Assembly: GCA_023260655.1 (NCBI GenBank) | Contig: JALQUU010000012.1 | Location: forward strand, 1 to 57,523 | Reading direction: 5' to 3' | Source of the DNA: Paracoccaceae bacterium | GTDB lineage: Bacteria > Pseudomonadota > Alphaproteobacteria > Rhodobacterales > Rhodobacteraceae | Length of the DNA stretch: 57,523 nucleotides | Shown here: positions 1 through 57,523 of the stretch, piece after piece | Layout of the letters: each line of letters starts with the position of its first letter | Numbering within the stretch: the stretch's first letter is position 1 | The notes under the pieces: generated by a model | Database searches by the model: none | The model's input: the letters and a program-made list of their open reading frames with translations, nothing else | What the model was told of the DNA's origin: nothing | Translations under genes and position numbers: made by a program

Positions 1-27
1 GAAGTTCGAGTCTTCTCGACCGCACCA
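1..27 (+). tRNA. 3' end of a tRNA gene (partial)
   Basis: The window opens inside a tRNA. A T-arm with loop TTCGAGT and stem GAAG/CTTC is followed by the 3' acceptor strand CGACCGC, discriminator A and an encoded CCA. The anticodon lies outside the window. An acceptor of this type with A73 would fit an alphaproteobacterial tRNA-His, but that is a guess. Confidence 0.85.
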
Positions 28-37
28 AAAAACAAAG

Positions 38-65
38 GCCCGAAGGTTCGTCCTTCGGGCTTTTT
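38..65 (+). terminator. Intrinsic terminator after the tRNA
   Basis: A 9-bp stem GCCCGAAGG/CCTTCGGGC closes a 5-nt loop and is followed directly by TTTTT. It lies about 10 nt after the tRNA CCA and would end that transcript. Confidence 0.9.
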
Positions 66-347
66 GTTTGTTTTCAAGCCCCTGCGCCGCGATCTTCCCT
101 GCCGGATGGGCCAATAATTTCCAGCGTTTACCTTTGGCAAAACCCCTTTTCCGAAGCGTATGGATTGCGTCTGGAATGCGTATGGCTTGCGTCATGACGT
201 ATGTCGGTAAAGGCGCAGCGTGCGGAGCCTTGCCTGAAATTCAACGAATAGGACGGCGCGGGAAACGTCGCGTCGCGGTTACAGATTCGGTTTGGCACAT
301 GGGCGCGCGCTTGGCAGGCTGGGGTGGGAGATCAGGGAGGATCACAG
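66..347. promoter_or_regulatory. Intergenic region with a 22-bp-period direct repeat
   Basis: I see no gene in this stretch. It holds two near-identical 16-mers starting GCGTATGG and ending TTGCGTC at 156-171 and 178-193 (15 of 16 identical, period 22 bp, about two helical turns). They are followed by the palindrome CGTCATGACG at 190-199. Such phased repeats upstream of a catabolic operon suggest an operator for the thiolase/dehydrogenase pair. That function is inferred from position only. Confidence 0.35.
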
Positions 348-1535
348 ATGGCAGGGAATCGGGTGTTGGTGGCCGGGGTCGGGATGATTCCGTTCCAGAA
401 GCCGGGGGCGTCTGCGCCTTACGACGAGATGGGGGCGGAAGCGGCACGTCTGGCGCTCACGGATGCGAGGCTCGGATACGAGGCTATCGCGCAGGTCTAT
501 GCCGGATATGTCTATGGCGATTCGACCTGCGGGCAGAAAGCGATCTATCGCGTGGGCCTGACGGGCGTTCCGGTGGTCAATGTGAACAACAACTGCTCGA
601 CGGGGTCCACGGCGCTCTGGCTTGCGCGTCAAGCGATCGAGTCGGGTGCGGCGGACTGCGTACTGGCCTTGGGTTTCGAGCAGATGGCACCAGGCGCGCT
701 TGGCACGCATTTCAATGACCGTGTCTCGCCCTTCGAGGAATTTGACCGCGTGACCGATGATCTGGTCGGCCATGGCGAGGTGCCCTTGGCGCTGCGCTAT
801 TTCGGCGGGGCAGGGCAGGCGCATAACGCGCGCTATGGATCGAAGCTGGAGGATTTCGCGGCGATCCGTGCGAAGGCGAGCCGCCATGCCGCGAAGAATC
901 CGCTGGCGCTCTTCAAGAAGGAAGTGACCGCCGAGGAGGTGATGGCCTCGCCCGTGATGTGGCCCGGTGTGATGCATCGCCTGATGGCCTGCCCGCCCAC
1001 CTGTGGCGCGGCGGCGGCAGTCTTGGTGAGTGAAGCCTACGCCAAGCGCATGGGGCTTCGGCAGGATGTGGCGATCCGCGCCCAAACCATGACGACTGAC
1101 TATGCCTCGACCTTCGATGCAGGCGATATGATGCGCGTCGTGGGCTATGACATGGCGAAAGCGGCCGCAAAGCAGGTGTATGAGGCGGCAGGCGTGGGGC
1201 CGGAGGATATTCCGGTAGTCGAATTGCACGACTGTTTCACCCATAACGAGCTCATTACCTACGAGGCGCTGGGCCTTTGCGGTGAGGGCGAGGCCGCGAA
1301 GTTTATCGCGGATGGTGACAACACCTATGGAGGGCGCGTGGTGACGAACCCCTCGGGCGGGCTCCTCTCCAAAGGGCACCCGCTCGGAGCGACGGGCCTT
1401 GCCCAATGCTATGAACTCACTCATCAATTGCGCGGCACGGCCGGGGAGCGTCAAGTGGAGAGCGCGAAACTGGCGCTGCAGCATAATCTCGGCTTGGGCG
1501 GCGCTTGCGTGGTGACGCTCTACGAGGCGGTCTGA
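348..1535 (+). CDS. Thiolase, SCP2/lipid-transfer type
   Basis: This 395-residue protein is a thiolase-superfamily enzyme of the lipid-transfer/SCP2-thiolase kind, which makes or cleaves beta-ketoacyl-CoA. The likely nucleophile is Cys83 in NNNCSTGSTAL. The C-terminal half carries VELHDCFTHNE and SKGHPLGATG, which supply the His/Cys acid-base motifs of the family. I chose the ATG at 348 because GGAGG lies just upstream, rather than an in-frame ATG at 324. It is followed 80 bp later by an acyl-CoA dehydrogenase, so the two probably act in one beta-oxidation-like route. The substrate cannot be read from the sequence. Confidence 0.88.
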   Translation: MAGNRVLVAGVGMIPFQKPGASAPYDEMGAEAARLALTDARLGYEAIAQVYAGYVYGDSTCGQKAIYRVGLTGVPVVNVNNNCSTGSTALWLARQAIESGAADCVLALGFEQMAPGALGTHFNDRVSPFEEFDRVTDDLVGHGEVPLALRYFGGAGQAHNARYGSKLEDFAAIRAKASRHAAKNPLALFKKEVTAEEVMASPVMWPGVMHRLMACPPTCGAAAAVLVSEAYAKRMGLRQDVAIRAQTMTTDYASTFDAGDMMRVVGYDMAKAAAKQVYEAAGVGPEDIPVVELHDCFTHNELITYEALGLCGEGEAAKFIADGDNTYGGRVVTNPSGGLLSKGHPLGATGLAQCYELTHQLRGTAGERQVESAKLALQHNLGLGGACVVTLYEAV

Positions 1536-1615
1536 CGCACCGTCGGGGCTTTCCTTTCCGCGCGACACATGCTGAAGTGCGGAAGGATATTTCGCAGAGA
1601 GGAAGAGGGGGAGTT

Positions 1616-2845
1616 ATGGATTTCGGATTGCGCGCGGAGAACGCGAAGCTTCTGGACCGGGTGCGGGCAATGATCCGCGACGAGGTTATGCCGCTCGAAG
1701 ACGAATACGAGCGCGAGATCAACACGGGCGACCGCTGGCAATATACAGCGCGCCAGGCGGAAATTCTGGAAGGGTTGAAGGCCAAGGCGAAAGCGGCTGG
1801 TCTGTGGAATTTCTGGCTCACCGACAGTGAAAAGGGCTTTGGCCTCTCCACTGTCGAATACGCCTATTTCGCCGAGGAAATGGGGCGCACGCCTTTGGGC
1901 GCGGAAGTGTTCAACTGCTCCGCGCCGGATACCGGCAACATGGAAGTGTTCGAGCGCTATGGCACGCCGAAGATGAAAGAAGAGTGGCTGATGCCGCTCC
2001 TCGATGGCCAGATCCGCTCGGCCTATGTGATGACCGAGCCGAATGTGGCCTCGTCGGACGCGACGAACATCTCGATGTCCTGTGTGCGCGATGGCGATCA
2101 CTACGTGCTGAACGGCGAGAAGTGGTGGATTTCGGGGGCGGGTGACCCGCGCTGCAAAGTCTATATCGTTATGGTGAAAACCGGCGGCGAAGAGCAACCG
2201 AAGCACCGCCGCCACTCGATGATCGTGGTGCCTGCGGGCCTGCCGGGGATCGAAATCCTGCGCCCGATGCAGGTTTACGGGGCAGATGACGCGCCGCATG
2301 GCCATATGCATATGCGCTTCACGAATGTGCGCGTTCCGGCGGAAAACATGCTGATCGGCGAAGGCCACGGTTTTGAAATCGCCCAAGGCCGCCTCGGGCC
2401 GGGCCGTATCCATCACTGCATGCGCGCCATTGGCCAAGCCGAATCCGCGCTTGAAATGATGTGCAAACGCTCGCTCGAACGCGAAGCCTTCGGCAAGCCG
2501 CTGGCGCTTCTGGGCGCGAACTTCGACATCGTCGCGGAATGCCGGATGGAGATCGAACAGGCGCGCCTTCTTTGCCTCAAAGCGGCCTGGTACATGGATC
2601 AGGGCGATAAACGTGCCGCCGCGCCGTGGATCTCGATGATCAAGACCGTGGCACCGCGCATGGCGCTCAAAGTCATCGACGAAGCCACACAGCTTTTCGG
2701 CGCGCAGGGCATCAGCCAGGATACGCCCTTGGCGTCGAAATGGACCCATGTCCGCACGCTGCGCTTCGCGGATGGCCCGGATGCGGTGCACCGCCGCCAG
2801 ATCGCGCGGGCGGAACTGCGCAAATACACCCAGATGAAAATCTGA
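1616..2845 (+). CDS. Acyl-CoA dehydrogenase
   Basis: This 409-residue flavoprotein belongs to the acyl-CoA dehydrogenase family (FadE/CaiA-like) and would introduce a 2,3 double bond into an acyl-CoA, passing electrons to ETF. Family features seen are the helical N-terminal part with AYFAEEMGRTPLG, the middle beta-domain with YVMTEPNVASSD and NGEKWWISGA, and the C-terminal FGAQGISQDTPLA and RFADGPDAVHRRQIAR segments. The ATG at 1616 is preceded by a GAGAGGAAGAGGGG purine tract and gives the usual family length. An in-frame upstream ATG would add 37 residues that look non-native. It is the second gene of a pair with the thiolase and is followed by a terminator. Confidence 0.9.
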   Translation: MDFGLRAENAKLLDRVRAMIRDEVMPLEDEYEREINTGDRWQYTARQAEILEGLKAKAKAAGLWNFWLTDSEKGFGLSTVEYAYFAEEMGRTPLGAEVFNCSAPDTGNMEVFERYGTPKMKEEWLMPLLDGQIRSAYVMTEPNVASSDATNISMSCVRDGDHYVLNGEKWWISGAGDPRCKVYIVMVKTGGEEQPKHRRHSMIVVPAGLPGIEILRPMQVYGADDAPHGHMHMRFTNVRVPAENMLIGEGHGFEIAQGRLGPGRIHHCMRAIGQAESALEMMCKRSLEREAFGKPLALLGANFDIVAECRMEIEQARLLCLKAAWYMDQGDKRAAAPWISMIKTVAPRMALKVIDEATQLFGAQGISQDTPLASKWTHVRTLRFADGPDAVHRRQIARAELRKYTQMKI

Positions 2846-2857
2846 CCCTGAAAGAAG

Positions 2858-2888
2858 AAACGCCGCGCCTAGAAAGCGCGGCGTTTTT
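2858..2888 (+). terminator. Intrinsic terminator of the thiolase/dehydrogenase pair
   Basis: An 11-bp perfect stem AAACGCCGCGC/GCGCGGCGTTT with a 7-nt loop runs into a T-tract, 12 nt after the dehydrogenase stop. Confidence 0.92.
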
Positions 2889-2902
2889 CCATTCTCGGTT
2901 TA

Positions 2903-2951
2903 AGAAATATCCCGGGGGGAACCCGAAGGGCGGGGGCAGAGCCCCCCTCTT
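2903..2951 (-). repeat. Rhodobacterales-type intergenic element
   Basis: Read on the minus strand, directly after the soxT stop, the DNA gives GGGGGGCTCTGCCCCCG, then CCCTTCGGG and CCCCCCGGGATATTT. I recognise this layout (a G/C hairpin, then CCCGGGATATTT) from many intergenic regions in Rhodobacterales. The hairpin may also help end the soxSRT transcript. Only one copy is present here. Confidence 0.6.
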
Positions 2952-4019
2952 TTATTCCGCAGGCTCAAAACCCGCGATCAACTGGCGAAGCCCCAGAGCC
3001 GCGCCTGCGAAGATCGCGGCGAAGGTCACGGGCGCGGAGAAGGCCAGCATCGACATCGCGGAGAGGCCTTGGCCCACGGTGCAGCCCAGAGCGATCACGG
3101 CACCGCCGCCCATGAGCGCTGCGCCGATGATCTGGCGGCGGAGTTCGCGGGGGTCTTCGCAGGCTTCCCAGCGGAAATGGCCCTTGATGAGGGAGCCGAT
3201 GAAAGCGCCAAGGATCACGCCTGTTACCGATCCCACCGCGAACGAGGGTGCGCGGGCGGATCCTGTCATCCAGTAGAGTAGTGTTTCACCCACAGGGGCG
3301 GAAAAGCTGTGCGAGACCACGGGCATTTCGGTGAAGCCATGCGCGGCCACCCAGGAGCTTCCGGCCCAGCCGGAGACGATGGCGAGGCCCACAACTGTGC
3401 CCCAGAGCAGCATTTCGGGTTTGGCGAGGAAGGCGCGCGATCCGAGGGCGGCGATGGTGACCACCGCGCCGATGGCGAGGCCCAACGTTGTCACCCCGAG
3501 CCCTGTCCATTTGGACAGTAGATGGGCGATGCCGGGGGGCATGTCGTTGACGACATCGGCTTGCGGGAAGGCCCAGACGCGGAGCATCGCGAGCGGGCCA
3601 GAAAGCACGATATAGGCGGAGACTCCCATCACCAGAACGATGACGAAGGCGCGCATGTCGCCGCCGCCGAGGCGAGCGATGGAGCCGTAGCCGCAGTTTC
3701 CGGCCAGCGCCATGCCATAGCCGAAGACCAGCCCGCCGAGGATTGAGGCTAGAGGCATCCAACGGATCGAGAGGTAATAGGAGCTTTCGAGATCGACTGC
3801 GCCCGTTGCCGCGAGGCCGAAGCTGCCGAGGATGGCCACGCCGATGGCGAGCCACCACATCCGCATGCGGAGGTCGGAGCCGCCGTAGAGGAGGTCTTCG
3901 ATGGAGCCCATGGTGCAGAAGCGGCCCAAGCGCGAGGCGAGGCCGAGCATGACGCCGCCGATGAGGCCGAAGAGGGCGACGGTATAGGCGTCGCCGAGTG
4001 TTTCGAGAATGGTCTGCAT
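2952..4019 (-). CDS. soxT: SoxT-like YeeE/YedE sulfur transporter
   Basis: This 355-residue, highly hydrophobic inner-membrane protein has the two YeeE/YedE (Sulf_transp) signatures GNCGYGS and GCTVGQG, one per internal repeat, and about ten membrane segments. The family includes TsuA-type thiosulfate importers, where the paired cysteines pass the anion through the membrane. The start at 4019 has GGGAGG upstream; an in-frame codon at 4052 lacks one. It ends the soxS-soxR-soxT operon, divergent from soxV, as soxT does in other alphaproteobacteria. A role in moving thiosulfate or another sulfur compound for signalling is inferred. Confidence 0.88.
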   Translation of the reverse strand: MQTILETLGDAYTVALFGLIGGVMLGLASRLGRFCTMGSIEDLLYGGSDLRMRMWWLAIGVAILGSFGLAATGAVDLESSYYLSIRWMPLASILGGLVFGYGMALAGNCGYGSIARLGGGDMRAFVIVLVMGVSAYIVLSGPLAMLRVWAFPQADVVNDMPPGIAHLLSKWTGLGVTTLGLAIGAVVTIAALGSRAFLAKPEMLLWGTVVGLAIVSGWAGSSWVAAHGFTEMPVVSHSFSAPVGETLLYWMTGSARAPSFAVGSVTGVILGAFIGSLIKGHFRWEACEDPRELRRQIIGAALMGGGAVIALGCTVGQGLSAMSMLAFSAPVTFAAIFAGAALGLRQLIAGFEPAE

Positions 4020-4066
4020 GTCACCCTCCCTTGGTGTGCGACCCGAATTCAAAAGCCTCCACCCCC

Positions 4067-4411
4067 TTAGGCGGGGATGTCATCGCCACAGAACAGTTCG
4101 TAAACCAGTTCGAGTATACGCTTCGGACGATCATCGGCCAATCGGTAATAGATGGCTTTCCCATCGCGGCGGGGAATGACCAGCCCTTCGAGTCGGAGGC
4201 GCGAGAGTTGCTGGCTGACAGCGGCTTGGCGGGCGGCCAGAAGCTCTTCAAGCTCGGTGACGGATTTCTCGCCGGAGACGAGATGGCAGAGGATCAGAAG
4301 GCGGCCTTCATGGCTGACGGCTTTCAAGAAATTGGAAGCGATCGTCGCTTTGTCGACGATGAGGTCCATTTCCTCGTCAGAAATGCCGACTTGAAATTGT
4401 GGTAAGGCCAC
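4067..4411 (-). CDS. soxR: SoxR, ArsR-family sulfur-responsive repressor
   Basis: This 114-residue winged-helix protein carries the ArsR core (AVSHEGRLLILCHL, then SVTELEELLAARQAAVSQQL, then a beta-wing RRDGKAIYYRL). Its two cysteines, Cys42 and Cys108, sit at the positions used by SqrR/BigR/SoxR-type persulfide sensors, which form a tetrasulfide or disulfide and release DNA. The start is GTG at 4411, with AAGGAG upstream. It lies between soxS and soxT in the leftward operon. It probably represses the sox genes until thiosulfate-derived sulfur modifies the cysteines. Candidate operators are listed separately. Confidence 0.93.
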   Translation of the reverse strand: MALPQFQVGISDEEMDLIVDKATIASNFLKAVSHEGRLLILCHLVSGEKSVTELEELLAARQAAVSQQLSRLRLEGLVIPRRDGKAIYYRLADDRPKRILELVYELFCGDDIPA

Positions 4412-4537
4412 CGGCCTTTCTCCTTGTCCCCGTTGTGGTTCGCTCCTCTAAACGGGAGCGCATGGATCGCACTTAGCATGAGGGGCGTTGTTTTCAAAGA
4501 GTGCGGGCTTGTCGCACCCATCGGGTTAACCCTCGTT

Positions 4538-4903
4538 TCAGCTTCCCCCTGTAAATCCAGTTTGCGCCTTCAGCATCATTCCGAGCAGGCCCCAGAAGAA
4601 ATCTTCGCCGGGGTAGCCTTCGATACGGGCAAGTTCCTTGCCATCTTCGACGAGAACGAAGGTGGGGGTGAAGACGACGGGGCGCGCGAAGGTGGTGCCT
4701 TCGGGTGGGGCGTTGGCGATGTCGATGATCTGGAGAGGCGCGTGGGCACCTTCGGCGGTGTTGGCATACTCTTCGGGTCCGATGTCTTTCTTCCACCGGA
4801 TGCAGTAGGAGCAGCCCTGACGCTCGATCATCAGAAGCTCGGCGGCTTGAGCGAAAGCGGGCAGGAGTGCGAGGAACGCAGCAAAGAACAGCCGTTTGGC
4901 CAT
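4538..4903 (-). CDS. soxS: SoxS, periplasmic thioredoxin-like protein
   Basis: This 121-residue protein begins with a cleavable signal peptide (KRLFFAAFLALLPAFAQAAE) and has a thioredoxin-like CxxC at Cys31-Cys34 in RQGCSYC. In Paracoccus, SoxS keeps SoxYZ active by reducing mixed disulfides and is needed for full sox expression. The start at 4903 gives a normal signal peptide, although its ribosome site is weak; the reading frame also contains an ATG at 4963. It heads the soxS-soxR-soxT operon and faces soxV across a 71-bp AT-rich gap. Confidence 0.9.
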   Translation of the reverse strand: MAKRLFFAAFLALLPAFAQAAELLMIERQGCSYCIRWKKDIGPEEYANTAEGAHAPLQIIDIANAPPEGTTFARPVVFTPTFVLVEDGKELARIEGYPGEDFFWGLLGMMLKAQTGFTGGS

Positions 4904-4924
4904 GATACACCCGATTGACGAAAC

Positions 4925-4950
4925 CAATTCATAAAACATAATCTGAATAT
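4925..4950. promoter_or_regulatory. Candidate SoxR operator between soxS and soxV
   Basis: This AT-rich patch between divergent soxS and soxV holds ATTC (4927-4930) and GAAT (4945-4948), separated by 14 bases. It can also be read as a degraded form of the soxW/X palindrome, matching 10 of 14 half-site positions with a 6-base spacer. Published work on SoxR reports binding in the soxS-soxV gap. The exact site here is inferred. Confidence 0.5.
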
Positions 4951-4974
4951 GTGTCGCGATCAAGGAGGGGGTTC

Positions 4975-5712
4975 GTGCCGGATATTTCCTATATGGGTGC
5001 TTTGCTGGCGGGGTTACTCTCGTTCTTCACGCCGTGCATCCTGCCGATGGTGCCGTTCTACCTGAGCTATATGGCCGGGATTTCGATGAACGAATTGAAG
5101 GACGACGGGGAGATCAATGCGGGCGCGCAGCGGCGTTTGCTGATTTCGGCGATTGCCTTCGCGGCGGGGGTGACTTCGATTTTCGTCATGCTGGGCATGG
5201 GGGCGACGGCGCTGGGTTCGGCGTTTGCGCAGTGGAAACAGCCCCTGAGCTATGTGGCGGCGGGCATCCTGTTGGTGTTCGGCCTGCATTTCCTCGGTAT
5301 CCTGAAGATCGGGCTTCTCTATCGTGAGGCGCGGCTGGAATCGAAGGCAGAGCCGACGACGGTGGCCGGAGCCTATGTGATGGGCTTGGCCTTCGGCTTT
5401 GGTTGGACGCCCTGCGTGGGGCCGGCGCTGGCGACGATTCTGATGGTGGCCTCGGGGCTGGGTGACATTTCCAAGGGCGCGCTATTGCTGCTGGTTTACG
5501 GCGTGGGCATGACGGCACCCTTCGTGATCGCAGCCTTGTTCGCGAAACCCTTTCTGGCGTGGGCGTCGCGCAACCGGAAATATCTCGGCCATGTCGAGAA
5601 GTTCATGGGCGTCATGCTGATCGTGTTCGCGATCCTGATTGCGACCAACGGCGTGAACCTGATCGCGCAGTGGATGATCGAAACGTTCCCGAGCTTCGGC
5701 TCTATCGGGTGA
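4975..5712 (+). CDS. soxV: SoxV, CcdA-family thiol electron transporter
   Basis: This 245-residue protein with about six membrane helices belongs to the CcdA/DsbD family. Its two redox cysteines are Cys21 in FFTPCILPM and Cys147 in GWTPCVGPAL, one in each half. It moves electrons from cytoplasmic thioredoxin to periplasmic SoxW. The start is GTG at 4975, preceded by AAGGAGGGGG; the next in-frame ATG at 4993 would cut into the first helix. soxW follows 11 bp after its stop, so the two are co-transcribed. Confidence 0.93.
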   Translation: MPDISYMGALLAGLLSFFTPCILPMVPFYLSYMAGISMNELKDDGEINAGAQRRLLISAIAFAAGVTSIFVMLGMGATALGSAFAQWKQPLSYVAAGILLVFGLHFLGILKIGLLYREARLESKAEPTTVAGAYVMGLAFGFGWTPCVGPALATILMVASGLGDISKGALLLLVYGVGMTAPFVIAALFAKPFLAWASRNRKYLGHVEKFMGVMLIVFAILIATNGVNLIAQWMIETFPSFGSIG

Positions 5713-5723
5713 GGAGAGTGAGA

Positions 5724-6281
5724 ATGAAACTGGGTTTGATTCTGGCAGCGGCGCTGGCGTTTGCGGTGCCTGCCTCGGCGGCGACGATCGGCGATGACGG
5801 TTTGCATAAAGCGGAGTGGATGCGCGACACGTTCAAAGACCTGCGCGAGGACCTCGCGGAGGCGAATGCGGAGGGCAAGCGGCTTGCGGTGATCGTGGAG
5901 CAGCGGGGCTGCATCTATTGCAAGAAGATGCATGAGGAGGTGTTCCCGATCCCCGAGATCGATGCCTACATCCATGACAATTTCTTCTTCATCCAGATCA
6001 ACATGTTCGGGGATGTGGAAGTGACCGATTTCGATGGCGAGACGCTGCCGGAAAAGGACATGGCGCGGAAGTGGGGGCTGTTGTTCACGCCGACGATGAT
6101 GTTCTTCCCCGAGGAAGTGCCGGAAGGAAAAAGTGCAGCCCAAGCGGCCGTGGCGCAGATGCCGGGTGCCTTCGGGAAGGGCACAACATTGGCGATTCTC
6201 TCCTTCGTGAAGGACAAGATCTACGAGACCGACGAGCCTTTCCAGAAATACCTCGCCGCGAGAATCAATGCGGGGCAGTAG
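5724..6281 (+). CDS. soxW: SoxW, periplasmic thioredoxin
   Basis: This 185-residue protein has a signal peptide ending in PASAA and a thioredoxin-fold CxxC at Cys63-Cys66 in QRGCIYCKKMH. SoxW accepts electrons from SoxV and reduces Sox components in the periplasm. The ATG at 5724 follows GAGGAGAG and gives a clean signal peptide. It completes the soxVW unit; the 200-bp gap that follows contains the best SoxR-type operator in the window, so soxX probably has its own promoter. Confidence 0.92.
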   Translation: MKLGLILAAALAFAVPASAATIGDDGLHKAEWMRDTFKDLREDLAEANAEGKRLAVIVEQRGCIYCKKMHEEVFPIPEIDAYIHDNFFFIQINMFGDVEVTDFDGETLPEKDMARKWGLLFTPTMMFFPEEVPEGKSAAQAAVAQMPGAFGKGTTLAILSFVKDKIYETDEPFQKYLAARINAGQ

Positions 6282-6382
6282 GGTTCTCGCCTGAAAAAAG
6301 GGCCGAGACGAAGGTCTGACTTGCTCTTTCGGATAGGTTATCAGTGCGCCGCGGCAGAAAAGCTGCGGTGCAACATATTTGT

Positions 6383-6402
6383 AAATTCATTTTCGTGAAT
6401 TT
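6383..6402. promoter_or_regulatory. Candidate SoxR operator upstream of soxX
   Basis: A perfect inverted repeat AAATTCA, six bases, TGAATTT lies 80 bp before the soxX start. It contains ATTC-N8-GAAT, which matches the motif I recall for the related sulfide sensor SqrR. The 6282-6481 gap also holds two GTGCAC hexamers at 6425-6430 and 6435-6440, one helical turn apart. SoxR binding in the soxW-soxX gap is known from other species; the assignment to these bases is inferred. Confidence 0.7.
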
Positions 6403-6481
6403 GTTGTTGCGTTGAGCCCTCTCCGTGCACTACGGTGCACAAAGCTATCCAAAGCCGGAACCGGTAGCCAAGGGAGGACTC

Positions 6482-6952
6482 ATGAAACTTACAACGATCA
6501 CGGCGGCCGTACTTCTCACTGCAGGCGCGGCGCTTGCTGGTGAAGTCGCGCCGAAAGATGTCGCCTTCAACGGCGGTGCAATTGAAGCGTCTTTGACGGG
6601 TGCTCCGGGCGATGCTGCCGCAGGCGCCAAGATCATGACCACGCGCTCGCTGGGCAATTGCATTGCCTGCCACGAAGTGACCGCGCTGAAAGATGCGCCG
6701 TTCCACGGTGAAGTCGGCCCGAGCCTTGATGGCACCGGTTCGCGCTGGTCGGAAGCCGAACTGCGCGGCATCGTAGTCAACGCGAAGATGACGTTCGAAG
6801 GCACGGTCATGCCCGCATTCTACAAGGTTGATGGCTTCAACCGCGCAGGCGACGGCTACACTGGCAAAGCCGCCCCCGCAGACTTCCCGCCGATCCTGAC
6901 GGCGCAGCAAATCGAAGATGTCGTCGCGTTCCTCGTCACCCTCAAGGACTGA
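6482..6952 (+). CDS. soxX: SoxX, monoheme cytochrome c of SoxAX
   Basis: This 156-residue periplasmic cytochrome begins with a signal peptide (TAAVLLTAGAALAG) and binds one c-type heme at C60-I-A-C-H64. A C-terminal TVMPAFY supplies the likely axial methionine. With SoxA it forms the complex that oxidatively links thiosulfate to SoxY. The ATG at 6482 follows GGAGG. It starts the structural operon soxXYZABCD. Confidence 0.95.
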   Translation: MKLTTITAAVLLTAGAALAGEVAPKDVAFNGGAIEASLTGAPGDAAAGAKIMTTRSLGNCIACHEVTALKDAPFHGEVGPSLDGTGSRWSEAELRGIVVNAKMTFEGTVMPAFYKVDGFNRAGDGYTGKAAPADFPPILTAQQIEDVVAFLVTLKD

Positions 6953-6986
6953 CGCCGAGCGAGACTCACGAGTTAAGGAGACAGAC

Positions 6987-7409
6987 ATGGAATTCAACAG
7001 ACGCGAAACGCTGGTGCTTGGCCTTGGTGCTGCTGCGTTTGCCGCCCTTCCGGTGCGCTTTGCCGCCGCCGCAACGGCTGACGAAATGATCGCTGCCTTC
7101 ACGGGCGGTGCCGCAGTTGCGGACGGTGGCGTGACGCTCACCGCGCCGGAAATTGCAGAAAACGGCAACACGGTTCCGGTTTCGGTTTCGGCCGAAGGCG
7201 CATCGTCGATCATGGTGCTCGCAATGGGCAACCCGACCCCGGGTGTGGCGACCTTCAACTTCGGTGAAGCAGCCGGTGCCCATACCGCATCGACCCGTAT
7301 CCGCCTCGCAGGCACGCAGGACGTGGTGGCAATCGCCAAGATGGCAGACGGCTCCTTCGCCCGTGCAGCTTCGACTGTGAAAGTTACCATCGGCGGCTGC
7401 GGCGGCTGA
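6987..7409 (+). CDS. soxY: SoxY, sulfur-carrier subunit
   Basis: This 140-residue protein ends in GGCGG. The cysteine on this swinging arm carries thiosulfate-derived sulfur between SoxAX, SoxB and SoxCD. A twin-arginine signal (NRRETLVLG, then AAAFAALPVRFAAAA) exports it folded, together with SoxZ, which has no signal. The ATG at 6987 follows AAGGAG; the open frame starts earlier but lacks support. Full length for the family. Confidence 0.96.
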   Translation: MEFNRRETLVLGLGAAAFAALPVRFAAAATADEMIAAFTGGAAVADGGVTLTAPEIAENGNTVPVSVSAEGASSIMVLAMGNPTPGVATFNFGEAAGAHTASTRIRLAGTQDVVAIAKMADGSFARAASTVKVTIGGCGG

Positions 7410-7435
7410 TCCTGAGATCCTGAGGAGAATATAAA

Positions 7436-7765
7436 ATGGCAGATGGTGTTAAACCCCGCGTGAAGGCCCCCTCGAAGGCGGCTGCTGGCGAGGCTGTCGT
7501 GCTGAAGACCCTGATCTCCCACACGATGGAATCGGGCCAGCGCAAGAACAAAGACGGTTCCCTGATCCCGCGTTCGATCATCAACCGCTTCACCTGCGAA
7601 TTCAACGGTAAGTCGGTTGTGGATGTGGAACTGCATCCGGCAATCTCGACCAACCCCTACTTCGAATTCGAAGCAGTGATCCCGGAAACCGGTGAGCTGA
7701 AGTTCACTTGGTACGATGATGATGGCTCGGTCTACACGGACGCGAAGCAGGTGACGGTCGGCTGA
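7436..7765 (+). CDS. soxZ: SoxZ, partner of SoxY
   Basis: This 109-residue immunoglobulin-like protein has no signal peptide, as expected for a partner that travels with SoxY through the Tat system. Recognisable segments are the TLISHTMESGQRK N-terminal strand and the central CEFNGKSVVDVELHPAISTNP. It starts 26 bp after soxY with GAGGAG upstream, and soxA follows 37 bp later. Confidence 0.96.
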   Translation: MADGVKPRVKAPSKAAAGEAVVLKTLISHTMESGQRKNKDGSLIPRSIINRFTCEFNGKSVVDVELHPAISTNPYFEFEAVIPETGELKFTWYDDDGSVYTDAKQVTVG

Positions 7766-7802
7766 CCGTCACTTTCGCAATAATTCCAGGGAGGGAACAA
7801 AA

Positions 7803-8669
7803 ATGACCAAGCTGACTAGCATTCGCACTCTCGCAGCTCTCGCAGTGGCTGGTTCCATCGCTTTCGGCGGTGTGGCCCAAGCTGACGAGAACGCAGAGCT
7901 GGTCGTCAACGGCGAAATCACGCTGGTGACGAAGACGGCGGCACCGGATCACCTGAAGGACGCGATGGACACCATCTACTCCGGTTGGGTGTTCCGTTCG
8001 GACGAAACGCAGGCGATGCAGGCGGATGACTTCACGAACCCGGGTATCCTCGACGCGGAAGCGGGCGTGGAGCTTTGGAACGCGGTTGACGGCACCGAGG
8101 GCAAATCTTGCGCTTCGTGCCATGGTGCAATCGAAGAAGGCATGAAGGGCGTTCGCGCTGTTTATCCGAAGTGGAACGAAGCCGCTGGCGAAGTTCGCAC
8201 GATGGAAATGCAGGTGAACGACTGCCGCAAGACCCGTATGGGCGCAGAGCCCTACAAGTACGTGTCGGGGCAGATGGGCCGGATCGTTTCGGCGATCTCC
8301 ATGCAGTCGCGTGGCGAGCCTGTGAACGTCGCCATCGATGGCAAGGCAGCAGAAACCTGGGCGAAGGGTAAGGAACTCTACTACACCCGCACGGGTATTC
8401 TGGACCTGTCCTGCGCTTCTTGCCACGAAGAGAACTATGGCAACATGATCCGCGCTGACCACCTCAGCCAGGGTCAGATCAACGGTTTCCCTGTGTACCG
8501 TCTGAACAACGCCAAGATCAATCAGGTGCACGACCGCTTCAAGGGCTGCGTCCGCGATACGCGCGCAGAAACCTACAATCCGGGTAGCCCCGAGTTCATC
8601 GCGCTGGAACTTTATCTTGCTTCGCGCGGTAACGGGCTTTCGGTTGAAGGCGTCTCGCTGCGTAACTGA
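7803..8669 (+). CDS. soxA: SoxA, diheme cytochrome c of SoxAX
   Basis: This 288-residue protein has a signal peptide ending in AQADE and two heme sites, C103-A-S-C-H107 and C204-A-S-C-H208, so it is the diheme type. Cys249 in RFKGCVRD is the conserved cysteine that ligates the active-site heme and forms the persulfide. Cys141 is probably structural. With SoxX it attaches thiosulfate to SoxY. The start follows AGGGAGG. Confidence 0.96.
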   Translation: MTKLTSIRTLAALAVAGSIAFGGVAQADENAELVVNGEITLVTKTAAPDHLKDAMDTIYSGWVFRSDETQAMQADDFTNPGILDAEAGVELWNAVDGTEGKSCASCHGAIEEGMKGVRAVYPKWNEAAGEVRTMEMQVNDCRKTRMGAEPYKYVSGQMGRIVSAISMQSRGEPVNVAIDGKAAETWAKGKELYYTRTGILDLSCASCHEENYGNMIRADHLSQGQINGFPVYRLNNAKINQVHDRFKGCVRDTRAETYNPGSPEFIALELYLASRGNGLSVEGVSLRN

Positions 8670-8816
8670 TGCTATTGTCCGGGGGCGGGCTCAGTGCTTG
8701 CCCCCGGACCACAAAAACCAAGCGAACAGGGATATGCGGCTCCATTCAGGGGCGACCGGAGCGCGCGAAGGCGGGCACCGGAAGGATGTAGACATAAACT
8801 TCGGAGTTAGAGGCGC

Positions 8817-10520
8817 ATGATCTCTCGCCGTGATTTCCTTCAGGTGGCAATGGCCACCTCTGCTCTTTACAGTGCCTCGGGCTTTGGCAATTGGGCCAAG
8901 CTCGCCGCGCAGCAAGCTTTGACGCAAGACGATCTGCTGAAGTTCGACACGTTCGGGAACGTGACGCTGATGCATATCACCGATATTCACGCGCAGCTGG
9001 TGCCGCATTACTTCCGCGAGCCGGAGATCAACCTTGGTGTTGGCGGCGCGAAAGGGAATGTGCCGCATATCACCGGCGCGGATTACCGCAAGCTTTACGG
9101 GATCGCCGATGGCAGCCCGAATGCCTATGCGCTGACCTACAATGACTTCGCGTCGCTCGCGAAGGGCTATGGCAAGATTGGCGGCATGGACCGCGCGGCG
9201 ACTGTCATCAACGCGATCCGCGCCGAGCGCCCTGACGCGCTCCTCTTGGATGGTGGCGATACGTGGCATGGTTCTTACACCTGCTTCCAGACCAACGGTC
9301 AGGACGTGGTGAACGTGATGAACGCGCTGAAGCCCGATGCGATGACCTTCCACTGGGAATTCACGCTGGGCCAGGACCGCGTGCGCGAGTTGGTGGCGTC
9401 GTCGCCCTTCGCGATGCTGGGCCAGAACATTTTCAACGCTGAGTGGGACGAGCCTGCGGAAGAGTTCAAGCCCTACGAGTTCTTCGAGCGCGGTGGCGTG
9501 AAGATCGCCGTGATCGGGCAGGCCTTCCCCTATATGCCGATTGCCAACCCCGGCTGGATGTTCCCCGACTTCTCCTTCGGTATCCGTGACCAGCGGATGC
9601 AGGAGATGGTGGACGAGGTTCGTGCCGAGGGTGCGGAGTTGGTGGTTTGCCTCTCGCACAACGGCTTCGACGTGGATAAACAGATGGCGAGCCGCGTGAA
9701 GGGGATCGACGTGATCCTGACGGGCCACACCCATGACGCGCTGCCGGAGCCTGTGCTGGTGGGCGAGACGATCCTGATTGCCTCGGGCAGCCACGGCAAG
9801 TTCATCACCCGCGTTGACCTTGATGTGCGCGATGGCCGCATGATGGGCTTCCGCACCAAGCTGATCCCGCTCTTCGCCGATGTGATCGCGCCCAATCCGG
9901 AAGTAGCCGCCGTGATCGAAGCCGAGCGCGCGCCCTATAAGGCGCAGCTGGAAGAAGTGATCGGGCGGACGGATGCGGATTCGCTGCTTTATCGCCGTGG
10001 TAACTTCAACGGCTCCTGGGACGATCTGATCTGCGACGCGCTTCTGTCGGAGCGGGAAGCGGATATCGCGATGTCGCCGGGCGTGCGTTGGGGCACTTCG
10101 GTGCTGCCCGATAGCGAAATCACCCGTGAAGACTTGTGGACGGTCACGTCGATGACTTATCCGAACGCTTATCGGACGGAAATGACGGGTGAATTCATCC
10201 ACACGATCATGGAGGACGTGGCGGACAACCTGTTCAACCCGGACCCCTATTACCAGCAGGGTGGCGACATGGTTCGTGTGGGTGGCATGGGCTACACCAT
10301 TGACGTGACGAAGCCGATGGGCAGCCGGATCACCGATATGATCCTGTTGAAAACCGGCGAGAAGATCGATCCGGCGAAGTCTTACGTGGTGGCTGGCTGG
10401 GCCTCGGTGAACGAGGGCACGGAAGGCCCGCAGATCTGGGATGTGGTGGAAAGCCATATCAAGAAGCAGGGCACCGTTTCGGTGAAACCCAATACGAGTG
10501 TGAAGGTGCTGGGCGCGTAA
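8817..10520 (+). CDS. soxB: SoxB, manganese thiosulfohydrolase
   Basis: This 567-residue periplasmic metallohydrolase removes the terminal sulfone from SoxY-bound thiosulfate as sulfate. It starts with a Tat signal (ISRRDFLQVAMA) and carries the 5'-nucleotidase-like metal motifs TDIHAQ (Asp56, His58), LDGGDTWHGS (Asp148), HWEFTLG and LTGHTHDA. It lies 147 bp after soxA in the same operon. A further candidate operator follows it, before soxC. Confidence 0.97.
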   Translation: MISRRDFLQVAMATSALYSASGFGNWAKLAAQQALTQDDLLKFDTFGNVTLMHITDIHAQLVPHYFREPEINLGVGGAKGNVPHITGADYRKLYGIADGSPNAYALTYNDFASLAKGYGKIGGMDRAATVINAIRAERPDALLLDGGDTWHGSYTCFQTNGQDVVNVMNALKPDAMTFHWEFTLGQDRVRELVASSPFAMLGQNIFNAEWDEPAEEFKPYEFFERGGVKIAVIGQAFPYMPIANPGWMFPDFSFGIRDQRMQEMVDEVRAEGAELVVCLSHNGFDVDKQMASRVKGIDVILTGHTHDALPEPVLVGETILIASGSHGKFITRVDLDVRDGRMMGFRTKLIPLFADVIAPNPEVAAVIEAERAPYKAQLEEVIGRTDADSLLYRRGNFNGSWDDLICDALLSEREADIAMSPGVRWGTSVLPDSEITREDLWTVTSMTYPNAYRTEMTGEFIHTIMEDVADNLFNPDPYYQQGGDMVRVGGMGYTIDVTKPMGSRITDMILLKTGEKIDPAKSYVVAGWASVNEGTEGPQIWDVVESHIKKQGTVSVKPNTSVKVLGA

Positions 10521-10558
10521 GCGCCCGCACTTGCGACCAATTGGCATTTGAACTTCGA

Positions 10559-10584
10559 AACAAATTCACATAAATGAATTTGTT
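10559..10584. promoter_or_regulatory. Candidate SoxR operator between soxB and soxC
   Basis: A perfect 10-bp inverted repeat, AACAAATTCA, six bases, TGAATTTGTT, fills the middle of the 89-bp soxB-soxC gap. Its core AAATTCA-N6-TGAATTT is identical to the one upstream of soxX apart from the spacer. It suggests a SoxR-controlled internal promoter for soxCD. It overlaps an upstream in-frame ATG at 10574, which argues that the true soxC start is at 10610. Confidence 0.65.
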
Positions 10585-10609
10585 AATGAAAGAGGAGGCG
10601 ACGAACGAC

Positions 10610-11893
10610 ATGACCGACCGTTCCGAAGACAATTCGCCCTCGCGCCGCGCGTTCCTGAAGGGCACGCTGGCCGCGGGCGGGGCGCTTGCAGGGGCCACGA
10701 TGGCCCGTGCCGAAGGGCCCGATCCGTTGATCACCGAAAAGCAGCCTTGGGCCATGGGCACGGGCGATGGTGTGGACGCAACGCCCTATGGCATGCCGAT
10801 CCGTTTCGAAGGCGACGTTGTGCGCCGGAACGTGGAATGGCTGACGGCGGACACGATCTCGTCGATCAACTTCACGCCGATCCATGCGCTTGACGGCACG
10901 ATCACCCCGCAGGGCTGCGCTTTCGAGCGCCACCACTCGGGCGCGATCGAACTTTCGAAAGACGATTATCGCTTGATGATCAACGGCTTGGTCGATCAGC
11001 CGCTGGTGTTCACCTATGCCGATCTGGAGCGTTTCCCGCGTGTCACGCGCACGTTCTTCCTTGAGTGCGCGGCCAACACCGGCATGGAATGGGCGGGTGC
11101 GCAGCTGAATGGCGCGCAGTTCACCCACGGCATGATCCACAACATGGAATACACCGGCGTGACGCTGCGGACGCTTCTGGAAGAAGCGGGCCTCGGTGCT
11201 GCGGGCGATTTCAAAGACAAGTGGCTTTACGTGGAAGGCGCGGATGCGTCGTCGAACGGGCGTTCGATCCCGCTGGAAAAGGCGCTTGATGACTGCATGA
11301 TCGCATTCAAGGCCAATGGCGAGGCACTGCGGAAGGAGCACGGCTATCCGGTGCGCCTCGTGGTTCCGGGCTGGGAAGGCAATATGTGGGTGAAGTGGCT
11401 GCGCCGCATGGAAGTGACTGCGCAGGCTATCGAATCCCGCGAAGAAACCTCAAAATACACCGACACGCTTGAGAACGGCACGAGCCGCAAGTGGACCTGG
11501 GTTATGGATGCGAAGTCCATCATCACCTCGCCCTCGCCGCAGTCGCCCATCAAGCATGGCCACGGGCCTTTGGTGATCACGGGCCTCGCATGGTCGGGAC
11601 GTGGTGCGATCATGGGTGTGGATGTGTCGCTCGACGGTGGCAAGAACTGGCAGGAAGCCCGTTTGGCCGCTCCGGGGCAGGACAAGGCGCTGACGCGTTT
11701 CTACCTCGATATCAACTGGCAGGGCGAAGAGATGCTGCTGCAGGCGCGTGCGAAGGACTCGACTGGTTATGTCCAGCCGACCAAGGCACAGCTTCGCGAA
11801 GTGCGCGGCCTCAACTCGATCTACCACAATAACTGCATCCAGACCTGGCACGTCTATCCGACCGGGGAGGCCGAAAATGTTGAAGTCTCTTAA
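10610..11893 (+). CDS. soxC: SoxC, molybdenum subunit of sulfane dehydrogenase
   Basis: This 427-residue sulfite-oxidase-family protein binds Mo-pterin through Cys153 in TFFLECAANTG. It begins with a Tat signal (SRRAFLKGTLAAGG), as needed for export with the cofactor bound. With SoxD it oxidizes the SoxY-bound sulfane by six electrons. I use the ATG at 10610 with GAGGAGG 11 nt upstream rather than the in-frame ATG at 10574, which lies inside the candidate operator. Its end overlaps the soxD start by 17 bp, indicating coupled translation. Confidence 0.96.
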   Translation: MTDRSEDNSPSRRAFLKGTLAAGGALAGATMARAEGPDPLITEKQPWAMGTGDGVDATPYGMPIRFEGDVVRRNVEWLTADTISSINFTPIHALDGTITPQGCAFERHHSGAIELSKDDYRLMINGLVDQPLVFTYADLERFPRVTRTFFLECAANTGMEWAGAQLNGAQFTHGMIHNMEYTGVTLRTLLEEAGLGAAGDFKDKWLYVEGADASSNGRSIPLEKALDDCMIAFKANGEALRKEHGYPVRLVVPGWEGNMWVKWLRRMEVTAQAIESREETSKYTDTLENGTSRKWTWVMDAKSIITSPSPQSPIKHGHGPLVITGLAWSGRGAIMGVDVSLDGGKNWQEARLAAPGQDKALTRFYLDINWQGEEMLLQARAKDSTGYVQPTKAQLREVRGLNSIYHNNCIQTWHVYPTGEAENVEVS

Positions 11894-12950
11894 TCTTTTC
11901 GCATCTGTCGCCGTTGCGGCGCTGATCGCATCGCCGGTTATGGCGGAGAAGTTCGGCCTTGGCCGCGCGGCTTTGCCCGAAGAAATCGCGGCGTGGAACC
12001 TCGATGTGTCTCCGAATGGAGATGGCCTGCCGGCGGGTTCGGGTTCGGTTGCGGATGGCGAGAATGTCTTCTCTGAGAACTGCGCAATCTGCCACGGTGA
12101 ATTCGCGGAAGGTGTGGACAACTGGCCGAAGCTTGCCGGCGGTATGGACACGCTCGACCGCGATGACCCGCTGAAGACGGTGGGGTCGTACTGGCCGTAT
12201 CTTTCGACCGCATGGGACTACGTGCACCGCTCGATGCCCTTCGGCAATGCGCAGACGATGAGCGTGGACGATACCTATGCGATCGTCGCTTACATCCTTT
12301 ACTCGAACGACCTCGTGGACGATGACTTCGTGCTCTCCAACGAGAACTTCCTCGAAGTGCAGATGCCGAACGCGGACGGGTTCATCATTGATGACCGCGA
12401 GACTTCGGAGAAGCATTTCTGGAACGCTGAACCTTGCATGACGAACTGCAAGGAGTCGGTCGAGATCACGATGCGCGCGACGGTTCTGGACGTGACGCCG
12501 AACGATCCGAACGACGATGCTCCGGCAGCGGCGGAACCGGCAGCGGCTCCGGCGGAAGAGCAGAAGGCCGAAGCGGCACCTGCGGAAGCACCGGCAGCGG
12601 CACCTGTGGTGGAAACCGCCGCAGTTGATCCGGCGCTGGTTGCGGCGGGCGAGAAGGCGTTCAAGAAGTGCTCGGCTTGCCACCAGGTGGGCGAGGGCGC
12701 GGCCAACAAGACCGGCCCCGAGCTGAACAACCTCTTCGGGCGTAAGCTGGGCGGCAATGACGGCTTCAAATACTCCAAGACCATCACAGCGATGGGCGAG
12801 GAAGGCATCGTTTGGGAAGAAGCCAATCTGGCGGAATTCCTGAACAAGCCGAAGGACTACATCAAGGGCACGAAGATGTCCTTTGCGGGGTTCAAGAAAG
12901 ACGAGGATATCGCGGCTGTGACCGCGTATCTGAAGACCTTCTCGAACTGA
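11877..12950 (+). CDS. soxD: SoxD, diheme cytochrome c subunit
   Basis: This 357-residue protein has a signal peptide (ALIASPVMAE) and two cytochrome domains, with hemes at C69-A-I-C-H73 and C265-S-A-C-H269. They are joined by an Ala/Pro/Glu-rich linker at about 213-248. It takes electrons from SoxC during sulfane oxidation. The ATG at 11877 follows GGGGAGG inside the end of soxC. A strong terminator follows, so it is the last gene of the main structural transcript. Confidence 0.95.
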   Translation: MLKSLNLFASVAVAALIASPVMAEKFGLGRAALPEEIAAWNLDVSPNGDGLPAGSGSVADGENVFSENCAICHGEFAEGVDNWPKLAGGMDTLDRDDPLKTVGSYWPYLSTAWDYVHRSMPFGNAQTMSVDDTYAIVAYILYSNDLVDDDFVLSNENFLEVQMPNADGFIIDDRETSEKHFWNAEPCMTNCKESVEITMRATVLDVTPNDPNDDAPAAAEPAAAPAEEQKAEAAPAEAPAAAPVVETAAVDPALVAAGEKAFKKCSACHQVGEGAANKTGPELNNLFGRKLGGNDGFKYSKTITAMGEEGIVWEEANLAEFLNKPKDYIKGTKMSFAGFKKDEDIAAVTAYLKTFSN

Positions 12951-12957
12951 GAATAAG

Positions 12958-12987
12958 GGGCGGGCCGGAACACTGGCCCGCCCTTTT
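12958..12987 (+). terminator. Intrinsic terminator between soxD and soxE
   Basis: A perfect 9-bp GC stem, GGGCGGGCC/GGCCCGCCC, with an 8-nt loop is followed by TTTT. It lies 7 bp after the soxD stop and separates soxX-D from soxEF. Confidence 0.9.
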
Positions 12988-13152
12988 CGTTTCCGGCGTT
13001 TAGGGGCGCTGGAACGTGATCGCATTCGCATCCGGGAGGGATGCGGAGGCCTCGAAACGCGCCCCGGATCGGCGCGTGGCCCCTCGTTTCTCCTCCATCG
13101 TGCGGCGGTCGTTTGGAACGAAGGGGCCGTGGCCCAAGGGAGGAACGCGCGT

Positions 13153-13851
13153 ATGCTGAAACGGATCATTCTGGCTCTGGCGATTGCTGGCGGACCTGTG
13201 TCTGCGGCGGAGTTGATCGGTGATGCGGACAAGGGCGAGATCGTTTTCCGGAAATGCTCGGGTTGCCATGAGGTAGGCGTTTCGGCGCGGAACCGCATCG
13301 GGCCGGAGTTGAACCGGATTTTCGGGCGGCGCGTGGCGGCGGAGAAGGACGGGTTTTTCTATTCCAAGGGGCTTGCACGCATGGGGGCGGACGGGCTGGT
13401 CTGGGAGTTCAAGACGCTCGACGCCTATCTGGAAAATCCGAAAGCCTTGGTGACGGGCACGCGGATGAATTTCTCCGGCCTGAAAGATCCGCAGGATCGG
13501 GCCGACGTGCTGGCCTATCTGCGCCAGTTCTCCGACATGCCGCAGAATATTCCGGAATCCTCGCCCACGGCACGGGCGCGGGAAGTGGAATTGCCGCCAG
13601 AGGTGTTGGCGCTGGTGGGGGATCCGGAATATGGCGAGTACCTCGCGAACGAGTGCCAGACTTGCCACCAAGTGGACGGAAGTAATGACGGGATACCGGC
13701 GATCATTGGATGGCCGGCGGAGGATTTCGTCATCGCGATGCATGCCTACAAACAAAAGATCAGGCCGCATCCGGTGATGCAAATGATGGCCGGGCGATTG
13801 ACCGAGGAGGAGATCGCCGCGTTGGCCGCTTATTTTAACGGGCTCGAGTAA
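13153..13851 (+). CDS. soxE: SoxE, diheme cytochrome c
   Basis: This 232-residue protein has a signal peptide (RIILALAIAGGPVSAAE) and two heme sites, C35-S-G-C-H39 and C168-Q-T-C-H172. Its first domain resembles the C-terminal cytochrome domain of SoxD. It corresponds to SoxE, the cytochrome partner of SoxF in a flavocytochrome c-like pair. The ATG at 13153 follows GGGAGG. It sits after a terminator, so a promoter in 12988-13140 is likely, although I cannot point to one. Confidence 0.9.
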   Translation: MLKRIILALAIAGGPVSAAELIGDADKGEIVFRKCSGCHEVGVSARNRIGPELNRIFGRRVAAEKDGFFYSKGLARMGADGLVWEFKTLDAYLENPKALVTGTRMNFSGLKDPQDRADVLAYLRQFSDMPQNIPESSPTARAREVELPPEVLALVGDPEYGEYLANECQTCHQVDGSNDGIPAIIGWPAEDFVIAMHAYKQKIRPHPVMQMMAGRLTEEEIAALAAYFNGLE

Positions 13852-13876
13852 AGCCAAAACCAAGGGAGGAACGACA

Positions 13877-15142
13877 ATGACTTTGAATAGACGCGCCTTT
13901 ATCGGAACGGGCATTGCCACTGCCGCGGCGTTGAATGCGCCGATGGTGATGGGGCAAGCAAAGCCGCGAGTTGTTGTGATTGGTGGTGGTGCAGGGGGCG
14001 CTACGGCGGCCCGTTACATCGCGAAAGACAGCAAGGGAGCAGTGGAGGTGACGCTCGTCGCAGCGAACCCCATCTACACGACCTGCTTCTTCTCGAACCT
14101 TTACATTGGCGGTTTCCGCGAGTTCGAGAGCCTTCAGCATGGCTATGACAAGTTGGCGGCAACGGGTGTGACCGTGATCAACGATCTCGCGACGGGCGTT
14201 GATCGCGCGGCGAAGACGGTGACGCTCGCGGGGGGGCAGGTACTGCCTTATGATCGTTTGGTGCTGTCGCCGGGGATCGATTTCCGCGATGGTTCGGTGC
14301 CGGGTTGGTCGGTGGATGCGCATGCGGAAATCATGCCGCATGCCTATGAGGCCGGACCGCAGACGCAGCTTTTGAAGGCGCAGATCGAGGCGATGCCGCA
14401 GGGCGGGACTTTCGCGATGATCGCGCCGCCGAACCCCTATCGCTGCCCGCCCGGGCCGTATGAGCGGATCAGCATGGTGGCGTCGCTTCTGAGCCAGAAG
14501 AACCCGACGGCGAAGATCTTGCTGGTGGATCCGAAGGAGAAGTTCTCGAAGCAAGGCCTCTTCGAGGATGGCTGGAGCCGCCATTACCCCGGTATGATCG
14601 AGCGGGTCGGGCCGGACTTCGGGGGTGACAAGGTGGAAGTGCGCCCGGACACGATGGAAGTTGTGATCGACGGTTCGGCGCAGAAGGTGGATGTGTGCAA
14701 CGTGATCCCCGGCCAGATGGCGGGCAAGATCGCACAGATCGCCGGTGTGACCGACGAGAAGGGCTGGGCTCCGGTTCTTCCTGACAGCATGAAGTCGAAG
14801 ATGGACGAGAACGTATTTGTGCTGGGGGATTCTTCGGCGCAGGGCGATATGCCGAAGTCGGGCTTCTCGGCCAATAGCCAAGCCAAGGTGGCGGCGATGG
14901 CGATCCGTGGGGAACTGACGGGATCGAAGGTGTTCCCGGCCAAGTATTCCAACACCTGCTGGTCGCTCTTGGCGGCAGATGACGGGGTGAAGGTGGGGGC
15001 GTCTTACGAGCCGACACCGGAGAAGATCGCCTCGACATCGACCTTCATCAGCAAGAACGGCGAGGATGCGGGCCTTCGCAAGCAGACCTACGAGGAGTCG
15101 GTTGGTTGGTACGAGGGAATTACGGCCGATATTTTCGGCTGA
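13877..15142 (+). CDS. soxF: SoxF, flavocytochrome c sulfide dehydrogenase flavoprotein
   Basis: This 421-residue FAD protein has a Tat signal (LNRRAFIGTGIATAAA) and the dinucleotide fold VVVIGGGAGGATAARY at about 32-47. A second FAD motif, FVLGDSS, lies near 314-320. Cys190 in NPYRCPPGPYE and Cys361 in SNTCWSLL match the redox disulfide of the FCSD family. With SoxE it oxidizes sulfide. It follows soxE by 25 bp and ends the sox cluster; no soxG or soxH is present. Confidence 0.94.
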   Translation: MTLNRRAFIGTGIATAAALNAPMVMGQAKPRVVVIGGGAGGATAARYIAKDSKGAVEVTLVAANPIYTTCFFSNLYIGGFREFESLQHGYDKLAATGVTVINDLATGVDRAAKTVTLAGGQVLPYDRLVLSPGIDFRDGSVPGWSVDAHAEIMPHAYEAGPQTQLLKAQIEAMPQGGTFAMIAPPNPYRCPPGPYERISMVASLLSQKNPTAKILLVDPKEKFSKQGLFEDGWSRHYPGMIERVGPDFGGDKVEVRPDTMEVVIDGSAQKVDVCNVIPGQMAGKIAQIAGVTDEKGWAPVLPDSMKSKMDENVFVLGDSSAQGDMPKSGFSANSQAKVAAMAIRGELTGSKVFPAKYSNTCWSLLAADDGVKVGASYEPTPEKIASTSTFISKNGEDAGLRKQTYEESVGWYEGITADIFG

Positions 15143-15165
15143 TCCTGCGAGAGCGACAAAAGGCA

Positions 15166-15190
15166 GCGGGCCGAAAGGCTCGCCTTTTTT
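15166..15190 (+). terminator. Intrinsic terminator after soxF
   Basis: The 7-bp stem GCGGGCC/GGCTCGC (one G-T pair) is closed by a GAAA tetraloop and followed by CTTTTTT, 23 bp after the soxF stop. Confidence 0.85.
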
Positions 15191-15357
15191 GCTGTTTTTG
15201 GCACTACTAGAGTGCGGTTGTTGCGAAGGAATGAAATGGTGACGGTGAGACCGCGCGCCGAAAGGCCAAGGGTGGGGGCATCAGGGTAGGTCTTGTTCCT
15301 TTCTGTGAGGCACTGTGTTTAACCCGAGAATGAAGAACGAACGCATAGGCTTACCGA

Positions 15358-15945
15358 ATGGAAATCTCCAGTTTGAGAACCTTCCTGATCGCGAATATCG
15401 GGGTTTTCCTGCTGTATTGCTTCTCTTACTGGTTCGTTGATGCGGTTATCAGCCCGATCCAGGAGACAATCCTTCCAGGCTCTGTGGCTTTCGTTTCGCT
15501 GGTATTCCTTCCTTCGGGCGTGCGGATCGTTGCCTTCATCCTGTTCGGGTGGCGTGCCTTGCTGCCGATCCTTTTAGGGTCACTGTTGTGCAACCAGTAT
15601 TTCTGGGGCGTGCAAGACACCAGTCTGCTTTGGCTTCTGTCCGCTTCCTCAACGCTCGTGTTCTACTTCGCAATGAAGATGAGCCAATGGCTGGGGCTGA
15701 GCGTTTTTCTTGAGGACACTTTGCCAAGACTGCCGCCTTTCCGGACGATCATTCTCGTGACTGTCGTGGCATCGGCGCTGAACGGGATCATCAGTTCTGC
15801 GATTTTCGGCACCTACGTGGCCTATTTGAATGGTGGCTTGGTGGCCATGGAATATGTGTTGGGCGATTTGCTCGGCACGCTTTGCTTCATGGTTGTCCTG
15901 AGTGCCCTGTTCAATTTCATGAACAAGCAACAAATCCGGCTTTGA
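15358..15945 (+). CDS. Membrane protein resembling a lone MASE1 domain
   Basis: This 195-residue, very hydrophobic protein has about five or six membrane segments. The stretch PGSVAFVSLVFLPSGVRI followed by LFGWRALLPILLGSLL resembles the MASE1 membrane sensor domain, which is usually fused to a kinase or GGDEF output. No output domain is present. The start at 15358 has no clear ribosome site. Its base composition is a little lower in GC than its neighbours. It stands alone between the soxF terminator and the convergent photolyase-like gene. The function is unknown. Confidence 0.6.
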   Translation: MEISSLRTFLIANIGVFLLYCFSYWFVDAVISPIQETILPGSVAFVSLVFLPSGVRIVAFILFGWRALLPILLGSLLCNQYFWGVQDTSLLWLLSASSTLVFYFAMKMSQWLGLSVFLEDTLPRLPPFRTIILVTVVASALNGIISSAIFGTYVAYLNGGLVAMEYVLGDLLGTLCFMVVLSALFNFMNKQQIRL

Positions 15946-15952
15946 GCTCTGA

Positions 15953-17152
15953 TCAAAGCGCTTGCAGGAGCTTCGGGATCGCTTCCTTGAAGCGGAAGAA
16001 GCCATGCGTGGCGTGAGGCCATGCGCGGGCGTCGAAGGGGCGCTGGATTTGAGTGAGGCGGATGCCGTGGGCAGCGAGTTTCGGTTTGGCGGACGCGAAG
16101 AGATCGGCAGTGGGGCCGACGGGGGCGTAGGGCGTGACGAGGGCTGTGAGGCCCATGTCATGTGCCCAAGATACGAGGGCGTCCGGAGTGCTTGCGGGGC
16201 CGGAGACGGGGCCTAGGCGGGCGGACCAGCGGGAGGCGGTGTCTGCTAGGGCGGCTTCGGAGAAGAAGAGGGGCTGAGGGGCCACGTGGAAGGGCGAGAG
16301 GCCTTTGCGCGCGGTGAGGAGGAGAGTTGCCTCGGGGCGGATGCCATGGCCGGAGAGGAGGTAATCCGGTGCGAGGTCTTCGTCATGGAGAATGAGGCCG
16401 ATGCGTTGGGCTTCTGGGGCGGTATCGCCAAGGGGAAGCGCGCTGCGGGTCGGATTTGTCGGCTCGGTGAGGGGATCGGCATAGGGCGCGAGGCCTTCGG
16501 GGCGGTGGCGGCCTTCGGTGTAGCGGGCGATGTTCTCGGCAGTTGCGAGGTAGGTTTTGCCTTGGGTGTGCAGCCCGCCGACCCAACGCCACGAGAGGGT
16601 GTTGGAGGCGACATCGGCATCGAGGAGGTGGCGGAGGAAGAAATCCGCGCCCAACTCCCATGGCAGGCCAAGGGTGAAAATCCAGATCGAAGCGAACCAC
16701 ATGCGGGCGTGGTTGTGCATGTAGCCTGTTTCGGTGAGTTCCTTTGCCCAATCATCGAAGGCAGCGATGCCGGTTTGGCCCAAGCAGGCGCTTTCCCCGT
16801 TCTGGCGGAGGCCGGATTCTGTGGCGAGGCGGTTTTGCAGCTGCGCGAGGCGGGTGCGGTAGCTGGCCCAGACGGAGGGGCGCATTTCGAGCCAGCCCTT
16901 CCAGTAGGTGCGCCAGAAGACTTCCTGCACGAATTTCTCGGCGGCCTGCGCGGAGTGGCGGCCTAGCACGGCGCGGAGAACCTCCTCTTCGGTCAGAAGG
17001 CGCGTGCGGAGGTAGGGGGAGAGGGTGGAGACATGGCGATGGGCGCCCGGGCCAAGATCGAAGTTGCGCAGGCGGGCATAGTCGGCGCCGGCTTTCGGCA
17101 CAAAACTTGCGAGGCGTTCGAGGGCGTGTGTGCGGGTCGGAAGAAAGGTCAT
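15953..17152 (-). CDS. Photolyase/cryptochrome-like FAD protein with swapped domain order
   Basis: This 399-residue protein begins directly with the FAD-binding helical domain of photolyases: FVQEVFWRTYWKGWLEMRP near 80-98, GYMHNHARMWFASIWIF, and SWRWVGGLHTQGKTYLATAENIARYT. The alpha/beta antenna-type domain that normally comes first is instead at the C-terminus (RIGLILHDEDLAPDYLL, then SWAHDMGLTALVTPYAPVGP). It would be a light-using flavoprotein, possibly for DNA repair. The start at 17152 leads into a typical first helix; an in-frame codon at 17203 would add 17 residues. Repair activity cannot be read from the sequence. Confidence 0.75.
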   Translation of the reverse strand: MTFLPTRTHALERLASFVPKAGADYARLRNFDLGPGAHRHVSTLSPYLRTRLLTEEEVLRAVLGRHSAQAAEKFVQEVFWRTYWKGWLEMRPSVWASYRTRLAQLQNRLATESGLRQNGESACLGQTGIAAFDDWAKELTETGYMHNHARMWFASIWIFTLGLPWELGADFFLRHLLDADVASNTLSWRWVGGLHTQGKTYLATAENIARYTEGRHRPEGLAPYADPLTEPTNPTRSALPLGDTAPEAQRIGLILHDEDLAPDYLLSGHGIRPEATLLLTARKGLSPFHVAPQPLFFSEAALADTASRWSARLGPVSGPASTPDALVSWAHDMGLTALVTPYAPVGPTADLFASAKPKLAAHGIRLTQIQRPFDARAWPHATHGFFRFKEAIPKLLQAL

Positions 17153-17309
17153 TCGGGTGCTCGGGATTTTCGGCAGAGCTAGAATGTTGCTCCGGTGGAT
17201 CAAGGGATCACAAATCCCGGGGGTCCCCTTGCGAGTGGCGGAACGGCAAACTAAGACTCCGTTAGGACCCTCGGGTTAAACCGATGACACAACAACAGGC
17301 GAGCCAGAG

Positions 17310-17939
17310 ATGAGAGACCCCGTAGATCTGTATATGAACACGCTGGTTCCCATGGTGGTCGAGCAGACCAGCCGCGGTGAACGGGCCTATGATATCTATT
17401 CGCGCCTGTTGAAAGAGCGCATCATCTTCGTAGCTGGCCCCGTGCATGACGGGATGGCGACGCTGATCGTGGCGCAGCTTCTGCACCTCGAGGCAGAGAA
17501 CCCCTCGAAGGAAATCTCCATGTATATCAACAGCCCGGGCGGTGTCGTGACCGCTGGCCTGTCGATCTACGACACGATGCAATACATCAAGCCGCGCGTC
17601 TCTACGCTGGTGATCGGGCAGGCGGCGTCGATGGGCTCGCTCCTCCTGACCGCAGGCGAGAAGGACATGCGTTTCTCGCTGCCGAACTCGCGCATCATGG
17701 TGCACCAACCCTCGGGCGGCTATCAGGGCCAAGCGACGGACATCCTGATTCACGCGCGTGAAACCGAGCGTTTGAAGAAGCGCTTGAACGAGATTTACGT
17801 GAAGCACACCGGCAATGATTACGAGACGGTTGTGGCCGCGCTGGAGCGCGACAACTTCATGGAGCCGGAAGAAGCGCTGAAGTGGGGCCTCATCGACCAG
17901 ATCGTCGAGAGCCGTGGCAAGGCCGAGCCGAAGGCGTAA
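17310..17939 (+). CDS. clpP: ClpP protease subunit
   Basis: This 209-residue serine protease is the proteolytic core of ClpXP. The catalytic triad is Ser107 in GQAASMGS, His132 in MVHQPSGG and Asp181 in LERDNFM, with the same spacing as in E. coli ClpP. A short N-terminal propeptide precedes the conserved [14 protein letters not shown]. The ATG at 17310 gives family length. clpX follows 134 bp later, with a hairpin between the two genes. Confidence 0.97.
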
Positions 17940-17946
17940 GACTTGG

Positions 17947-17964
17947 GTAGGCCTTCGGGCCTAC
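17947..17964 (+). other. UUCG-capped hairpin between clpP and clpX
   Basis: A 7-bp perfect stem GTAGGCC/GGCCTAC with an extra-stable TTCG loop lies 7 bp after the clpP stop. No T-run follows directly. It is better read as a stabilising or partial attenuating hairpin than as a full terminator. Confidence 0.6.
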
Positions 17965-18073
17965 TGCGAACTTTTGACATTGTGGCCGGGCAGGGGACGC
18001 CTTAGTCTTGAGAGCAAGATGACAGGACGATCCGGCCCAACCACCGAAACCGACGGGGCCTGAAAGGGACGAC

Positions 18074-19339
<1,266 letters not shown>

Positions 19340-19350
19340 GAGTGACAGAC

Positions 19351-19379
19351 GGGCGGGGGAGACCCCGCCCTTTTCTTTT
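19351..19379 (+). terminator. Intrinsic terminator after clpX
   Basis: The 8-bp stem GGGCGGGG/CCCCGCCC with a GAGA loop is followed by TTTTCTTTT. It also lies immediately in front of the RidA-family gene. Confidence 0.92.
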
Positions 19380-19391
19380 GGAGTAATGGAT

Positions 19392-19745
19392 ATGCGGCGG
19401 ATTTCGTCTGGTGGGGTGTACGAACCCAAGATCGGCTATTGCCGGGCCGTGGTGGCCGGGGGCTTTGTGCATGTTGCGGGCACCGTGGGGCAGGGCGAGA
19501 CGGTGGTGGAGCAATGCCGCAGTGCCTTGGAGATCATCGGCAAGGCCTTGGCCGAGGCCGGGTCCAGCTTTGCCGATGTGGTGCGGGTGAATTACTACCT
19601 GCCGGATCGTGCCGAGTTCGAGCCGTGCTGGCCGCTTCTGGCAGAGACCTTCGGGGCCAATCCGCCTGCTGCGACGATGATCGAATGCGGGCTGATTGAC
19701 GAGAAATACCGGATCGAGATCGAAATGACGGCGCTGGCGCGTTAA
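19392..19745 (+). CDS. RidA/YjgF-family protein
   Basis: This 117-residue protein belongs to the RidA family of enamine/imine deaminases. The family core is seen in YCRAVVAGGFVHVAGTVGQ, the LADRAEF-like strand VVRVNYYLPDRAEF and ATMIECGLIDEKYRIEIEM, which carries the conserved acidic residues. I prefer the ATG at 19392, with GGAG 8 nt upstream, over the ATG at 19386. Its stop overlaps that of the convergent cupin gene by 4 bp. The native substrate is unknown. Confidence 0.85.
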   Translation: MRRISSGGVYEPKIGYCRAVVAGGFVHVAGTVGQGETVVEQCRSALEIIGKALAEAGSSFADVVRVNYYLPDRAEFEPCWPLLAETFGANPPAATMIECGLIDEKYRIEIEMTALAR

Positions 19746-20119
19746 ACCACTTCTTCCTGCCAGGTCACCGAGACGCCATCGAGCGCTTCCTGAAAAGCGA
19801 AGTGGACCATATCGACGCTGGGTGCGGCTCCGTGCCAGTGGCGTTCGCCCGGTTCGAAGAAGACCGTGTCGCCGGGGTGGAGATCGATCACGGGGCCGCC
19901 TTCGCGCTGGGCTTGGCCGTGGCCTTCAAGGATGTGGATGGTTTGGCCCAAGGGGTGCGTGTGCCAGAAGGTGCGCGCGCCATCTTTGAAAGAGACGACA
20001 AGCGCGCGGATGCGGGCGGGGTCGGGCGCTTCGATCACGGGGGTGAGGGTGACCGAGCCGGAGAAATAGGCAGCAGGGCCGGGGGTATCGGGGCGTGCAC
20101 CTTTTTTGTGGTGGATCAT
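19742..20119 (-). CDS. Small cupin-domain protein
   Basis: This 125-residue single-domain cupin has motif 1 in TFWHTHPLGQTIHILEGHG and motif 2 in GDTVFFEPGERHWHG, whose histidines and glutamate would bind a metal. Proteins of this shape include manganese cupins and quercetinase-like enzymes, but the reaction cannot be predicted. The start at 20119 follows AGGAAGGA; the open frame extends upstream without support. It converges on the RidA gene. Confidence 0.85.
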   Translation of the reverse strand: MIHHKKGARPDTPGPAAYFSGSVTLTPVIEAPDPARIRALVVSFKDGARTFWHTHPLGQTIHILEGHGQAQREGGPVIDLHPGDTVFFEPGERHWHGAAPSVDMVHFAFQEALDGVSVTWQEEVV

Positions 20120-20250
20120 GCGCGGGTTCCTTCCTGATTTGCCCGAGTTTGGCGCGGAGCGCGGGAGAAGCGCAAGGGTTGCGGCGTTGGAGCACTGGAC
20201 CTTTCGTGCGCGAGACGCCATAAGGAAGCGGATTAAGAGCGGAGTCGTCT

Positions 20251-20634
20251 ATGGGCATTCTGAACACGCTGTTGCGCGCCGTCACCTGGTGGAACGGTCA
20301 AACGCTGAACACCCAGATTTATACCTGGCGCAAGGGTAAGCGCGTGGGCGAGGATGCCGAGGGCAATACCTATTACGAGACCAAAGACGGCAAGCGCCGT
20401 TGGGTGATCTACAACGGGGAAGCCGAAGCGAGCCGCGTTTCCGCCGATTGGCATGGCTGGCTGCATCACACCTATGATGCGCCGCCGACGAAAGCGCCCT
20501 TGAAGCACAAGGCATGGGAAAAGCCGCATCAGGAAAACCTGACGGGCACGCCTTTGGCCTATGCTCCTGCGGGTTCATTGCGGCATGCAGAGCCCGCAGA
20601 GCGTCGTGACTACGACGCTTGGCTGCCGGAATAA
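20251..20634 (+). CDS. NDUFA12-family complex I accessory subunit
   Basis: This 127-residue protein belongs to the NDUFA12 (B17.2) family, a supernumerary subunit of NADH:quinone oxidoreductase kept in alphaproteobacteria and mitochondria. Conserved parts are [30 protein letters not shown] and [15 protein letters not shown]. It acts on the matrix/cytoplasmic arm of complex I. It is followed after 7 bp by the mlaD-like gene, as is common in this order of bacteria. Confidence 0.93.
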
Positions 20635-20641
20635 GCCCGAT

Positions 20642-21091
20642 ATGGCCGAGAACCGGATAGAGGTGCTGGTCGGTGGGCTGGTGCTGGCGGTGGCCGTTGG
20701 GTTTGTGGCCTATGCGGGCAAGATCACCGGATTTCGTTCGGCCAGCGCGGGCTATGAATTGACCGCCTCTTTCCGCTCTCTGGAGGGCGTGACAGTCGGC
20801 ACGGATGTGCGGCTGGCGGGGGTGAAGGTGGGGTCGGTTTCGGACATACATCTCGATCCCGAGACCTATCGCGCCAAGACCGTGCTGACGATCGACGGTT
20901 CAGTGAAAGTGCCGGACGATAGTGCCGTGATCATTTCCTCGGAAGGGCTTCTGGGCGGTAACTTCGTGGAAGTGATGCCGGGGGGATCGCCGTTCTTCTA
21001 CGAGGCGGGCGCAGAAGTGGAAGATACGCAGGGCGCAGTAAGCCTTGTGTCGCTGCTCCTGAAATTCGTCACGGGTGACAAAACAGAATGA
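20642..21091 (+). CDS. mlaD: MlaD-like MCE-domain lipid carrier
   Basis: This 149-residue protein has one N-terminal membrane helix (VLVGGLVLAVAVGFVAYAG) and one MCE domain with GYELTASFRSLEGVTVGTDV and GLLGGNFVEVMPGG. It would be the substrate-binding hexamer of the Mla phospholipid transporter in the inner membrane. The ATG at 20642 is used because it precedes the helix directly. The other mla genes are not nearby. Its stop overlaps the next start (ATGA). Confidence 0.88.
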   Translation: MAENRIEVLVGGLVLAVAVGFVAYAGKITGFRSASAGYELTASFRSLEGVTVGTDVRLAGVKVGSVSDIHLDPETYRAKTVLTIDGSVKVPDDSAVIISSEGLLGGNFVEVMPGGSPFFYEAGAEVEDTQGAVSLVSLLLKFVTGDKTE

Positions 21092-21447
21092 TCCGCCGCG
21101 CGCTTCTTTTATTGGTTCTTCTACTGCCTGTTCATGCGACGGCGCAGGAGGAGGTCGAGCAGGGGACCGGAGCGATTTTGCGCGGCCTCGACAAGGTGTC
21201 CGGCGTGACGGCCGATTTCGCGGTGCCGCAGGGCGTGACGATGCTTTACGAGCGCATGGAAGTGACGGTGAAAGAATGCCGTTTTCCAGCGGGGAACCCT
21301 TCGGGCGATGCCTATGCTTTCTTGGAAATACGCGAGCAGGGGAAGGCCGATCTGGCGTTTCGGGGCTGGATGATTGCCTCGTCGCCGGCGCTGAATGCGC
21401 TCGATAGCGCGCGCTATGACATCTGGGTCATGCGCTGCAAGACCTGA
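21088..21447 (+). CDS. DUF2155 secreted protein
   Basis: This 119-residue protein has a signal peptide (ALLLLVLLLPVHATAQ) and matches the DUF2155 family, seen in alphaproteobacteria beside NDUFA12 and mlaD-like genes. Typical segments are GILRGLDKVSG-like AILRGLDKVSGVT and a C-terminal SPALNALDSARYDIWVMRC. Two cysteines, in KECRFPAG and VMRCKT, may form a disulfide. No function is established. It is translationally coupled to the mlaD-like gene and overlaps the convergent aat gene by 34 bp. Confidence 0.9.
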   Translation: MIRRALLLLVLLLPVHATAQEEVEQGTGAILRGLDKVSGVTADFAVPQGVTMLYERMEVTVKECRFPAGNPSGDAYAFLEIREQGKADLAFRGWMIASSPALNALDSARYDIWVMRCKT

Positions 21448-22067
21448 ACCCCAGAGGGATCAGGCGCAAGCTTTTCGATATCAGCGGGCGAGGCGAGGGC
21501 GGTTTCAAGCAACTGTCTGTATCTGGCGCGGGGGATTTCCACAGCACCGAGGGACGCGAGGTGCGGGGTGAGAAATTGCGTGTCGAAAAGGGTGAATCCG
21601 GAGCGGCGCAGATGGTCGATCAGGTGCGCTAGTGCGATTTTGGAGCCATCGCGCAAGGGGCTGACCATGCTTTCACCGAACCATGCAGTGCCGAGGGTGA
21701 CGCCGAAGGTGGCGCCCCAGAGGCGGCCATCGGGGTGGCGGATTTCCCATGAATGGGCGTGGCCCATGTCGTGAAGGTCGAGATAGATCTGCCGCAGGAT
21801 CGGATTGATCCATGTCTCGTTGCGATTAGCGCAAGTGTCGACGACTTCGGGGAAATCGTGGTTCAGGAGCACCGAATAGCCGCCTTGACGGAGGCGGTGG
21901 GCGAGAGAGCGGGAGATGTGGAAGCCTTCGAGGGGGAAGATGCCGCGCTGTTTCGGGTCGAGCCAGAAGAGTTCGGAGGCGTCGCGACCTTCGGCCATGG
22001 GGAAAACGCCGGAGGCATAGGCAGCGAGCATCACGTCTGCGGTAAGTTGACCGGCGCTGCCGCCCAT
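21414..22067 (-). CDS. aat: Leucyl/phenylalanyl-tRNA-protein transferase
   Basis: This 217-residue N-end-rule enzyme moves Leu or Phe from tRNA to proteins with basic N-termini, marking them for ClpS-ClpAP. Family motifs are AYASGVFPMAE, FWLDPKQRGIFP, AHSWEIR and GTAWFGESM followed by SKIALAHLIDHL and FDTQFLTPHLASLG. The start at 22067 has GGAGGG upstream; an in-frame extension to 22172 is unlikely because it crosses the accC terminator. Confidence 0.95.
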   Translation of the reverse strand: MGGSAGQLTADVMLAAYASGVFPMAEGRDASELFWLDPKQRGIFPLEGFHISRSLAHRLRQGGYSVLLNHDFPEVVDTCANRNETWINPILRQIYLDLHDMGHAHSWEIRHPDGRLWGATFGVTLGTAWFGESMVSPLRDGSKIALAHLIDHLRRSGFTLFDTQFLTPHLASLGAVEIPRARYRQLLETALASPADIEKLAPDPSGVQVLQRMTQMS

Positions 22068-22080
22068 GATCCCTCCGAAA

Positions 22081-22110
22081 GAAACGGCCCGCCGAGGTGA
22101 TCGGCGGGCC
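22081..22110 (-). terminator. Hairpin ending the accBC transcript
   Basis: A perfect 10-bp stem GGCCCGCCGA/TCGGCGGGCC with a 5-nt loop lies just after the accC stop on the minus strand and is followed by GTTTCTTTC. The aat ribosome site comes immediately afterwards, so some read-through into aat is possible. Confidence 0.75.
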
Positions 22111-22116
22111 GGTGTG

Positions 22117-23466
22117 TTAGTTGCCGTAGGTTCGGGCGAGCCATTTCTCCAGCCAGTGGATGGAGTATTCACCGGAGTGGATGTCTTCGTCCTGCAGGAG
22201 GTCGCGGAAGAGCGGGATCGTGGTTTCGACGCCGTCGACGATCAGCTCGGCAAGCGCGCGGTTGAGGCGGGCGAGGGCTTCCTGACGGTCGCGGCCATGC
22301 ACGATCAGCTTACCGATGAGGCTGTCGTAGTAGGGCGGGATGCGGTAGCCGTCGTAGAGCGCGCTGTCCATGCGGACGCCGAGGCCGCCCGGTGCGTGAT
22401 ACTGCGTGATCCGACCCGGTGAGGGGGCGAAGTTCGGCAGTTTCTCCGCGTTGATGCGGGCTTCGATGGCGTGGCCGTTGATCACGAGATCTTCCTGCCC
22501 GAAGGACATCGGCAGGCCGGAGGCCACACGGATCTGTTCGCGCACGAGGTCGACGCCGAATATATATTCGGTAACGGGGTGTTCCACCTGAAGGCGGGTG
22601 TTCATTTCGATGAAATAGAACTCGCCGTCTTCGTAGAGGAATTCAATCGTGCCCGCGCCGATGTAGTTGATTTCGGCCACGGCGTCGGCGCAGATTTTGC
22701 CGATGCGCGCGCGCTCTTCGGGGGTGATGCAGGGGCCGGGGGCCTCTTCGAGCACCTTCTGGTGGCGGCGCTGGAGCGAGCAATCGCGTTCGCCCAAGTG
22801 CACGGCTTTGCCTTTGCCATCGCCGAAGACCTGGATCTCGATGTGGCGCGGGCGCTGGAGGTATTTCTCGATATAGACTTCGTCATTGCCGAAAGCGGCT
22901 TTCGCTTCGGTCCGCGCGGTGCGGAAGGCGGTGTCGATGTCTTCGGGGCCTTTTGCGACTTTCATGCCGCGACCGCCGCCACCTGCGGTGGCTTTGATGA
23001 TCACGGGGTAGCCGATTTCAGCCGCAACCTTGCGCGCGGTTTCGAGATCGGGGACGCCACCATCGGAGCCGGGAACCACGGGGATGCCCAAACGCTTGGC
23101 GGTTTCCTTGGCGGTGATCTTGTCGCCCATGATGCGGATGTGTTCCGCCGAGGGGCCGATGAAGGTCAGGCCGTGATCTTCGACGATCTGCACGAAATTG
23201 GCGTTCTCGGAGAGGAAGCCATAGCCCGGGTGGATCGCTTGCGCGCCGGTGATTTCGCAGGCCGAGATGATCGCGGGGAAGCTGAGATAGCTTTCCGAGG
23301 AGGGCGCCGGGCCGATGCAGACGGCTTCGTCAGCCATCCGCACATGCATGGCGTCGGCATCGGCCGTCGAGTGCACCGCGACAGAGGCGATGCCCATCTC
23401 GCGGCAGGCGCGGACGACGCGGAGTGCGATCTCGCCCCGGTTCGCGATGAGGATCTTGTCGAACAT
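22117..23466 (-). CDS. accC: Acetyl-CoA carboxylase biotin carboxylase
   Basis: This 449-residue ATP-grasp enzyme carboxylates the biotin on AccB in the first step of fatty acid synthesis. It shows [14 protein letters not shown] at the N-terminus, the glycine-rich ATP loop [30 protein letters not shown] and the catalytic [14 protein letters not shown]. The ATG at 23466 matches the family start; a GTG at 23481 would add five residues. It lies directly after accB. Confidence 0.97.
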
Positions 23467-23477
23467 CGGTTCGCGCC

Positions 23478-23981
23478 TCACTCGATGATCATGAGGGGCG
23501 CGCCGTATTCGACGGGGCGGCCATCTTCGACGAGGACGCGCTTGACGGTGCCGGAGCGCGGGGCGGGGATCTGGTTCATCGTTTTCATGGCTTCGATGAT
23601 GAGGATGGTGTCACCCTCTTTCACCTGAGCGCCGACAGAAACGAATGCGGGCGTGCCGGGTTCGGCTTGCAGATAGACGGTGCCGACCATCGGGGACGAA
23701 ACGACGCCCGGATGCTGGGCAGGATCGGCGCTGGCGGCTGCGGCAGGGGCTGCTGCTGCAACCGGTGTGGCGGCGGGAGCGGCTGCGGCCATGGGCGCTG
23801 CATAAGCGATCGGCGCTGCGGCCGCGACGGGCTGTTTGCGGCTCACGCGGACGTTCAGCGTATCGTCTTCGCCGTAGGTACGCTTAACCTCGATTTCCGT
23901 CAGGTCGTTGCCTTTCAGAAGTTCGGCCAGTGCCTCGATGAAGGCGACATCGCTATCGTGGGTGTTTTTGGTCATGCTCAT
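23478..23981 (-). CDS. accB: Biotin carboxyl carrier protein
   Basis: This 167-residue protein has an N-terminal helix region, a flexible Ala/Pro linker at about 52-88 and a biotinyl domain with the lysine in EAMKTMNQI. It carries CO2 from AccC to the transferase. An in-frame ATG at 23975 is an equally possible start. Its end overlaps a possible accC start, as usual in accBC operons. Confidence 0.96.
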
Positions 23982-24108
23982 CCCAACCCTGTGAGTGGAG
24001 GGCTTCTGCCCTGTACGTTCGAATTGGGACGCTTCTTAGCCCATCCGGACGGGGCGGGGAAGCGGACAATTCCCAAGAATTTCCCCTGCGTCAGTGCGAG
24101 GGGCTGAA

Positions 24109-24651
24109 TTAGAGTGGCATACCCGAGAGTTTGGCCACCAGTTCGGCGAGATTTCGCGCGCCTGCTTTTTCGAGGAGGCGGGCACGGTAGACCTCGATTG
24201 TACGGTAGGATAGCGCGAGTTCCTTGCCGATTTCCTTCGAAGTAAGGCCACGGCAGGTGAGGATCGCCACTTCACGTTCGCGGCCGGTGAGCTGGATCAG
24301 CGGGCGTTCTTCCGAGAGGTCGGCGAAGGACCAGATGCCTTTGAGGAAGGGATCTTCGGGGGTAAGGGACTGGCCGCGCACGCGGCACCAGAAGAGATCG
24401 CCATTTGCGCGGCGCATGACGCGTTCGTCATTATAGCGGCCGGTTTTCTGCATGGCCGAGAGGCCGCGCGCGCCGATGCGTTCGTAATCCTCGCGGGAGG
24501 GGTAGAAGTTGGCGAGGGGAATATTGGTGTATTCCGCCGGATCGCCACCGAAAATGGCGGCGAATTTGCGGTTGCAGCCGCGAATGATGCGGCTTTCCAA
24601 AAGGCAGAGGCCAACGGGGGCGTGTTCGAAGGCGAGATCGGCAAGGGTCAT
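24109..24651 (-). CDS. PAS-LuxR transcription regulator
   Basis: This 180-residue protein has an N-terminal PAS-like domain (FEHAPVGLCLLESRIIRGCN to the FWCRVRGQSL strand, about 8-110) and a C-terminal LuxR-type helix-turn-helix (LTGREREVAILTCRGLTSKE, about 122-175). It binds DNA and probably senses a small molecule through the PAS domain. It is divergent from the acyl-CoA ligase gene across a 112-bp gap, so the ligase is its most likely target. No ligand can be named. Confidence 0.85.
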   Translation of the reverse strand: MTLADLAFEHAPVGLCLLESRIIRGCNRKFAAIFGGDPAEYTNIPLANFYPSREDYERIGARGLSAMQKTGRYNDERVMRRANGDLFWCRVRGQSLTPEDPFLKGIWSFADLSEERPLIQLTGREREVAILTCRGLTSKEIGKELALSYRTIEVYRARLLEKAGARNLAELVAKLSGMPL

Positions 24652-24763
24652 GGTGCAGCTATGCTGCGTTGATGCGGGCGGAAAGGGAAGGGGGAATGTA
24701 TTTCTACCGATTGCGGGGCGGCGGGAGGAATGGAATTCTGTGGGGGGATTGAGGGAGTGAGCA

Positions 24764-26281
24764 ATGAATATCGCGACTTGGCTTGAGCGGGCGGCAGAGG
24801 CGGGCGGGGCGCGTCCGGCGTTGTTTCTGGGGACCGACTGCGTGGCGGATTACGCGAAGTTTGCCAGGCGGGCGGCGCGGTTTGCGGGCGCTTTGCAGGC
24901 GCGCGGGATCGGGCCGGGGGAGCGTGTGGCACTTTTTGCCAAGAATTGCCCCGATTATCTGGTGGCGCTGTGGGGCATCTGGTGGGCCGGATCGGTGGCG
25001 GTTCCGGTGAACGGGAAGTTGCATGGCAAGGAAGCGGCGTGGATCGCGGAGAATTCGGGTGCCGCCTTGGTGGTGACGAGTGCTGATCTGACCGGAGCTT
25101 TGCAGGCGGAAACCGGGGTTTCTTTGTTGGAGTTAGGCAGCGCGGCATGGGATACGGCGCTTCGGGCGGAGCCTTTGGCCTGCGCGCATCGGCGGGCCGA
25201 CGAGTTGGCGTGGCTTTTCTACACCTCTGGCACGACGGGGCGGCCCAAAGGGGTGATGATTACGCACCGGATGCTGACGGTGATGGCGCTGAGTTATTTC
25301 GCGGATGTGGATGAGGTGACCGAGGAAGATGCGGCCTTCTATGCCGCGCCGTTGAGCCATGGGGCGGGGATTTATTGCCTGATGCATGTGCTGAAAGGCG
25401 CGCGGCATGTATGCCCGCCTTCGGGTGGGTTTGACGAGGCAGAGATTCTGGAATTGGCGGCCAAGCTGGGCCGTGTGCATATGTTTGCCGCACCGACGAT
25501 GGTGAAGCGGCTCACGACCTACGCGAAGGCGGCAGGCCAGCGCGGGACGGGGGTTCGGACCGTGGTTTATGCGGGCGGGCCGATGTATCTGGCGGATATC
25601 CTTGAAGCGGTCGAGTGGTTTGGGCCTGTGTTCGTGCAGATCTACGGGCAGGGGGAATGCCCGATGGGGATCACGGCGCTTTCCCGCCATGATGTGACGG
25701 ACCGGACCAATCCGCGCTGGCGCGAGCGTCTGGCCTCGGTGGGGCGGGCGCAATCGGGTGTCGAGGTGCGGATTAGCGACGCGGAAGGCGCGGAGGTGCC
25801 ACGTGGCACGGTGGGAGAAATCCTTGTGCGGGGCGATGTGGTGATGCCGGGGTATTGGCAGAACGAGAAGGCCACCGCCGAGACCTTGAAGGGCGGGTGG
25901 CTCTGGACGGGCGACATGGGGTTCATGGATGCCGATGGCTACGTGACTATGCAGGACCGCTCGAAAGACCTAATCATTTCGGGCGGCACGAATATCTATC
26001 CGCGCGAAGTGGAGGAGGCGCTGATGGAGCACCAGAGCGTGCACGAGGCGGCTGTGGTGGGTGCGCCTGATGCGGAATGGGGCGAGATTGTTGTGGCTTT
26101 CGTGGTGCCTGCGCCGGGGGCTTTGGTGGAGGCGGGGGCCTTGGATGCCCATTGCCGCGAGCGGATTGCGCGGTTCAAGCGGCCGAAGCGCTACGAGGTG
26201 GTGGAGGCGCTACCGAAGAACAACTACGGCAAGGTTCTGAAGACAGACCTGCGGGCACGGTTAGCGGAAGGGAAAGAATAA
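24764..26281 (+). CDS. Acyl-CoA ligase (AMP-forming)
   Basis: This 505-residue enzyme belongs to the ANL superfamily and activates a carboxylic acid to its CoA thioester with ATP. Motifs seen are the P-loop WLFYTSGTTGRPKGVMITH, the aromatic motif QIYGQGECPMG, the hinge GDMGFMDADGYVTMQDRSKD and the C-terminal catalytic lysine in PKNNYGKVLK. The substrate could be fatty or aromatic. It lies beside a LIV-type transporter and a PAS-LuxR regulator, which together suggest uptake and activation of an organic acid. Confidence 0.9.
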   Translation: MNIATWLERAAEAGGARPALFLGTDCVADYAKFARRAARFAGALQARGIGPGERVALFAKNCPDYLVALWGIWWAGSVAVPVNGKLHGKEAAWIAENSGAALVVTSADLTGALQAETGVSLLELGSAAWDTALRAEPLACAHRRADELAWLFYTSGTTGRPKGVMITHRMLTVMALSYFADVDEVTEEDAAFYAAPLSHGAGIYCLMHVLKGARHVCPPSGGFDEAEILELAAKLGRVHMFAAPTMVKRLTTYAKAAGQRGTGVRTVVYAGGPMYLADILEAVEWFGPVFVQIYGQGECPMGITALSRHDVTDRTNPRWRERLASVGRAQSGVEVRISDAEGAEVPRGTVGEILVRGDVVMPGYWQNEKATAETLKGGWLWTGDMGFMDADGYVTMQDRSKDLIISGGTNIYPREVEEALMEHQSVHEAAVVGAPDAEWGEIVVAFVVPAPGALVEAGALDAHCRERIARFKRPKRYEVVEALPKNNYGKVLKTDLRARLAEGKE

Positions 26282-26325
26282 GCCGCTCCCGGTTGCAAGC
26301 AGCAGAAAGCTGTTCCGGGAGCGGC
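26282..26325. terminator. Hairpin between convergent acyl-CoA ligase and livF
   Basis: An 11-bp perfect inverted repeat GCCGCTCCCGG/CCGGGAGCGGC with a 22-nt interior lies between two converging genes. There is no T-run on either side, so it is a terminator by position rather than by full signature. Confidence 0.6.
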
Positions 26326-26338
26326 GCACTGGCCGTCG

Positions 26339-27094
26339 TTAGATGGCCAGATACTCGGCGCGGAGTTCCGCGTTTTCAAGCACTTCACGGGCGGAGCCGT
26401 CGAAGACGACGGTGCCTGTGTCGAGGATCACGGCGCGGTCGGCGAGTTCGAGCGCACGGACGGCGTTCTGTTCGACGATGACGGTGGTGATGCCTTGCTC
26501 CTTGATGTGGCGGAGCGTGCGTTCGATTTCGTCGACGATCACGGGCGCCAGGCCTTCATAGGGTTCGTCGAGGAGAAGCACCTTGATGTCACGTGCGAGG
26601 GCGCGGGCGATGGCGAGCATCTGCTGTTCGCCGCCCGAAAGCGTGACGCCTTCCTGCATCCGGCGTTCGCCGAGGCGCGGGAAGAGACCGTAGAGGCGTT
26701 CCACAGACCAGCCGATCGGCGGAGCGATCTGGGCTAGCTTGAGGTTTTCTTCCACGGTGAGGCCGGGGATGATCCGGCGATCTTCCGGCACGAGGCCGAT
26801 ACCGAGTTGGGCGGCCTCGTAGCTGGTTTTCAGGTGCAGGGGCTGGTGGTCGAGCCAGATTTCGCCATGCGTGACCAAGGGCGAGCCGATGCGGGAGATG
26901 GAGCGGAGCGTGGAGGTTTTACCTGCGCCGTTCCGGCCCAGAAGGGCGAGGATTTCGCCTTCGTGGACGTTGAAAGACACACCCTGCACGATGTAGCTCT
27001 CGCCGTAATAGGCGTGCATGTCCCAGACCGAGAGATAGGCTGGGGCGGTTTCGGCGTAGTTATGCCCTTTGGAGAAGTCGGGTTTGACGTTCAT
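26339..27094 (-). CDS. livF: LIV-type ABC transporter ATPase (LivF)
   Basis: This 251-residue ATPase has Walker A GRNGAGKT, signature TLSGGEQQMLAIARAL and Walker B VLLLDEPYEGLAP. EDRRIIPGLTVEENL is typical of LivF. It powers the high-affinity branched-chain amino acid or organic acid importer encoded upstream. It has an N-terminal extension of about 20 residues before the usual LSVWDMHAYYG start. It is the last gene of the five-gene operon, 12 bp after livG. Confidence 0.92.
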   Translation of the reverse strand: MNVKPDFSKGHNYAETAPAYLSVWDMHAYYGESYIVQGVSFNVHEGEILALLGRNGAGKTSTLRSISRIGSPLVTHGEIWLDHQPLHLKTSYEAAQLGIGLVPEDRRIIPGLTVEENLKLAQIAPPIGWSVERLYGLFPRLGERRMQEGVTLSGGEQQMLAIARALARDIKVLLLDEPYEGLAPVIVDEIERTLRHIKEQGITTVIVEQNAVRALELADRAVILDTGTVVFDGSAREVLENAELRAEYLAI

Positions 27095-27106
27095 CGCGCG
27101 CGCTCC

Positions 27107-27868
27107 TTAATGGCCTGCGGACTCACCGAGATACGCTTCGCGCACCTTCGGGTTGCCCTTGATGTTTTCGGGGAGGTCTTCGACCAACGGCGTGCCTTGG
27201 GCGAGAACGGTGATCCGGTCGGCAAGGCTGAAGACCACGTGCATGTCGTGTTCGATGATGCACATGGTGATGTCGCGCTTCTGCTTGATCTCTTTCAGGA
27301 GGTCGATCGTGTTGTTCGTGTCGGCCCGCGCCATGCCGGCGGTGGGTTCGTCGAGGAGCAACAGTTTCGGATCCTGCGAGAGGCACATCGCCATTTCGAG
27401 GCGGCGTTTGTCGCCGCGCGACATGGAGGCTGCGTGCATACCGCGCTTGTCGATCATGTTCACGTCCGAGAGCATCTGCTCTGCACGCTCCATGACTTCC
27501 TTGTCGCGGAGCGCCTCGGAGAAGGCGCGCAGTTTGAACGCGCCGTCGCGCTTGGCGAAGCAGGCGATCATGACGTTTTCCAGAACCGAGAGATCACCGA
27601 AGATTTCGGGGGTCTGGAAGACGCGGGAGATACCCATCTGGTTGATCTCGAAGGGCTTGCGCCCCAGCACCGACTGGCCTTGGAACATTACCGATCCGGT
27701 GTCGGGGATCAGTTTGCCCACAAGGCAGTTCAGGAGCGTGGATTTGCCTGCGCCGTTCGGCCCGATGATCGCGTGCACAGTGTTTTCCGCGACGCTGAGG
27801 TTGACGTCTCCGAGTGCTTGGAGGCCGCCGAAGCGCTTGTTCACGCCTTTGACTTCTAGAATGCCCAT
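27107..27868 (-). CDS. livG: LIV-type ABC transporter ATPase (LivG)
   Basis: This 253-residue ATPase has Walker A GPNGAGKST, signature SMSRGDKRRLEMAMCL, Walker B LLLLDEPTAGMA and the LivG-type loop IGPNGAGKSTLLNCLVG. It pairs with LivF on the LivHM membrane domains. The signature SRGDKR is a variant of the usual SGGQ form. A GAGGAAG ribosome site precedes the start, and livM ends 10 bp upstream. Confidence 0.92.
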   Translation of the reverse strand: MGILEVKGVNKRFGGLQALGDVNLSVAENTVHAIIGPNGAGKSTLLNCLVGKLIPDTGSVMFQGQSVLGRKPFEINQMGISRVFQTPEIFGDLSVLENVMIACFAKRDGAFKLRAFSEALRDKEVMERAEQMLSDVNMIDKRGMHAASMSRGDKRRLEMAMCLSQDPKLLLLDEPTAGMARADTNNTIDLLKEIKQKRDITMCIIEHDMHVVFSLADRITVLAQGTPLVEDLPENIKGNPKVREAYLGESAGH

Positions 27869-27878
27869 AGCTGCTTCC

Positions 27879-29075
27879 TCACTCTGCGGGGTTGGTGTTC
27901 TGGGAAGACTTCGACGCCTTCCCGCGCTTCATCCAGCGGGCGATACGCTGCCCACCTTCGACGAGGCCACCCGGCAGGAAGATCACGACGAGCATGAAGA
28001 GGATGCCGAGCGTGAGGTGCCAGCCTTTACCGATGAACGGGTGCAGGATGCCGACGATGAAGTTTTCCAGACCGTCGGGCAGGAAGCTGAACCAGCCGTG
28101 GAGCACGTTGTCGTTGATCTTCGAGAAGATGTTCTCGAAGTACTTGATGAAGCCTGCACCGAGGATCGGGCCGATAAGCGTGCCCGCGCCGCCGAGGATG
28201 GTCATGAGAACGACCTCGCCCGATGCAGTCCACTGCATGCGTTCGGCACCTGCGAGCGGGTCCATCGAGGCCATGAGGCCACCGGCGAGACCTGCGTACA
28301 TGCCGGAGATCACGAAAGCGGCCAGCGTGTAGGGCTTGGCGTTCATGCCGGTGTAGTTCAGGCGCTGCTGGTTCGATTTCACTGCGCGGAGGGTGAGGCC
28401 GAAGGGCGAGCGGAAGATGCGGATCGCGACGTAGAAGGCGACGAGCATGATCGCGGCGCAGAGGTAGTAGCCAGCGTTGAACTGGAAGAGCCAGGGGCCC
28501 ACGTCCAACTGGTAGGTGGAGCGCATTTCGAGGCCGAAGATGTTGGTGACCGGAATGCCACCTTGTGCCGTCTGGCTGACGCCGAGGATGCGCGGGTCGT
28601 TCAGGGTGATCTGGAGGCCCGTTTCACCGTTGGTGATCGGGGTCAGCACCGAGTAGGCCAGCGCGAAGGACATCTGCGCGAAGGCCAGAGTGAGGATCGA
28701 GAAGTAGATCCCAGAGCGGCGTAGCGAAACATAGCCGATGACCACCGCGAAGAGGCCCGAGACGATGACCGCAAGGATGATCGCGGGGATCACGTTCATC
28801 GACAGGAGCTTGAACATCCAGACGGCGGAATAGGAGCCCACTCCGAGGAAGGCCGCGTGGCCGAAGGAGAGGTAGCCTGTGAGGCCGAAGAGGATGTTGA
28901 AGCCGATGGCGAAGATCCCGAAGATCACAAAGCGCTGCATCAGGTCGGGGTAACCGGCGTTGAATTGCGCGAGGCTCGAGCCTTCAGGGAAGGGGTTGAG
29001 AATGAAGGGGGCGAGCAGGGTGAGTGCTGCCACGACGATCAGAAGGGATGCGTCTTTTCTGTCGAGACCGAACAT
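27879..29075 (-). CDS. livM: LIV-type ABC permease (LivM)
   Basis: This 398-residue permease has about nine or ten membrane segments and the LivM hallmark [18 protein letters not shown] near the first third, plus [15 protein letters not shown]. It forms half of the membrane channel. It is slightly longer than typical LivM because of an interior insert around 160-190 between helices. GGAGG precedes the start, 3 bp after livH. Confidence 0.92.
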
Positions 29076-29078
29076 GGG

Positions 29079-30110
29079 TTATTCCTCCATCACGCCCTTG
29101 CGGCCCATAAGGCCCCGTGGACGGGTCAGCAGAATGATAATGGCGACGAGATAGATGATGATCTGGTCGATGCCGGGGATGAGCGACTTGATTTCGTTCA
29201 TCGAAGCGAAGGATTCGAGCACGCCGAGCATGAAGCCTGCGGCGACAGCACCGGGCAGGGAGCCCATGCCGCCGACAACCACCACGACGAAGCTGAGGAC
29301 GAGGAAGTCCATGCCCATGTGGTAATTCGGGCTGTTGATCGGGGCATACATCGCGCCTGCAAGGCCTGCGACGGCGGCGGCGATGCCGAACATGATGGTG
29401 AAGCGGCGGTCGATGTTGATGCCGAGAAGGCCCACGGTTTCACGGTCTGCCATGCCGGCACGGACGACCATGCCGAAGGTGGTGAATTGCAGGAAGGCAA
29501 AAACCGCGCCGATGATCATCGCGGCGAAACCGAAGTAGACCAGACGCCAGTAGGGGTAGATGATCGTATTCGCATCGAAGCCGAGGAGCACGCCGAAGTC
29601 GAACGAGCCGCGGAAGGCATCCGGGGCGGGCGTCGGGATCGGGTTCGCGCCATAGAAATACTTAATGATTTCCTGAAGAACGATGGCAAGGCCGAAGGTC
29701 ACGAGGATCTGGTCGGCGTGGGGGCGCTTGTAGAAGTGCTTGATGAGCCCGCGCTCCATCACGAAACCGATCCCGATCATCACAGGGATGGTCAGGAGGA
29801 TCGAGAGCGGCACGGCCCAGTCGATGAGCGCAGCACCTGTTTCAGGGCCGAACCACTCGGAAATATAGGGCGTTTTGACTTTCAGCGGGTTGCCGAGGAA
29901 GTCTTTCTTGGTCGGGTCGAGCACCTCGTGGCTGAGGGTCAGCAGGCGGTTCATGGTCACAGCGCAGAAAGCACCGATCATGAAGAGCGCGCCGTGCGCG
30001 AAGTTGACGACACCGAGCGTGCCGAAAATGAGCGTAAGCCCGAGAGCGATCAGCGCGTAGGCGGATCCCTTGTCGAGCCCGTTCAGGATCTGAAGAATAA
30101 TGGCGTCCAT
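29079..30110 (-). CDS. livH: LIV-type ABC permease (LivH)
   Basis: This 343-residue permease has about eight membrane helices and the LivH hallmark LIFGTLGVVNFAHGALFMIGA near the N-terminus, plus VVVVVGGMGSLPGAV. It carries an extra loop of about 45 residues after the second helix (around 60-105) compared with E. coli LivH. The start at 30110 follows AGGTGGG; the frame is open to 30185 but that part crosses the hairpin region after livJ. Confidence 0.92.
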   Translation of the reverse strand: MDAIILQILNGLDKGSAYALIALGLTLIFGTLGVVNFAHGALFMIGAFCAVTMNRLLTLSHEVLDPTKKDFLGNPLKVKTPYISEWFGPETGAALIDWAVPLSILLTIPVMIGIGFVMERGLIKHFYKRPHADQILVTFGLAIVLQEIIKYFYGANPIPTPAPDAFRGSFDFGVLLGFDANTIIYPYWRLVYFGFAAMIIGAVFAFLQFTTFGMVVRAGMADRETVGLLGINIDRRFTIMFGIAAAVAGLAGAMYAPINSPNYHMGMDFLVLSFVVVVVGGMGSLPGAVAAGFMLGVLESFASMNEIKSLIPGIDQIIIYLVAIIILLTRPRGLMGRKGVMEE

Positions 30111-30179
30111 CGTTCCCACCTGTGGATTTATTGGGTGGTGTTCATGCTCTGGTTGCGAAGCGCGGGCCAGAGGTGCAGA

Positions 30180-30207
30180 GGTCACGCGCCCGGGTGAGCG
30201 CGTGACC
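30180..30207 (-). other. Hairpin between livJ and livH
   Basis: A perfect 10-bp stem GGTCACGCGC/GCGCGTGACC with an 8-nt loop lies just downstream of the binding-protein gene, with no T-run on the minus strand. Such hairpins commonly protect a binding-protein message and reduce transcription into the permease genes. Confidence 0.65.
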
Positions 30208-30226
30208 CCTTTTGGTGAGCTTTAGA

Positions 30227-31573
30227 TCAGGCGCCCGGGTTGCATGCGCCGAGCTGGCCGCCTGCGAACATCGGGTGTTCCGGATCGTAAGTGACCTGTG
30301 CCATCGGCGTGACCTCGACGATTTCCACGAGGTGGAATTCGGATTCCGGGGTCATCGCGCCGCGCACGACCAGCACGTCTTTGAAACACTGGTGGTCTTC
30401 TTTGCGGTAGGTCGTAGCACCGTTGCCCAGACCGTCGAACTCGAAGCCTTCGAGAGCTTCTGCGACTGCGCAGGGGTTGAACGAACCGGCACGCTCCACA
30501 GCATCCGCATAGAGGATGGTTTGTGCGTAGCAGGTCTGTGCAGCCTGGCTGGGCGGGAAGCCGTACTTCTCGCCGAAGGACTTGACGAATGCCTTGGTGC
30601 CTTCGTCCTGGAGTTTCCAGTCCCAGTTCTGCGACCCGACGATGCCCTTGATGTTGGCGCCAGCGCCCTTCGCCATCAGCTCCGAGTAGAGCGGAACGAT
30701 GATTTCGAAGTTCTTGCCGTTCACTTGCTTGTCACGCAGGCCGAACTGCACAGCGTTGGTGAGCGAGTTCACCATGTTCCCGCCGTAGTGGTTCAGAACC
30801 AGAACATCTGCGCCGGAGTTCAGGACGGGCGCGATGTAGGACGAGAAGTCGGTCTGGGCGAGCGGGGTGAGAACGTTGTTGACGGTCTTCCAGCCAAGTG
30901 CCTCGGTTGCCGCCTGGATCGACGCTTGCTGCGTCCAACCCCAGGTGTAGTCGGCGGTGAGGTGGTAGGCGGCGCGCTCGGAACCGTAGAGCTTCTGCAG
31001 CACGGGTGCGAGAGCGGCAGCGGACATGTAGGCGTTGAAGAAGTGGCGGAAGCCGTTTGCCTTCTTGTCCTTGCCGGTGGTGTCGTTCGAGTGGGTCAGA
31101 CCCGCCATGAAGATCACGCCCGCTTCCTGGCAGAGACCCTGCACAGCAACGGCCACGCCGGAGGACGAACCACCGGAGATCATGACAGCTTTGTCTTTTT
31201 CGATCATCGACTTCGCAGAGGCGCGAGCCGCGTCGGACTTGGTCTGGGTATCACCGGTAACGAATTCGACTTTCTTGCCGAGGATGCCGTTGCCTTTGAG
31301 CGCCTTCGAGGAGAAGGTGTTCATCATGCCGGCATCGCCTTCACCGTTCAGGTGCTGGACGGCGAGTTCGAATGCGCGGAGTTCGTCGAGGCCTTCATCG
31401 GCGTAGGGGCCGGTCTGCGGAACGTTGAAGCCCAGCGTGACGCTGGAGCCGGTCGGTTCGTTGGTGAAAGCCGCGGCCGAGGATGCGGTAAAGATTGTCG
31501 GAAGTGCGAGACCTGCGCCGGCGACGACACCAGTCTTCAACACCCCACGACGGGTGAAGTTGCTTGTGGACAT
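30227..31573 (-). CDS. LIV-type periplasmic substrate-binding protein
   Basis: This 448-residue protein has a Tat-like signal (FTRRGVLKTGVVAGAGLALP) and the type I periplasmic binding fold: VTLGFNVPQTGPYADEG at the start of the mature protein, VMISGGSSSGVAVAVQGL, and ADYTWGWTQQAS. It captures the solute for the LivHMGF importer. It is longer than LivJ/LivK (about 370) and closer to amide- or urea-binding relatives, so leucine is not assured as ligand. It starts the operon, with GGGAGG upstream. Confidence 0.88.
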   Translation of the reverse strand: MSTSNFTRRGVLKTGVVAGAGLALPTIFTASSAAAFTNEPTGSSVTLGFNVPQTGPYADEGLDELRAFELAVQHLNGEGDAGMMNTFSSKALKGNGILGKKVEFVTGDTQTKSDAARASAKSMIEKDKAVMISGGSSSGVAVAVQGLCQEAGVIFMAGLTHSNDTTGKDKKANGFRHFFNAYMSAAALAPVLQKLYGSERAAYHLTADYTWGWTQQASIQAATEALGWKTVNNVLTPLAQTDFSSYIAPVLNSGADVLVLNHYGGNMVNSLTNAVQFGLRDKQVNGKNFEIIVPLYSELMAKGAGANIKGIVGSQNWDWKLQDEGTKAFVKSFGEKYGFPPSQAAQTCYAQTILYADAVERAGSFNPCAVAEALEGFEFDGLGNGATTYRKEDHQCFKDVLVVRGAMTPESEFHLVEIVEVTPMAQVTYDPEHPMFAGGQLGACNPGA

Positions 31574-31683
31574 TTCATCCTCCCATTTCGTGAAACGCAA
31601 CCATCGCCTCCTCTTGCGCTGGTCACGGGCACGTCAGTGCAAATCCAATATCGTGTGACGAAAGAAAACTTCGAAACAACTCC

Positions 31684-31742
31684 TTTACAAATAATAATTT
31701 TTTTGTAAAAAAATCCACAATACCGCTGCATGCATTGTAAAG
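31684..31742. promoter_or_regulatory. AT-rich divergent region with TTTACAAA/TTTGTAAA repeats
   Basis: Between the divergent transporter and the ScfR-like regulator lies an unusually AT-rich patch. It has an inverted repeat TTTACAAA (31684-31691), ten bases, TTTGTAAA (31702-31709), and a third half-site TTGTAAAG (31735-31742). These resemble the TTTGCAAA-type sites I recall for the RamB/PccR regulators. It is a candidate operator for autoregulation or control of the transporter. Confidence 0.45.
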
Positions 31743-31791
31743 AAATTATTCTGCACCGCGGAATGTGCTTGATGGGGAAGAGAAAAGTCGG

Positions 31792-33111
31792 ATGGCGCAA
31801 CGTCAGCTTACAGGGACGAGGATCCGCGAGCGGCGGCTGTCGATCGGGGTCAGGCAGGCGGATCTGGCGGCGCGGGTGGGGATTTCGGGGAGTTATCTCA
31901 ACCTGATCGAACACAACCGCCGCAGAATCGCTGGCAAGCTCGTGGCGCAAATCGCGGAAGCCTTGGGGGTGGAGCCTGCGGCATTGAGCGAGGGAGCGGA
32001 GGCGGATCTGATCACGCAGCTTCACGATGCTTGGGGCGGCGGGGCTGGTGCCATGGAGGATGTGGCGGCAGAAGAGTTTGTGGGCCGCTTTCCGGGCTGG
32101 GCGGGGTTGCTTGCTGAGCGGCACCGCCGGGTTGGTGACTTGGAGCGGACCGTGGCGACTTTGACCGACCGGTTGAACCACGACCCCTATCTCGCGGCGG
32201 CCCTGCACGAGATGCTGACGACAGTGACGGCGATCCGTTCCACGGCGGGGATCCTTGCGGAAACACGGGAAATCGAACCGCAGTGGCAGGACCGTTTCCA
32301 CCGGAACCTCGACGAGGATTCAGGGCGGCTTGCGCAATCCGCACGTGCCTTGGCGGGATACCTTGAGGGGGCTGCGGATTCCGGTTCGGTGCCTGCGTCG
32401 CCGCAGGAAGAGTTGGAAATGTTTCTGGCTGAGCGCAGCTATCATTTCGCGGAGCTGGAGAAGCTGGAGTCCGGCGGTGCGATTACTGCGTTGCTGGGAG
32501 CGGCAGAGACCCTTAAGTCGGCCGGTGCGCAGGCCTTGGCGCGGAACTGGTTGGAGCAATACCGCCGTGATGCGCAGCGGCTTTCGCTTCAGGCTCTCAT
32601 GCCCTTGATGGAAAAGGGCTTGGTGGATCCATGGGCGGTGGCGCAAGCGGCGGGCGTGCCTTTGCAGGTGGCGATGCGGCGCATGGCAACGTTGCCGGAG
32701 CGCGAGGGGATCGAGCGCTTCGGGATGGTGAGTTGCGATGCGGCAGGCAGTTTTACTTTTCGCAAGCCGCTTCCCGATTTCCCCCTGCCGCGCCACGGGG
32801 CGGGGTGCCCGCTCTGGCCACTCTATTCCGCCTTGTGCCGCCCGCTCACCCCGATGCGGGGAACGCTTGAATTGACGGGGCAACAGCATGGAGCGGTGCG
32901 GGCCTTCGCCATGGCCGCGCCGAAGGAGGATGGCAATGGTGCCGAAGAACTGCCGTTGATTGAGGCGCATATGCTCTTGGTCGGGGGCGACGGCGGTTCG
33001 GCTGAGCGACCAAAGGAAAGAGCGCGGCTTGTCGGGGTGGCGTGCCGGATTTGCTCCAAGGATAATTGCGAGGGGCGTAGGGAGCCGTCGATCCTGCGCG
33101 AAGGGGTATGA
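31792..33111 (+). CDS. ScfR/RamB-like XRE-family regulator
   Basis: This 439-residue regulator has an N-terminal XRE helix-turn-helix (RIRERRLSIGVRQADLAARV, then SGSYLNLIEHNRR) and the long C-terminal domain (DUF2083 type) of regulators of short-chain acyl-CoA metabolism. It ends with a CRICSKDNCEGRREPS cysteine motif. Family members such as RamB and PccR control glyoxylate or propionyl-CoA genes. The start at 31792 follows GGGGAAGAG. It is divergent from the LIV transporter and lies next to a two-component pair. Confidence 0.87.
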   Translation: MAQRQLTGTRIRERRLSIGVRQADLAARVGISGSYLNLIEHNRRRIAGKLVAQIAEALGVEPAALSEGAEADLITQLHDAWGGGAGAMEDVAAEEFVGRFPGWAGLLAERHRRVGDLERTVATLTDRLNHDPYLAAALHEMLTTVTAIRSTAGILAETREIEPQWQDRFHRNLDEDSGRLAQSARALAGYLEGAADSGSVPASPQEELEMFLAERSYHFAELEKLESGGAITALLGAAETLKSAGAQALARNWLEQYRRDAQRLSLQALMPLMEKGLVDPWAVAQAAGVPLQVAMRRMATLPEREGIERFGMVSCDAAGSFTFRKPLPDFPLPRHGAGCPLWPLYSALCRPLTPMRGTLELTGQQHGAVRAFAMAAPKEDGNGAEELPLIEAHMLLVGGDGGSAERPKERARLVGVACRICSKDNCEGRREPSILREGV

Positions 33112-33197
33112 GGCAAAACGGAGCTTTGACACGTGCCCATTTTCTGGTCTTTACTGACCTGAACCGACGAAAGAGCGGTCAGGGAGGGAAATAAGCG

Positions 33198-33569
33198 ATG
33201 GGCAAGCAAGTCCTTGTCATTGAGGATGAGCCTAACATCATCGAAGCGATCAGCTTTCTCCTGATGCGCGATGGCTGGACAGTGGCCACGCATTCGAACG
33301 GGCGGGATGCCGTGGATATCGTGCGGGCGAGGCGGCCCGATCTGTTGATCCTCGATGTGATGCTTCCCGGGAAATCGGGCTACGAAATCCTGAGCGAATT
33401 GCGCGCGGACGCGGCGCTTGCCGAGCTTCCCGTGCTGATGCTGACGGCGCGTGGGCAGGCAAAGGATCGGGAAATGGCCGAGCGGATCGGTGCGTCGCGG
33501 TTCATGACGAAACCTTTCTCGAACGCGGAAATGCTGGACGCTTTGCACCAGCTTGTTCCGGGGGCCTGA
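33198..33569 (+). CDS. Single-domain response regulator
   Basis: This 123-residue CheY-like receiver has the acidic pair in IEDEP, the phosphoacceptor Asp53 in LILDVMLPG, the switch threonine in MLTARG and Lys105 in FMTKPFS. It has no output domain. It follows the XRE regulator by 86 bp and precedes a small membrane protein and a hybrid-looking kinase, which is its probable partner. GGGAGGG lies upstream. Confidence 0.92.
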   Translation: MGKQVLVIEDEPNIIEAISFLLMRDGWTVATHSNGRDAVDIVRARRPDLLILDVMLPGKSGYEILSELRADAALAELPVLMLTARGQAKDREMAERIGASRFMTKPFSNAEMLDALHQLVPGA

Positions 33570-33575
33570 CCCGGT

Positions 33576-33857
33576 ATGCGGCGCCCACGCGGGCCAGTTT
33601 TTTTGGAGCGCCGGAGTTACAGGCAGCGGCGGTTGCGCGATGCGGCGCGCATGCTGCCGCTCCTCGGGGCGGTTCTATGGATGCTGCCGCTTCTTTTCGG
33701 GATGGACGGGGAGAACCCGAAAACCTCGGAAGCGATGCTCTATGTGTTCGGTGTTTGGGTGGTTATGGCAATCGCCGCGCTGGGATTGTCGTTGCGCCTC
33801 GAAACGGAACCAGGCCCCGGCGACGAGGCATCTTTGGAAGATGAAGAGGCAGCGTGA
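33576..33857 (+). CDS. Small membrane protein of unknown function
   Basis: This 93-residue protein has a basic N-terminus, two predicted membrane segments (MLPLLGAVLWMLPLLFGM and MLYVFGVWVVMAIAALGLSL) and an acidic C-terminal tail. I do not recognise the family. It sits tightly between the receiver gene and the kinase gene, overlapping the kinase start, which suggests a role as an accessory to that sensor. Starting at the internal methionine before MLPLLGAVL is possible. Confidence 0.65.
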   Translation: MRRPRGPVFLERRSYRQRRLRDAARMLPLLGAVLWMLPLLFGMDGENPKTSEAMLYVFGVWVVMAIAALGLSLRLETEPGPGDEASLEDEEAA

Positions 33858-36541
33858 TGGGCATTCTGAATGTGCTCATCGTTGTTTGCTTGATCTATGT
33901 GGCGATCCTCTTTGGTGTTGCCTTCATGGCGGAACGCGCGGCAGCGCAAGGGCGGGGCGGTTGGTTGCGCTCGCCTTTCGTGTACACGCTCTCGCTCTCG
34001 ATCTATTGTACAGCTTGGACATTTTACGGCGCGGTGGGCTATGCGGCGCGCTCGGGTCTTGAGTATCTGACGATCTACCTCGGGCCGACGCTGGTAATGA
34101 TCGGCTGGTGGTGGGTGCTGAGAAAACTCGTCCGGATCGGGCGGAGCCAGCGGATCACTTCGGTGGCCGACCTCGTGTCATCGCGCTACGGAAAGTCGAA
34201 CACTTTGGCCGTGGTGGCGACGCTGGTGGCGGTGATCGGGACGACGCCCTATATCGCGCTCCAACTCCAGTCAGTGACGCTGTCGTTCTCGTCCTTCGCG
34301 GGGGCGGAGGCGATCGAGCAGCCTTTCGGGGATCGCAACTCTATGGCGCTCTGGGTGGCGGTGGGGCTTGCGTTTTTCACCATCCTTTTCGGCACGCGGA
34401 ACCTTGATGCAAATGAGCGCCACCACGGGGTGGTGATGGCGATTGCCTTGGAAGCGGTGGTGAAGCTCGTGGCGCTAATGGCGGTGGGAGTTTTCGTTGT
34501 CTGGGGCTTGGCAGGAGGTGTCGAGGAGATACTTGCGAAAATCGATGCATCGGCCATCGGTTCATTCTCGCCGCATTCCGGGCGCTGGGCGGCATTGACC
34601 TTCCTTTCGGCGGCGGCCTTCCTGACCTTGCCGCGGATGTTCCAGGTGATGGTGGTGGAGAACGAGGACGAGCGGCATTTGCGGACGGCGTCTTGGGCTT
34701 TCCCGACCTACCTGATGATGATGAGCCTCTTCGTTGTGCCTATCGCGGCGGTGGGGCTGGAGTTGATGCCCGCAGGGGCGAACCCTGACTTGTTCGTTCT
34801 CACTCTGCCGCTCTCGCAGGGTCAGGAGGGGCTGGCGATGTTCTCGTTCCTCGGCGGGTTTTCCTCGGCTACCTCTATGGTGATCGTGGCGACCATTGCG
34901 CTTTCGACGATGGTGTCGAACCATGTGGTGATGCCGATCTGGCTCTGGTCGAAGGGTGGCGGCGGGGCGATGATTTCGGGCGACGTGCGCGGCGTTGTCT
35001 TGCTGGCGCGACGGATTTCCATGGCAGTGGTCTTGGCGCTGGGCTACCTCTATTACCGCTTTTCAGGTGGCGGTGCGGCTTTGGCGGTGATCGGTCTGAT
35101 TTCGTTCGCAGGCTTGGCGCAGGTGTTGCCGGCGATGATCGGCGGTATCTTCTGGCGGGGCGCGACGCGTGCGGGCGCTTTGAGCGGATTGGCAGTGGGC
35201 TTTCTGGTCTGGCTCTTCTGCCTACTCCTGCCTTCCTTCGGGGACGGAAATATCCTGAGTGCCGCGACATTCCGCGACGGGCTTTGGGGGATCGGCTGGC
35301 TGCGGCCGCATGCCTTGTTCGGGATCGCTGGGCTTGATCCGCTGGTTCATGCGGTCATGTGGTCGATGAGCCTGAACACGATTCTGTTCGTAGTGGTTTC
35401 CCTGATGACATTCCCGAGCCCGCTGGAGCGCTTGCAGGGGGCGCAATTCGTCAATGTGTTCCAGCATTCGATGGCGACGCAGGGGTGGTCTGGCGGCGTG
35501 GCGCAGGCCGAAGACCTGATGGTTATGGCGCAGCGGATTCTGGGGCCCGTGGAGGCGCAGGAGTTCTTTCTGGATGAGGTGCGGCGGCAGGGCTTGGCGG
35601 GGTATCTGCCGGAGCCCACGTCGGAGTTCCTGCAGCGGCTGGAACGGGAGCTTTCGGGGTCGGTGGGCAGTGCCACGGCCCACGCGATGGTGGCCCAGAT
35701 CATGGGGCGGGCGACCGTATCGGTGGATGATCTCTTGAAAGTGGCGGACGAGACCGCCCAGATGATGGAGTACCAGAACCAGCTTGAGGCGAAGTCCGAC
35801 GAGTTGACCCGCACGGCGCGGCAATTGCGGGCGGTGAACGAGAAGCTGACCCAGCTTTCCGTGCAGAAGGATGCCTTCCTCAGCCAGATCAGCCACGAAT
35901 TGCGCACGCCCATGACGTCGATCCGCGCGTTTTCGGAGATCTTGCGCGATACGGACGAATTGGGGGAGGAGGCACTCCGGAAATACGCGGGGATCATTCA
36001 TAACGAGGCGATCCGTTTGACGCGGCTTTTGGATGATCTGCTTGATCTTTCGGTTCTGGAAAACGGGCAGGTGAGTTTGAACCTGAGGGAAGGTTTGCTC
36101 TCTGATGTGATCGATCAGGCAGTGGCCGCGACGGGAGCAGGCGGTGGCACGCTGCGTATTCGCCGGACGCAGAGCGGCGAGGCCGTTCTTCTTAATACCG
36201 ATCTCGACCGCTTGGCGCAGGTGTTCATCAACCTGATTGCCAATGCCCAGAAGTATTGCGATGCGGCGCGCCCCGAGTTGACGATCACGGCCAAAGAGCG
36301 GGACGGGCTGCTGGTGGTTGATTTCGTGGATAACGGCACGGGTATTCCGCGAGAGGCGCAGAGCCTGATCTTCGAGAAATTCGCCCGTGTGAGTGACCAT
36401 AAGGCGGGCGGCGCGGGGTTGGGTTTGGCGATCTGCCGCGAGATCATGGCGCGGTTGGGCGGTGGGATTACATATTTGCCGGGGCAGGGAGGCGCGGCCT
36501 TCCGTGTGACATTGCGCCCGTCTTTGCGGGCGGCGGACTGA
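33857..36541 (+). CDS. Histidine kinase with sodium/solute-symporter-like sensor domain
   Basis: This 894-residue protein has about 12-13 membrane helices of the SSS symporter fold in residues 1-530, then a linker coiled region, then a kinase core: H-box with His680 in SQISHELRTP, N-box VFINLIANAQKY, G1 DNGTGIP and G2 GAGLGLAICREI. It resembles CbrA/CrbS, where the symporter-like part transports or senses a small organic solute. I use the ATG at 33857 rather than the GTG just before it. Its target is probably the neighbouring receiver. Confidence 0.92.
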   Translation: MGILNVLIVVCLIYVAILFGVAFMAERAAAQGRGGWLRSPFVYTLSLSIYCTAWTFYGAVGYAARSGLEYLTIYLGPTLVMIGWWWVLRKLVRIGRSQRITSVADLVSSRYGKSNTLAVVATLVAVIGTTPYIALQLQSVTLSFSSFAGAEAIEQPFGDRNSMALWVAVGLAFFTILFGTRNLDANERHHGVVMAIALEAVVKLVALMAVGVFVVWGLAGGVEEILAKIDASAIGSFSPHSGRWAALTFLSAAAFLTLPRMFQVMVVENEDERHLRTASWAFPTYLMMMSLFVVPIAAVGLELMPAGANPDLFVLTLPLSQGQEGLAMFSFLGGFSSATSMVIVATIALSTMVSNHVVMPIWLWSKGGGGAMISGDVRGVVLLARRISMAVVLALGYLYYRFSGGGAALAVIGLISFAGLAQVLPAMIGGIFWRGATRAGALSGLAVGFLVWLFCLLLPSFGDGNILSAATFRDGLWGIGWLRPHALFGIAGLDPLVHAVMWSMSLNTILFVVVSLMTFPSPLERLQGAQFVNVFQHSMATQGWSGGVAQAEDLMVMAQRILGPVEAQEFFLDEVRRQGLAGYLPEPTSEFLQRLERELSGSVGSATAHAMVAQIMGRATVSVDDLLKVADETAQMMEYQNQLEAKSDELTRTARQLRAVNEKLTQLSVQKDAFLSQISHELRTPMTSIRAFSEILRDTDELGEEALRKYAGIIHNEAIRLTRLLDDLLDLSVLENGQVSLNLREGLLSDVIDQAVAATGAGGGTLRIRRTQSGEAVLLNTDLDRLAQVFINLIANAQKYCDAARPELTITAKERDGLLVVDFVDNGTGIPREAQSLIFEKFARVSDHKAGGAGLGLAICREIMARLGGGITYLPGQGGAAFRVTLRPSLRAAD

Positions 36542-36611
36542 GCGGGGATTCAGGTTTCGGTAATCCTTGCGGGCTATTCTGCTTGGTGAGACCTAAGCAA
36601 TGGCCTGAAAA

Positions 36612-37520
36612 ATGAACGCAGAAGCGGCACCCAATATCTTGCGGAGGAAAGCCTCTGCCGGACGCAAAGAGCTAGAGTTGCGCGTCATGACGCCGATGAA
36701 GGCTTTTCGTTTGGCTCTGGAAACAGCCGTGAGCGAGGGAATGACTGTTCCTGTGGGCGCCACAGGTGGCTCGCGTGGTGTGGCGGAGCCGGAAGAGGTG
36801 CTCGAAGCGCTCTCTGATGACGGGTTGATTGCCTTGCTGGCCGATTCAGAGGGGCATTACGGAGCGCTGTGGCTGGATTTCGCGGCCTTGTCGGCCATCG
36901 TAGAGGCGCAGACGATTGGGCGGATTTCGGCGAAGGCACCGGATATGAGGGGGGCGACGGCAACGGATGCCGCCATTATCGCGCCACTTCTGGACGATTT
37001 TCTGGCCAAGTTCGGGGCCCATCTGGCATCGGAAGAAGAAGGGTATTGGGCGGCGGGATACCTCTTCGTCGGTCGTTTGCCGGACCGGCGTGCGCTCGGG
37101 TTGGTGATGGCGGGGATGCCGCACCAGTTGTTCCAAGTGCCGCTTGATCTGGGGCTTGGGACGAGACTGGGAAAGATCTGTCTGGCCTTGCCAGTTTATG
37201 AGCCGCCCGAACCCCGAGCGCCTGCCCCCGCGGAGCCGGAGGGGCAGTTGCTTGGCCCAATTCTCTGCGAGAGATTGATGGATATGCCCACGGGAATTGA
37301 TGCCGTGTTGTGCAGGCTTGAAGTGCCGTTGGGAAAATTCTCGCGGCTCAGGGTCGGGGATATTCTGCAAGTGCCGCAAGATGCATTGCGGCGAACCCGG
37401 ATGAAGGTGTTCGGGGGCGTGCCGATTGCGAAGGGGCAATTAGGGCAATTGAACGAGCAGAGAGCCGTCCGTTTGGTACTTCAGGACGAAAGGTATCAGT
37501 CCGAAGCGGAACTATCTTAA
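36612..37520 (+). CDS. FliM/FliN-family (SpoA-domain) protein, possibly truncated
   Basis: This 302-residue protein has a divergent FliM-like middle part (PLLDDFLAKFGAHLASEEEG) and a C-terminal SpoA-type domain (CRLEVPLGKFSRLRVGDILQ, then GQLGQLNEQRAVRLV). That is the shape of flagellar switch proteins. No other flagellar gene is in the window. An in-frame TAA at 37518 is followed by 48 more sense codons in the same frame up to a second TAA at 37665, with coding-like composition, so the original gene was probably longer. The start lacks a clear ribosome site. Confidence 0.7.
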   Translation: MNAEAAPNILRRKASAGRKELELRVMTPMKAFRLALETAVSEGMTVPVGATGGSRGVAEPEEVLEALSDDGLIALLADSEGHYGALWLDFAALSAIVEAQTIGRISAKAPDMRGATATDAAIIAPLLDDFLAKFGAHLASEEEGYWAAGYLFVGRLPDRRALGLVMAGMPHQLFQVPLDLGLGTRLGKICLALPVYEPPEPRAPAPAEPEGQLLGPILCERLMDMPTGIDAVLCRLEVPLGKFSRLRVGDILQVPQDALRRTRMKVFGGVPIAKGQLGQLNEQRAVRLVLQDERYQSEAELS

Positions 37521-37663
37521 GCGGAGATCGAGCAGTTGTTGCTGGAGCAGGATGGGTTCGATCTGGAGACGCCGGATATGGCTACGACCATGTCGGGTGG
37601 CTGGGATCGGGCGCTGGAGAATGGCCCCGCCGCTCTTGCATCGAGCGGCGAGGGCATCGCCGA

Positions 37664-38080
37664 TTAAAGCATTTCAAGGCGCGGACGCAGACCGGAAAGG
37701 TCGTAACCTGCGCGGGCGGCTGCAGTCAGGGCCTCGTTAACGCCGATTTTCGGGGCGGCGTCGAGCGTCCAGATCACCGAGCAGCGCGTTCCCGACGCGC
37801 AATAGGCCAGAACTGGGCCTGCGCTCGCCTCGACTTCGGCTGCCTGACGCGCGACGTTTTCGGGCGTCATCGTCTGGTGCGTGAGAGGAAGCACGAAGAA
37901 TTCGAGCCCTGCCTCAGCGGCGGCAATAGCCATCAGGTCCGACTGTAAGTCAGGAGGGTTCTCGCCGTCCGGGCGGTTACAGATCACTTTCGTGAAGCCC
38001 GCAGCCTTGATGGCTGCGAGATCCTCCGGAAAAATCTGCGGGGAGACAGAGTAGCGCGGGGTGATTTGACGAATATCCAT
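37664..38080 (-). CDS. TIGR01244-type phosphatase/sulfurtransferase-like protein
   Basis: This 138-residue protein matches the small protein-tyrosine-phosphatase-like family often fused to or beside persulfide dioxygenases (the Blh region). It has RYSVSPQIFPEDLAAIKAAG at the N-terminus and the loop YCASGTRCSV with Cys94 and Arg99 (Cx4R). A role in sulfur transfer is suggested by context only. It is the last gene of the leftward operon with pmpA, pmpB and the dioxygenase-like gene. Confidence 0.85.
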   Translation of the reverse strand: MDIRQITPRYSVSPQIFPEDLAAIKAAGFTKVICNRPDGENPPDLQSDLMAIAAAEAGLEFFVLPLTHQTMTPENVARQAAEVEASAGPVLAYCASGTRCSVIWTLDAAPKIGVNEALTAAARAGYDLSGLRPRLEML

Positions 38081-38089
38081 AGCGCAGGA

Positions 38090-38524
38090 TTATTCGGCGG
38101 GCACAGTTCTGTCCAGACGGATACTCAAGCGCGGTGCGACCAACATGCCGCCGAGCATCGCGACGAAAAACACCCAATGCCCGATCCCGCCATAAGAGAG
38201 CGAGGCCAGCGACGGGCCGGGGCAGAGGCCCGCAAGGCCCCAGCCTGCACCGAACAGGACCGAGCCGATGATCAGCTTGCGGTCGATTTCGCGCGGAGCG
38301 GGCGGTGGGAATGTTCCGCCGAGGACCGGTGTGTCGCGACGGGCGCGGATGATCCATGCGATTGCCATCGGGATCATGGCACCGCCCATAACGAAGGCTA
38401 GGGTGGGATCCCATGCGCCGAACACGTCGAGCCAGCCTTGGACTTTCGCGGTGTCGGTCATGCCGGAGATGAAGAGGCCGGAGCCGAAGAGGCCGCCAGC
38501 GATGAAGGCAAAGAGAGCGCGCAT
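38090..38524 (-). CDS. PmpB-like YeeE/YedE half-transporter
   Basis: This 144-residue membrane protein has four predicted helices and a single sulfur-transport signature, GLAGLCPGPSLASL. It is the second half of a split YeeE/YedE channel. In the BigR-type operons of related bacteria the pair PmpAB is linked to sulfite or sulfide export. It follows the pmpA-like gene with 1 bp between them and precedes the TIGR01244 gene by 9 bp. Confidence 0.88.
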   Translation of the reverse strand: MRALFAFIAGGLFGSGLFISGMTDTAKVQGWLDVFGAWDPTLAFVMGGAMIPMAIAWIIRARRDTPVLGGTFPPPAPREIDRKLIIGSVLFGAGWGLAGLCPGPSLASLSYGGIGHWVFFVAMLGGMLVAPRLSIRLDRTVPAE

Positions 38525-38525
38525 G

Positions 38526-38951
38526 TCAGATCACTCCGAGAACGTGGCGGAAGAGAACGACGCCAAGGCCGCCTGCGAGGATGTAGGCAACCGTGGCGAT
38601 GAAGCCGCGCGGTGCGAGGCGGGACATGCCGCAAACACCGTGGCCCGAGGTGCAACCGTTGGCGATGCGGGTGCCGATGCCGACGAGAAGTCCTGCGGCG
38701 ATCAAGACGCCCCAGTTTCCGGTGATATGCGTGTCGATGGAGGTGTAGAGGGGGTAGAGAAGCACAGGCAGGAGAAAGACGCCTGCAAGGAATGCCACCC
38801 GTTCCACCGCGTCGCGACGGCCCGTGCCGTCAACCAATCCGCCGATGATGCCGCTTGCGCCCATGATCCTGCCATTGGCGAGCAGGTATACGGCGCCTCC
38901 GAGGCCGATCAGCAAACCGCCGACGAGCCCCCAGACCCAATCCATTACCAT
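38526..38951 (-). CDS. PmpA-like YeeE/YedE half-transporter
   Basis: This 141-residue membrane protein has four predicted helices and the signature IANGCTSGHGVCGMSRL, which carries two cysteines. It forms a pair with the PmpB-like protein encoded next. The start at 38951 follows GGAAAC; an ATG two codons later is also possible. The persulfide dioxygenase-like gene lies 73 bp upstream in the same direction. Confidence 0.88.
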   Translation of the reverse strand: MVMDWVWGLVGGLLIGLGGAVYLLANGRIMGASGIIGGLVDGTGRRDAVERVAFLAGVFLLPVLLYPLYTSIDTHITGNWGVLIAAGLLVGIGTRIANGCTSGHGVCGMSRLAPRGFIATVAYILAGGLGVVLFRHVLGVI

Positions 38952-39024
38952 TTTGTTTCCTGTTTCGTCCGAGTGAGTGGTTTACGCTGTGCCGCGTGTT
39001 CGCTCGCGGCACAGCGCGTGAGAG

Positions 39025-39888
39025 TTAAAGCTTGTTAACTGGCACTTTGAGGTAAACGTTGCCTTCCGCATCCGCAGGCGGCATTTGCCCCGCGCGCATG
39101 TTAACTTGCAGCGACGGGATAATCAGTTTCGGCATAGCGAGGGTCGCATCGCGGGTTTCGCGCATCTGCACGAATTCGTCTTTGGACTTGCCTGCGCCGA
39201 TGTGGATGTTCTTGGCCTTCTGCTCGCCCACGGTGGTTTCCCATGCGTAGACGTCACGGCCGGGAGCTTTGTAGTCGTGGCCAACGAAGATGCGGGTTTC
39301 TTCGGGCAAGCTCAGGATCTTGTGGACCGAGTCAAAGAGCGTTTGGGCCGAGCCGCCGGGGAAATCGCAGCGGGCGGTGCCGAAATCGGGCATGAAGAGG
39401 GTGTCGCCGACGAAGGCTGCATCGCCGATCACATAGGTGAGGCAAGCGGGGGTGTGGCCCGGAGTGTGGAGCACATCAGCGCGCATCTGGCCGATGTGAA
39501 GGGCATCGCCTTCGACAAAGAGACGGTCGAATTGCGAACCGTCGCGCTGGAATTCGGTGCCTTCGTTGAAGATCTTGCCGAAGGTGTCCTGAACGATGCG
39601 GATACGATCGCCGATGCCGATTTTGCCGCCAACGCGTTCCTGAATATAGGGCGCGGCGGAGAGGTGGTCGGCGTGGACGTGGGTTTCCAGAAGCCACTCG
39701 ACATTCAGACCTTCCGACTTCACCCAAGCGATGATCTCATCAGCAGATTTCGTGTCGGTGCGGCCGGACGAATAATCGAAATCCAGAACGGAATCGATAA
39801 TGGCGCAGGATGTGCCTTCGGGGTCGCGGACGACGTAGGAGATGGTGTTGGTTGCGTCGTCGAAGAACGCTTTCACGATGGGTTGCAT
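39025..39888 (-). CDS. Persulfide dioxygenase-like metallo-beta-lactamase-fold enzyme
   Basis: This 287-residue enzyme has the ETHE1/Blh pattern: ETHVHADHLSAA (His70, His72, Asp74, His75), LHTPGHTPAC, GDTLFMPDFGTARCDFPGG and FVGHDYKAPG. Enzymes of this type use one iron to oxidize glutathione persulfide to sulfite. The start at 39888 follows GGAGG. It heads the operon with pmpA, pmpB and the TIGR01244 gene, so sulfite made here could be exported by PmpAB. That coupling is inferred. Confidence 0.9.
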   Translation of the reverse strand: MQPIVKAFFDDATNTISYVVRDPEGTSCAIIDSVLDFDYSSGRTDTKSADEIIAWVKSEGLNVEWLLETHVHADHLSAAPYIQERVGGKIGIGDRIRIVQDTFGKIFNEGTEFQRDGSQFDRLFVEGDALHIGQMRADVLHTPGHTPACLTYVIGDAAFVGDTLFMPDFGTARCDFPGGSAQTLFDSVHKILSLPEETRIFVGHDYKAPGRDVYAWETTVGEQKAKNIHIGAGKSKDEFVQMRETRDATLAMPKLIIPSLQVNMRAGQMPPADAEGNVYLKVPVNKL

Positions 39889-39907
39889 GGGTAATCCTCC
39901 ATTTCGC

Positions 39908-39933
39908 ACATTCATATACATCTTTTAGAATGT
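39908..39933. promoter_or_regulatory. Candidate ArsR-type operator upstream of the persulfide dioxygenase
   Basis: An inverted repeat ACATTC (39908-39913), 14 bases, GAATGT (39928-39933) lies 20 bp before the dioxygenase start. The ATTC-N14-GAAT layout equals that in the soxS/soxV gap. It suggests shared control by SoxR or a related persulfide sensor. Confidence 0.45.
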
Positions 39934-39959
39934 GTTTCAATGATTCGATGCGGCGATGA

Positions 39960-39973
39960 TTGATTTCGATCAA
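39960..39973. promoter_or_regulatory. Perfect FNR/FnrL box
   Basis: The sequence TTGAT, four bases, ATCAA is a perfect match to the FNR/FnrL consensus. Centred about 62 bp before the TraR-like start, it fits a class II promoter: a CATAGT at 39996-40001 would be the -10 box and transcription would begin near 40008. It lies in the gap shared with the persulfide dioxygenase operon. Confidence 0.8.
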
Positions 39974-40028
39974 GGAGCGCGCCCAGTCGGGGGCGCATAG
40001 TCAGTCAAACGCGATCGGGGAGATGATC

Positions 40029-40352
40029 ATGACTGACGTGAAAGCCCGCAAGACACAGTTGATGAGCCGCCTGAAAGAGCTCGATAGCCGCCTGCACTTG
40101 ATCGAAGGCCAGCTGGATGACCCGCGCCCGAGCGATTGGGAGGAAGCGGCAGGTGAGCGGGAGGGGGACGAGGTGTTGGAAAGCCTCGGTACGCAAGGCG
40201 AAGCCGAGATCCGCCGGATCAGCGCGGCCCTGCAGCGGATGCGCGATGGCACCTATGGCGCTTGCGTGACCTGCGGGGAGACGATTTCGGAAGAGCGGCT
40301 GAACATTCTACCGGACACGCCGTTTCGCAAGTCTTGTGCGAAGGCCCATTGA
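40029..40352 (+). CDS. TraR/DksA-family protein
   Basis: This 107-residue protein has an N-terminal coiled coil (about 5-40) and a C-terminal DksA-type zinc-finger region, YGACVTCGETIS to PFRKSCAKAH. Only three of the four zinc cysteines are present; the last is replaced, and a terminal histidine might substitute. DksA-like proteins act in the secondary channel of RNA polymerase. The ATG at 40029 follows GGGGAG. The FNR box upstream suggests low-oxygen induction. Confidence 0.88.
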   Translation: MTDVKARKTQLMSRLKELDSRLHLIEGQLDDPRPSDWEEAAGEREGDEVLESLGTQGEAEIRRISAALQRMRDGTYGACVTCGETISEERLNILPDTPFRKSCAKAH

Positions 40353-40377
40353 CGCAAATTTATTGGAGGAATGAGTG

Positions 40378-40593
40378 ATGTTGGACGAAGAACTGGACAC
40401 GATGATTGCTGTGCTGGAAGAACGCTTCGAAATTGCTTGTGACGAAATACGAAGCCAACTTCATCAGGATGTGAATGAGTTTATTGCGTCGCATCGGAGC
40501 GCGGGCAAGCCCGTGCCGCCGCAGCTTCTGGCGCTGGAACACCAGATGGTCGAAGCGGAAGTGGATGATGCCTTCGACAATATGCCTGTCTAA
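40378..40593 (+). CDS. Small acidic hypothetical protein
   Basis: This 71-residue, mostly helical acidic protein (MLDEELDTMIAVLEERF, then EIRSQLHQDVNEFIASH) has no family I recognise. It starts 25 bp after the TraR-like gene with GGAGGAATG upstream, so it is probably in the same FNR-controlled transcript. A GTG one codon earlier is an alternative start. Confidence 0.7.
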   Translation: MLDEELDTMIAVLEERFEIACDEIRSQLHQDVNEFIASHRSAGKPVPPQLLALEHQMVEAEVDDAFDNMPV

Positions 40594-40671
40594 GGAAATT
40601 CGTTTGCGGCACTTGCCATACCCCCGGCAGCTTTGCAGAGTAACGCGAAAGACTGTGAAGGGGCGGAATAG

Positions 40672-42765
40672 GTGGCAGGTGTTCGGACGGAAATCGACAG
40701 CGGTGTCGCGATCATCAGTTTGGACGCGCCGCCAACCAATCTGCTGACCCAGCCCGTTCGAGCGGCTTTGCTGAAAGCATTGGATGCCGCGCGCGGTGAT
40801 GACGCGGTCAAAGGTGTTGTTCTTGCGGGTAGTCCCGCGCTCTTTTCGGCAGGCGTCGATGTTCGGGAAATCGAGGGTGCCGGAGAGGCTGCGCCACGGT
40901 TGGGGGATATCTGCACCGAGATCGAGGATTTTCCAAAACCTGTTGTCGCGGCTCTGACGGGGATGGCGTTGGGGGCTGGGCTTGAGTTGGCCTTGGCCGC
41001 TCATGCCCGCGTGGCAGACCCTGCGCTACGGATCGGGTTTCCGGATCTCTCTTTCGGACTTTTGCCGGGGGCGGGCGGAACGCAGCGTTTGCCCCGCCTG
41101 ATTGGGGCGGCGCATGCGCTTTCGCTGATGCTCAACTCGCGCCTACATCCTGCGAAATCTGAGATTGCACAGGGGCTTTTCGAGGCACTCAGTGAAAATG
41201 TGCTGGCAGAGGCCGCGCGCCTTGCCCGCGAGATTGCGCCCCGCAAGACAGCCGAGCGGACGGAAGGTTTGGCTGATGCGAAAGCCTTTCAGAAAGCGCT
41301 CAAGGATGCGCGAGAGAGTGCGACTGTAAAGGCCTTGGGGCAAGTGGCCGAGCGGCTCGTGGATTGTGTCGAGGCTTCGCAGCTTTTGCCGATTGAATCC
41401 GGTTTGGCGTTCGAGGCGGCCGCGAGCGAGGATTGTGCCGCGTCGGATATTTCGCGCGGGCTAATCCATATGCACTTTGCCGAACGCCGTTCGCACAATA
41501 TGCCGGAACTCGTGGGGGTGGAGCCCAAAGCACCGAAATCTATCGGTGTTGTCGGGGGGGGGGCTGCGGCGGCGGGGATTGCGGTGGCGGCACTTCTGCA
41601 CGGTGTGAAAGTGGTGCAATTCGAGCGCACGGAAGAGGCAGCGCAGGCGGCTCGGGCGCGGATTGACGAGACGGTGCGCAGTGTGGCCCAGCAGCGCGCC
41701 TTGGAGCCTGCACAGGTCAGTGCGTTGATGTCCGGTTTGCAGCAGACAACGGATCTGTCGGGGCTTGGGGCTTGCGGGTTTGTGGTTGAGGCGGTGGCCG
41801 AGAACCCGGAGACGAAGCGGCAAGTCTTTGCGGCTTTGGGCGCGGCAACTGGACCGGGAACGGTGTTGGCGACCAGTTCTCTGATCCAATCTCTGACGCC
41901 ATTGGGAGAAGCCGCCGGACGACCGGGGGATGTAATTGCCCTACATTTGTACGGGCCGGCCTATTCGCATCGGTTGGCGGAAATCGTTCTGGCGCGCGAG
42001 ACGTCGCCCGAGACTTTGGCCAAGGCCGTTGGCTTGGCGCAGGTGCTCCAGAAATTCCCGGTGCGGGCAGCGGGCGGCGGCTGCGGGATCGGTGAGCGTG
42101 TGCAAGCGGCCTTGCGGGACTGTGTGACCGGATTGGTGGTGCAGTGGGTGGCCCCGGCCATGATTGACGCCGCACTTCTCGATTACGGGTTTATCCATGC
42201 CCCCCTCTCCGCGATGGATCGGATGGGGCTGGAACTTTGCCTGACGCATGGCGCTTTGCTGGCGCGGGATGGCGGGCGGGTTCCGCGCTCGTCGCTGGAT
42301 GTGTTGCGCACGCTTATTCGGGCGGGGCGGCGCGGAGCGAGCAGTGGGCTCGGCTTCTTTGCGTGGGAAAACGGTCAGGCTTTGGACGATCCCAAAATCG
42401 CGCAAGTATTGCCTGCGCCGAGCCAGATGGCGCAGAAGATGTCGTCGGCCGATATTGTGGCGCGCTGCGTGGCGGCGATGGCCAATGAAGGGGCGCGACT
42501 ATTGCGCGAAGGCATCGCGCTTAGGCCTTCGGATATCGATATGGTGATGGTGCTGGGCTATGGTTTCCCGCGCGAAAGAGGCGGGCCGATGAAGGCGGCG
42601 GATATGCTGGGCGTCTTCGAGACCGGGTTGCTGTTGAAGCAGCTCATGGCGGAAGATCAGACGCTTTACTCGCCCGATCCCGGGTTCGCGGCCTTGGCTC
42701 GTGAAGGCGAGAATTTCGAGGCGTTGAACAAACTCGGAAAGAACTGCCGCAAGATTCCGGGCTGA
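40672..42765 (+). CDS. Divergent FadJ/FadB-like enoyl-CoA hydratase/3-hydroxyacyl-CoA dehydrogenase
   Basis: This 697-residue protein has the layout of bifunctional beta-oxidation enzymes: a crotonase domain (about 1-190, with GAGLELALAAH and FGLLPGAGGTQRLPRL), an NAD domain from about 290 (SIGVVGGGAAAAGIAVAALL) and a C-terminal helical dehydrogenase part (ERGGPMKAADMLG). Several key positions differ from active relatives: LPE becomes FPD in the crotonase domain, the third glycine of the NAD loop is alanine, and GNR becomes GER. The start is GTG at 40672 with GGGGCGG upstream. Activity may be partial or altered. Confidence 0.85.
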   Translation: MAGVRTEIDSGVAIISLDAPPTNLLTQPVRAALLKALDAARGDDAVKGVVLAGSPALFSAGVDVREIEGAGEAAPRLGDICTEIEDFPKPVVAALTGMALGAGLELALAAHARVADPALRIGFPDLSFGLLPGAGGTQRLPRLIGAAHALSLMLNSRLHPAKSEIAQGLFEALSENVLAEAARLAREIAPRKTAERTEGLADAKAFQKALKDARESATVKALGQVAERLVDCVEASQLLPIESGLAFEAAASEDCAASDISRGLIHMHFAERRSHNMPELVGVEPKAPKSIGVVGGGAAAAGIAVAALLHGVKVVQFERTEEAAQAARARIDETVRSVAQQRALEPAQVSALMSGLQQTTDLSGLGACGFVVEAVAENPETKRQVFAALGAATGPGTVLATSSLIQSLTPLGEAAGRPGDVIALHLYGPAYSHRLAEIVLARETSPETLAKAVGLAQVLQKFPVRAAGGGCGIGERVQAALRDCVTGLVVQWVAPAMIDAALLDYGFIHAPLSAMDRMGLELCLTHGALLARDGGRVPRSSLDVLRTLIRAGRRGASSGLGFFAWENGQALDDPKIAQVLPAPSQMAQKMSSADIVARCVAAMANEGARLLREGIALRPSDIDMVMVLGYGFPRERGGPMKAADMLGVFETGLLLKQLMAEDQTLYSPDPGFAALAREGENFEALNKLGKNCRKIPG

Positions 42766-42981
42766 TCAGCCGAGCGAGATGCCGACGATCACGGCCATGA
42801 GGCCGAAGACGGAAAGCATCAGAGAGGCCATGTTCACCGGGATCATGCGCTGTACGACGGCTTTGATGTCTTCATCCAAGGTTTTGGTGCGGCGCGCGCG
42901 GGCGACGGTGACGATGGTCCAGAGGAGGCCTGCGAGGCCCAGAAAAGACACGGCGGCTCCGGTCCAGATCAACCAATCCAT
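42766..42981 (-). CDS. Small two-helix membrane protein
   Basis: This 71-residue protein has two predicted membrane helices (WTGAAVSFLGLAGLLWTIVTV and MASLMLSVFGLMAVIVGISL) separated by a charged loop with RRTKTLDEDIKAVVQRM. AAAGGAG lies upstream of the start. Its stop directly abuts the convergent FadJ-like stop. I do not recognise a function. Confidence 0.75.
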   Translation of the reverse strand: MDWLIWTGAAVSFLGLAGLLWTIVTVARARRTKTLDEDIKAVVQRMIPVNMASLMLSVFGLMAVIVGISLG

Positions 42982-43112
42982 CTCTGCGCTCCTTTATAGA
43001 CGCCGCGTTGCCATATCCGATATCGGGTGCGCGCGCAACGTAGGCAGTGCCTCTTGCGACAGAGCGGTGAGGCCGGTAGGGAAGGGCCTGCCCCAACGAG
43101 GAGAGATTTACG

Positions 43113-43373
43113 ATGACTGACCCCGTAATGGATGTGGCTTCTCAGGTTGCTGCCGATGAACTGCGCTCTTTCATCGAACGCTACGAGCGTTTGGAAGCCG
43201 AAAGAAAAGACATTGCGGACCAGCAAAAAGAGGTGATGGCCGAGGCCAAGGGCCGTGGCTACGACACCAAGGCTATTCGCAAGATCATCTCCATTCGCAA
43301 GCGCGACAAGGACGATCTGGCGAATGAAGAGGCGGTGTTGGACACCTACCTTGCAGCGCTCGGCATGCTCTGA
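43113..43373 (+). CDS. gapR: GapR-family DNA-binding protein (DUF2312)
   Basis: This 86-residue protein matches GapR, a small alphaproteobacterial protein that clamps around overtwisted DNA. The core is ADELRSFIERYERLEAERKD, then QKEVMAEAKGRGYDTKAIRK. In Caulobacter GapR helps replication by working with topoisomerases ahead of the fork. GAGGAGAG precedes the start. It converges on the broken gene to its right. Confidence 0.93.
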   Translation: MTDPVMDVASQVAADELRSFIERYERLEAERKDIADQQKEVMAEAKGRGYDTKAIRKIISIRKRDKDDLANEEAVLDTYLAALGML

Positions 43374-43384
43374 GGCGATTAGGC

Positions 43385-44274
43385 TTACGGCGACAGGAAA
43401 TTGACGCCGGGAATACGTTCGAGATGATAGAGGTCTTCTTCGTAGGCCTCTGTCATTTCGGCCAAAAGGTGCGGTGACCAGCCGGGCGTCGCGATTTCTT
43501 CTTCGATTTCGTCTTCCTTGACAAATTTGTCGAGGAAGACGAAATGATCCGCCGCTTTTGCATTTCCGTCATGACAGGATGCTCCGCCAGATAGGCGCGG
43601 AAGCGTTTCATGCCTTCTTGTGTCATGATGTCCTACAGAAGATCGAAGGCGCCGGTGATCTTGAGATTGGGTTCGATGCTGGCGATCTCGCGCAGGAGCG
43701 AGCCCCAGATCAGAGGCGTATCTTCGTTGCACCAGACCGTGATGGAAACGCGCGGGCAGGCGTGGCGCAGGCGGAGGATGAAGTCCGACCAGCGGATCGA
43801 CAGGGGATCAGCCCCGCCAAGGAAGGCCTCGACAGTGTCGGTATTCCCGGCCGACGGCACAGTGGGCAGGAACGTGGCCGGATTACGAATGCCGATCAAA
43901 AGCTAGATCTCGTCACGCGGGAAGAGCTTTGCCATGGCGTCGAGGCGAGCTTCCGCGGCGCGGTAGAGAATGCCGTCGCGCATGGCGGCACCGACATTCG
44001 AGAAGAAATTCTGGTTCGACAGGATCATGCGGTCCGGTTCGTCGGCATGGTCTGTACAGGCGAGGATGCCGTCGAGAAGAACAGCACGGGCGTTAGGCGC
44101 GGGGCTATGGCCTGACACAACGGCGGCAATCGCGTCTCGCAACAGGATCCGGTAACTGCCGAAAGGAGGCACAGCGATGCCGCGCGGCCCGAGCACTTTC
44201 CCGTTGCGGGAAAGGCATTTCAGGAGCCGTCCTTCGTCGGTCGCGTGGACACCGGCATGAAGCGCGATCTGCAT
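43385..44274 (-). pseudogene. Broken gene for a roughly 295-residue conserved hypothetical protein
   Basis: One reading can be followed from the ATG at 44274, but it carries three lesions. An in-frame TAG at 43903-43905 splits LFPRDEI from LLIGIRNPATFLP. A second in-frame TAG at 43633-43635 splits KITGAFDLL from DIMTQEGMKRFRAYL. A one-base deletion near 43541-43548 shifts MTEMQKRR to the frame reading FLDKFVKEDEIEEEI. The C-terminus then reads DLYHLERIPGVNFLSP. The parts join into one plausible protein of a type I associate with Rhodobacteraceae, of unknown function. The gene is almost certainly inactive unless the sequence has errors. Confidence 0.8.
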
Positions 44275-44359
44275 GGTTCCGGGCGTTCCTCTGGGTTGTT
44301 ACCAATCGAGTATAGGGGCGAATCTGGACAGTCAAACAGGTTTCGGGCAGGAAGGGCGC

Positions 44360-46018
44360 ATGACTTTGGAAGCCGCATCCCACCCGTCCGCGCGCCGTCG
44401 CGCTATGATGCCATCGCTTTGGTCCTTAGGGGCCGTGGCGATTGCCTTGCTGGTCGTTTTGCCGATTGCGGCAGTGGTTTGGCTGGCATTCTTTCCCGAA
44501 AACAACATCTGGCCGCACCTCCTTTCGACGACTTTGCCACGCTACCTGAAGAATACGGCGATCTTGATGGTCTCTGTAGGGCTTCTTTCGGGCATGGTTG
44601 GGACAGGGGCCGCATGGATCGTGTCACGCTATCGCTTTCCGGGGGCGGGGTGGCTCGAATGGGCGCTGCTTTTGCCATTGGCTATCCCTGCCTATGTCGG
44701 GGCCTATGCCTTGGTCGATCTTTTGGAATACGCGGGGCCTGTGCAGGCGGCGTTGCGCGAGATCATGGGATGGAAAACCTCGCGGGACTACTGGTTCCCG
44801 CAGATACGCTCCATCGGGGCGGCGGTAGTTGTGCTGTCAGCGGCACTTTATCCCTATGTCTATCTCCTGGCCCGTGCAGCGTTCCGCGAACAGCCCGCGA
44901 GTGCGGAAGAAGTTGCGATGTCTCTCGGAGCGGGGGCATTCGAGCGGTTCCGCCGGATCGGTTTGCCACTGGCCCGACCTGCGATTGCGGCGGGGATGGC
45001 GATTGTGATGATGGAAATTGTGAACGATTTCGGAACGGTGGAATTTTTCGCGGTGCAAACCCTGACGACCGGGATTTTCTCGGTCTGGCTCGATGGCTCC
45101 AACGCGGGCGGGGCGGCGCAGATCGCGACGGTGGTGTTGGTTCTGGTGGTGTTTCTGATGGGGCTGGAGAAAAGCGGCCGCCGTCGTGCACGGTTCTTTA
45201 ACCTGTCGTCGCGTCATCGCCCTGTCGAGCGGGTCAGGTTGACCGGTAGTGCAGGGTGGCTGGCGCTTGGGCTGTGTCTGGTGCCGTTCCTCTTGGGTTT
45301 CGTGCTGCCAGTTTGGGTGATCCTTTCCCACGCCTTGTCGAATGCGGAGCGTTGGGCGGATCCCGACTTGCTGGACGCTTTGAAAAACACGGTGTTCGTA
45401 GGGGGCGTGGCATCGGCGCTGACCGTTCTGGCAGGCATTTTCATGGTCTATGGGGTGCGCCTTTCCGGCAGCGCCTTGCCGAAGCTTTTGCTGCCGTTAA
45501 CCACCATCGGCTACGCCGCGCCTGGTGCGGTTCTGGGTGTCGGTATCCTCATTCCGTTGGCATCGTTCGATCATGCGGTCGCGGATGCGGTCGAGGCCGC
45601 GACGGGGTACGATATCGGCCTCGTCATGACAGGGTCCGCAGCTGCGCTAATCCTTGCCTATGCTGTTCGGTTTTTCGCGATTGCCCAAGGGGCAGCGGAT
45701 GCGGCGATGGGGCGGGTCTCGCCTTCGCTGCCGATGGCCGCGAGATCATTGGGGCGCACGCAGGGGCGGGTTCTTCGGGAAGTCTATGTGCCTATGATGC
45801 GGGCTTCTGTCGCGTCGGCGCTGCTTCTCGTTTTCGTCGATTGCGTGAAGGAGTTGCCCGCAACTCTTTTGCTGCGCCCGTTCAACTTCAACACGCTGGC
45901 AACGCGCGTACACGAGCAGGCGAGCCTTGAAAACCTCGGTCAGGCGGCACCGGCGGCGGTGCTGGTTATCCTTGTCGGATTGGTGGCTGTGGGAATGTTG
46001 GCGCGAACCAATCGCTAA
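44360..46018 (+). CDS. Ferric-iron-type ABC transporter permease
   Basis: This 552-residue permease has about 12 membrane helices in two halves, each with a BPD_transp EAA loop (AEEVAMSLGAGAFERFRRIG and LGRTQGRVLREVYVPMMRA). That duplicated form is typical of FbpB/AfuB/SfuB iron(III) permeases and of ThiP. ELPATLLLRPFNFNTLATRVHE near the end is a strong iron-permease signature. No binding protein or ATPase gene adjoins it here. The ATG at 44360 follows AGGAAGG; the frame is open upstream to 44273. tRNA-Thr follows 40 bp later. Confidence 0.9.
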   Translation: MTLEAASHPSARRRAMMPSLWSLGAVAIALLVVLPIAAVVWLAFFPENNIWPHLLSTTLPRYLKNTAILMVSVGLLSGMVGTGAAWIVSRYRFPGAGWLEWALLLPLAIPAYVGAYALVDLLEYAGPVQAALREIMGWKTSRDYWFPQIRSIGAAVVVLSAALYPYVYLLARAAFREQPASAEEVAMSLGAGAFERFRRIGLPLARPAIAAGMAIVMMEIVNDFGTVEFFAVQTLTTGIFSVWLDGSNAGGAAQIATVVLVLVVFLMGLEKSGRRRARFFNLSSRHRPVERVRLTGSAGWLALGLCLVPFLLGFVLPVWVILSHALSNAERWADPDLLDALKNTVFVGGVASALTVLAGIFMVYGVRLSGSALPKLLLPLTTIGYAAPGAVLGVGILIPLASFDHAVADAVEAATGYDIGLVMTGSAAALILAYAVRFFAIAQGAADAAMGRVSPSLPMAARSLGRTQGRVLREVYVPMMRASVASALLLVFVDCVKELPATLLLRPFNFNTLATRVHEQASLENLGQAAPAAVLVILVGLVAVGMLARTNR

Positions 46019-46058
46019 GGCTTGCACTGCCTTCGTGCGGCAAGTAAAGGGTTCGCGT

Positions 46059-46134
46059 GCCCCTATAGCTCAGCTGGTAGAGCGGCTGATTTGTAATCAG
46101 CGGGTCGGGAGTTCGAGTCTCTCTGGGGGCACCA
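46059..46134 (+). tRNA. tRNA-Thr (anticodon TGT)
   Basis: The 76-nt cloverleaf has acceptor GCCCCTA/TGGGGGC, D-arm GCTCAGCTGGTAGAGC, anticodon stem GCTGA/TCAGC around TT-TGT-AA, T-arm with TTCGAGT and an encoded CCA. TGT reads ACA threonine codons. Its 3' 20 bases form one side of a 21-bp direct repeat used as an integration site, and its own terminator now lies 1.55 kb downstream. Confidence 0.97.
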
Positions 46135-46135
46135 T
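46115..46135 (+). repeat. Left attachment site (attL) in tRNA-Thr 3' end
   Basis: The 21-mer starting GAGTCTCTCTGG and ending GGGCACCAT recurs exactly at 47664-47684. It is the tRNA-Thr 3' end plus one base, a usual target for tyrosine integrases, and it preserves the tRNA. Confidence 0.88.
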
Positions 46136-46202
46136 AATCATCCAATAACCTACTGAATTTCCTGAGGATTAATCTTTGGGAGTGCATGTCTATAGCACAC
46201 AT
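46123..46202 (+). repeat. Left arm of 80-bp inverted repeat
   Basis: These 80 bases are the reverse complement of 47302-47381 with two mismatches (at 46142 and 46194). The arm runs from the tRNA-Thr 3' end (CTGGGGGCACCAT) through the integrase ribosome site to its sixth codon. Confidence 0.95.
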
Positions 46203-47292
46203 TCAGTACACACTGCATCGTTCTGGCACCTATTATTACAACCGTCGGGTGCCCAAATATGCGAATCTTCTCTACGGCTCTTTCATTCGTTTGGCTCTGT
46301 CGTCCGACCATGAGGAAGCCGACAGCTTGGCCTGCCGGCTGAGCAAGGCGTTAGAGGCTGCGAGGGGTGATCCGCATCATGTGGGCTACATTGACCTGCA
46401 GAAGATTGTTGAGAGTGCAAAGCCAAGGATCACGAAGCTCTCTGAGTTTGCAGGTGAATACATTGCACTGAAGGCGATTGAACCAAAACCTCTGCACAGT
46501 GCTGTCATGTCATTCATCCAACTTCTGGGGGACCGGCACGTAGCAGAGTATGGGAGGGAGGACCTAAAGGCATTTATTCAACCACTCCTCGGCAAAGGGA
46601 ACAAGACGGCTACCATTCGGAGACGGGTCAACTCCATAGCAGCAATCTTGAACTATGCTTACGCCGAACTGGATTTGGAAAAGAGAAACCCAGCTTCGAG
46701 GCTCCTAATCAAGGGGGAGGGGAGTGATGCTCATAAGAGAGGTACTTTTTCGACTGAGCAGTTGAAGACCGGGTACGAGGAGGCCTTTGCGTCTGGTAAT
46801 GTGATCAAGCTATTGATGCCGATCCTTGGAGAAACGGGCTGTCGTCTCGCAGAGATTGTGGGGCTACGTACCTGCGATTTTGATCTGGAAGCTGGGCTGA
46901 TCAGGATTACACCACACGCACATCGAAGACTTAAGACTTCCGGAAGTGAACGTGCCTTGCCTTTGATTGGGTATGCTCATCAGGCGATGCACCTTGTGAT
47001 GCAGCAGTCTGATCGTAGCTTTGTTTTCGCAAGATATGTGCGAGACGACAAAGTAGTAGCCACACACGTCAGTAATGCTCTCAATGTTTGGTTAAAGAGG
47101 CGTTTCGATAATCTTACCGCACATAGTTTACGGCATACGATGCGAGACAGGCTAAGGGCTGTAATGGTTCCTCTTGAGATGATCGACCAAATTGGTGGTT
47201 GGTCTTCTGTGAACAACATTGGATCATCATACGGGGAAGGGTATTCAGTCGATCAAATTAGAGAGTGGATGAATAAGATTAAGCTGGATTAA
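46186..47292 (+). CDS. Tyrosine recombinase (integrase)
   Basis: This 368-residue site-specific recombinase has an N-terminal arm/core region (TYYYNRRVPKYANLLYGSFI) and a C-terminal catalytic domain: Arg220 in GETGCRLAEIVGL, His313 and Arg316 in AHSLRHTMRDRL, Trp339 in QIGGWSS in the usual His/Trp position, and the likely nucleophile Tyr349 in NNIGSSYGEGY. The start follows TTTGGGAG and lies within the left inverted repeat. Codon use is more A/T-rich than its neighbours, a sign of transfer. It is the only gene of the element. Confidence 0.94.
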   Translation: MSIAHIQYTLHRSGTYYYNRRVPKYANLLYGSFIRLALSSDHEEADSLACRLSKALEAARGDPHHVGYIDLQKIVESAKPRITKLSEFAGEYIALKAIEPKPLHSAVMSFIQLLGDRHVAEYGREDLKAFIQPLLGKGNKTATIRRRVNSIAAILNYAYAELDLEKRNPASRLLIKGEGSDAHKRGTFSTEQLKTGYEEAFASGNVIKLLMPILGETGCRLAEIVGLRTCDFDLEAGLIRITPHAHRRLKTSGSERALPLIGYAHQAMHLVMQQSDRSFVFARYVRDDKVVATHVSNALNVWLKRRFDNLTAHSLRHTMRDRLRAVMVPLEMIDQIGGWSSVNNIGSSYGEGYSVDQIREWMNKIKLD

Positions 47293-47663
47293 CGCAATCG
47301 GATGTGTGCCATAGACATGCACTCCCAAAGATTAATCCTCAGGAAATTCAGTAGGTTATTGAATGATTATGGTGCCCCCAGGGGTCTCTCTGCGGGCATT
47401 AAAGGCAGTTCCAGATGACGGACTGTCCGACTTCAGTCACTTTCCCCTTGGCTCTACGGCCATGTCACACATCGTGTCACACATTGTATACCAAACAGGC
47501 CTTCCGATCCGAGCAGTTACCTCTTTTGTCGTCGTTCAGATTGTCGTAACCTCACAAGACAGGAAAGACGTAGGCTATTGAAAAGATTGCGGTATCCACG
47601 GCAGATGAGGCTTAGTCTTACTTGTCGTGTGGAGGGAGGTTCTTCAGCTTTGCTGAACTGGAG
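47293..47663. other. Non-coding right part of the integrase element
   Basis: I see no supported gene here. After the inverted repeat comes an att-like GTCTCTCTGCGGGCA (47384-47398, one mismatch to the core). Then two TGTCACACAT direct repeats lie 12 bp apart (47463-47472 and 47475-47484) and may be integrase arm sites. A TTCAGC-TTT-GCTGAA hairpin lies just before attR. Confidence 0.6.
47302..47381 (-). repeat. Right arm of 80-bp inverted repeat
   Basis: This is the inverted copy of 46123-46202 (78 of 80 identical). Read leftward it repeats the integrase ribosome site and a start giving MSMAHIRLR, then a stop, so it is a copy of the left end and not a working gene. It begins 9 bp after the integrase stop. 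Confidence 0.95.
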
Positions 47664-47684
47664 AGTCTCTCTGGGGGCACCATT
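47664..47684 (+). repeat. Right attachment site (attR)
   Basis: This is an exact 21-bp copy of the tRNA-Thr 3' end plus one base. It is followed after 7 bp by the displaced tRNA terminator. Confidence 0.88.
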
Positions 47685-47690
47685 TTTCAA

Positions 47691-47722
47691 AAAGTCCCGG
47701 CGAAAACTACCGGGCTTTTTTG
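47691..47722 (+). terminator. Displaced tRNA-Thr terminator
   Basis: A stem AAAG(T)CCCGG/CCGGGCTTT with a CGAAAACTA loop is followed by TTTT. In the ancestral arrangement it would sit 7 bp after the tRNA. Confidence 0.8.
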
Positions 47723-47892
47723 TTTCCAGGGGGGTGGTTTCGGCGTTCTTGCGCAAACCTAAGTGGTTGATGGCAACAAGATAGAAAATGTTGGAGACTT
47801 TGCGCACCTCACGCTAGGTTACGGCCATCGCGACCGGGCCTTGCGGCTTTCGCGGTATCAACCAGTTGGAGGGAGGCTAACTGGCATTCGGA
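47723..47892. promoter_or_regulatory. Upstream region of coxC
   Basis: This gap holds an inverted repeat TGCGCAAA (47751-47758)/TTTGCGCA (47800-47807) that may be an operator. A small hairpin CCAGTT/AACTGG (47862-47884) has the ribosome site GGAGGGAGG in its loop. No promoter hexamers can be named with confidence. Confidence 0.4.
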
Positions 47893-49011
47893 ATGGAAGT
47901 CGTCGCATTCTCACATAATTTGTGGCTGGTCGCCGCCTCTCTGGCTGTGGCTTTGATGGCGGGTTTTACCGGATTGAGCCTGACCAACGGGCTGTCCGAA
48001 TTCTCGCCTACGCAAAGGAAAATCGTGATCTCGCTTGCGGCAGTGGCGCTGGGGGGCGGGATCTGGTCGATGCATTTCGTGGCGATGCTCGGGCTGCAGC
48101 TTCCGTTCGACTTCTATTATGACGCTGCGGTCACTTTAGCGTCGGCTCTCGTGGCCATCCTCGTGGTGGGTGCCGCGCTTCTGATGCTGCATTTCGGGCA
48201 TAGAACCCGACAGAAGCTCGTTGCAGCGGGCGTGGTTGTGGGGGTCGGGATAATCGCAATGCATTATATCGGCATGGCCGCTCTGGAGCTTTGCCGCGCC
48301 TTGTATACGCCGCTTGGCATTGCGCTGTCGGTGGTGTCCTCCTGCCTTCTCAGCGTGGCGGCTTTCGGGATTGCTTATAGCAAACGGACTCGCCGGAATA
48401 TCCTGCTCGGAACTGTCGTGTTCGGGCTTGCAGTGTTTGCTGTCCATTTCATTGCAACGGCTGCGACGGACTTCACGCAGATCGCCACTTCATCGCAAGT
48501 CGGGCCGATGATGAGCAACGAGACGCTGGCGCTTGGCGTGGTTCTGTCGAGCTTTGCGCTCTGCGGGGCGTTCTTGCTGTCGACAGCGACTTTCCTGCCT
48601 ACGGAACCCGTGGCTGAGGAAAGGCCGGAGCCGGAAAAACCAGAGGCCAAGGAACCAGAGTCAGCCATCGCACGCGGTGCCAACACGCAAATTCCCTATG
48701 AGCTTGAGGGGCGGACGCAGTTCGTTGATGCGGCCTCGGTTGCGGTGATCCGGGCGGAGGGGCACTACACCTACATCTACACAAAATCCGGGCAGTTCTT
48801 CTGTGCCTGGTCGATTGCGGAGGCCGAAAAGCGGCTGGCGAAGTCCAATTTCGTGAAGACCCACCGCAGCTATCTGATCAATCCGCGGCTCGTAAACGGC
48901 TTCGAACGGTTGAAGGATACCGGTGTTTGTTACTTCAATCTGCCGGAGCTTCTGAAGGTTCCGGTGAGCCGCACGCAGCTCAAACCTGTCCGCGAGATAC
49001 TCGGCCTCTGA
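47893..49011 (+). CDS. coxC: CoxC-like MHYT-LytTR regulator
   Basis: This 372-residue protein has an N-terminal MHYT membrane sensor of about seven helices, with SMHFVAM, AMHYIGMAA and VHFIATAA as the three signature copies. A Pro/Glu-rich linker (about 238-258) joins it to a C-terminal LytTR DNA-binding domain (HYTYIYTKSGQFF, then FVKTHRSYLINPRLV). CoxC of carboxydotrophs has this layout, and MHYT domains are thought to bind copper and sense CO, O2 or NO. It heads the cox cluster. The ATG at 47893 is 16 nt from the ribosome site, so a CTG at 47881 is an alternative start. Confidence 0.9.
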   Translation: MEVVAFSHNLWLVAASLAVALMAGFTGLSLTNGLSEFSPTQRKIVISLAAVALGGGIWSMHFVAMLGLQLPFDFYYDAAVTLASALVAILVVGAALLMLHFGHRTRQKLVAAGVVVGVGIIAMHYIGMAALELCRALYTPLGIALSVVSSCLLSVAAFGIAYSKRTRRNILLGTVVFGLAVFAVHFIATAATDFTQIATSSQVGPMMSNETLALGVVLSSFALCGAFLLSTATFLPTEPVAEERPEPEKPEAKEPESAIARGANTQIPYELEGRTQFVDAASVAVIRAEGHYTYIYTKSGQFFCAWSIAEAEKRLAKSNFVKTHRSYLINPRLVNGFERLKDTGVCYFNLPELLKVPVSRTQLKPVREILGL

Positions 49012-49144
49012 GGCTTTCGCAGTTCGTGCAGGATTTTCGCATTTCGTGAAAAACACCTCTGTTTTCGGTGGGTAATCGCTGCTTCGGTATGCGGTTGGAT
49101 GCAGCTTCCCATTGCCTAATCATCAACGGCGGGGAGGGCCCAGA

Positions 49145-49999
49145 ATGATTCCAGCTCCATTCGACTACCACCGTCCGAGTGACCTGAAGGGCGTTCTCGC
49201 GCTCTTGCAGGAGCACGGGGACGAAGCACGCGTGATCGCGGGGGGGCATAGTTTGATCCCGATGATGAAACTTCGCATGGCCGAAGTTCCACATCTGATC
49301 GACTTGCAATCCATCGATAGCCTCAAGGGGATTTCGATCGCTGGCACGAAAGTGACCATCGGCGCACTGGTGACGCAGCATGATATTATCGATCATCCTG
49401 AACTCGGGCGCGTTGCACCGATCCTGAAGGAAACCTCGCTGCAGATAGCGGACCCGCAAGTGCGTTACATGGGCACCGTGGGCGGCAACGTTGCCAACGG
49501 CGATCCGGGCAATGACATGCCGGGGCTGATGCAATGCCTCGACGCGACGATCCATCTCATCGGGCCGAACGGCACGCGTGAAGTGGCAGCGCGGGACTAT
49601 TACGAGGCGGCCTACATGACCGCTCGTGACGACGGTGAGGTGCTCACGGCGATCAGCTTCGATGCCCCGGCTGGGGGCTATGCCTACGAGAAGCAGAAGC
49701 GGAAGATCGGTGATTACGCGACGGCCGCTGCCGCTGTGACGATCCAGAAAGCGGGCGGCAAAGTCGCCTCCGCCTCGATCGCGATGACCAACCTCAGCGA
49801 CACGCCTGTCTGGTCGGAAGCTGCAGGCGCGGCCCTTGAGGGCACGACCTGCGATGCGGCGGCCATCAAGGCGGCCGTTGCGGCGATGCTCGATGACATC
49901 GATCCGACCGAAGACAACCGTGGCCCCGTTGCGTTCAAGCGCCATGTGGCCGGCATCATCCTGACCCGCGCCATCACCCGCGCGTGGGACCGCGCGTAA
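49145..49999 (+). CDS. coxM: CO dehydrogenase FAD subunit CoxM
   Basis: This 284-residue subunit of aerobic CO dehydrogenase binds FAD through [15 protein letters not shown] and [16 protein letters not shown]. It passes electrons from the iron-sulfur subunit towards the quinone pool. The ATG at 49145 follows GGGGAGGG; the frame is open upstream to 49112. Order coxM-S-L is that of form I clusters. Confidence 0.95.
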
Positions 50000-50009
50000 G
50001 GAGAGACGC

Positions 50010-50500
<491 letters not shown>

Positions 50501-50504
<4 letters not shown>

Positions 50505-52918
50505 AAGACCTGACCGACGACCAGAAGGAACGCTCAGCCAATCTCAAAGGCATGGGCTGCTCCCGTAAGCGGGTGGAAGACGCGCGCTTCACACAGGGCA
50601 AAGGCAACTACGTTGACGACATCAAGTTGCCGGGGATGCTCCATGGTGACTTCGTGCGCTCGCCTTATGCGCATGCTCGCATCAAATCCATCGACGTCTC
50701 GAAAGCCATGGCTTTGGACGGGGTGGTTGCGGTGTTGACCGCTGCCGATCTCGCGCCGCTCAGCCTGCACTGGATGCCCACGCTCGCGGGTGACAAGCAG
50801 ATGGTGCTCGCGGATGGCAAGGTGCTTTTCCAAGGCCAGGAAGTGGCCTTTGTCGTAGCCAAGAACCGTTTCATTGCAGCTGACGCGGTGGAACTAGTGG
50901 AAGTGGATTACGAAGAACTTCCGGTGATCGTGGACCCGTTCGAAGCACTGCAATCCGATGTGGTGCTGCGCGAAGATATCGCCGACAAGAAGGAAGGCGC
51001 GCATGGGCCTCGCAAGCATCACAACCACATCTTCACGTGGGAAGTGGGGCAGGAAGCCGAGACCAATGACGTGATCTCGAACGCCGATGTGGTGGCGACC
51101 GAGACGGTTTATTATCACCGCACCCATCCTTGCCCACTGGAAACCTGCGGTTCCGTGGCATCGATGGACAAGGTGAACGGCAAGCTGACGGTTTGGGGCA
51201 CGTTCCAAGCGCCTCACGTGGTGCGGACGGTGGCGTCGCTTCTTTCTGGGATCGAAGAGCACAATATCCGCGTGATCTCGCCCGATATCGGTGGTGGTTT
51301 CGGCAACAAGGTCGGGGTCTATCCGGGCTATGTCTGCTCCATCGTGGCGTCGATTGTCACCGGTGTTCCGGTGAAGTGGATCGAAGACCGCATGGAAAAC
51401 CTGATGTCGACGTCTTTTGCGCGCGACTACTGGATGACGGGCAAGATCGCTGCGACCAAGGAAGGCAAGATCACGGGCCTGCATTGCCACGTGACCGCCG
51501 ACCATGGCGCTTTTGACGCATGTGCGGACCCGACCAAATTCCCGGCGGGCTTCATGAACATCTGCACCGGTTCCTATGACATCCCGACCGCCTATCTTGC
51601 CGTGGACGGTGTTTACACCAACAAGGCACCGGGTGGTGTGGCGTATCGCTGCTCGTTCCGTGTGACCGAAGCGGTGTATTTCATCGAACGCATGATCGAG
51701 GTTCTGGCGATCGAGTTGAATATGGATGCGGCAGAGCTGCGCCGGATCAACTTCATCAAGAAAGAACAGTTCCCCTACCAGTCCGCACTGGGTTGGGAAT
51801 ACGACTCGGGCGACTATCACACGGCATGGGACAAAGCACTGAAGGCTGTGGATTACGAAGGTCTCCGCAAGGAGCAGGCGGATCGGATCGAAGCGTTCAA
51901 ACGCGGGGAAACCCGTTCGCTGATGGGGATCGGCCTTAGCTTCTTCACGGAGATCGTGGGGGCAGGCCCGGTCAAGAATTGCGATATTCTTGGCATGGGT
52001 ATGTTCGACAGCTGCGAAATCCGAATCCACCCGACGGGTTCGGCCATCGCGCGCCTCGGCACCATTTCTCAGGGGCAGGGCCACGCGACGACCTTTGCGC
52101 AAATCCTTGCGTCGGAAATCGGCCTGCCTGCGGATAGCATCACCATCGAGGAAGGCGACACCGATACCGCGCCTTACGGGCTTGGCACCTACGGGTCGCG
52201 CTCTACTCCGGTGGCGGGTGCCGCTACGGCAATGGCTGGGCGCAAAATCCGCGCCAAGGCGCAGATGATCGCGGCTTACCTTCTTGAAGTGCACGACAAT
52301 GATGTGGAGTGGGATATCGACCGCTTCGTCGTCAAAGGGGCGCCCGAGCGCTTCAAGACGATGAAGGAAATCGCCTATGCCGCTTACAATCAGGCGATCC
52401 CCGGTGTGGAACCCGGCTTGGAGGCGGTCAGCTACTACGATCCGCCGAACATGACCTATCCCTTCGGTGCCTATGTTTGTGTGATGGATATCGACGTCGA
52501 CACCGGCGTGCAGACCATCCGCAAATTCTACGCACTCGATGACTGCGGCACGCGGATCAACCCGATGATCATCGAAGGCCAAGTGCATGGTGGCCTGACC
52601 GAAGCGCTCGCCGTGGCGCTGGGGCAGGAGATTGCCTACGACAAAATGGGCAACGTGAAGACCGGGACGTTCATGGACTTCTTCCTGCCCACGGCATGGG
52701 AAGTTCCGAACTACATCACAGATCACACGGTAACGCCGTCGCCGCATCACCCGATTGGGGCGAAAGGCGTTGGTGAAAGCCCCCATGTGGGCGGCGTGCC
52801 GTGCTTCTCCAATGCGGTGAACGATGCGTTTCGCGCCTTCGGGCTGCGTCACACGCATATGCCGCATGACCATTGGCGGATCTGGCAGACCGCCAACAAG
52901 CTCGGCTTGCACGGTTAA
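50501..52918 (+). CDS. coxL: Form I CO dehydrogenase molybdenum subunit CoxL
   Basis: This 805-residue catalytic subunit oxidizes CO to CO2 at a Cu-S-Mo site. It has the form I active-site loop VAYRCSFR with Cys384 as the copper ligand, and the catalytic glutamate Glu759 in GVGESPH. These equal Cys388 and Glu763 of Oligotropha, with the same offset. The ATG at 50501 overlaps coxS. The loop sequence separates it from the form II (AYRGAGR) homologues that need not oxidize CO. Confidence 0.96.
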
Positions 52919-52925
52919 GACAACG

Positions 52926-52949
52926 GGCTGCCCCGGCAACGGGGCAGCC
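52926..52949 (+). other. Hairpin between coxL and coxD
   Basis: A perfect 9-bp GC stem GGCTGCCCC/GGGGCAGCC with a 6-nt loop follows the coxL stop by 7 bp. Without a T-run it is likelier to protect the coxMSL message, or reduce expression of the maturation genes, than to end transcription. Confidence 0.65.
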
Positions 52950-52968
52950 TGCCGAACGGGAGGGCGGC

Positions 52969-53841
52969 ATGACCTGTGCAGAATTGCAAAACGCGATGGC
53001 GGCTGAGGGCTATGTGGCCTCGGATGATCTGGCCATGGCGATCCACCTTGCGCTTGTGCTAGGGCGGCCTTTGCTGCTTGAGGGGGCGGCAGGGGTTGGC
53101 AAAACCGAAATCGCGCGCGTTCTTGCCGCTGTGCGCGATACGCGCCTGATCCGCTTACAGTGCTACGAGGGGCTCGATGCCTCGCAGGCGATTTACGAAT
53201 GGAATTACCAGAAACAACTGTTGGCGATCCGGGCCGCCGCTGAGGGGGGCGACGTTTCCAAGGTAGAAGCGCGGATTTTCTCGGAGGAGTTCTTGTTAGA
53301 GCGGCCGCTGCTGGCAGCGATCCGGCAGTTGAAGGCACCTGTCTTGCTCGTGGACGAGATCGACCGCGCAGATGAGGAGTTCGAGGCCTATCTGTTGGAG
53401 GTTCTGGCAGAGTTTCAGGTGACGATCCCCGAGTTGGGAACGATCCCAGCAAAGACACGGCCCATCGTTATCCTGACGGCCAATGGCACGCGCGATCTGT
53501 CCGACGCGCTCCGCCGCCGCTGCCTTTACGCCAATATCGGCTATCCCGACCGGAAGACGGAGTTGCGCATTCTGAAGGCCCGCCGCCCGCAGATCGAGGC
53601 CGCGCTTGCGGGGCAGATCGTGGGCTTCGTGCAAAGCCTGCGGAAAGAGGATCTGGAGAAAACGCCGGGCATTGCGGAGATGCTGGATTTCGCTGCCGCT
53701 CTGATCGGGCTGGGGATCAATGATCTGACCGAAAATCCCGCGATCTTGCAGGCGACCATGGCGGCGCTTTTGAAGACCGAAGTGGACCGGTTCAACATCA
53801 CGACCGAGATCACCCAGCGGCTTGCGGGGCAGGCCGCATGA
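52969..53841 (+). CDS. coxD: CoxD, MoxR-type AAA+ ATPase
   Basis: This 290-residue AAA+ ATPase has Walker A GAAGVGKT (39-46), Walker B PVLLVDEIDRADEEFEAYLL and sensor LTANGTRDLSDALRRR. CoxD is needed to insert sulfur and copper into the CO dehydrogenase site. The ATG at 52969 follows GGGAGG; the open frame extends into coxL without support. Its end overlaps the coxE start by 4 bp. Confidence 0.94.
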   Translation: MTCAELQNAMAAEGYVASDDLAMAIHLALVLGRPLLLEGAAGVGKTEIARVLAAVRDTRLIRLQCYEGLDASQAIYEWNYQKQLLAIRAAAEGGDVSKVEARIFSEEFLLERPLLAAIRQLKAPVLLVDEIDRADEEFEAYLLEVLAEFQVTIPELGTIPAKTRPIVILTANGTRDLSDALRRRCLYANIGYPDRKTELRILKARRPQIEAALAGQIVGFVQSLRKEDLEKTPGIAEMLDFAAALIGLGINDLTENPAILQATMAALLKTEVDRFNITTEITQRLAGQAA

Positions 53842-55016
53842 GCAGGGTCACCAAATTCTCCGGCCGCGATCCGGGCCCCGGAGCCAGACTGGCGGGGTTC
53901 GCGGGACATTTGCGGGATCACGGCTTTCGCGTGGGTGTTGCCGAGGTCGAGGCCTCCATGCAGGCGCTGTCCAGCATCGAGGCGCAGTCTCCGGCGCAGG
54001 TGCGGCACGCGCTCAAGGTGGTGCTGACCGGGTCAGCGGAGGATTACGCGCGGTTCGATGACCTCTTCGACAGTTTCTGGCTGAATGGCGGGCGCGTGGC
54101 GCAGCGCATTGCCAGAACCAATAGCCTTTCCCCGCATGTGCATTCGTCGCGGAACGCTGCTGTGGGGGCCGATGGCGGCTCTGCCGGCGAGGCGACGGCG
54201 CCGGATGGTGGAGAGGGTGAAAGCGAAGCGGGGGGCGAAGGCAAGCTCGTTGCGACCACGGTTCATCAGAAGATGCGCCGCGATCTACGCGATGTTGTAG
54301 AGCCGGACGATATCCGCGAGGCAGAAGTTATCGCGCGGCGGCTCGGCGCAGCGCTGCGAGATCATCGCTCGCGGCGGCGCAAGGCGGCGCAAAAGGGCGA
54401 CCGCATTCATTTCCGGAAACTGATCCGCCAGAGCCTGCAAACCGGTGGGGAGCCGATCCGCTTGCCGATGAAAGCCCGCCCGGATCGCCCGCAAAAGATC
54501 GTGGCGATTTGCGATGTGTCGGGGTCGATGACGCTTTATGCACGGGTGTTTCTGGCCTTTGTAGCCGGACTTTTGCGAGCGGATGAGACGGCGGACGCAT
54601 ACCTTTTCCACACGAGATTGGTGCGGATTGCAGAAGCCCTTCGCGACCGTGATCCGATGCGGGCCTTGGGGCGGCTTTCGGTGCTAGCGGATGGCTTCGG
54701 GGGCGGTTCGAAGATCGGGGCATCGCTCCAGCGCTTCTCCAAGACCTATGCGCGGAAATTCGTGGATGGGCGGACAGTGGTTTTGATCCTGTCCGATGGC
54801 TACGACACCGGTGCTCCCGAGGAATTGGCGCAGGCGATGCGCCTGTTGAAAAAACGCGGCTGCAAGGTGGTCTGGCTCAACCCTTTGAAATCATGGGCGG
54901 GTTACGAACCCGTTGCGGCTGGGATGGCTGCGGCAATGCCTTTCATCGATCTCTTCCGGCCGGCAAACACGCTGGCCGATCTTGGCTCTATTGAAAAGGA
55001 GTTGATGCGACTATGA
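53838..55016 (+). CDS. coxE: CoxE, von Willebrand-A protein
   Basis: This 392-residue protein has a helical N-terminal half, a low-complexity Gly/Glu-rich patch (about 108-138) and a C-terminal VWA domain with the metal site DVSGSM (Asp226, Ser228, Ser230). MoxR ATPases and VWA proteins act as pairs, so it is the adaptor of CoxD in CO dehydrogenase maturation. Overlaps of 4 bp with coxD and coxF show tight coupling. Confidence 0.94.
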   Translation: MSRVTKFSGRDPGPGARLAGFAGHLRDHGFRVGVAEVEASMQALSSIEAQSPAQVRHALKVVLTGSAEDYARFDDLFDSFWLNGGRVAQRIARTNSLSPHVHSSRNAAVGADGGSAGEATAPDGGEGESEAGGEGKLVATTVHQKMRRDLRDVVEPDDIREAEVIARRLGAALRDHRSRRRKAAQKGDRIHFRKLIRQSLQTGGEPIRLPMKARPDRPQKIVAICDVSGSMTLYARVFLAFVAGLLRADETADAYLFHTRLVRIAEALRDRDPMRALGRLSVLADGFGGGSKIGASLQRFSKTYARKFVDGRTVVLILSDGYDTGAPEELAQAMRLLKKRGCKVVWLNPLKSWAGYEPVAAGMAAAMPFIDLFRPANTLADLGSIEKELMRL

Positions 55017-55813
55017 TCTCTACGACACCTAAACAGACGCTTCTTGATGATCTCGCTCGAACCCTTTCGGAAAAGAGCGAACCCTATGCTGTGGCCACTG
55101 TGATCCGGGCGGTGGGGCTGACGGCGGCAAAGCCGGGGGCCAAGGCGATCCTCAACCATGAAGGGGCCATCATCGAGGGCTGGATCGGAGGAGGCTGCGT
55201 TCGGGCCGCTTTGACCAAAGCCACGTTGAAAGCCTTGGCCGATGGCGCGCCGCAGCTGATTTCCCTCGCCCCTGCCGAAGCACTTGCCGAGATGCACGTA
55301 GAGGCAGGCGCGGAGGTGAACGGGGTGCGCTACGCCAAGAACGGCTGCCCTTCCAAGGGGTCACTGGATATCTTTTTGGAGCCCGTTTTGCCGATGCCGG
55401 AACTCTTCATCTACGGGCAGTCCCCGGTTGCCCGCGCCTTGGTTTCGCTGGCCCCGCGTTTTGACTGGATGGTGCAGACCGTCGGGTCCGACATGCCGGT
55501 TCGCGCGCTTCCGCAAGGGGCGCGGCGGATGATCGTGGTGGCGACGCAAGGCAAGGACGATCTGGCTTGCCTCGTTTCGGCCTTGGCCACAGAGGCCGAA
55601 CACATCGCTTTCGTTGCGAGCCGGAAGAAGTGGGCGTCACTCTCTGCCAAACTCGCAGAGGCAGGGTTGCACGCGGAGGATCTGGCGCGGGTTCAGGCTC
55701 CGGCGGGGCTCGCCATCGATGCCGTGACGCCGGACGAGATCGCGCTGTCGATCCTTGGGCAACTCATCCAGATCCGGCGCAGCAAGCAGCGCGAGGGCTT
55801 GGATCATGTCTGA
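55013..55813 (+). CDS. coxF: CoxF, XdhC-like maturation factor
   Basis: This 266-residue protein belongs to the XdhC/CoxF family, which binds the molybdenum cofactor and helps load it into CoxL. Typical parts are VATVIRAVGLTAAKPGAKAI, GGGCVRAAL, the Rossmann part ELFIYGQSPVARALVSLAP and HIAFVASRKKWASL. It starts inside the coxE end and overlaps the small gene that follows by 8 bp. Confidence 0.93.
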   Translation: MISTTPKQTLLDDLARTLSEKSEPYAVATVIRAVGLTAAKPGAKAILNHEGAIIEGWIGGGCVRAALTKATLKALADGAPQLISLAPAEALAEMHVEAGAEVNGVRYAKNGCPSKGSLDIFLEPVLPMPELFIYGQSPVARALVSLAPRFDWMVQTVGSDMPVRALPQGARRMIVVATQGKDDLACLVSALATEAEHIAFVASRKKWASLSAKLAEAGLHAEDLARVQAPAGLAIDAVTPDEIALSILGQLIQIRRSKQREGLDHV

Positions 55814-55931
55814 GAGTGAACCCTCGGAGAAGCCAGCGCTCCTTCGCCTTTTCGAAAGCCTCAAGAAAGGTCGCGTGTTGACGCCGGAACAGGCCGAACT
55901 TCTTGCGACCATCAAACTCCCCTGTTGTTAA
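55806..55931 (+). CDS. 41-residue protein of the cox cluster ending in Cys-Cys
   Basis: An ATG inside the coxF end opens a 41-codon frame encoding a helical, charged peptide: MSESEPSEKPALLRLFES, then LKKGRVLTPEQAELL, ending IKLPCC. It is too short for usual gene finding. Overlap with coxF, coding-like composition and a 14-bp gap to coxG make translation likely. The terminal cysteine pair suggests metal or sulfur binding, perhaps in copper or sulfur insertion. That role is speculation; I do not recognise the family. Confidence 0.6.
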   Translation: MSESEPSEKPALLRLFESLKKGRVLTPEQAELLATIKLPCC

Positions 55932-55945
55932 AGAAGGACCAATCC

Positions 55946-56398
55946 ATGGAACTTAAGGACGAAATCCTGATCGATGCCCCGAAAGTCCGCGTGTATGCGG
56001 CGCTGAATGATCCGGAAATCCTGAAGCAGTGCATTCCGGGCTGCGAGGAATTGATCCAGCATTCCGAAACCGATCTGGAGGCCTTGGTGGTGCTGAAGAT
56101 CGGGCCTGTGAAAGCGAAATTCGGCGGCACGGTAACGCTGGACAAGTCTGGCGCTCCGGATGCGTTTTCCCTGACGGGCCAGGGCAATGGTGGCGCTGCG
56201 GGCCATGCCAAGGGGGGCGCGGAGGTCACGCTGCGGGAAGTCGATGGCAAAACGCTGCTGAGCTACGACGCGAAGGCCGAGATCGGTGGCAAGCTTGCGC
56301 AGCTTGGAAGCCGATTGATCCAGAGCACGGCGAAGAAGTTGGCGGGTGCCTTCTTCAACAAGTTTGCCGAAGTGATCTCGGAAAAGGCCGAGGCTTGA
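55946..56398 (+). CDS. coxG: CoxG, SRPBCC-fold CO dehydrogenase partner
   Basis: This 150-residue protein has the START/SRPBCC fold of CoxG: MELKDEILIDAPKVRVYAAL, then ILKQCIPGCEEL and SYDAKAEIGGKLAQLGSRLI. CoxG is linked to membrane attachment of CO dehydrogenase and to quinone delivery. It ends soon after the core helix (KLAGAFFNKFAEVISEKAEA), so it lacks the long C-terminal tail of some homologues. The ATG at 55946 follows AAGAAGGA. A terminator follows. Confidence 0.92.
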   Translation: MELKDEILIDAPKVRVYAALNDPEILKQCIPGCEELIQHSETDLEALVVLKIGPVKAKFGGTVTLDKSGAPDAFSLTGQGNGGAAGHAKGGAEVTLREVDGKTLLSYDAKAEIGGKLAQLGSRLIQSTAKKLAGAFFNKFAEVISEKAEA

Positions 56399-56413
56399 GT
56401 TCAAAAAATCAAG

Positions 56414-56443
56414 GGAGGCCCGGATGATCCGGGCCTCCTTTAT
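56414..56443. terminator. Bidirectional terminator between coxG and the Rieske gene
   Basis: The 10-bp stem GGAGGCCCGG/CCGGGCCTCC with a 5-nt loop is followed by TTTATATCTT on the plus strand. On the minus strand it is followed by CTTGATTTTTTG, so it serves both converging genes. Confidence 0.88.
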
Positions 56444-57523
56444 ATCTTGAGGCGACCTTCGAGAGCTGCGTCAATCGCGTTTTGGCCGAATTGCAGGCCG
56501 CATTCGTATTTGCCGAAGGTGAAGCCCGTGTTCGCCCCGGAGTTAAGGCCCTTCTGGATGCCTTCGCCGATGACGAAATCCTCTTCGAACACGACGCGGA
56601 TGAGGTCGTAGTTCTTGGAGTAGTATTTCAGGGCCTTCTCGGTCTTGGGTTCTTCCGGCGTCAACATCATGCACTGGAACACACAGGTGCCCGTTCCGGT
56701 GGGGATCACGGTGTGGATGTAGACGTGATCGTTCTGCACCTGCACGAAATTCGCGGGGAAGAGATAGTTCTGGGTGAGGAAGTACGGGCGGTAGTACCAT
56801 TTTTCCTTGGGCTTGCCGCGCAGTGCCTCGATGTTCGGTCGAGGCAGCGAGTGGCGAACGTGCGGGCCGTAATTGTAGTGGACGCTCTGGTTATCGAGAT
56901 AGCCCGCGCAGGCGGTTGTGCTGTGGGCATGGCAGAAATGGTAGCTTTCCTGAAAGCCTTCCAAGAGAAGCCGCCAGCTCATGTTTTTCGGCAGTTCCCA
57001 TTTGCGGAACACGAAGTGGGATCCGAGATCCAGATTGGTCGGTTGCTCCGCCATCGGGGCGAGCCATGCGTCAATGTCGATCTCGTGGTCCGGTACCGAA
57101 GGCATGACCCAGATCAGGCCGAAACGCTCCCAAGCAGGGAGTTCAACGAGGCCGAGTTGGCTGCGGTCCACACCTTCGAAGCCGGCAGGATGGGGCATGC
57201 CGCGCAGCTTGCCATCAAGGCCATACGTCCAGGAATGGTAGGGGCAGGAGAAGGTGCGGGCTTTGCCGCAGGGCTCGTTTTGCAGTCGCGCGCCGCGGTG
57301 GTGGCAAACTTTGAGGTAGGCTTTCAATGCGCCGTCTTGCGTGCGGGTGACGAGGATCGGAACGCCAGTTGCGTCATGGGTGAAGAAGTCACCGGGTTCG
57401 GCAACTTGCGAAATGTGCCGAGGATCAAGGGAAATTTACGGAAGAGAACGTCGATCTCTTTCTGGACCTCATTTCGGGTGCCTCAGTCGCGGGTTCGAGA
57501 GGATCGAGACGATGTCTGCGATC
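56440..57523 (-). pseudogene. Rieske ring-hydroxylating oxygenase alpha subunit, frameshifted, 5' end outside window
   Basis: The intact part (from 57420 down) encodes a Rieske [2Fe-2S] domain (CHHRGARL and CPYHSWTYG) and the catalytic iron domain (GFQESYHFCHAHS). It resembles Rieske aromatic or quaternary-amine oxygenases. The codon at 57327 is TTG and is not the true start, since HISQVAEPGDFF is readable upstream in the same frame. Further upstream the protein needs two frame changes: one base is missing near 57415-57419, and another indel lies near 57471-57474. Pieces such as EIDVLFRKFPLILG and ADIVSILSNPRLRHP are in other frames. The gene is probably broken. Confidence 0.75.

Follow-up and report, generated by a model that had tools for sequence, protein, structure and literature searches.

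In the window (the whole 57,523-nt stretch of Paracoccaceae DNA that was analysed), a short integrase element at a tRNA-Thr gene is probably a reduced member of a widespread tRNA-targeting class, in which the integrase gene lies between the attL-side half site and a second, inverted attP, and in which one part of the excised circle would be inverted relative to the other. The complete anatomy of this class (tRNA, then core-P'-int, an inverted P'-core-P, cargo, and finally P-core) is repeated in many elements, and its full form is an island of 3-13 kb. Dozens of elements in several alphaproteobacterial families keep the second inverted attP with identical arms, implying a step in their life cycle beyond the standard model, and this raises the testable question of what the integrase does with the internal inverted attP.

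The element at the tRNA-Thr gene

The integration target is a tRNA-Thr gene with anticodon TGT, identified with ARAGORN at 46059..46134 on the plus strand. Its 3' end forms the attL core (46115..46135, plus strand), a 21-bp sequence that is repeated exactly as the attR core (47663..47683, plus strand), and the insertion between these direct repeats measures 1.55 kb. In a genome of the same genus (G296) the site is uninterrupted: a single alignment spans the joined flanks of the window, and the sequence downstream of attR is continuous with this empty site. The element holds one recombinase gene only, placed between two inverted arms at 46123..46202 (plus strand) and 47302..47381 (minus strand). 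These arms are identical at 78 of 80 positions (97.5%, blastn), and, judged from the sequence, such a match over 80 bp with two differences cannot be chance. The direct att repeats, the 80-bp inverted repeat and their coordinates had been given in a preliminary description, together with the contents of the arm (13 nt of the att core, the ribosome-site region and the first codons), and all were confirmed here. Its statements that ordinary islands do not have such arms and that the arm carries the att core were also judged right.

The left arm comprises 13 nt of the core and the P' arm, the latter coinciding with the region of the integrase's ribosome-binding site and start codon. Its end coincides exactly with that of a proximal P' arm-type site, TAGCACACAT (46193..46202, plus strand; clade consensus TGTCACACAT), which was assigned by a motif scan and by the behaviour of the arm boundary in relatives. 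A candidate distal P' site, AGTACACACT (46205..46214, plus strand), proposed from the sequence by analogy with relatives, lies 12 bp past the proximal site and beyond the inverted arm. The integrase itself (46186..47292, plus strand) is a tyrosine recombinase of 368 aa with a DUF6538-like N-terminus, recognized from its open reading frame, Pfam matches and motifs; it matches Phage_integrase (PF00589) with an E-value of 1.7e-16, and its catalytic motifs (GCRLAE, LKTSGS, HSLRH, GGW and SYGEGY) are intact.

The right arm, which consists of the P' and core of an internal inverted att, begins 9 bp past the integrase stop codon. Abutting it is a degenerate core-like sequence of the direct repeat family, matching the core at 16 of 21 positions (47382..47402, plus strand); with the right arm it makes an imperfect palindrome. 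Further downstream, the motif scan located two P-arm sites, TGTCACACAT, 12 bp apart (47463..47484, plus strand). These are on the same strand as the P' site and were therefore assigned to attR, beside which a tandem pair is also found in two related elements, L060 and L216.

Of the related integrases, the one nearest to that of the window belongs to L216 (61% identity), which has the full layout and whose P' and P sites TGTCACACAT occur in the expected orientations. The two integrases form a supported pair (98) within a clade of 13 (FastTree), in which eight tested members have no arm, including the islands L060, L061, L217, L218, L220 and L221. One further island with no inverted arm at its integrase, L219, carries a 3.8-kb inverted repeat of 100% identity elsewhere (5360-9161 and 12698-16499). 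The best reading of the window copy is a derivative that has lost its cargo, in which the internal att appears to have kept its core and P' and to have lost its P arm, because the P sites of the window are on the attR strand, as they are in L060 and L216. The junction of the cargo loss is marked by the degenerate core. We considered whether the 281-bp tail of the window element could instead be the P arm of the internal att, and rejected this, as the strand of its sites is the wrong one for that arm, and equivalent sites are on the attR side in L060 and L216. Assembly collapse is also an unlikely cause of the missing cargo, since it would not join the inverted core to a direct-strand P arm. 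Because the integrase, attL and attR look intact, the element may be excised as a 1.55-kb circle. A minimal transposon-like unit, one of the possibilities raised in the preliminary description, thus partly fits the window copy, but not the island that is the full form.

The window arm had no further copy in its own genome assembly (2.67 Mb in 265 contigs, 78% complete). Beyond attR, translations of the open reading frames indicate a membrane protein with a LytTR-like C-terminus (47893-49011) and three products resembling aerobic CO dehydrogenase subunits (49112-52918), that is, ordinary chromosome.

A second, inverted attP in related elements

When the 80-bp arm was used as a DNA query in 61 close relatives, it retrieved the window copy only; the arm diverges too fast for DNA searches, and we therefore relied on protein and profile searches. 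The first step was a family-wide protein search, from which integrases adjoining tRNA genes were taken. Several that are only ~30-35% identical to the window integrase had the same inverted arm past the gene. A profile of ten integrases, applied to samples at class and phylum level as well as to named genome contigs, yielded 154 loci after removal of duplicates, 131 of them near full length. Counting inverted arms of at least 30 nt, we found one at or beyond the integrase stop in 93 of these 131 loci, a proportion that reflects a profile built mainly from arm-bearing integrases and the scoring of only the best few candidates per genome. The preliminary description had suggested looking for the arm-integrase-arm unit at other tRNA genes, and the outcome, with 93 related loci, was strongly positive.

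The two arms were 100% identical in 58 of the 93 arm-bearing loci. In most of them the arm started at position -13 to -16 of the tRNA, and more than half had the right arm less than ~30 bp from the integrase stop. Arms nearly 100% identical inside an element differed between elements: over the first 60 bp of P', the median identity was 100% within an element and 78% against the best other element. The genes targeted were those for tRNA-Thr (24), Leu (21), Phe (14), Arg (6), Ser (4), Gly (3) and SeC (1). The hosts are largely marine Alphaproteobacteria, mostly Rhodobacterales (Ruegeria, Leisingera, Roseovarius, Shimia and Marivivens), with other alphaproteobacterial families also represented. 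Distant and weaker profile matches (L103-L110) had no arm; the phage collection searched gave no match, and the viral contigs searched gave three. An integrase of the arm family also occurred on a contig labelled as a Desulfuromonadales MAG (L179), explained either by transfer or by misbinning. The genome G298, from a sister species of the window's host in the same genus, has a different integrase, belonging to the main arm-bearing clade, at another tRNA-Thr gene (L037).

The inverted copy goes further in complete elements, where it continues outward for 0.2-3.2 kb, duplicating attR-side sequence, and because it runs on in this way we identify it as a second attP, inverted. In the closed genome G045, the sequence just inside attR recurs in inverted form at 97-100% identity over the first 350-400 bp, with second repeats of 686, 767, 729 and 379 bp. 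Second repeats of 745, 765 and 205 bp occur among L146, L149 and L162, and one of 3183 bp (100%) was found in G200. In L216, a 129-bp arm at 100% is accompanied by a 958-bp second repeat, also at 100%, and the complete megaplasmid of Ruegeria sp. TM1040 has a second repeat of 1148 bp (100%); L205, L207 and L209 are further cases of the complete form, as is L216. In the TM1040 element (L194), which occupies a tRNA-Phe gene, the second repeat includes two identical, opposed BRO genes (phage antirepressor-like; 17511-18086 and 27855-28430), a pair that is annotated as such in the public record and encloses a type I restriction system.

This second attP is made up of a core that matches the tRNA gene in which the element sits, two P-arm sites in tandem at a 12-bp spacing and, in the usual case, just the proximal P' site. 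Of 82 loci, 44 had tandem 8-mers beyond the internal core that matched an inverted P' site, compared with 0-3 in shuffles, and many of the negatives are on contigs that end before the P-site region. The 8-mer starts were almost always 12 bp apart, at ~+91 to +120 bp from the internal core. On the P' side, a second site is found 12 bp further in, within the first codons of the integrase. The edge of the inverted arm fell between P'1 and P'2 in 26 of 46 loci, while both sites were inside the arm in 9 and neither in 11; shuffled windows were positive for the P'1/P'2 pair in 12%. In most tested loci, the internal copy thus appears to consist of P sites, core and proximal P', without the distal P'. 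In L169, a complete reversed tRNA-Leu (1281-1520) forms the spacer between the core and the P sites of the internal att. Elsewhere the core-P spacer is about the length of a tRNA, often with a GGCACC motif, and the P spacer may be derived from a tRNA gene. Only the inverted core is kept in L050, L208 and L211; as some relatives have no inverted copy and others the core alone, the copy is not needed for integration.

Three copies in Marivivens donghaensis (L173, L175 and L176), with 83-93% identical DNA, are found at three different targets, and the internal core of each copy agrees with the target it occupies; for two of the three, a separate attR contig end bears the same core. A change of site seems to bring a corresponding change of the internal core, and recombination between the att copies, or conversion of one by the other, would be enough for this. 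The repeat also leaves a signature in draft assemblies. Thirty-eight arm-bearing contigs end 140 bp or less past the internal core, as would be expected if the P arm were repeated exactly. The missing attR was recovered in Marivivens from a different contig, whose end has the same core and P arm, and a second Shimia contig begins with the P-arm repeat. Such repeats are a possible cause of Rhodobacterales draft contigs stopping just past these integrases, and could make the islands hard to see in short reads.

Most readable elements encode one replication-type protein. Examples are a primase or origin-binding-like protein in L041, an archaeo-eukaryotic primase with a helicase in L209, phrog_2467-type proteins in L207 and, weakly, in L059, and phrog_4756 proteins in L045 and L216, which by our own reading carry a polymerase-like motif. 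The TM1040 element encodes a helicase-like protein, for which Pfam gave a weak hint only. Passenger genes include a type I restriction system, a sugar transport operon and TPR proteins, and L207 carries a defence-like set (HATPase, Z1 helicase, AIPR and C5 methylase; 5908-13798).

Orientation and possible use of the inverted site

Orientation can be scored where a tRNA is adjacent, and in each of these 73 loci the integrase is directed away from the tRNA. One apparent case of a flipped integrase, L169, was rejected, as its reversed tRNA-Leu belongs to the internal att and is followed by P sites at +96 and +108. The cargo does vary in orientation: the segment from the internal att to attR in L042 and L146 is opposite to that in L041 and L043 over ~5 kb (~86-90% identity), and the cargo segment of L137 is inverted relative to L125 and L149 over 1.1-1.2 kb. 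An invertible cassette in which the integrase flips itself, another of the earlier proposals, was not borne out in that form, given the single integrase orientation in these 73 loci; what is seen inverted is the cargo beyond the internal att. Ordinary homologous recombination between repeats of 0.4-3 kb could suffice for this inversion.

If a double-stranded circle offered two equivalent attPs, the two integrase orientations would be expected in equal numbers, and therefore either the internal copy is not an integration site or the flipped products are lost. In the excised circle, the two inverted att sites would divide the integrase part from the cargo part, and recombination between the sites, by Int or by homologous recombination, would invert one part relative to the other. 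Integration would proceed through the site 5' of int, plausibly since the internal copy usually has no distal P'. About nine elements have both P' sites in the arm, and those of them beside a tRNA are also co-oriented; site asymmetry is no explanation there.

What the second site is for can be proposed tentatively. There is a substantial chance, a little short of even, that the elements keep a spare inverted attP for a replicative or strand-specific step and that the two copies are homogenised in each cycle. The use that we favour, while holding it to be less probable than that general statement, is an amplification like that of the 2-micron plasmid with Flp, in which inversion during replication of the circle would turn one fork and so raise the copy number. 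We favour it because most readable elements encode a primase/helicase- or replication-type protein.

Amplification ranks above its chief rival, a folded single-stranded attP, which we consider unlikely. Here the inverted copies would anneal into a double-stranded P-core-P' rod, with the integrase and the cargo as loops, and the integrase would insert the molecule by a single-strand exchange such as CTXphi and integron cassettes use. Such folding would make use of the near-perfect inverted duplication of P, core and most of P', and a strand-specific cycle would fix the orientation of the integrase, consistent with the uniform orientation observed. A precedent is offered by CTXphi, whose attP1 and attP2, in opposite orientation, fold into attP(+) (PMC3089051). 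However, no relaxase, HUH Rep or filamentous-phage gene was found among the cargo proteins scanned, and a copy with the proximal P' only would leave P'2 unpaired.

Less probable still is a switch that flips the integrase gene through Int-mediated recombination of attL and the inverted internal att, the orientation seen being the silent end state. Arm-bearing elements do have inverted cores of matching sequence on both sides of the gene, and self-silencing would likewise yield a single orientation. Yet none of the 73 loci was flipped, the apparent exception being the tRNA inside the internal att of L169, and a switch leaves the duplicated P arm unaccounted for. We regard control at the level of the mRNA as very improbable. 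The complementary 5' and 3' ends of the integrase transcript would pair and hide the ribosome site, in line with an arm that covers the start-codon region in most loci and often recurs just past the stop. Beyond the ends of the message, however, the repeat continues through the core and into 0.2-3 kb of P arm. The inner edge of the arm lies between P'1 and P'2 in over half of the tested loci (26/46), and some arms end before the start codon while others reach more than 100 bp into the gene.

The least credible reading, a one-off rearrangement in the window MAG or the scar of two elements that entered in opposite directions, would draw on the window's missing cargo and internal P arm, its degenerate core (47382-47402) and the several armless clade members, but it is contradicted by the arm and second repeat of L216, at 61% integrase identity, by a layout conserved across many genera and by an arm position relative to the stop codon that recurs in dozens of elements. 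The preliminary description had named large islands with the same attL and integrase but no inverted copy, together with a single orientation, as the mark of such an event; armless islands do occur in the clade and no flipped integrase was seen, but the structure is recurrent, and the local event in the window is the loss of cargo only.

Comparison with known systems

In the textbook scheme, an integrase acts on one attP, which is split into attL and attR on integration. Like lambda-type tRNA islands, the elements described here have a single tyrosine integrase by the 3' end of a tRNA gene, direct repeats of the tRNA end, P and P' sites, and a clean empty site; they differ in having a second attP, inverted, inside the integrated element at or beyond the integrase stop. 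We know of no ordinary tRNA island with a second internal attP. A single attP is usual for such islands, if not strictly defining, whereas the relatives have a second, inverted attP and the window has its core and P' half. The integrase and the targeting of tRNA genes are thus ordinary, and what sets these elements apart is the retained, inverted and near-identical second attP. We found no published description of this layout in the literature searched, in which subscription papers were thinly covered.

CTXphi resembles these elements in having two att sites in opposite orientation in one element (PMC3089051). It uses the host XerC/D on a single-stranded phage genome with sites ~90 bp apart, whereas here the element's own integrase lies between sites ~1.2-4 kb apart. 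Strand-biased circularizing elements (SEs) have inverted repeats as termini and the gene set intA-CDS2-intB-CDS4 (PMC10214605). They share with the window element a tyrosine recombinase and inverted repeats, but the window has a single integrase and not that gene set. RITs have three adjacent recombinase genes, compared with one in the window. Both SEs and RITs also differ from the present elements, which target tRNA genes and have arms mostly of 70-130 bp plus long P arms.

In the 2-micron plasmid, which depends on the tyrosine recombinase Flp and its FRT sites, two unique segments lie between inverted repeats that hold the recombination site, and inversion isomers are found. The present elements differ in that they integrate into tRNA genes with P and P' sites, and amplification would be a property ascribed to them by analogy. 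They share inverted repeats that each contain a recombinase site, fully in complete relatives and partially in the window, where the internal att has no P arm. Inversion isomers have their counterpart in the cargo that is inverted between homologous elements, in which Int may play a role.
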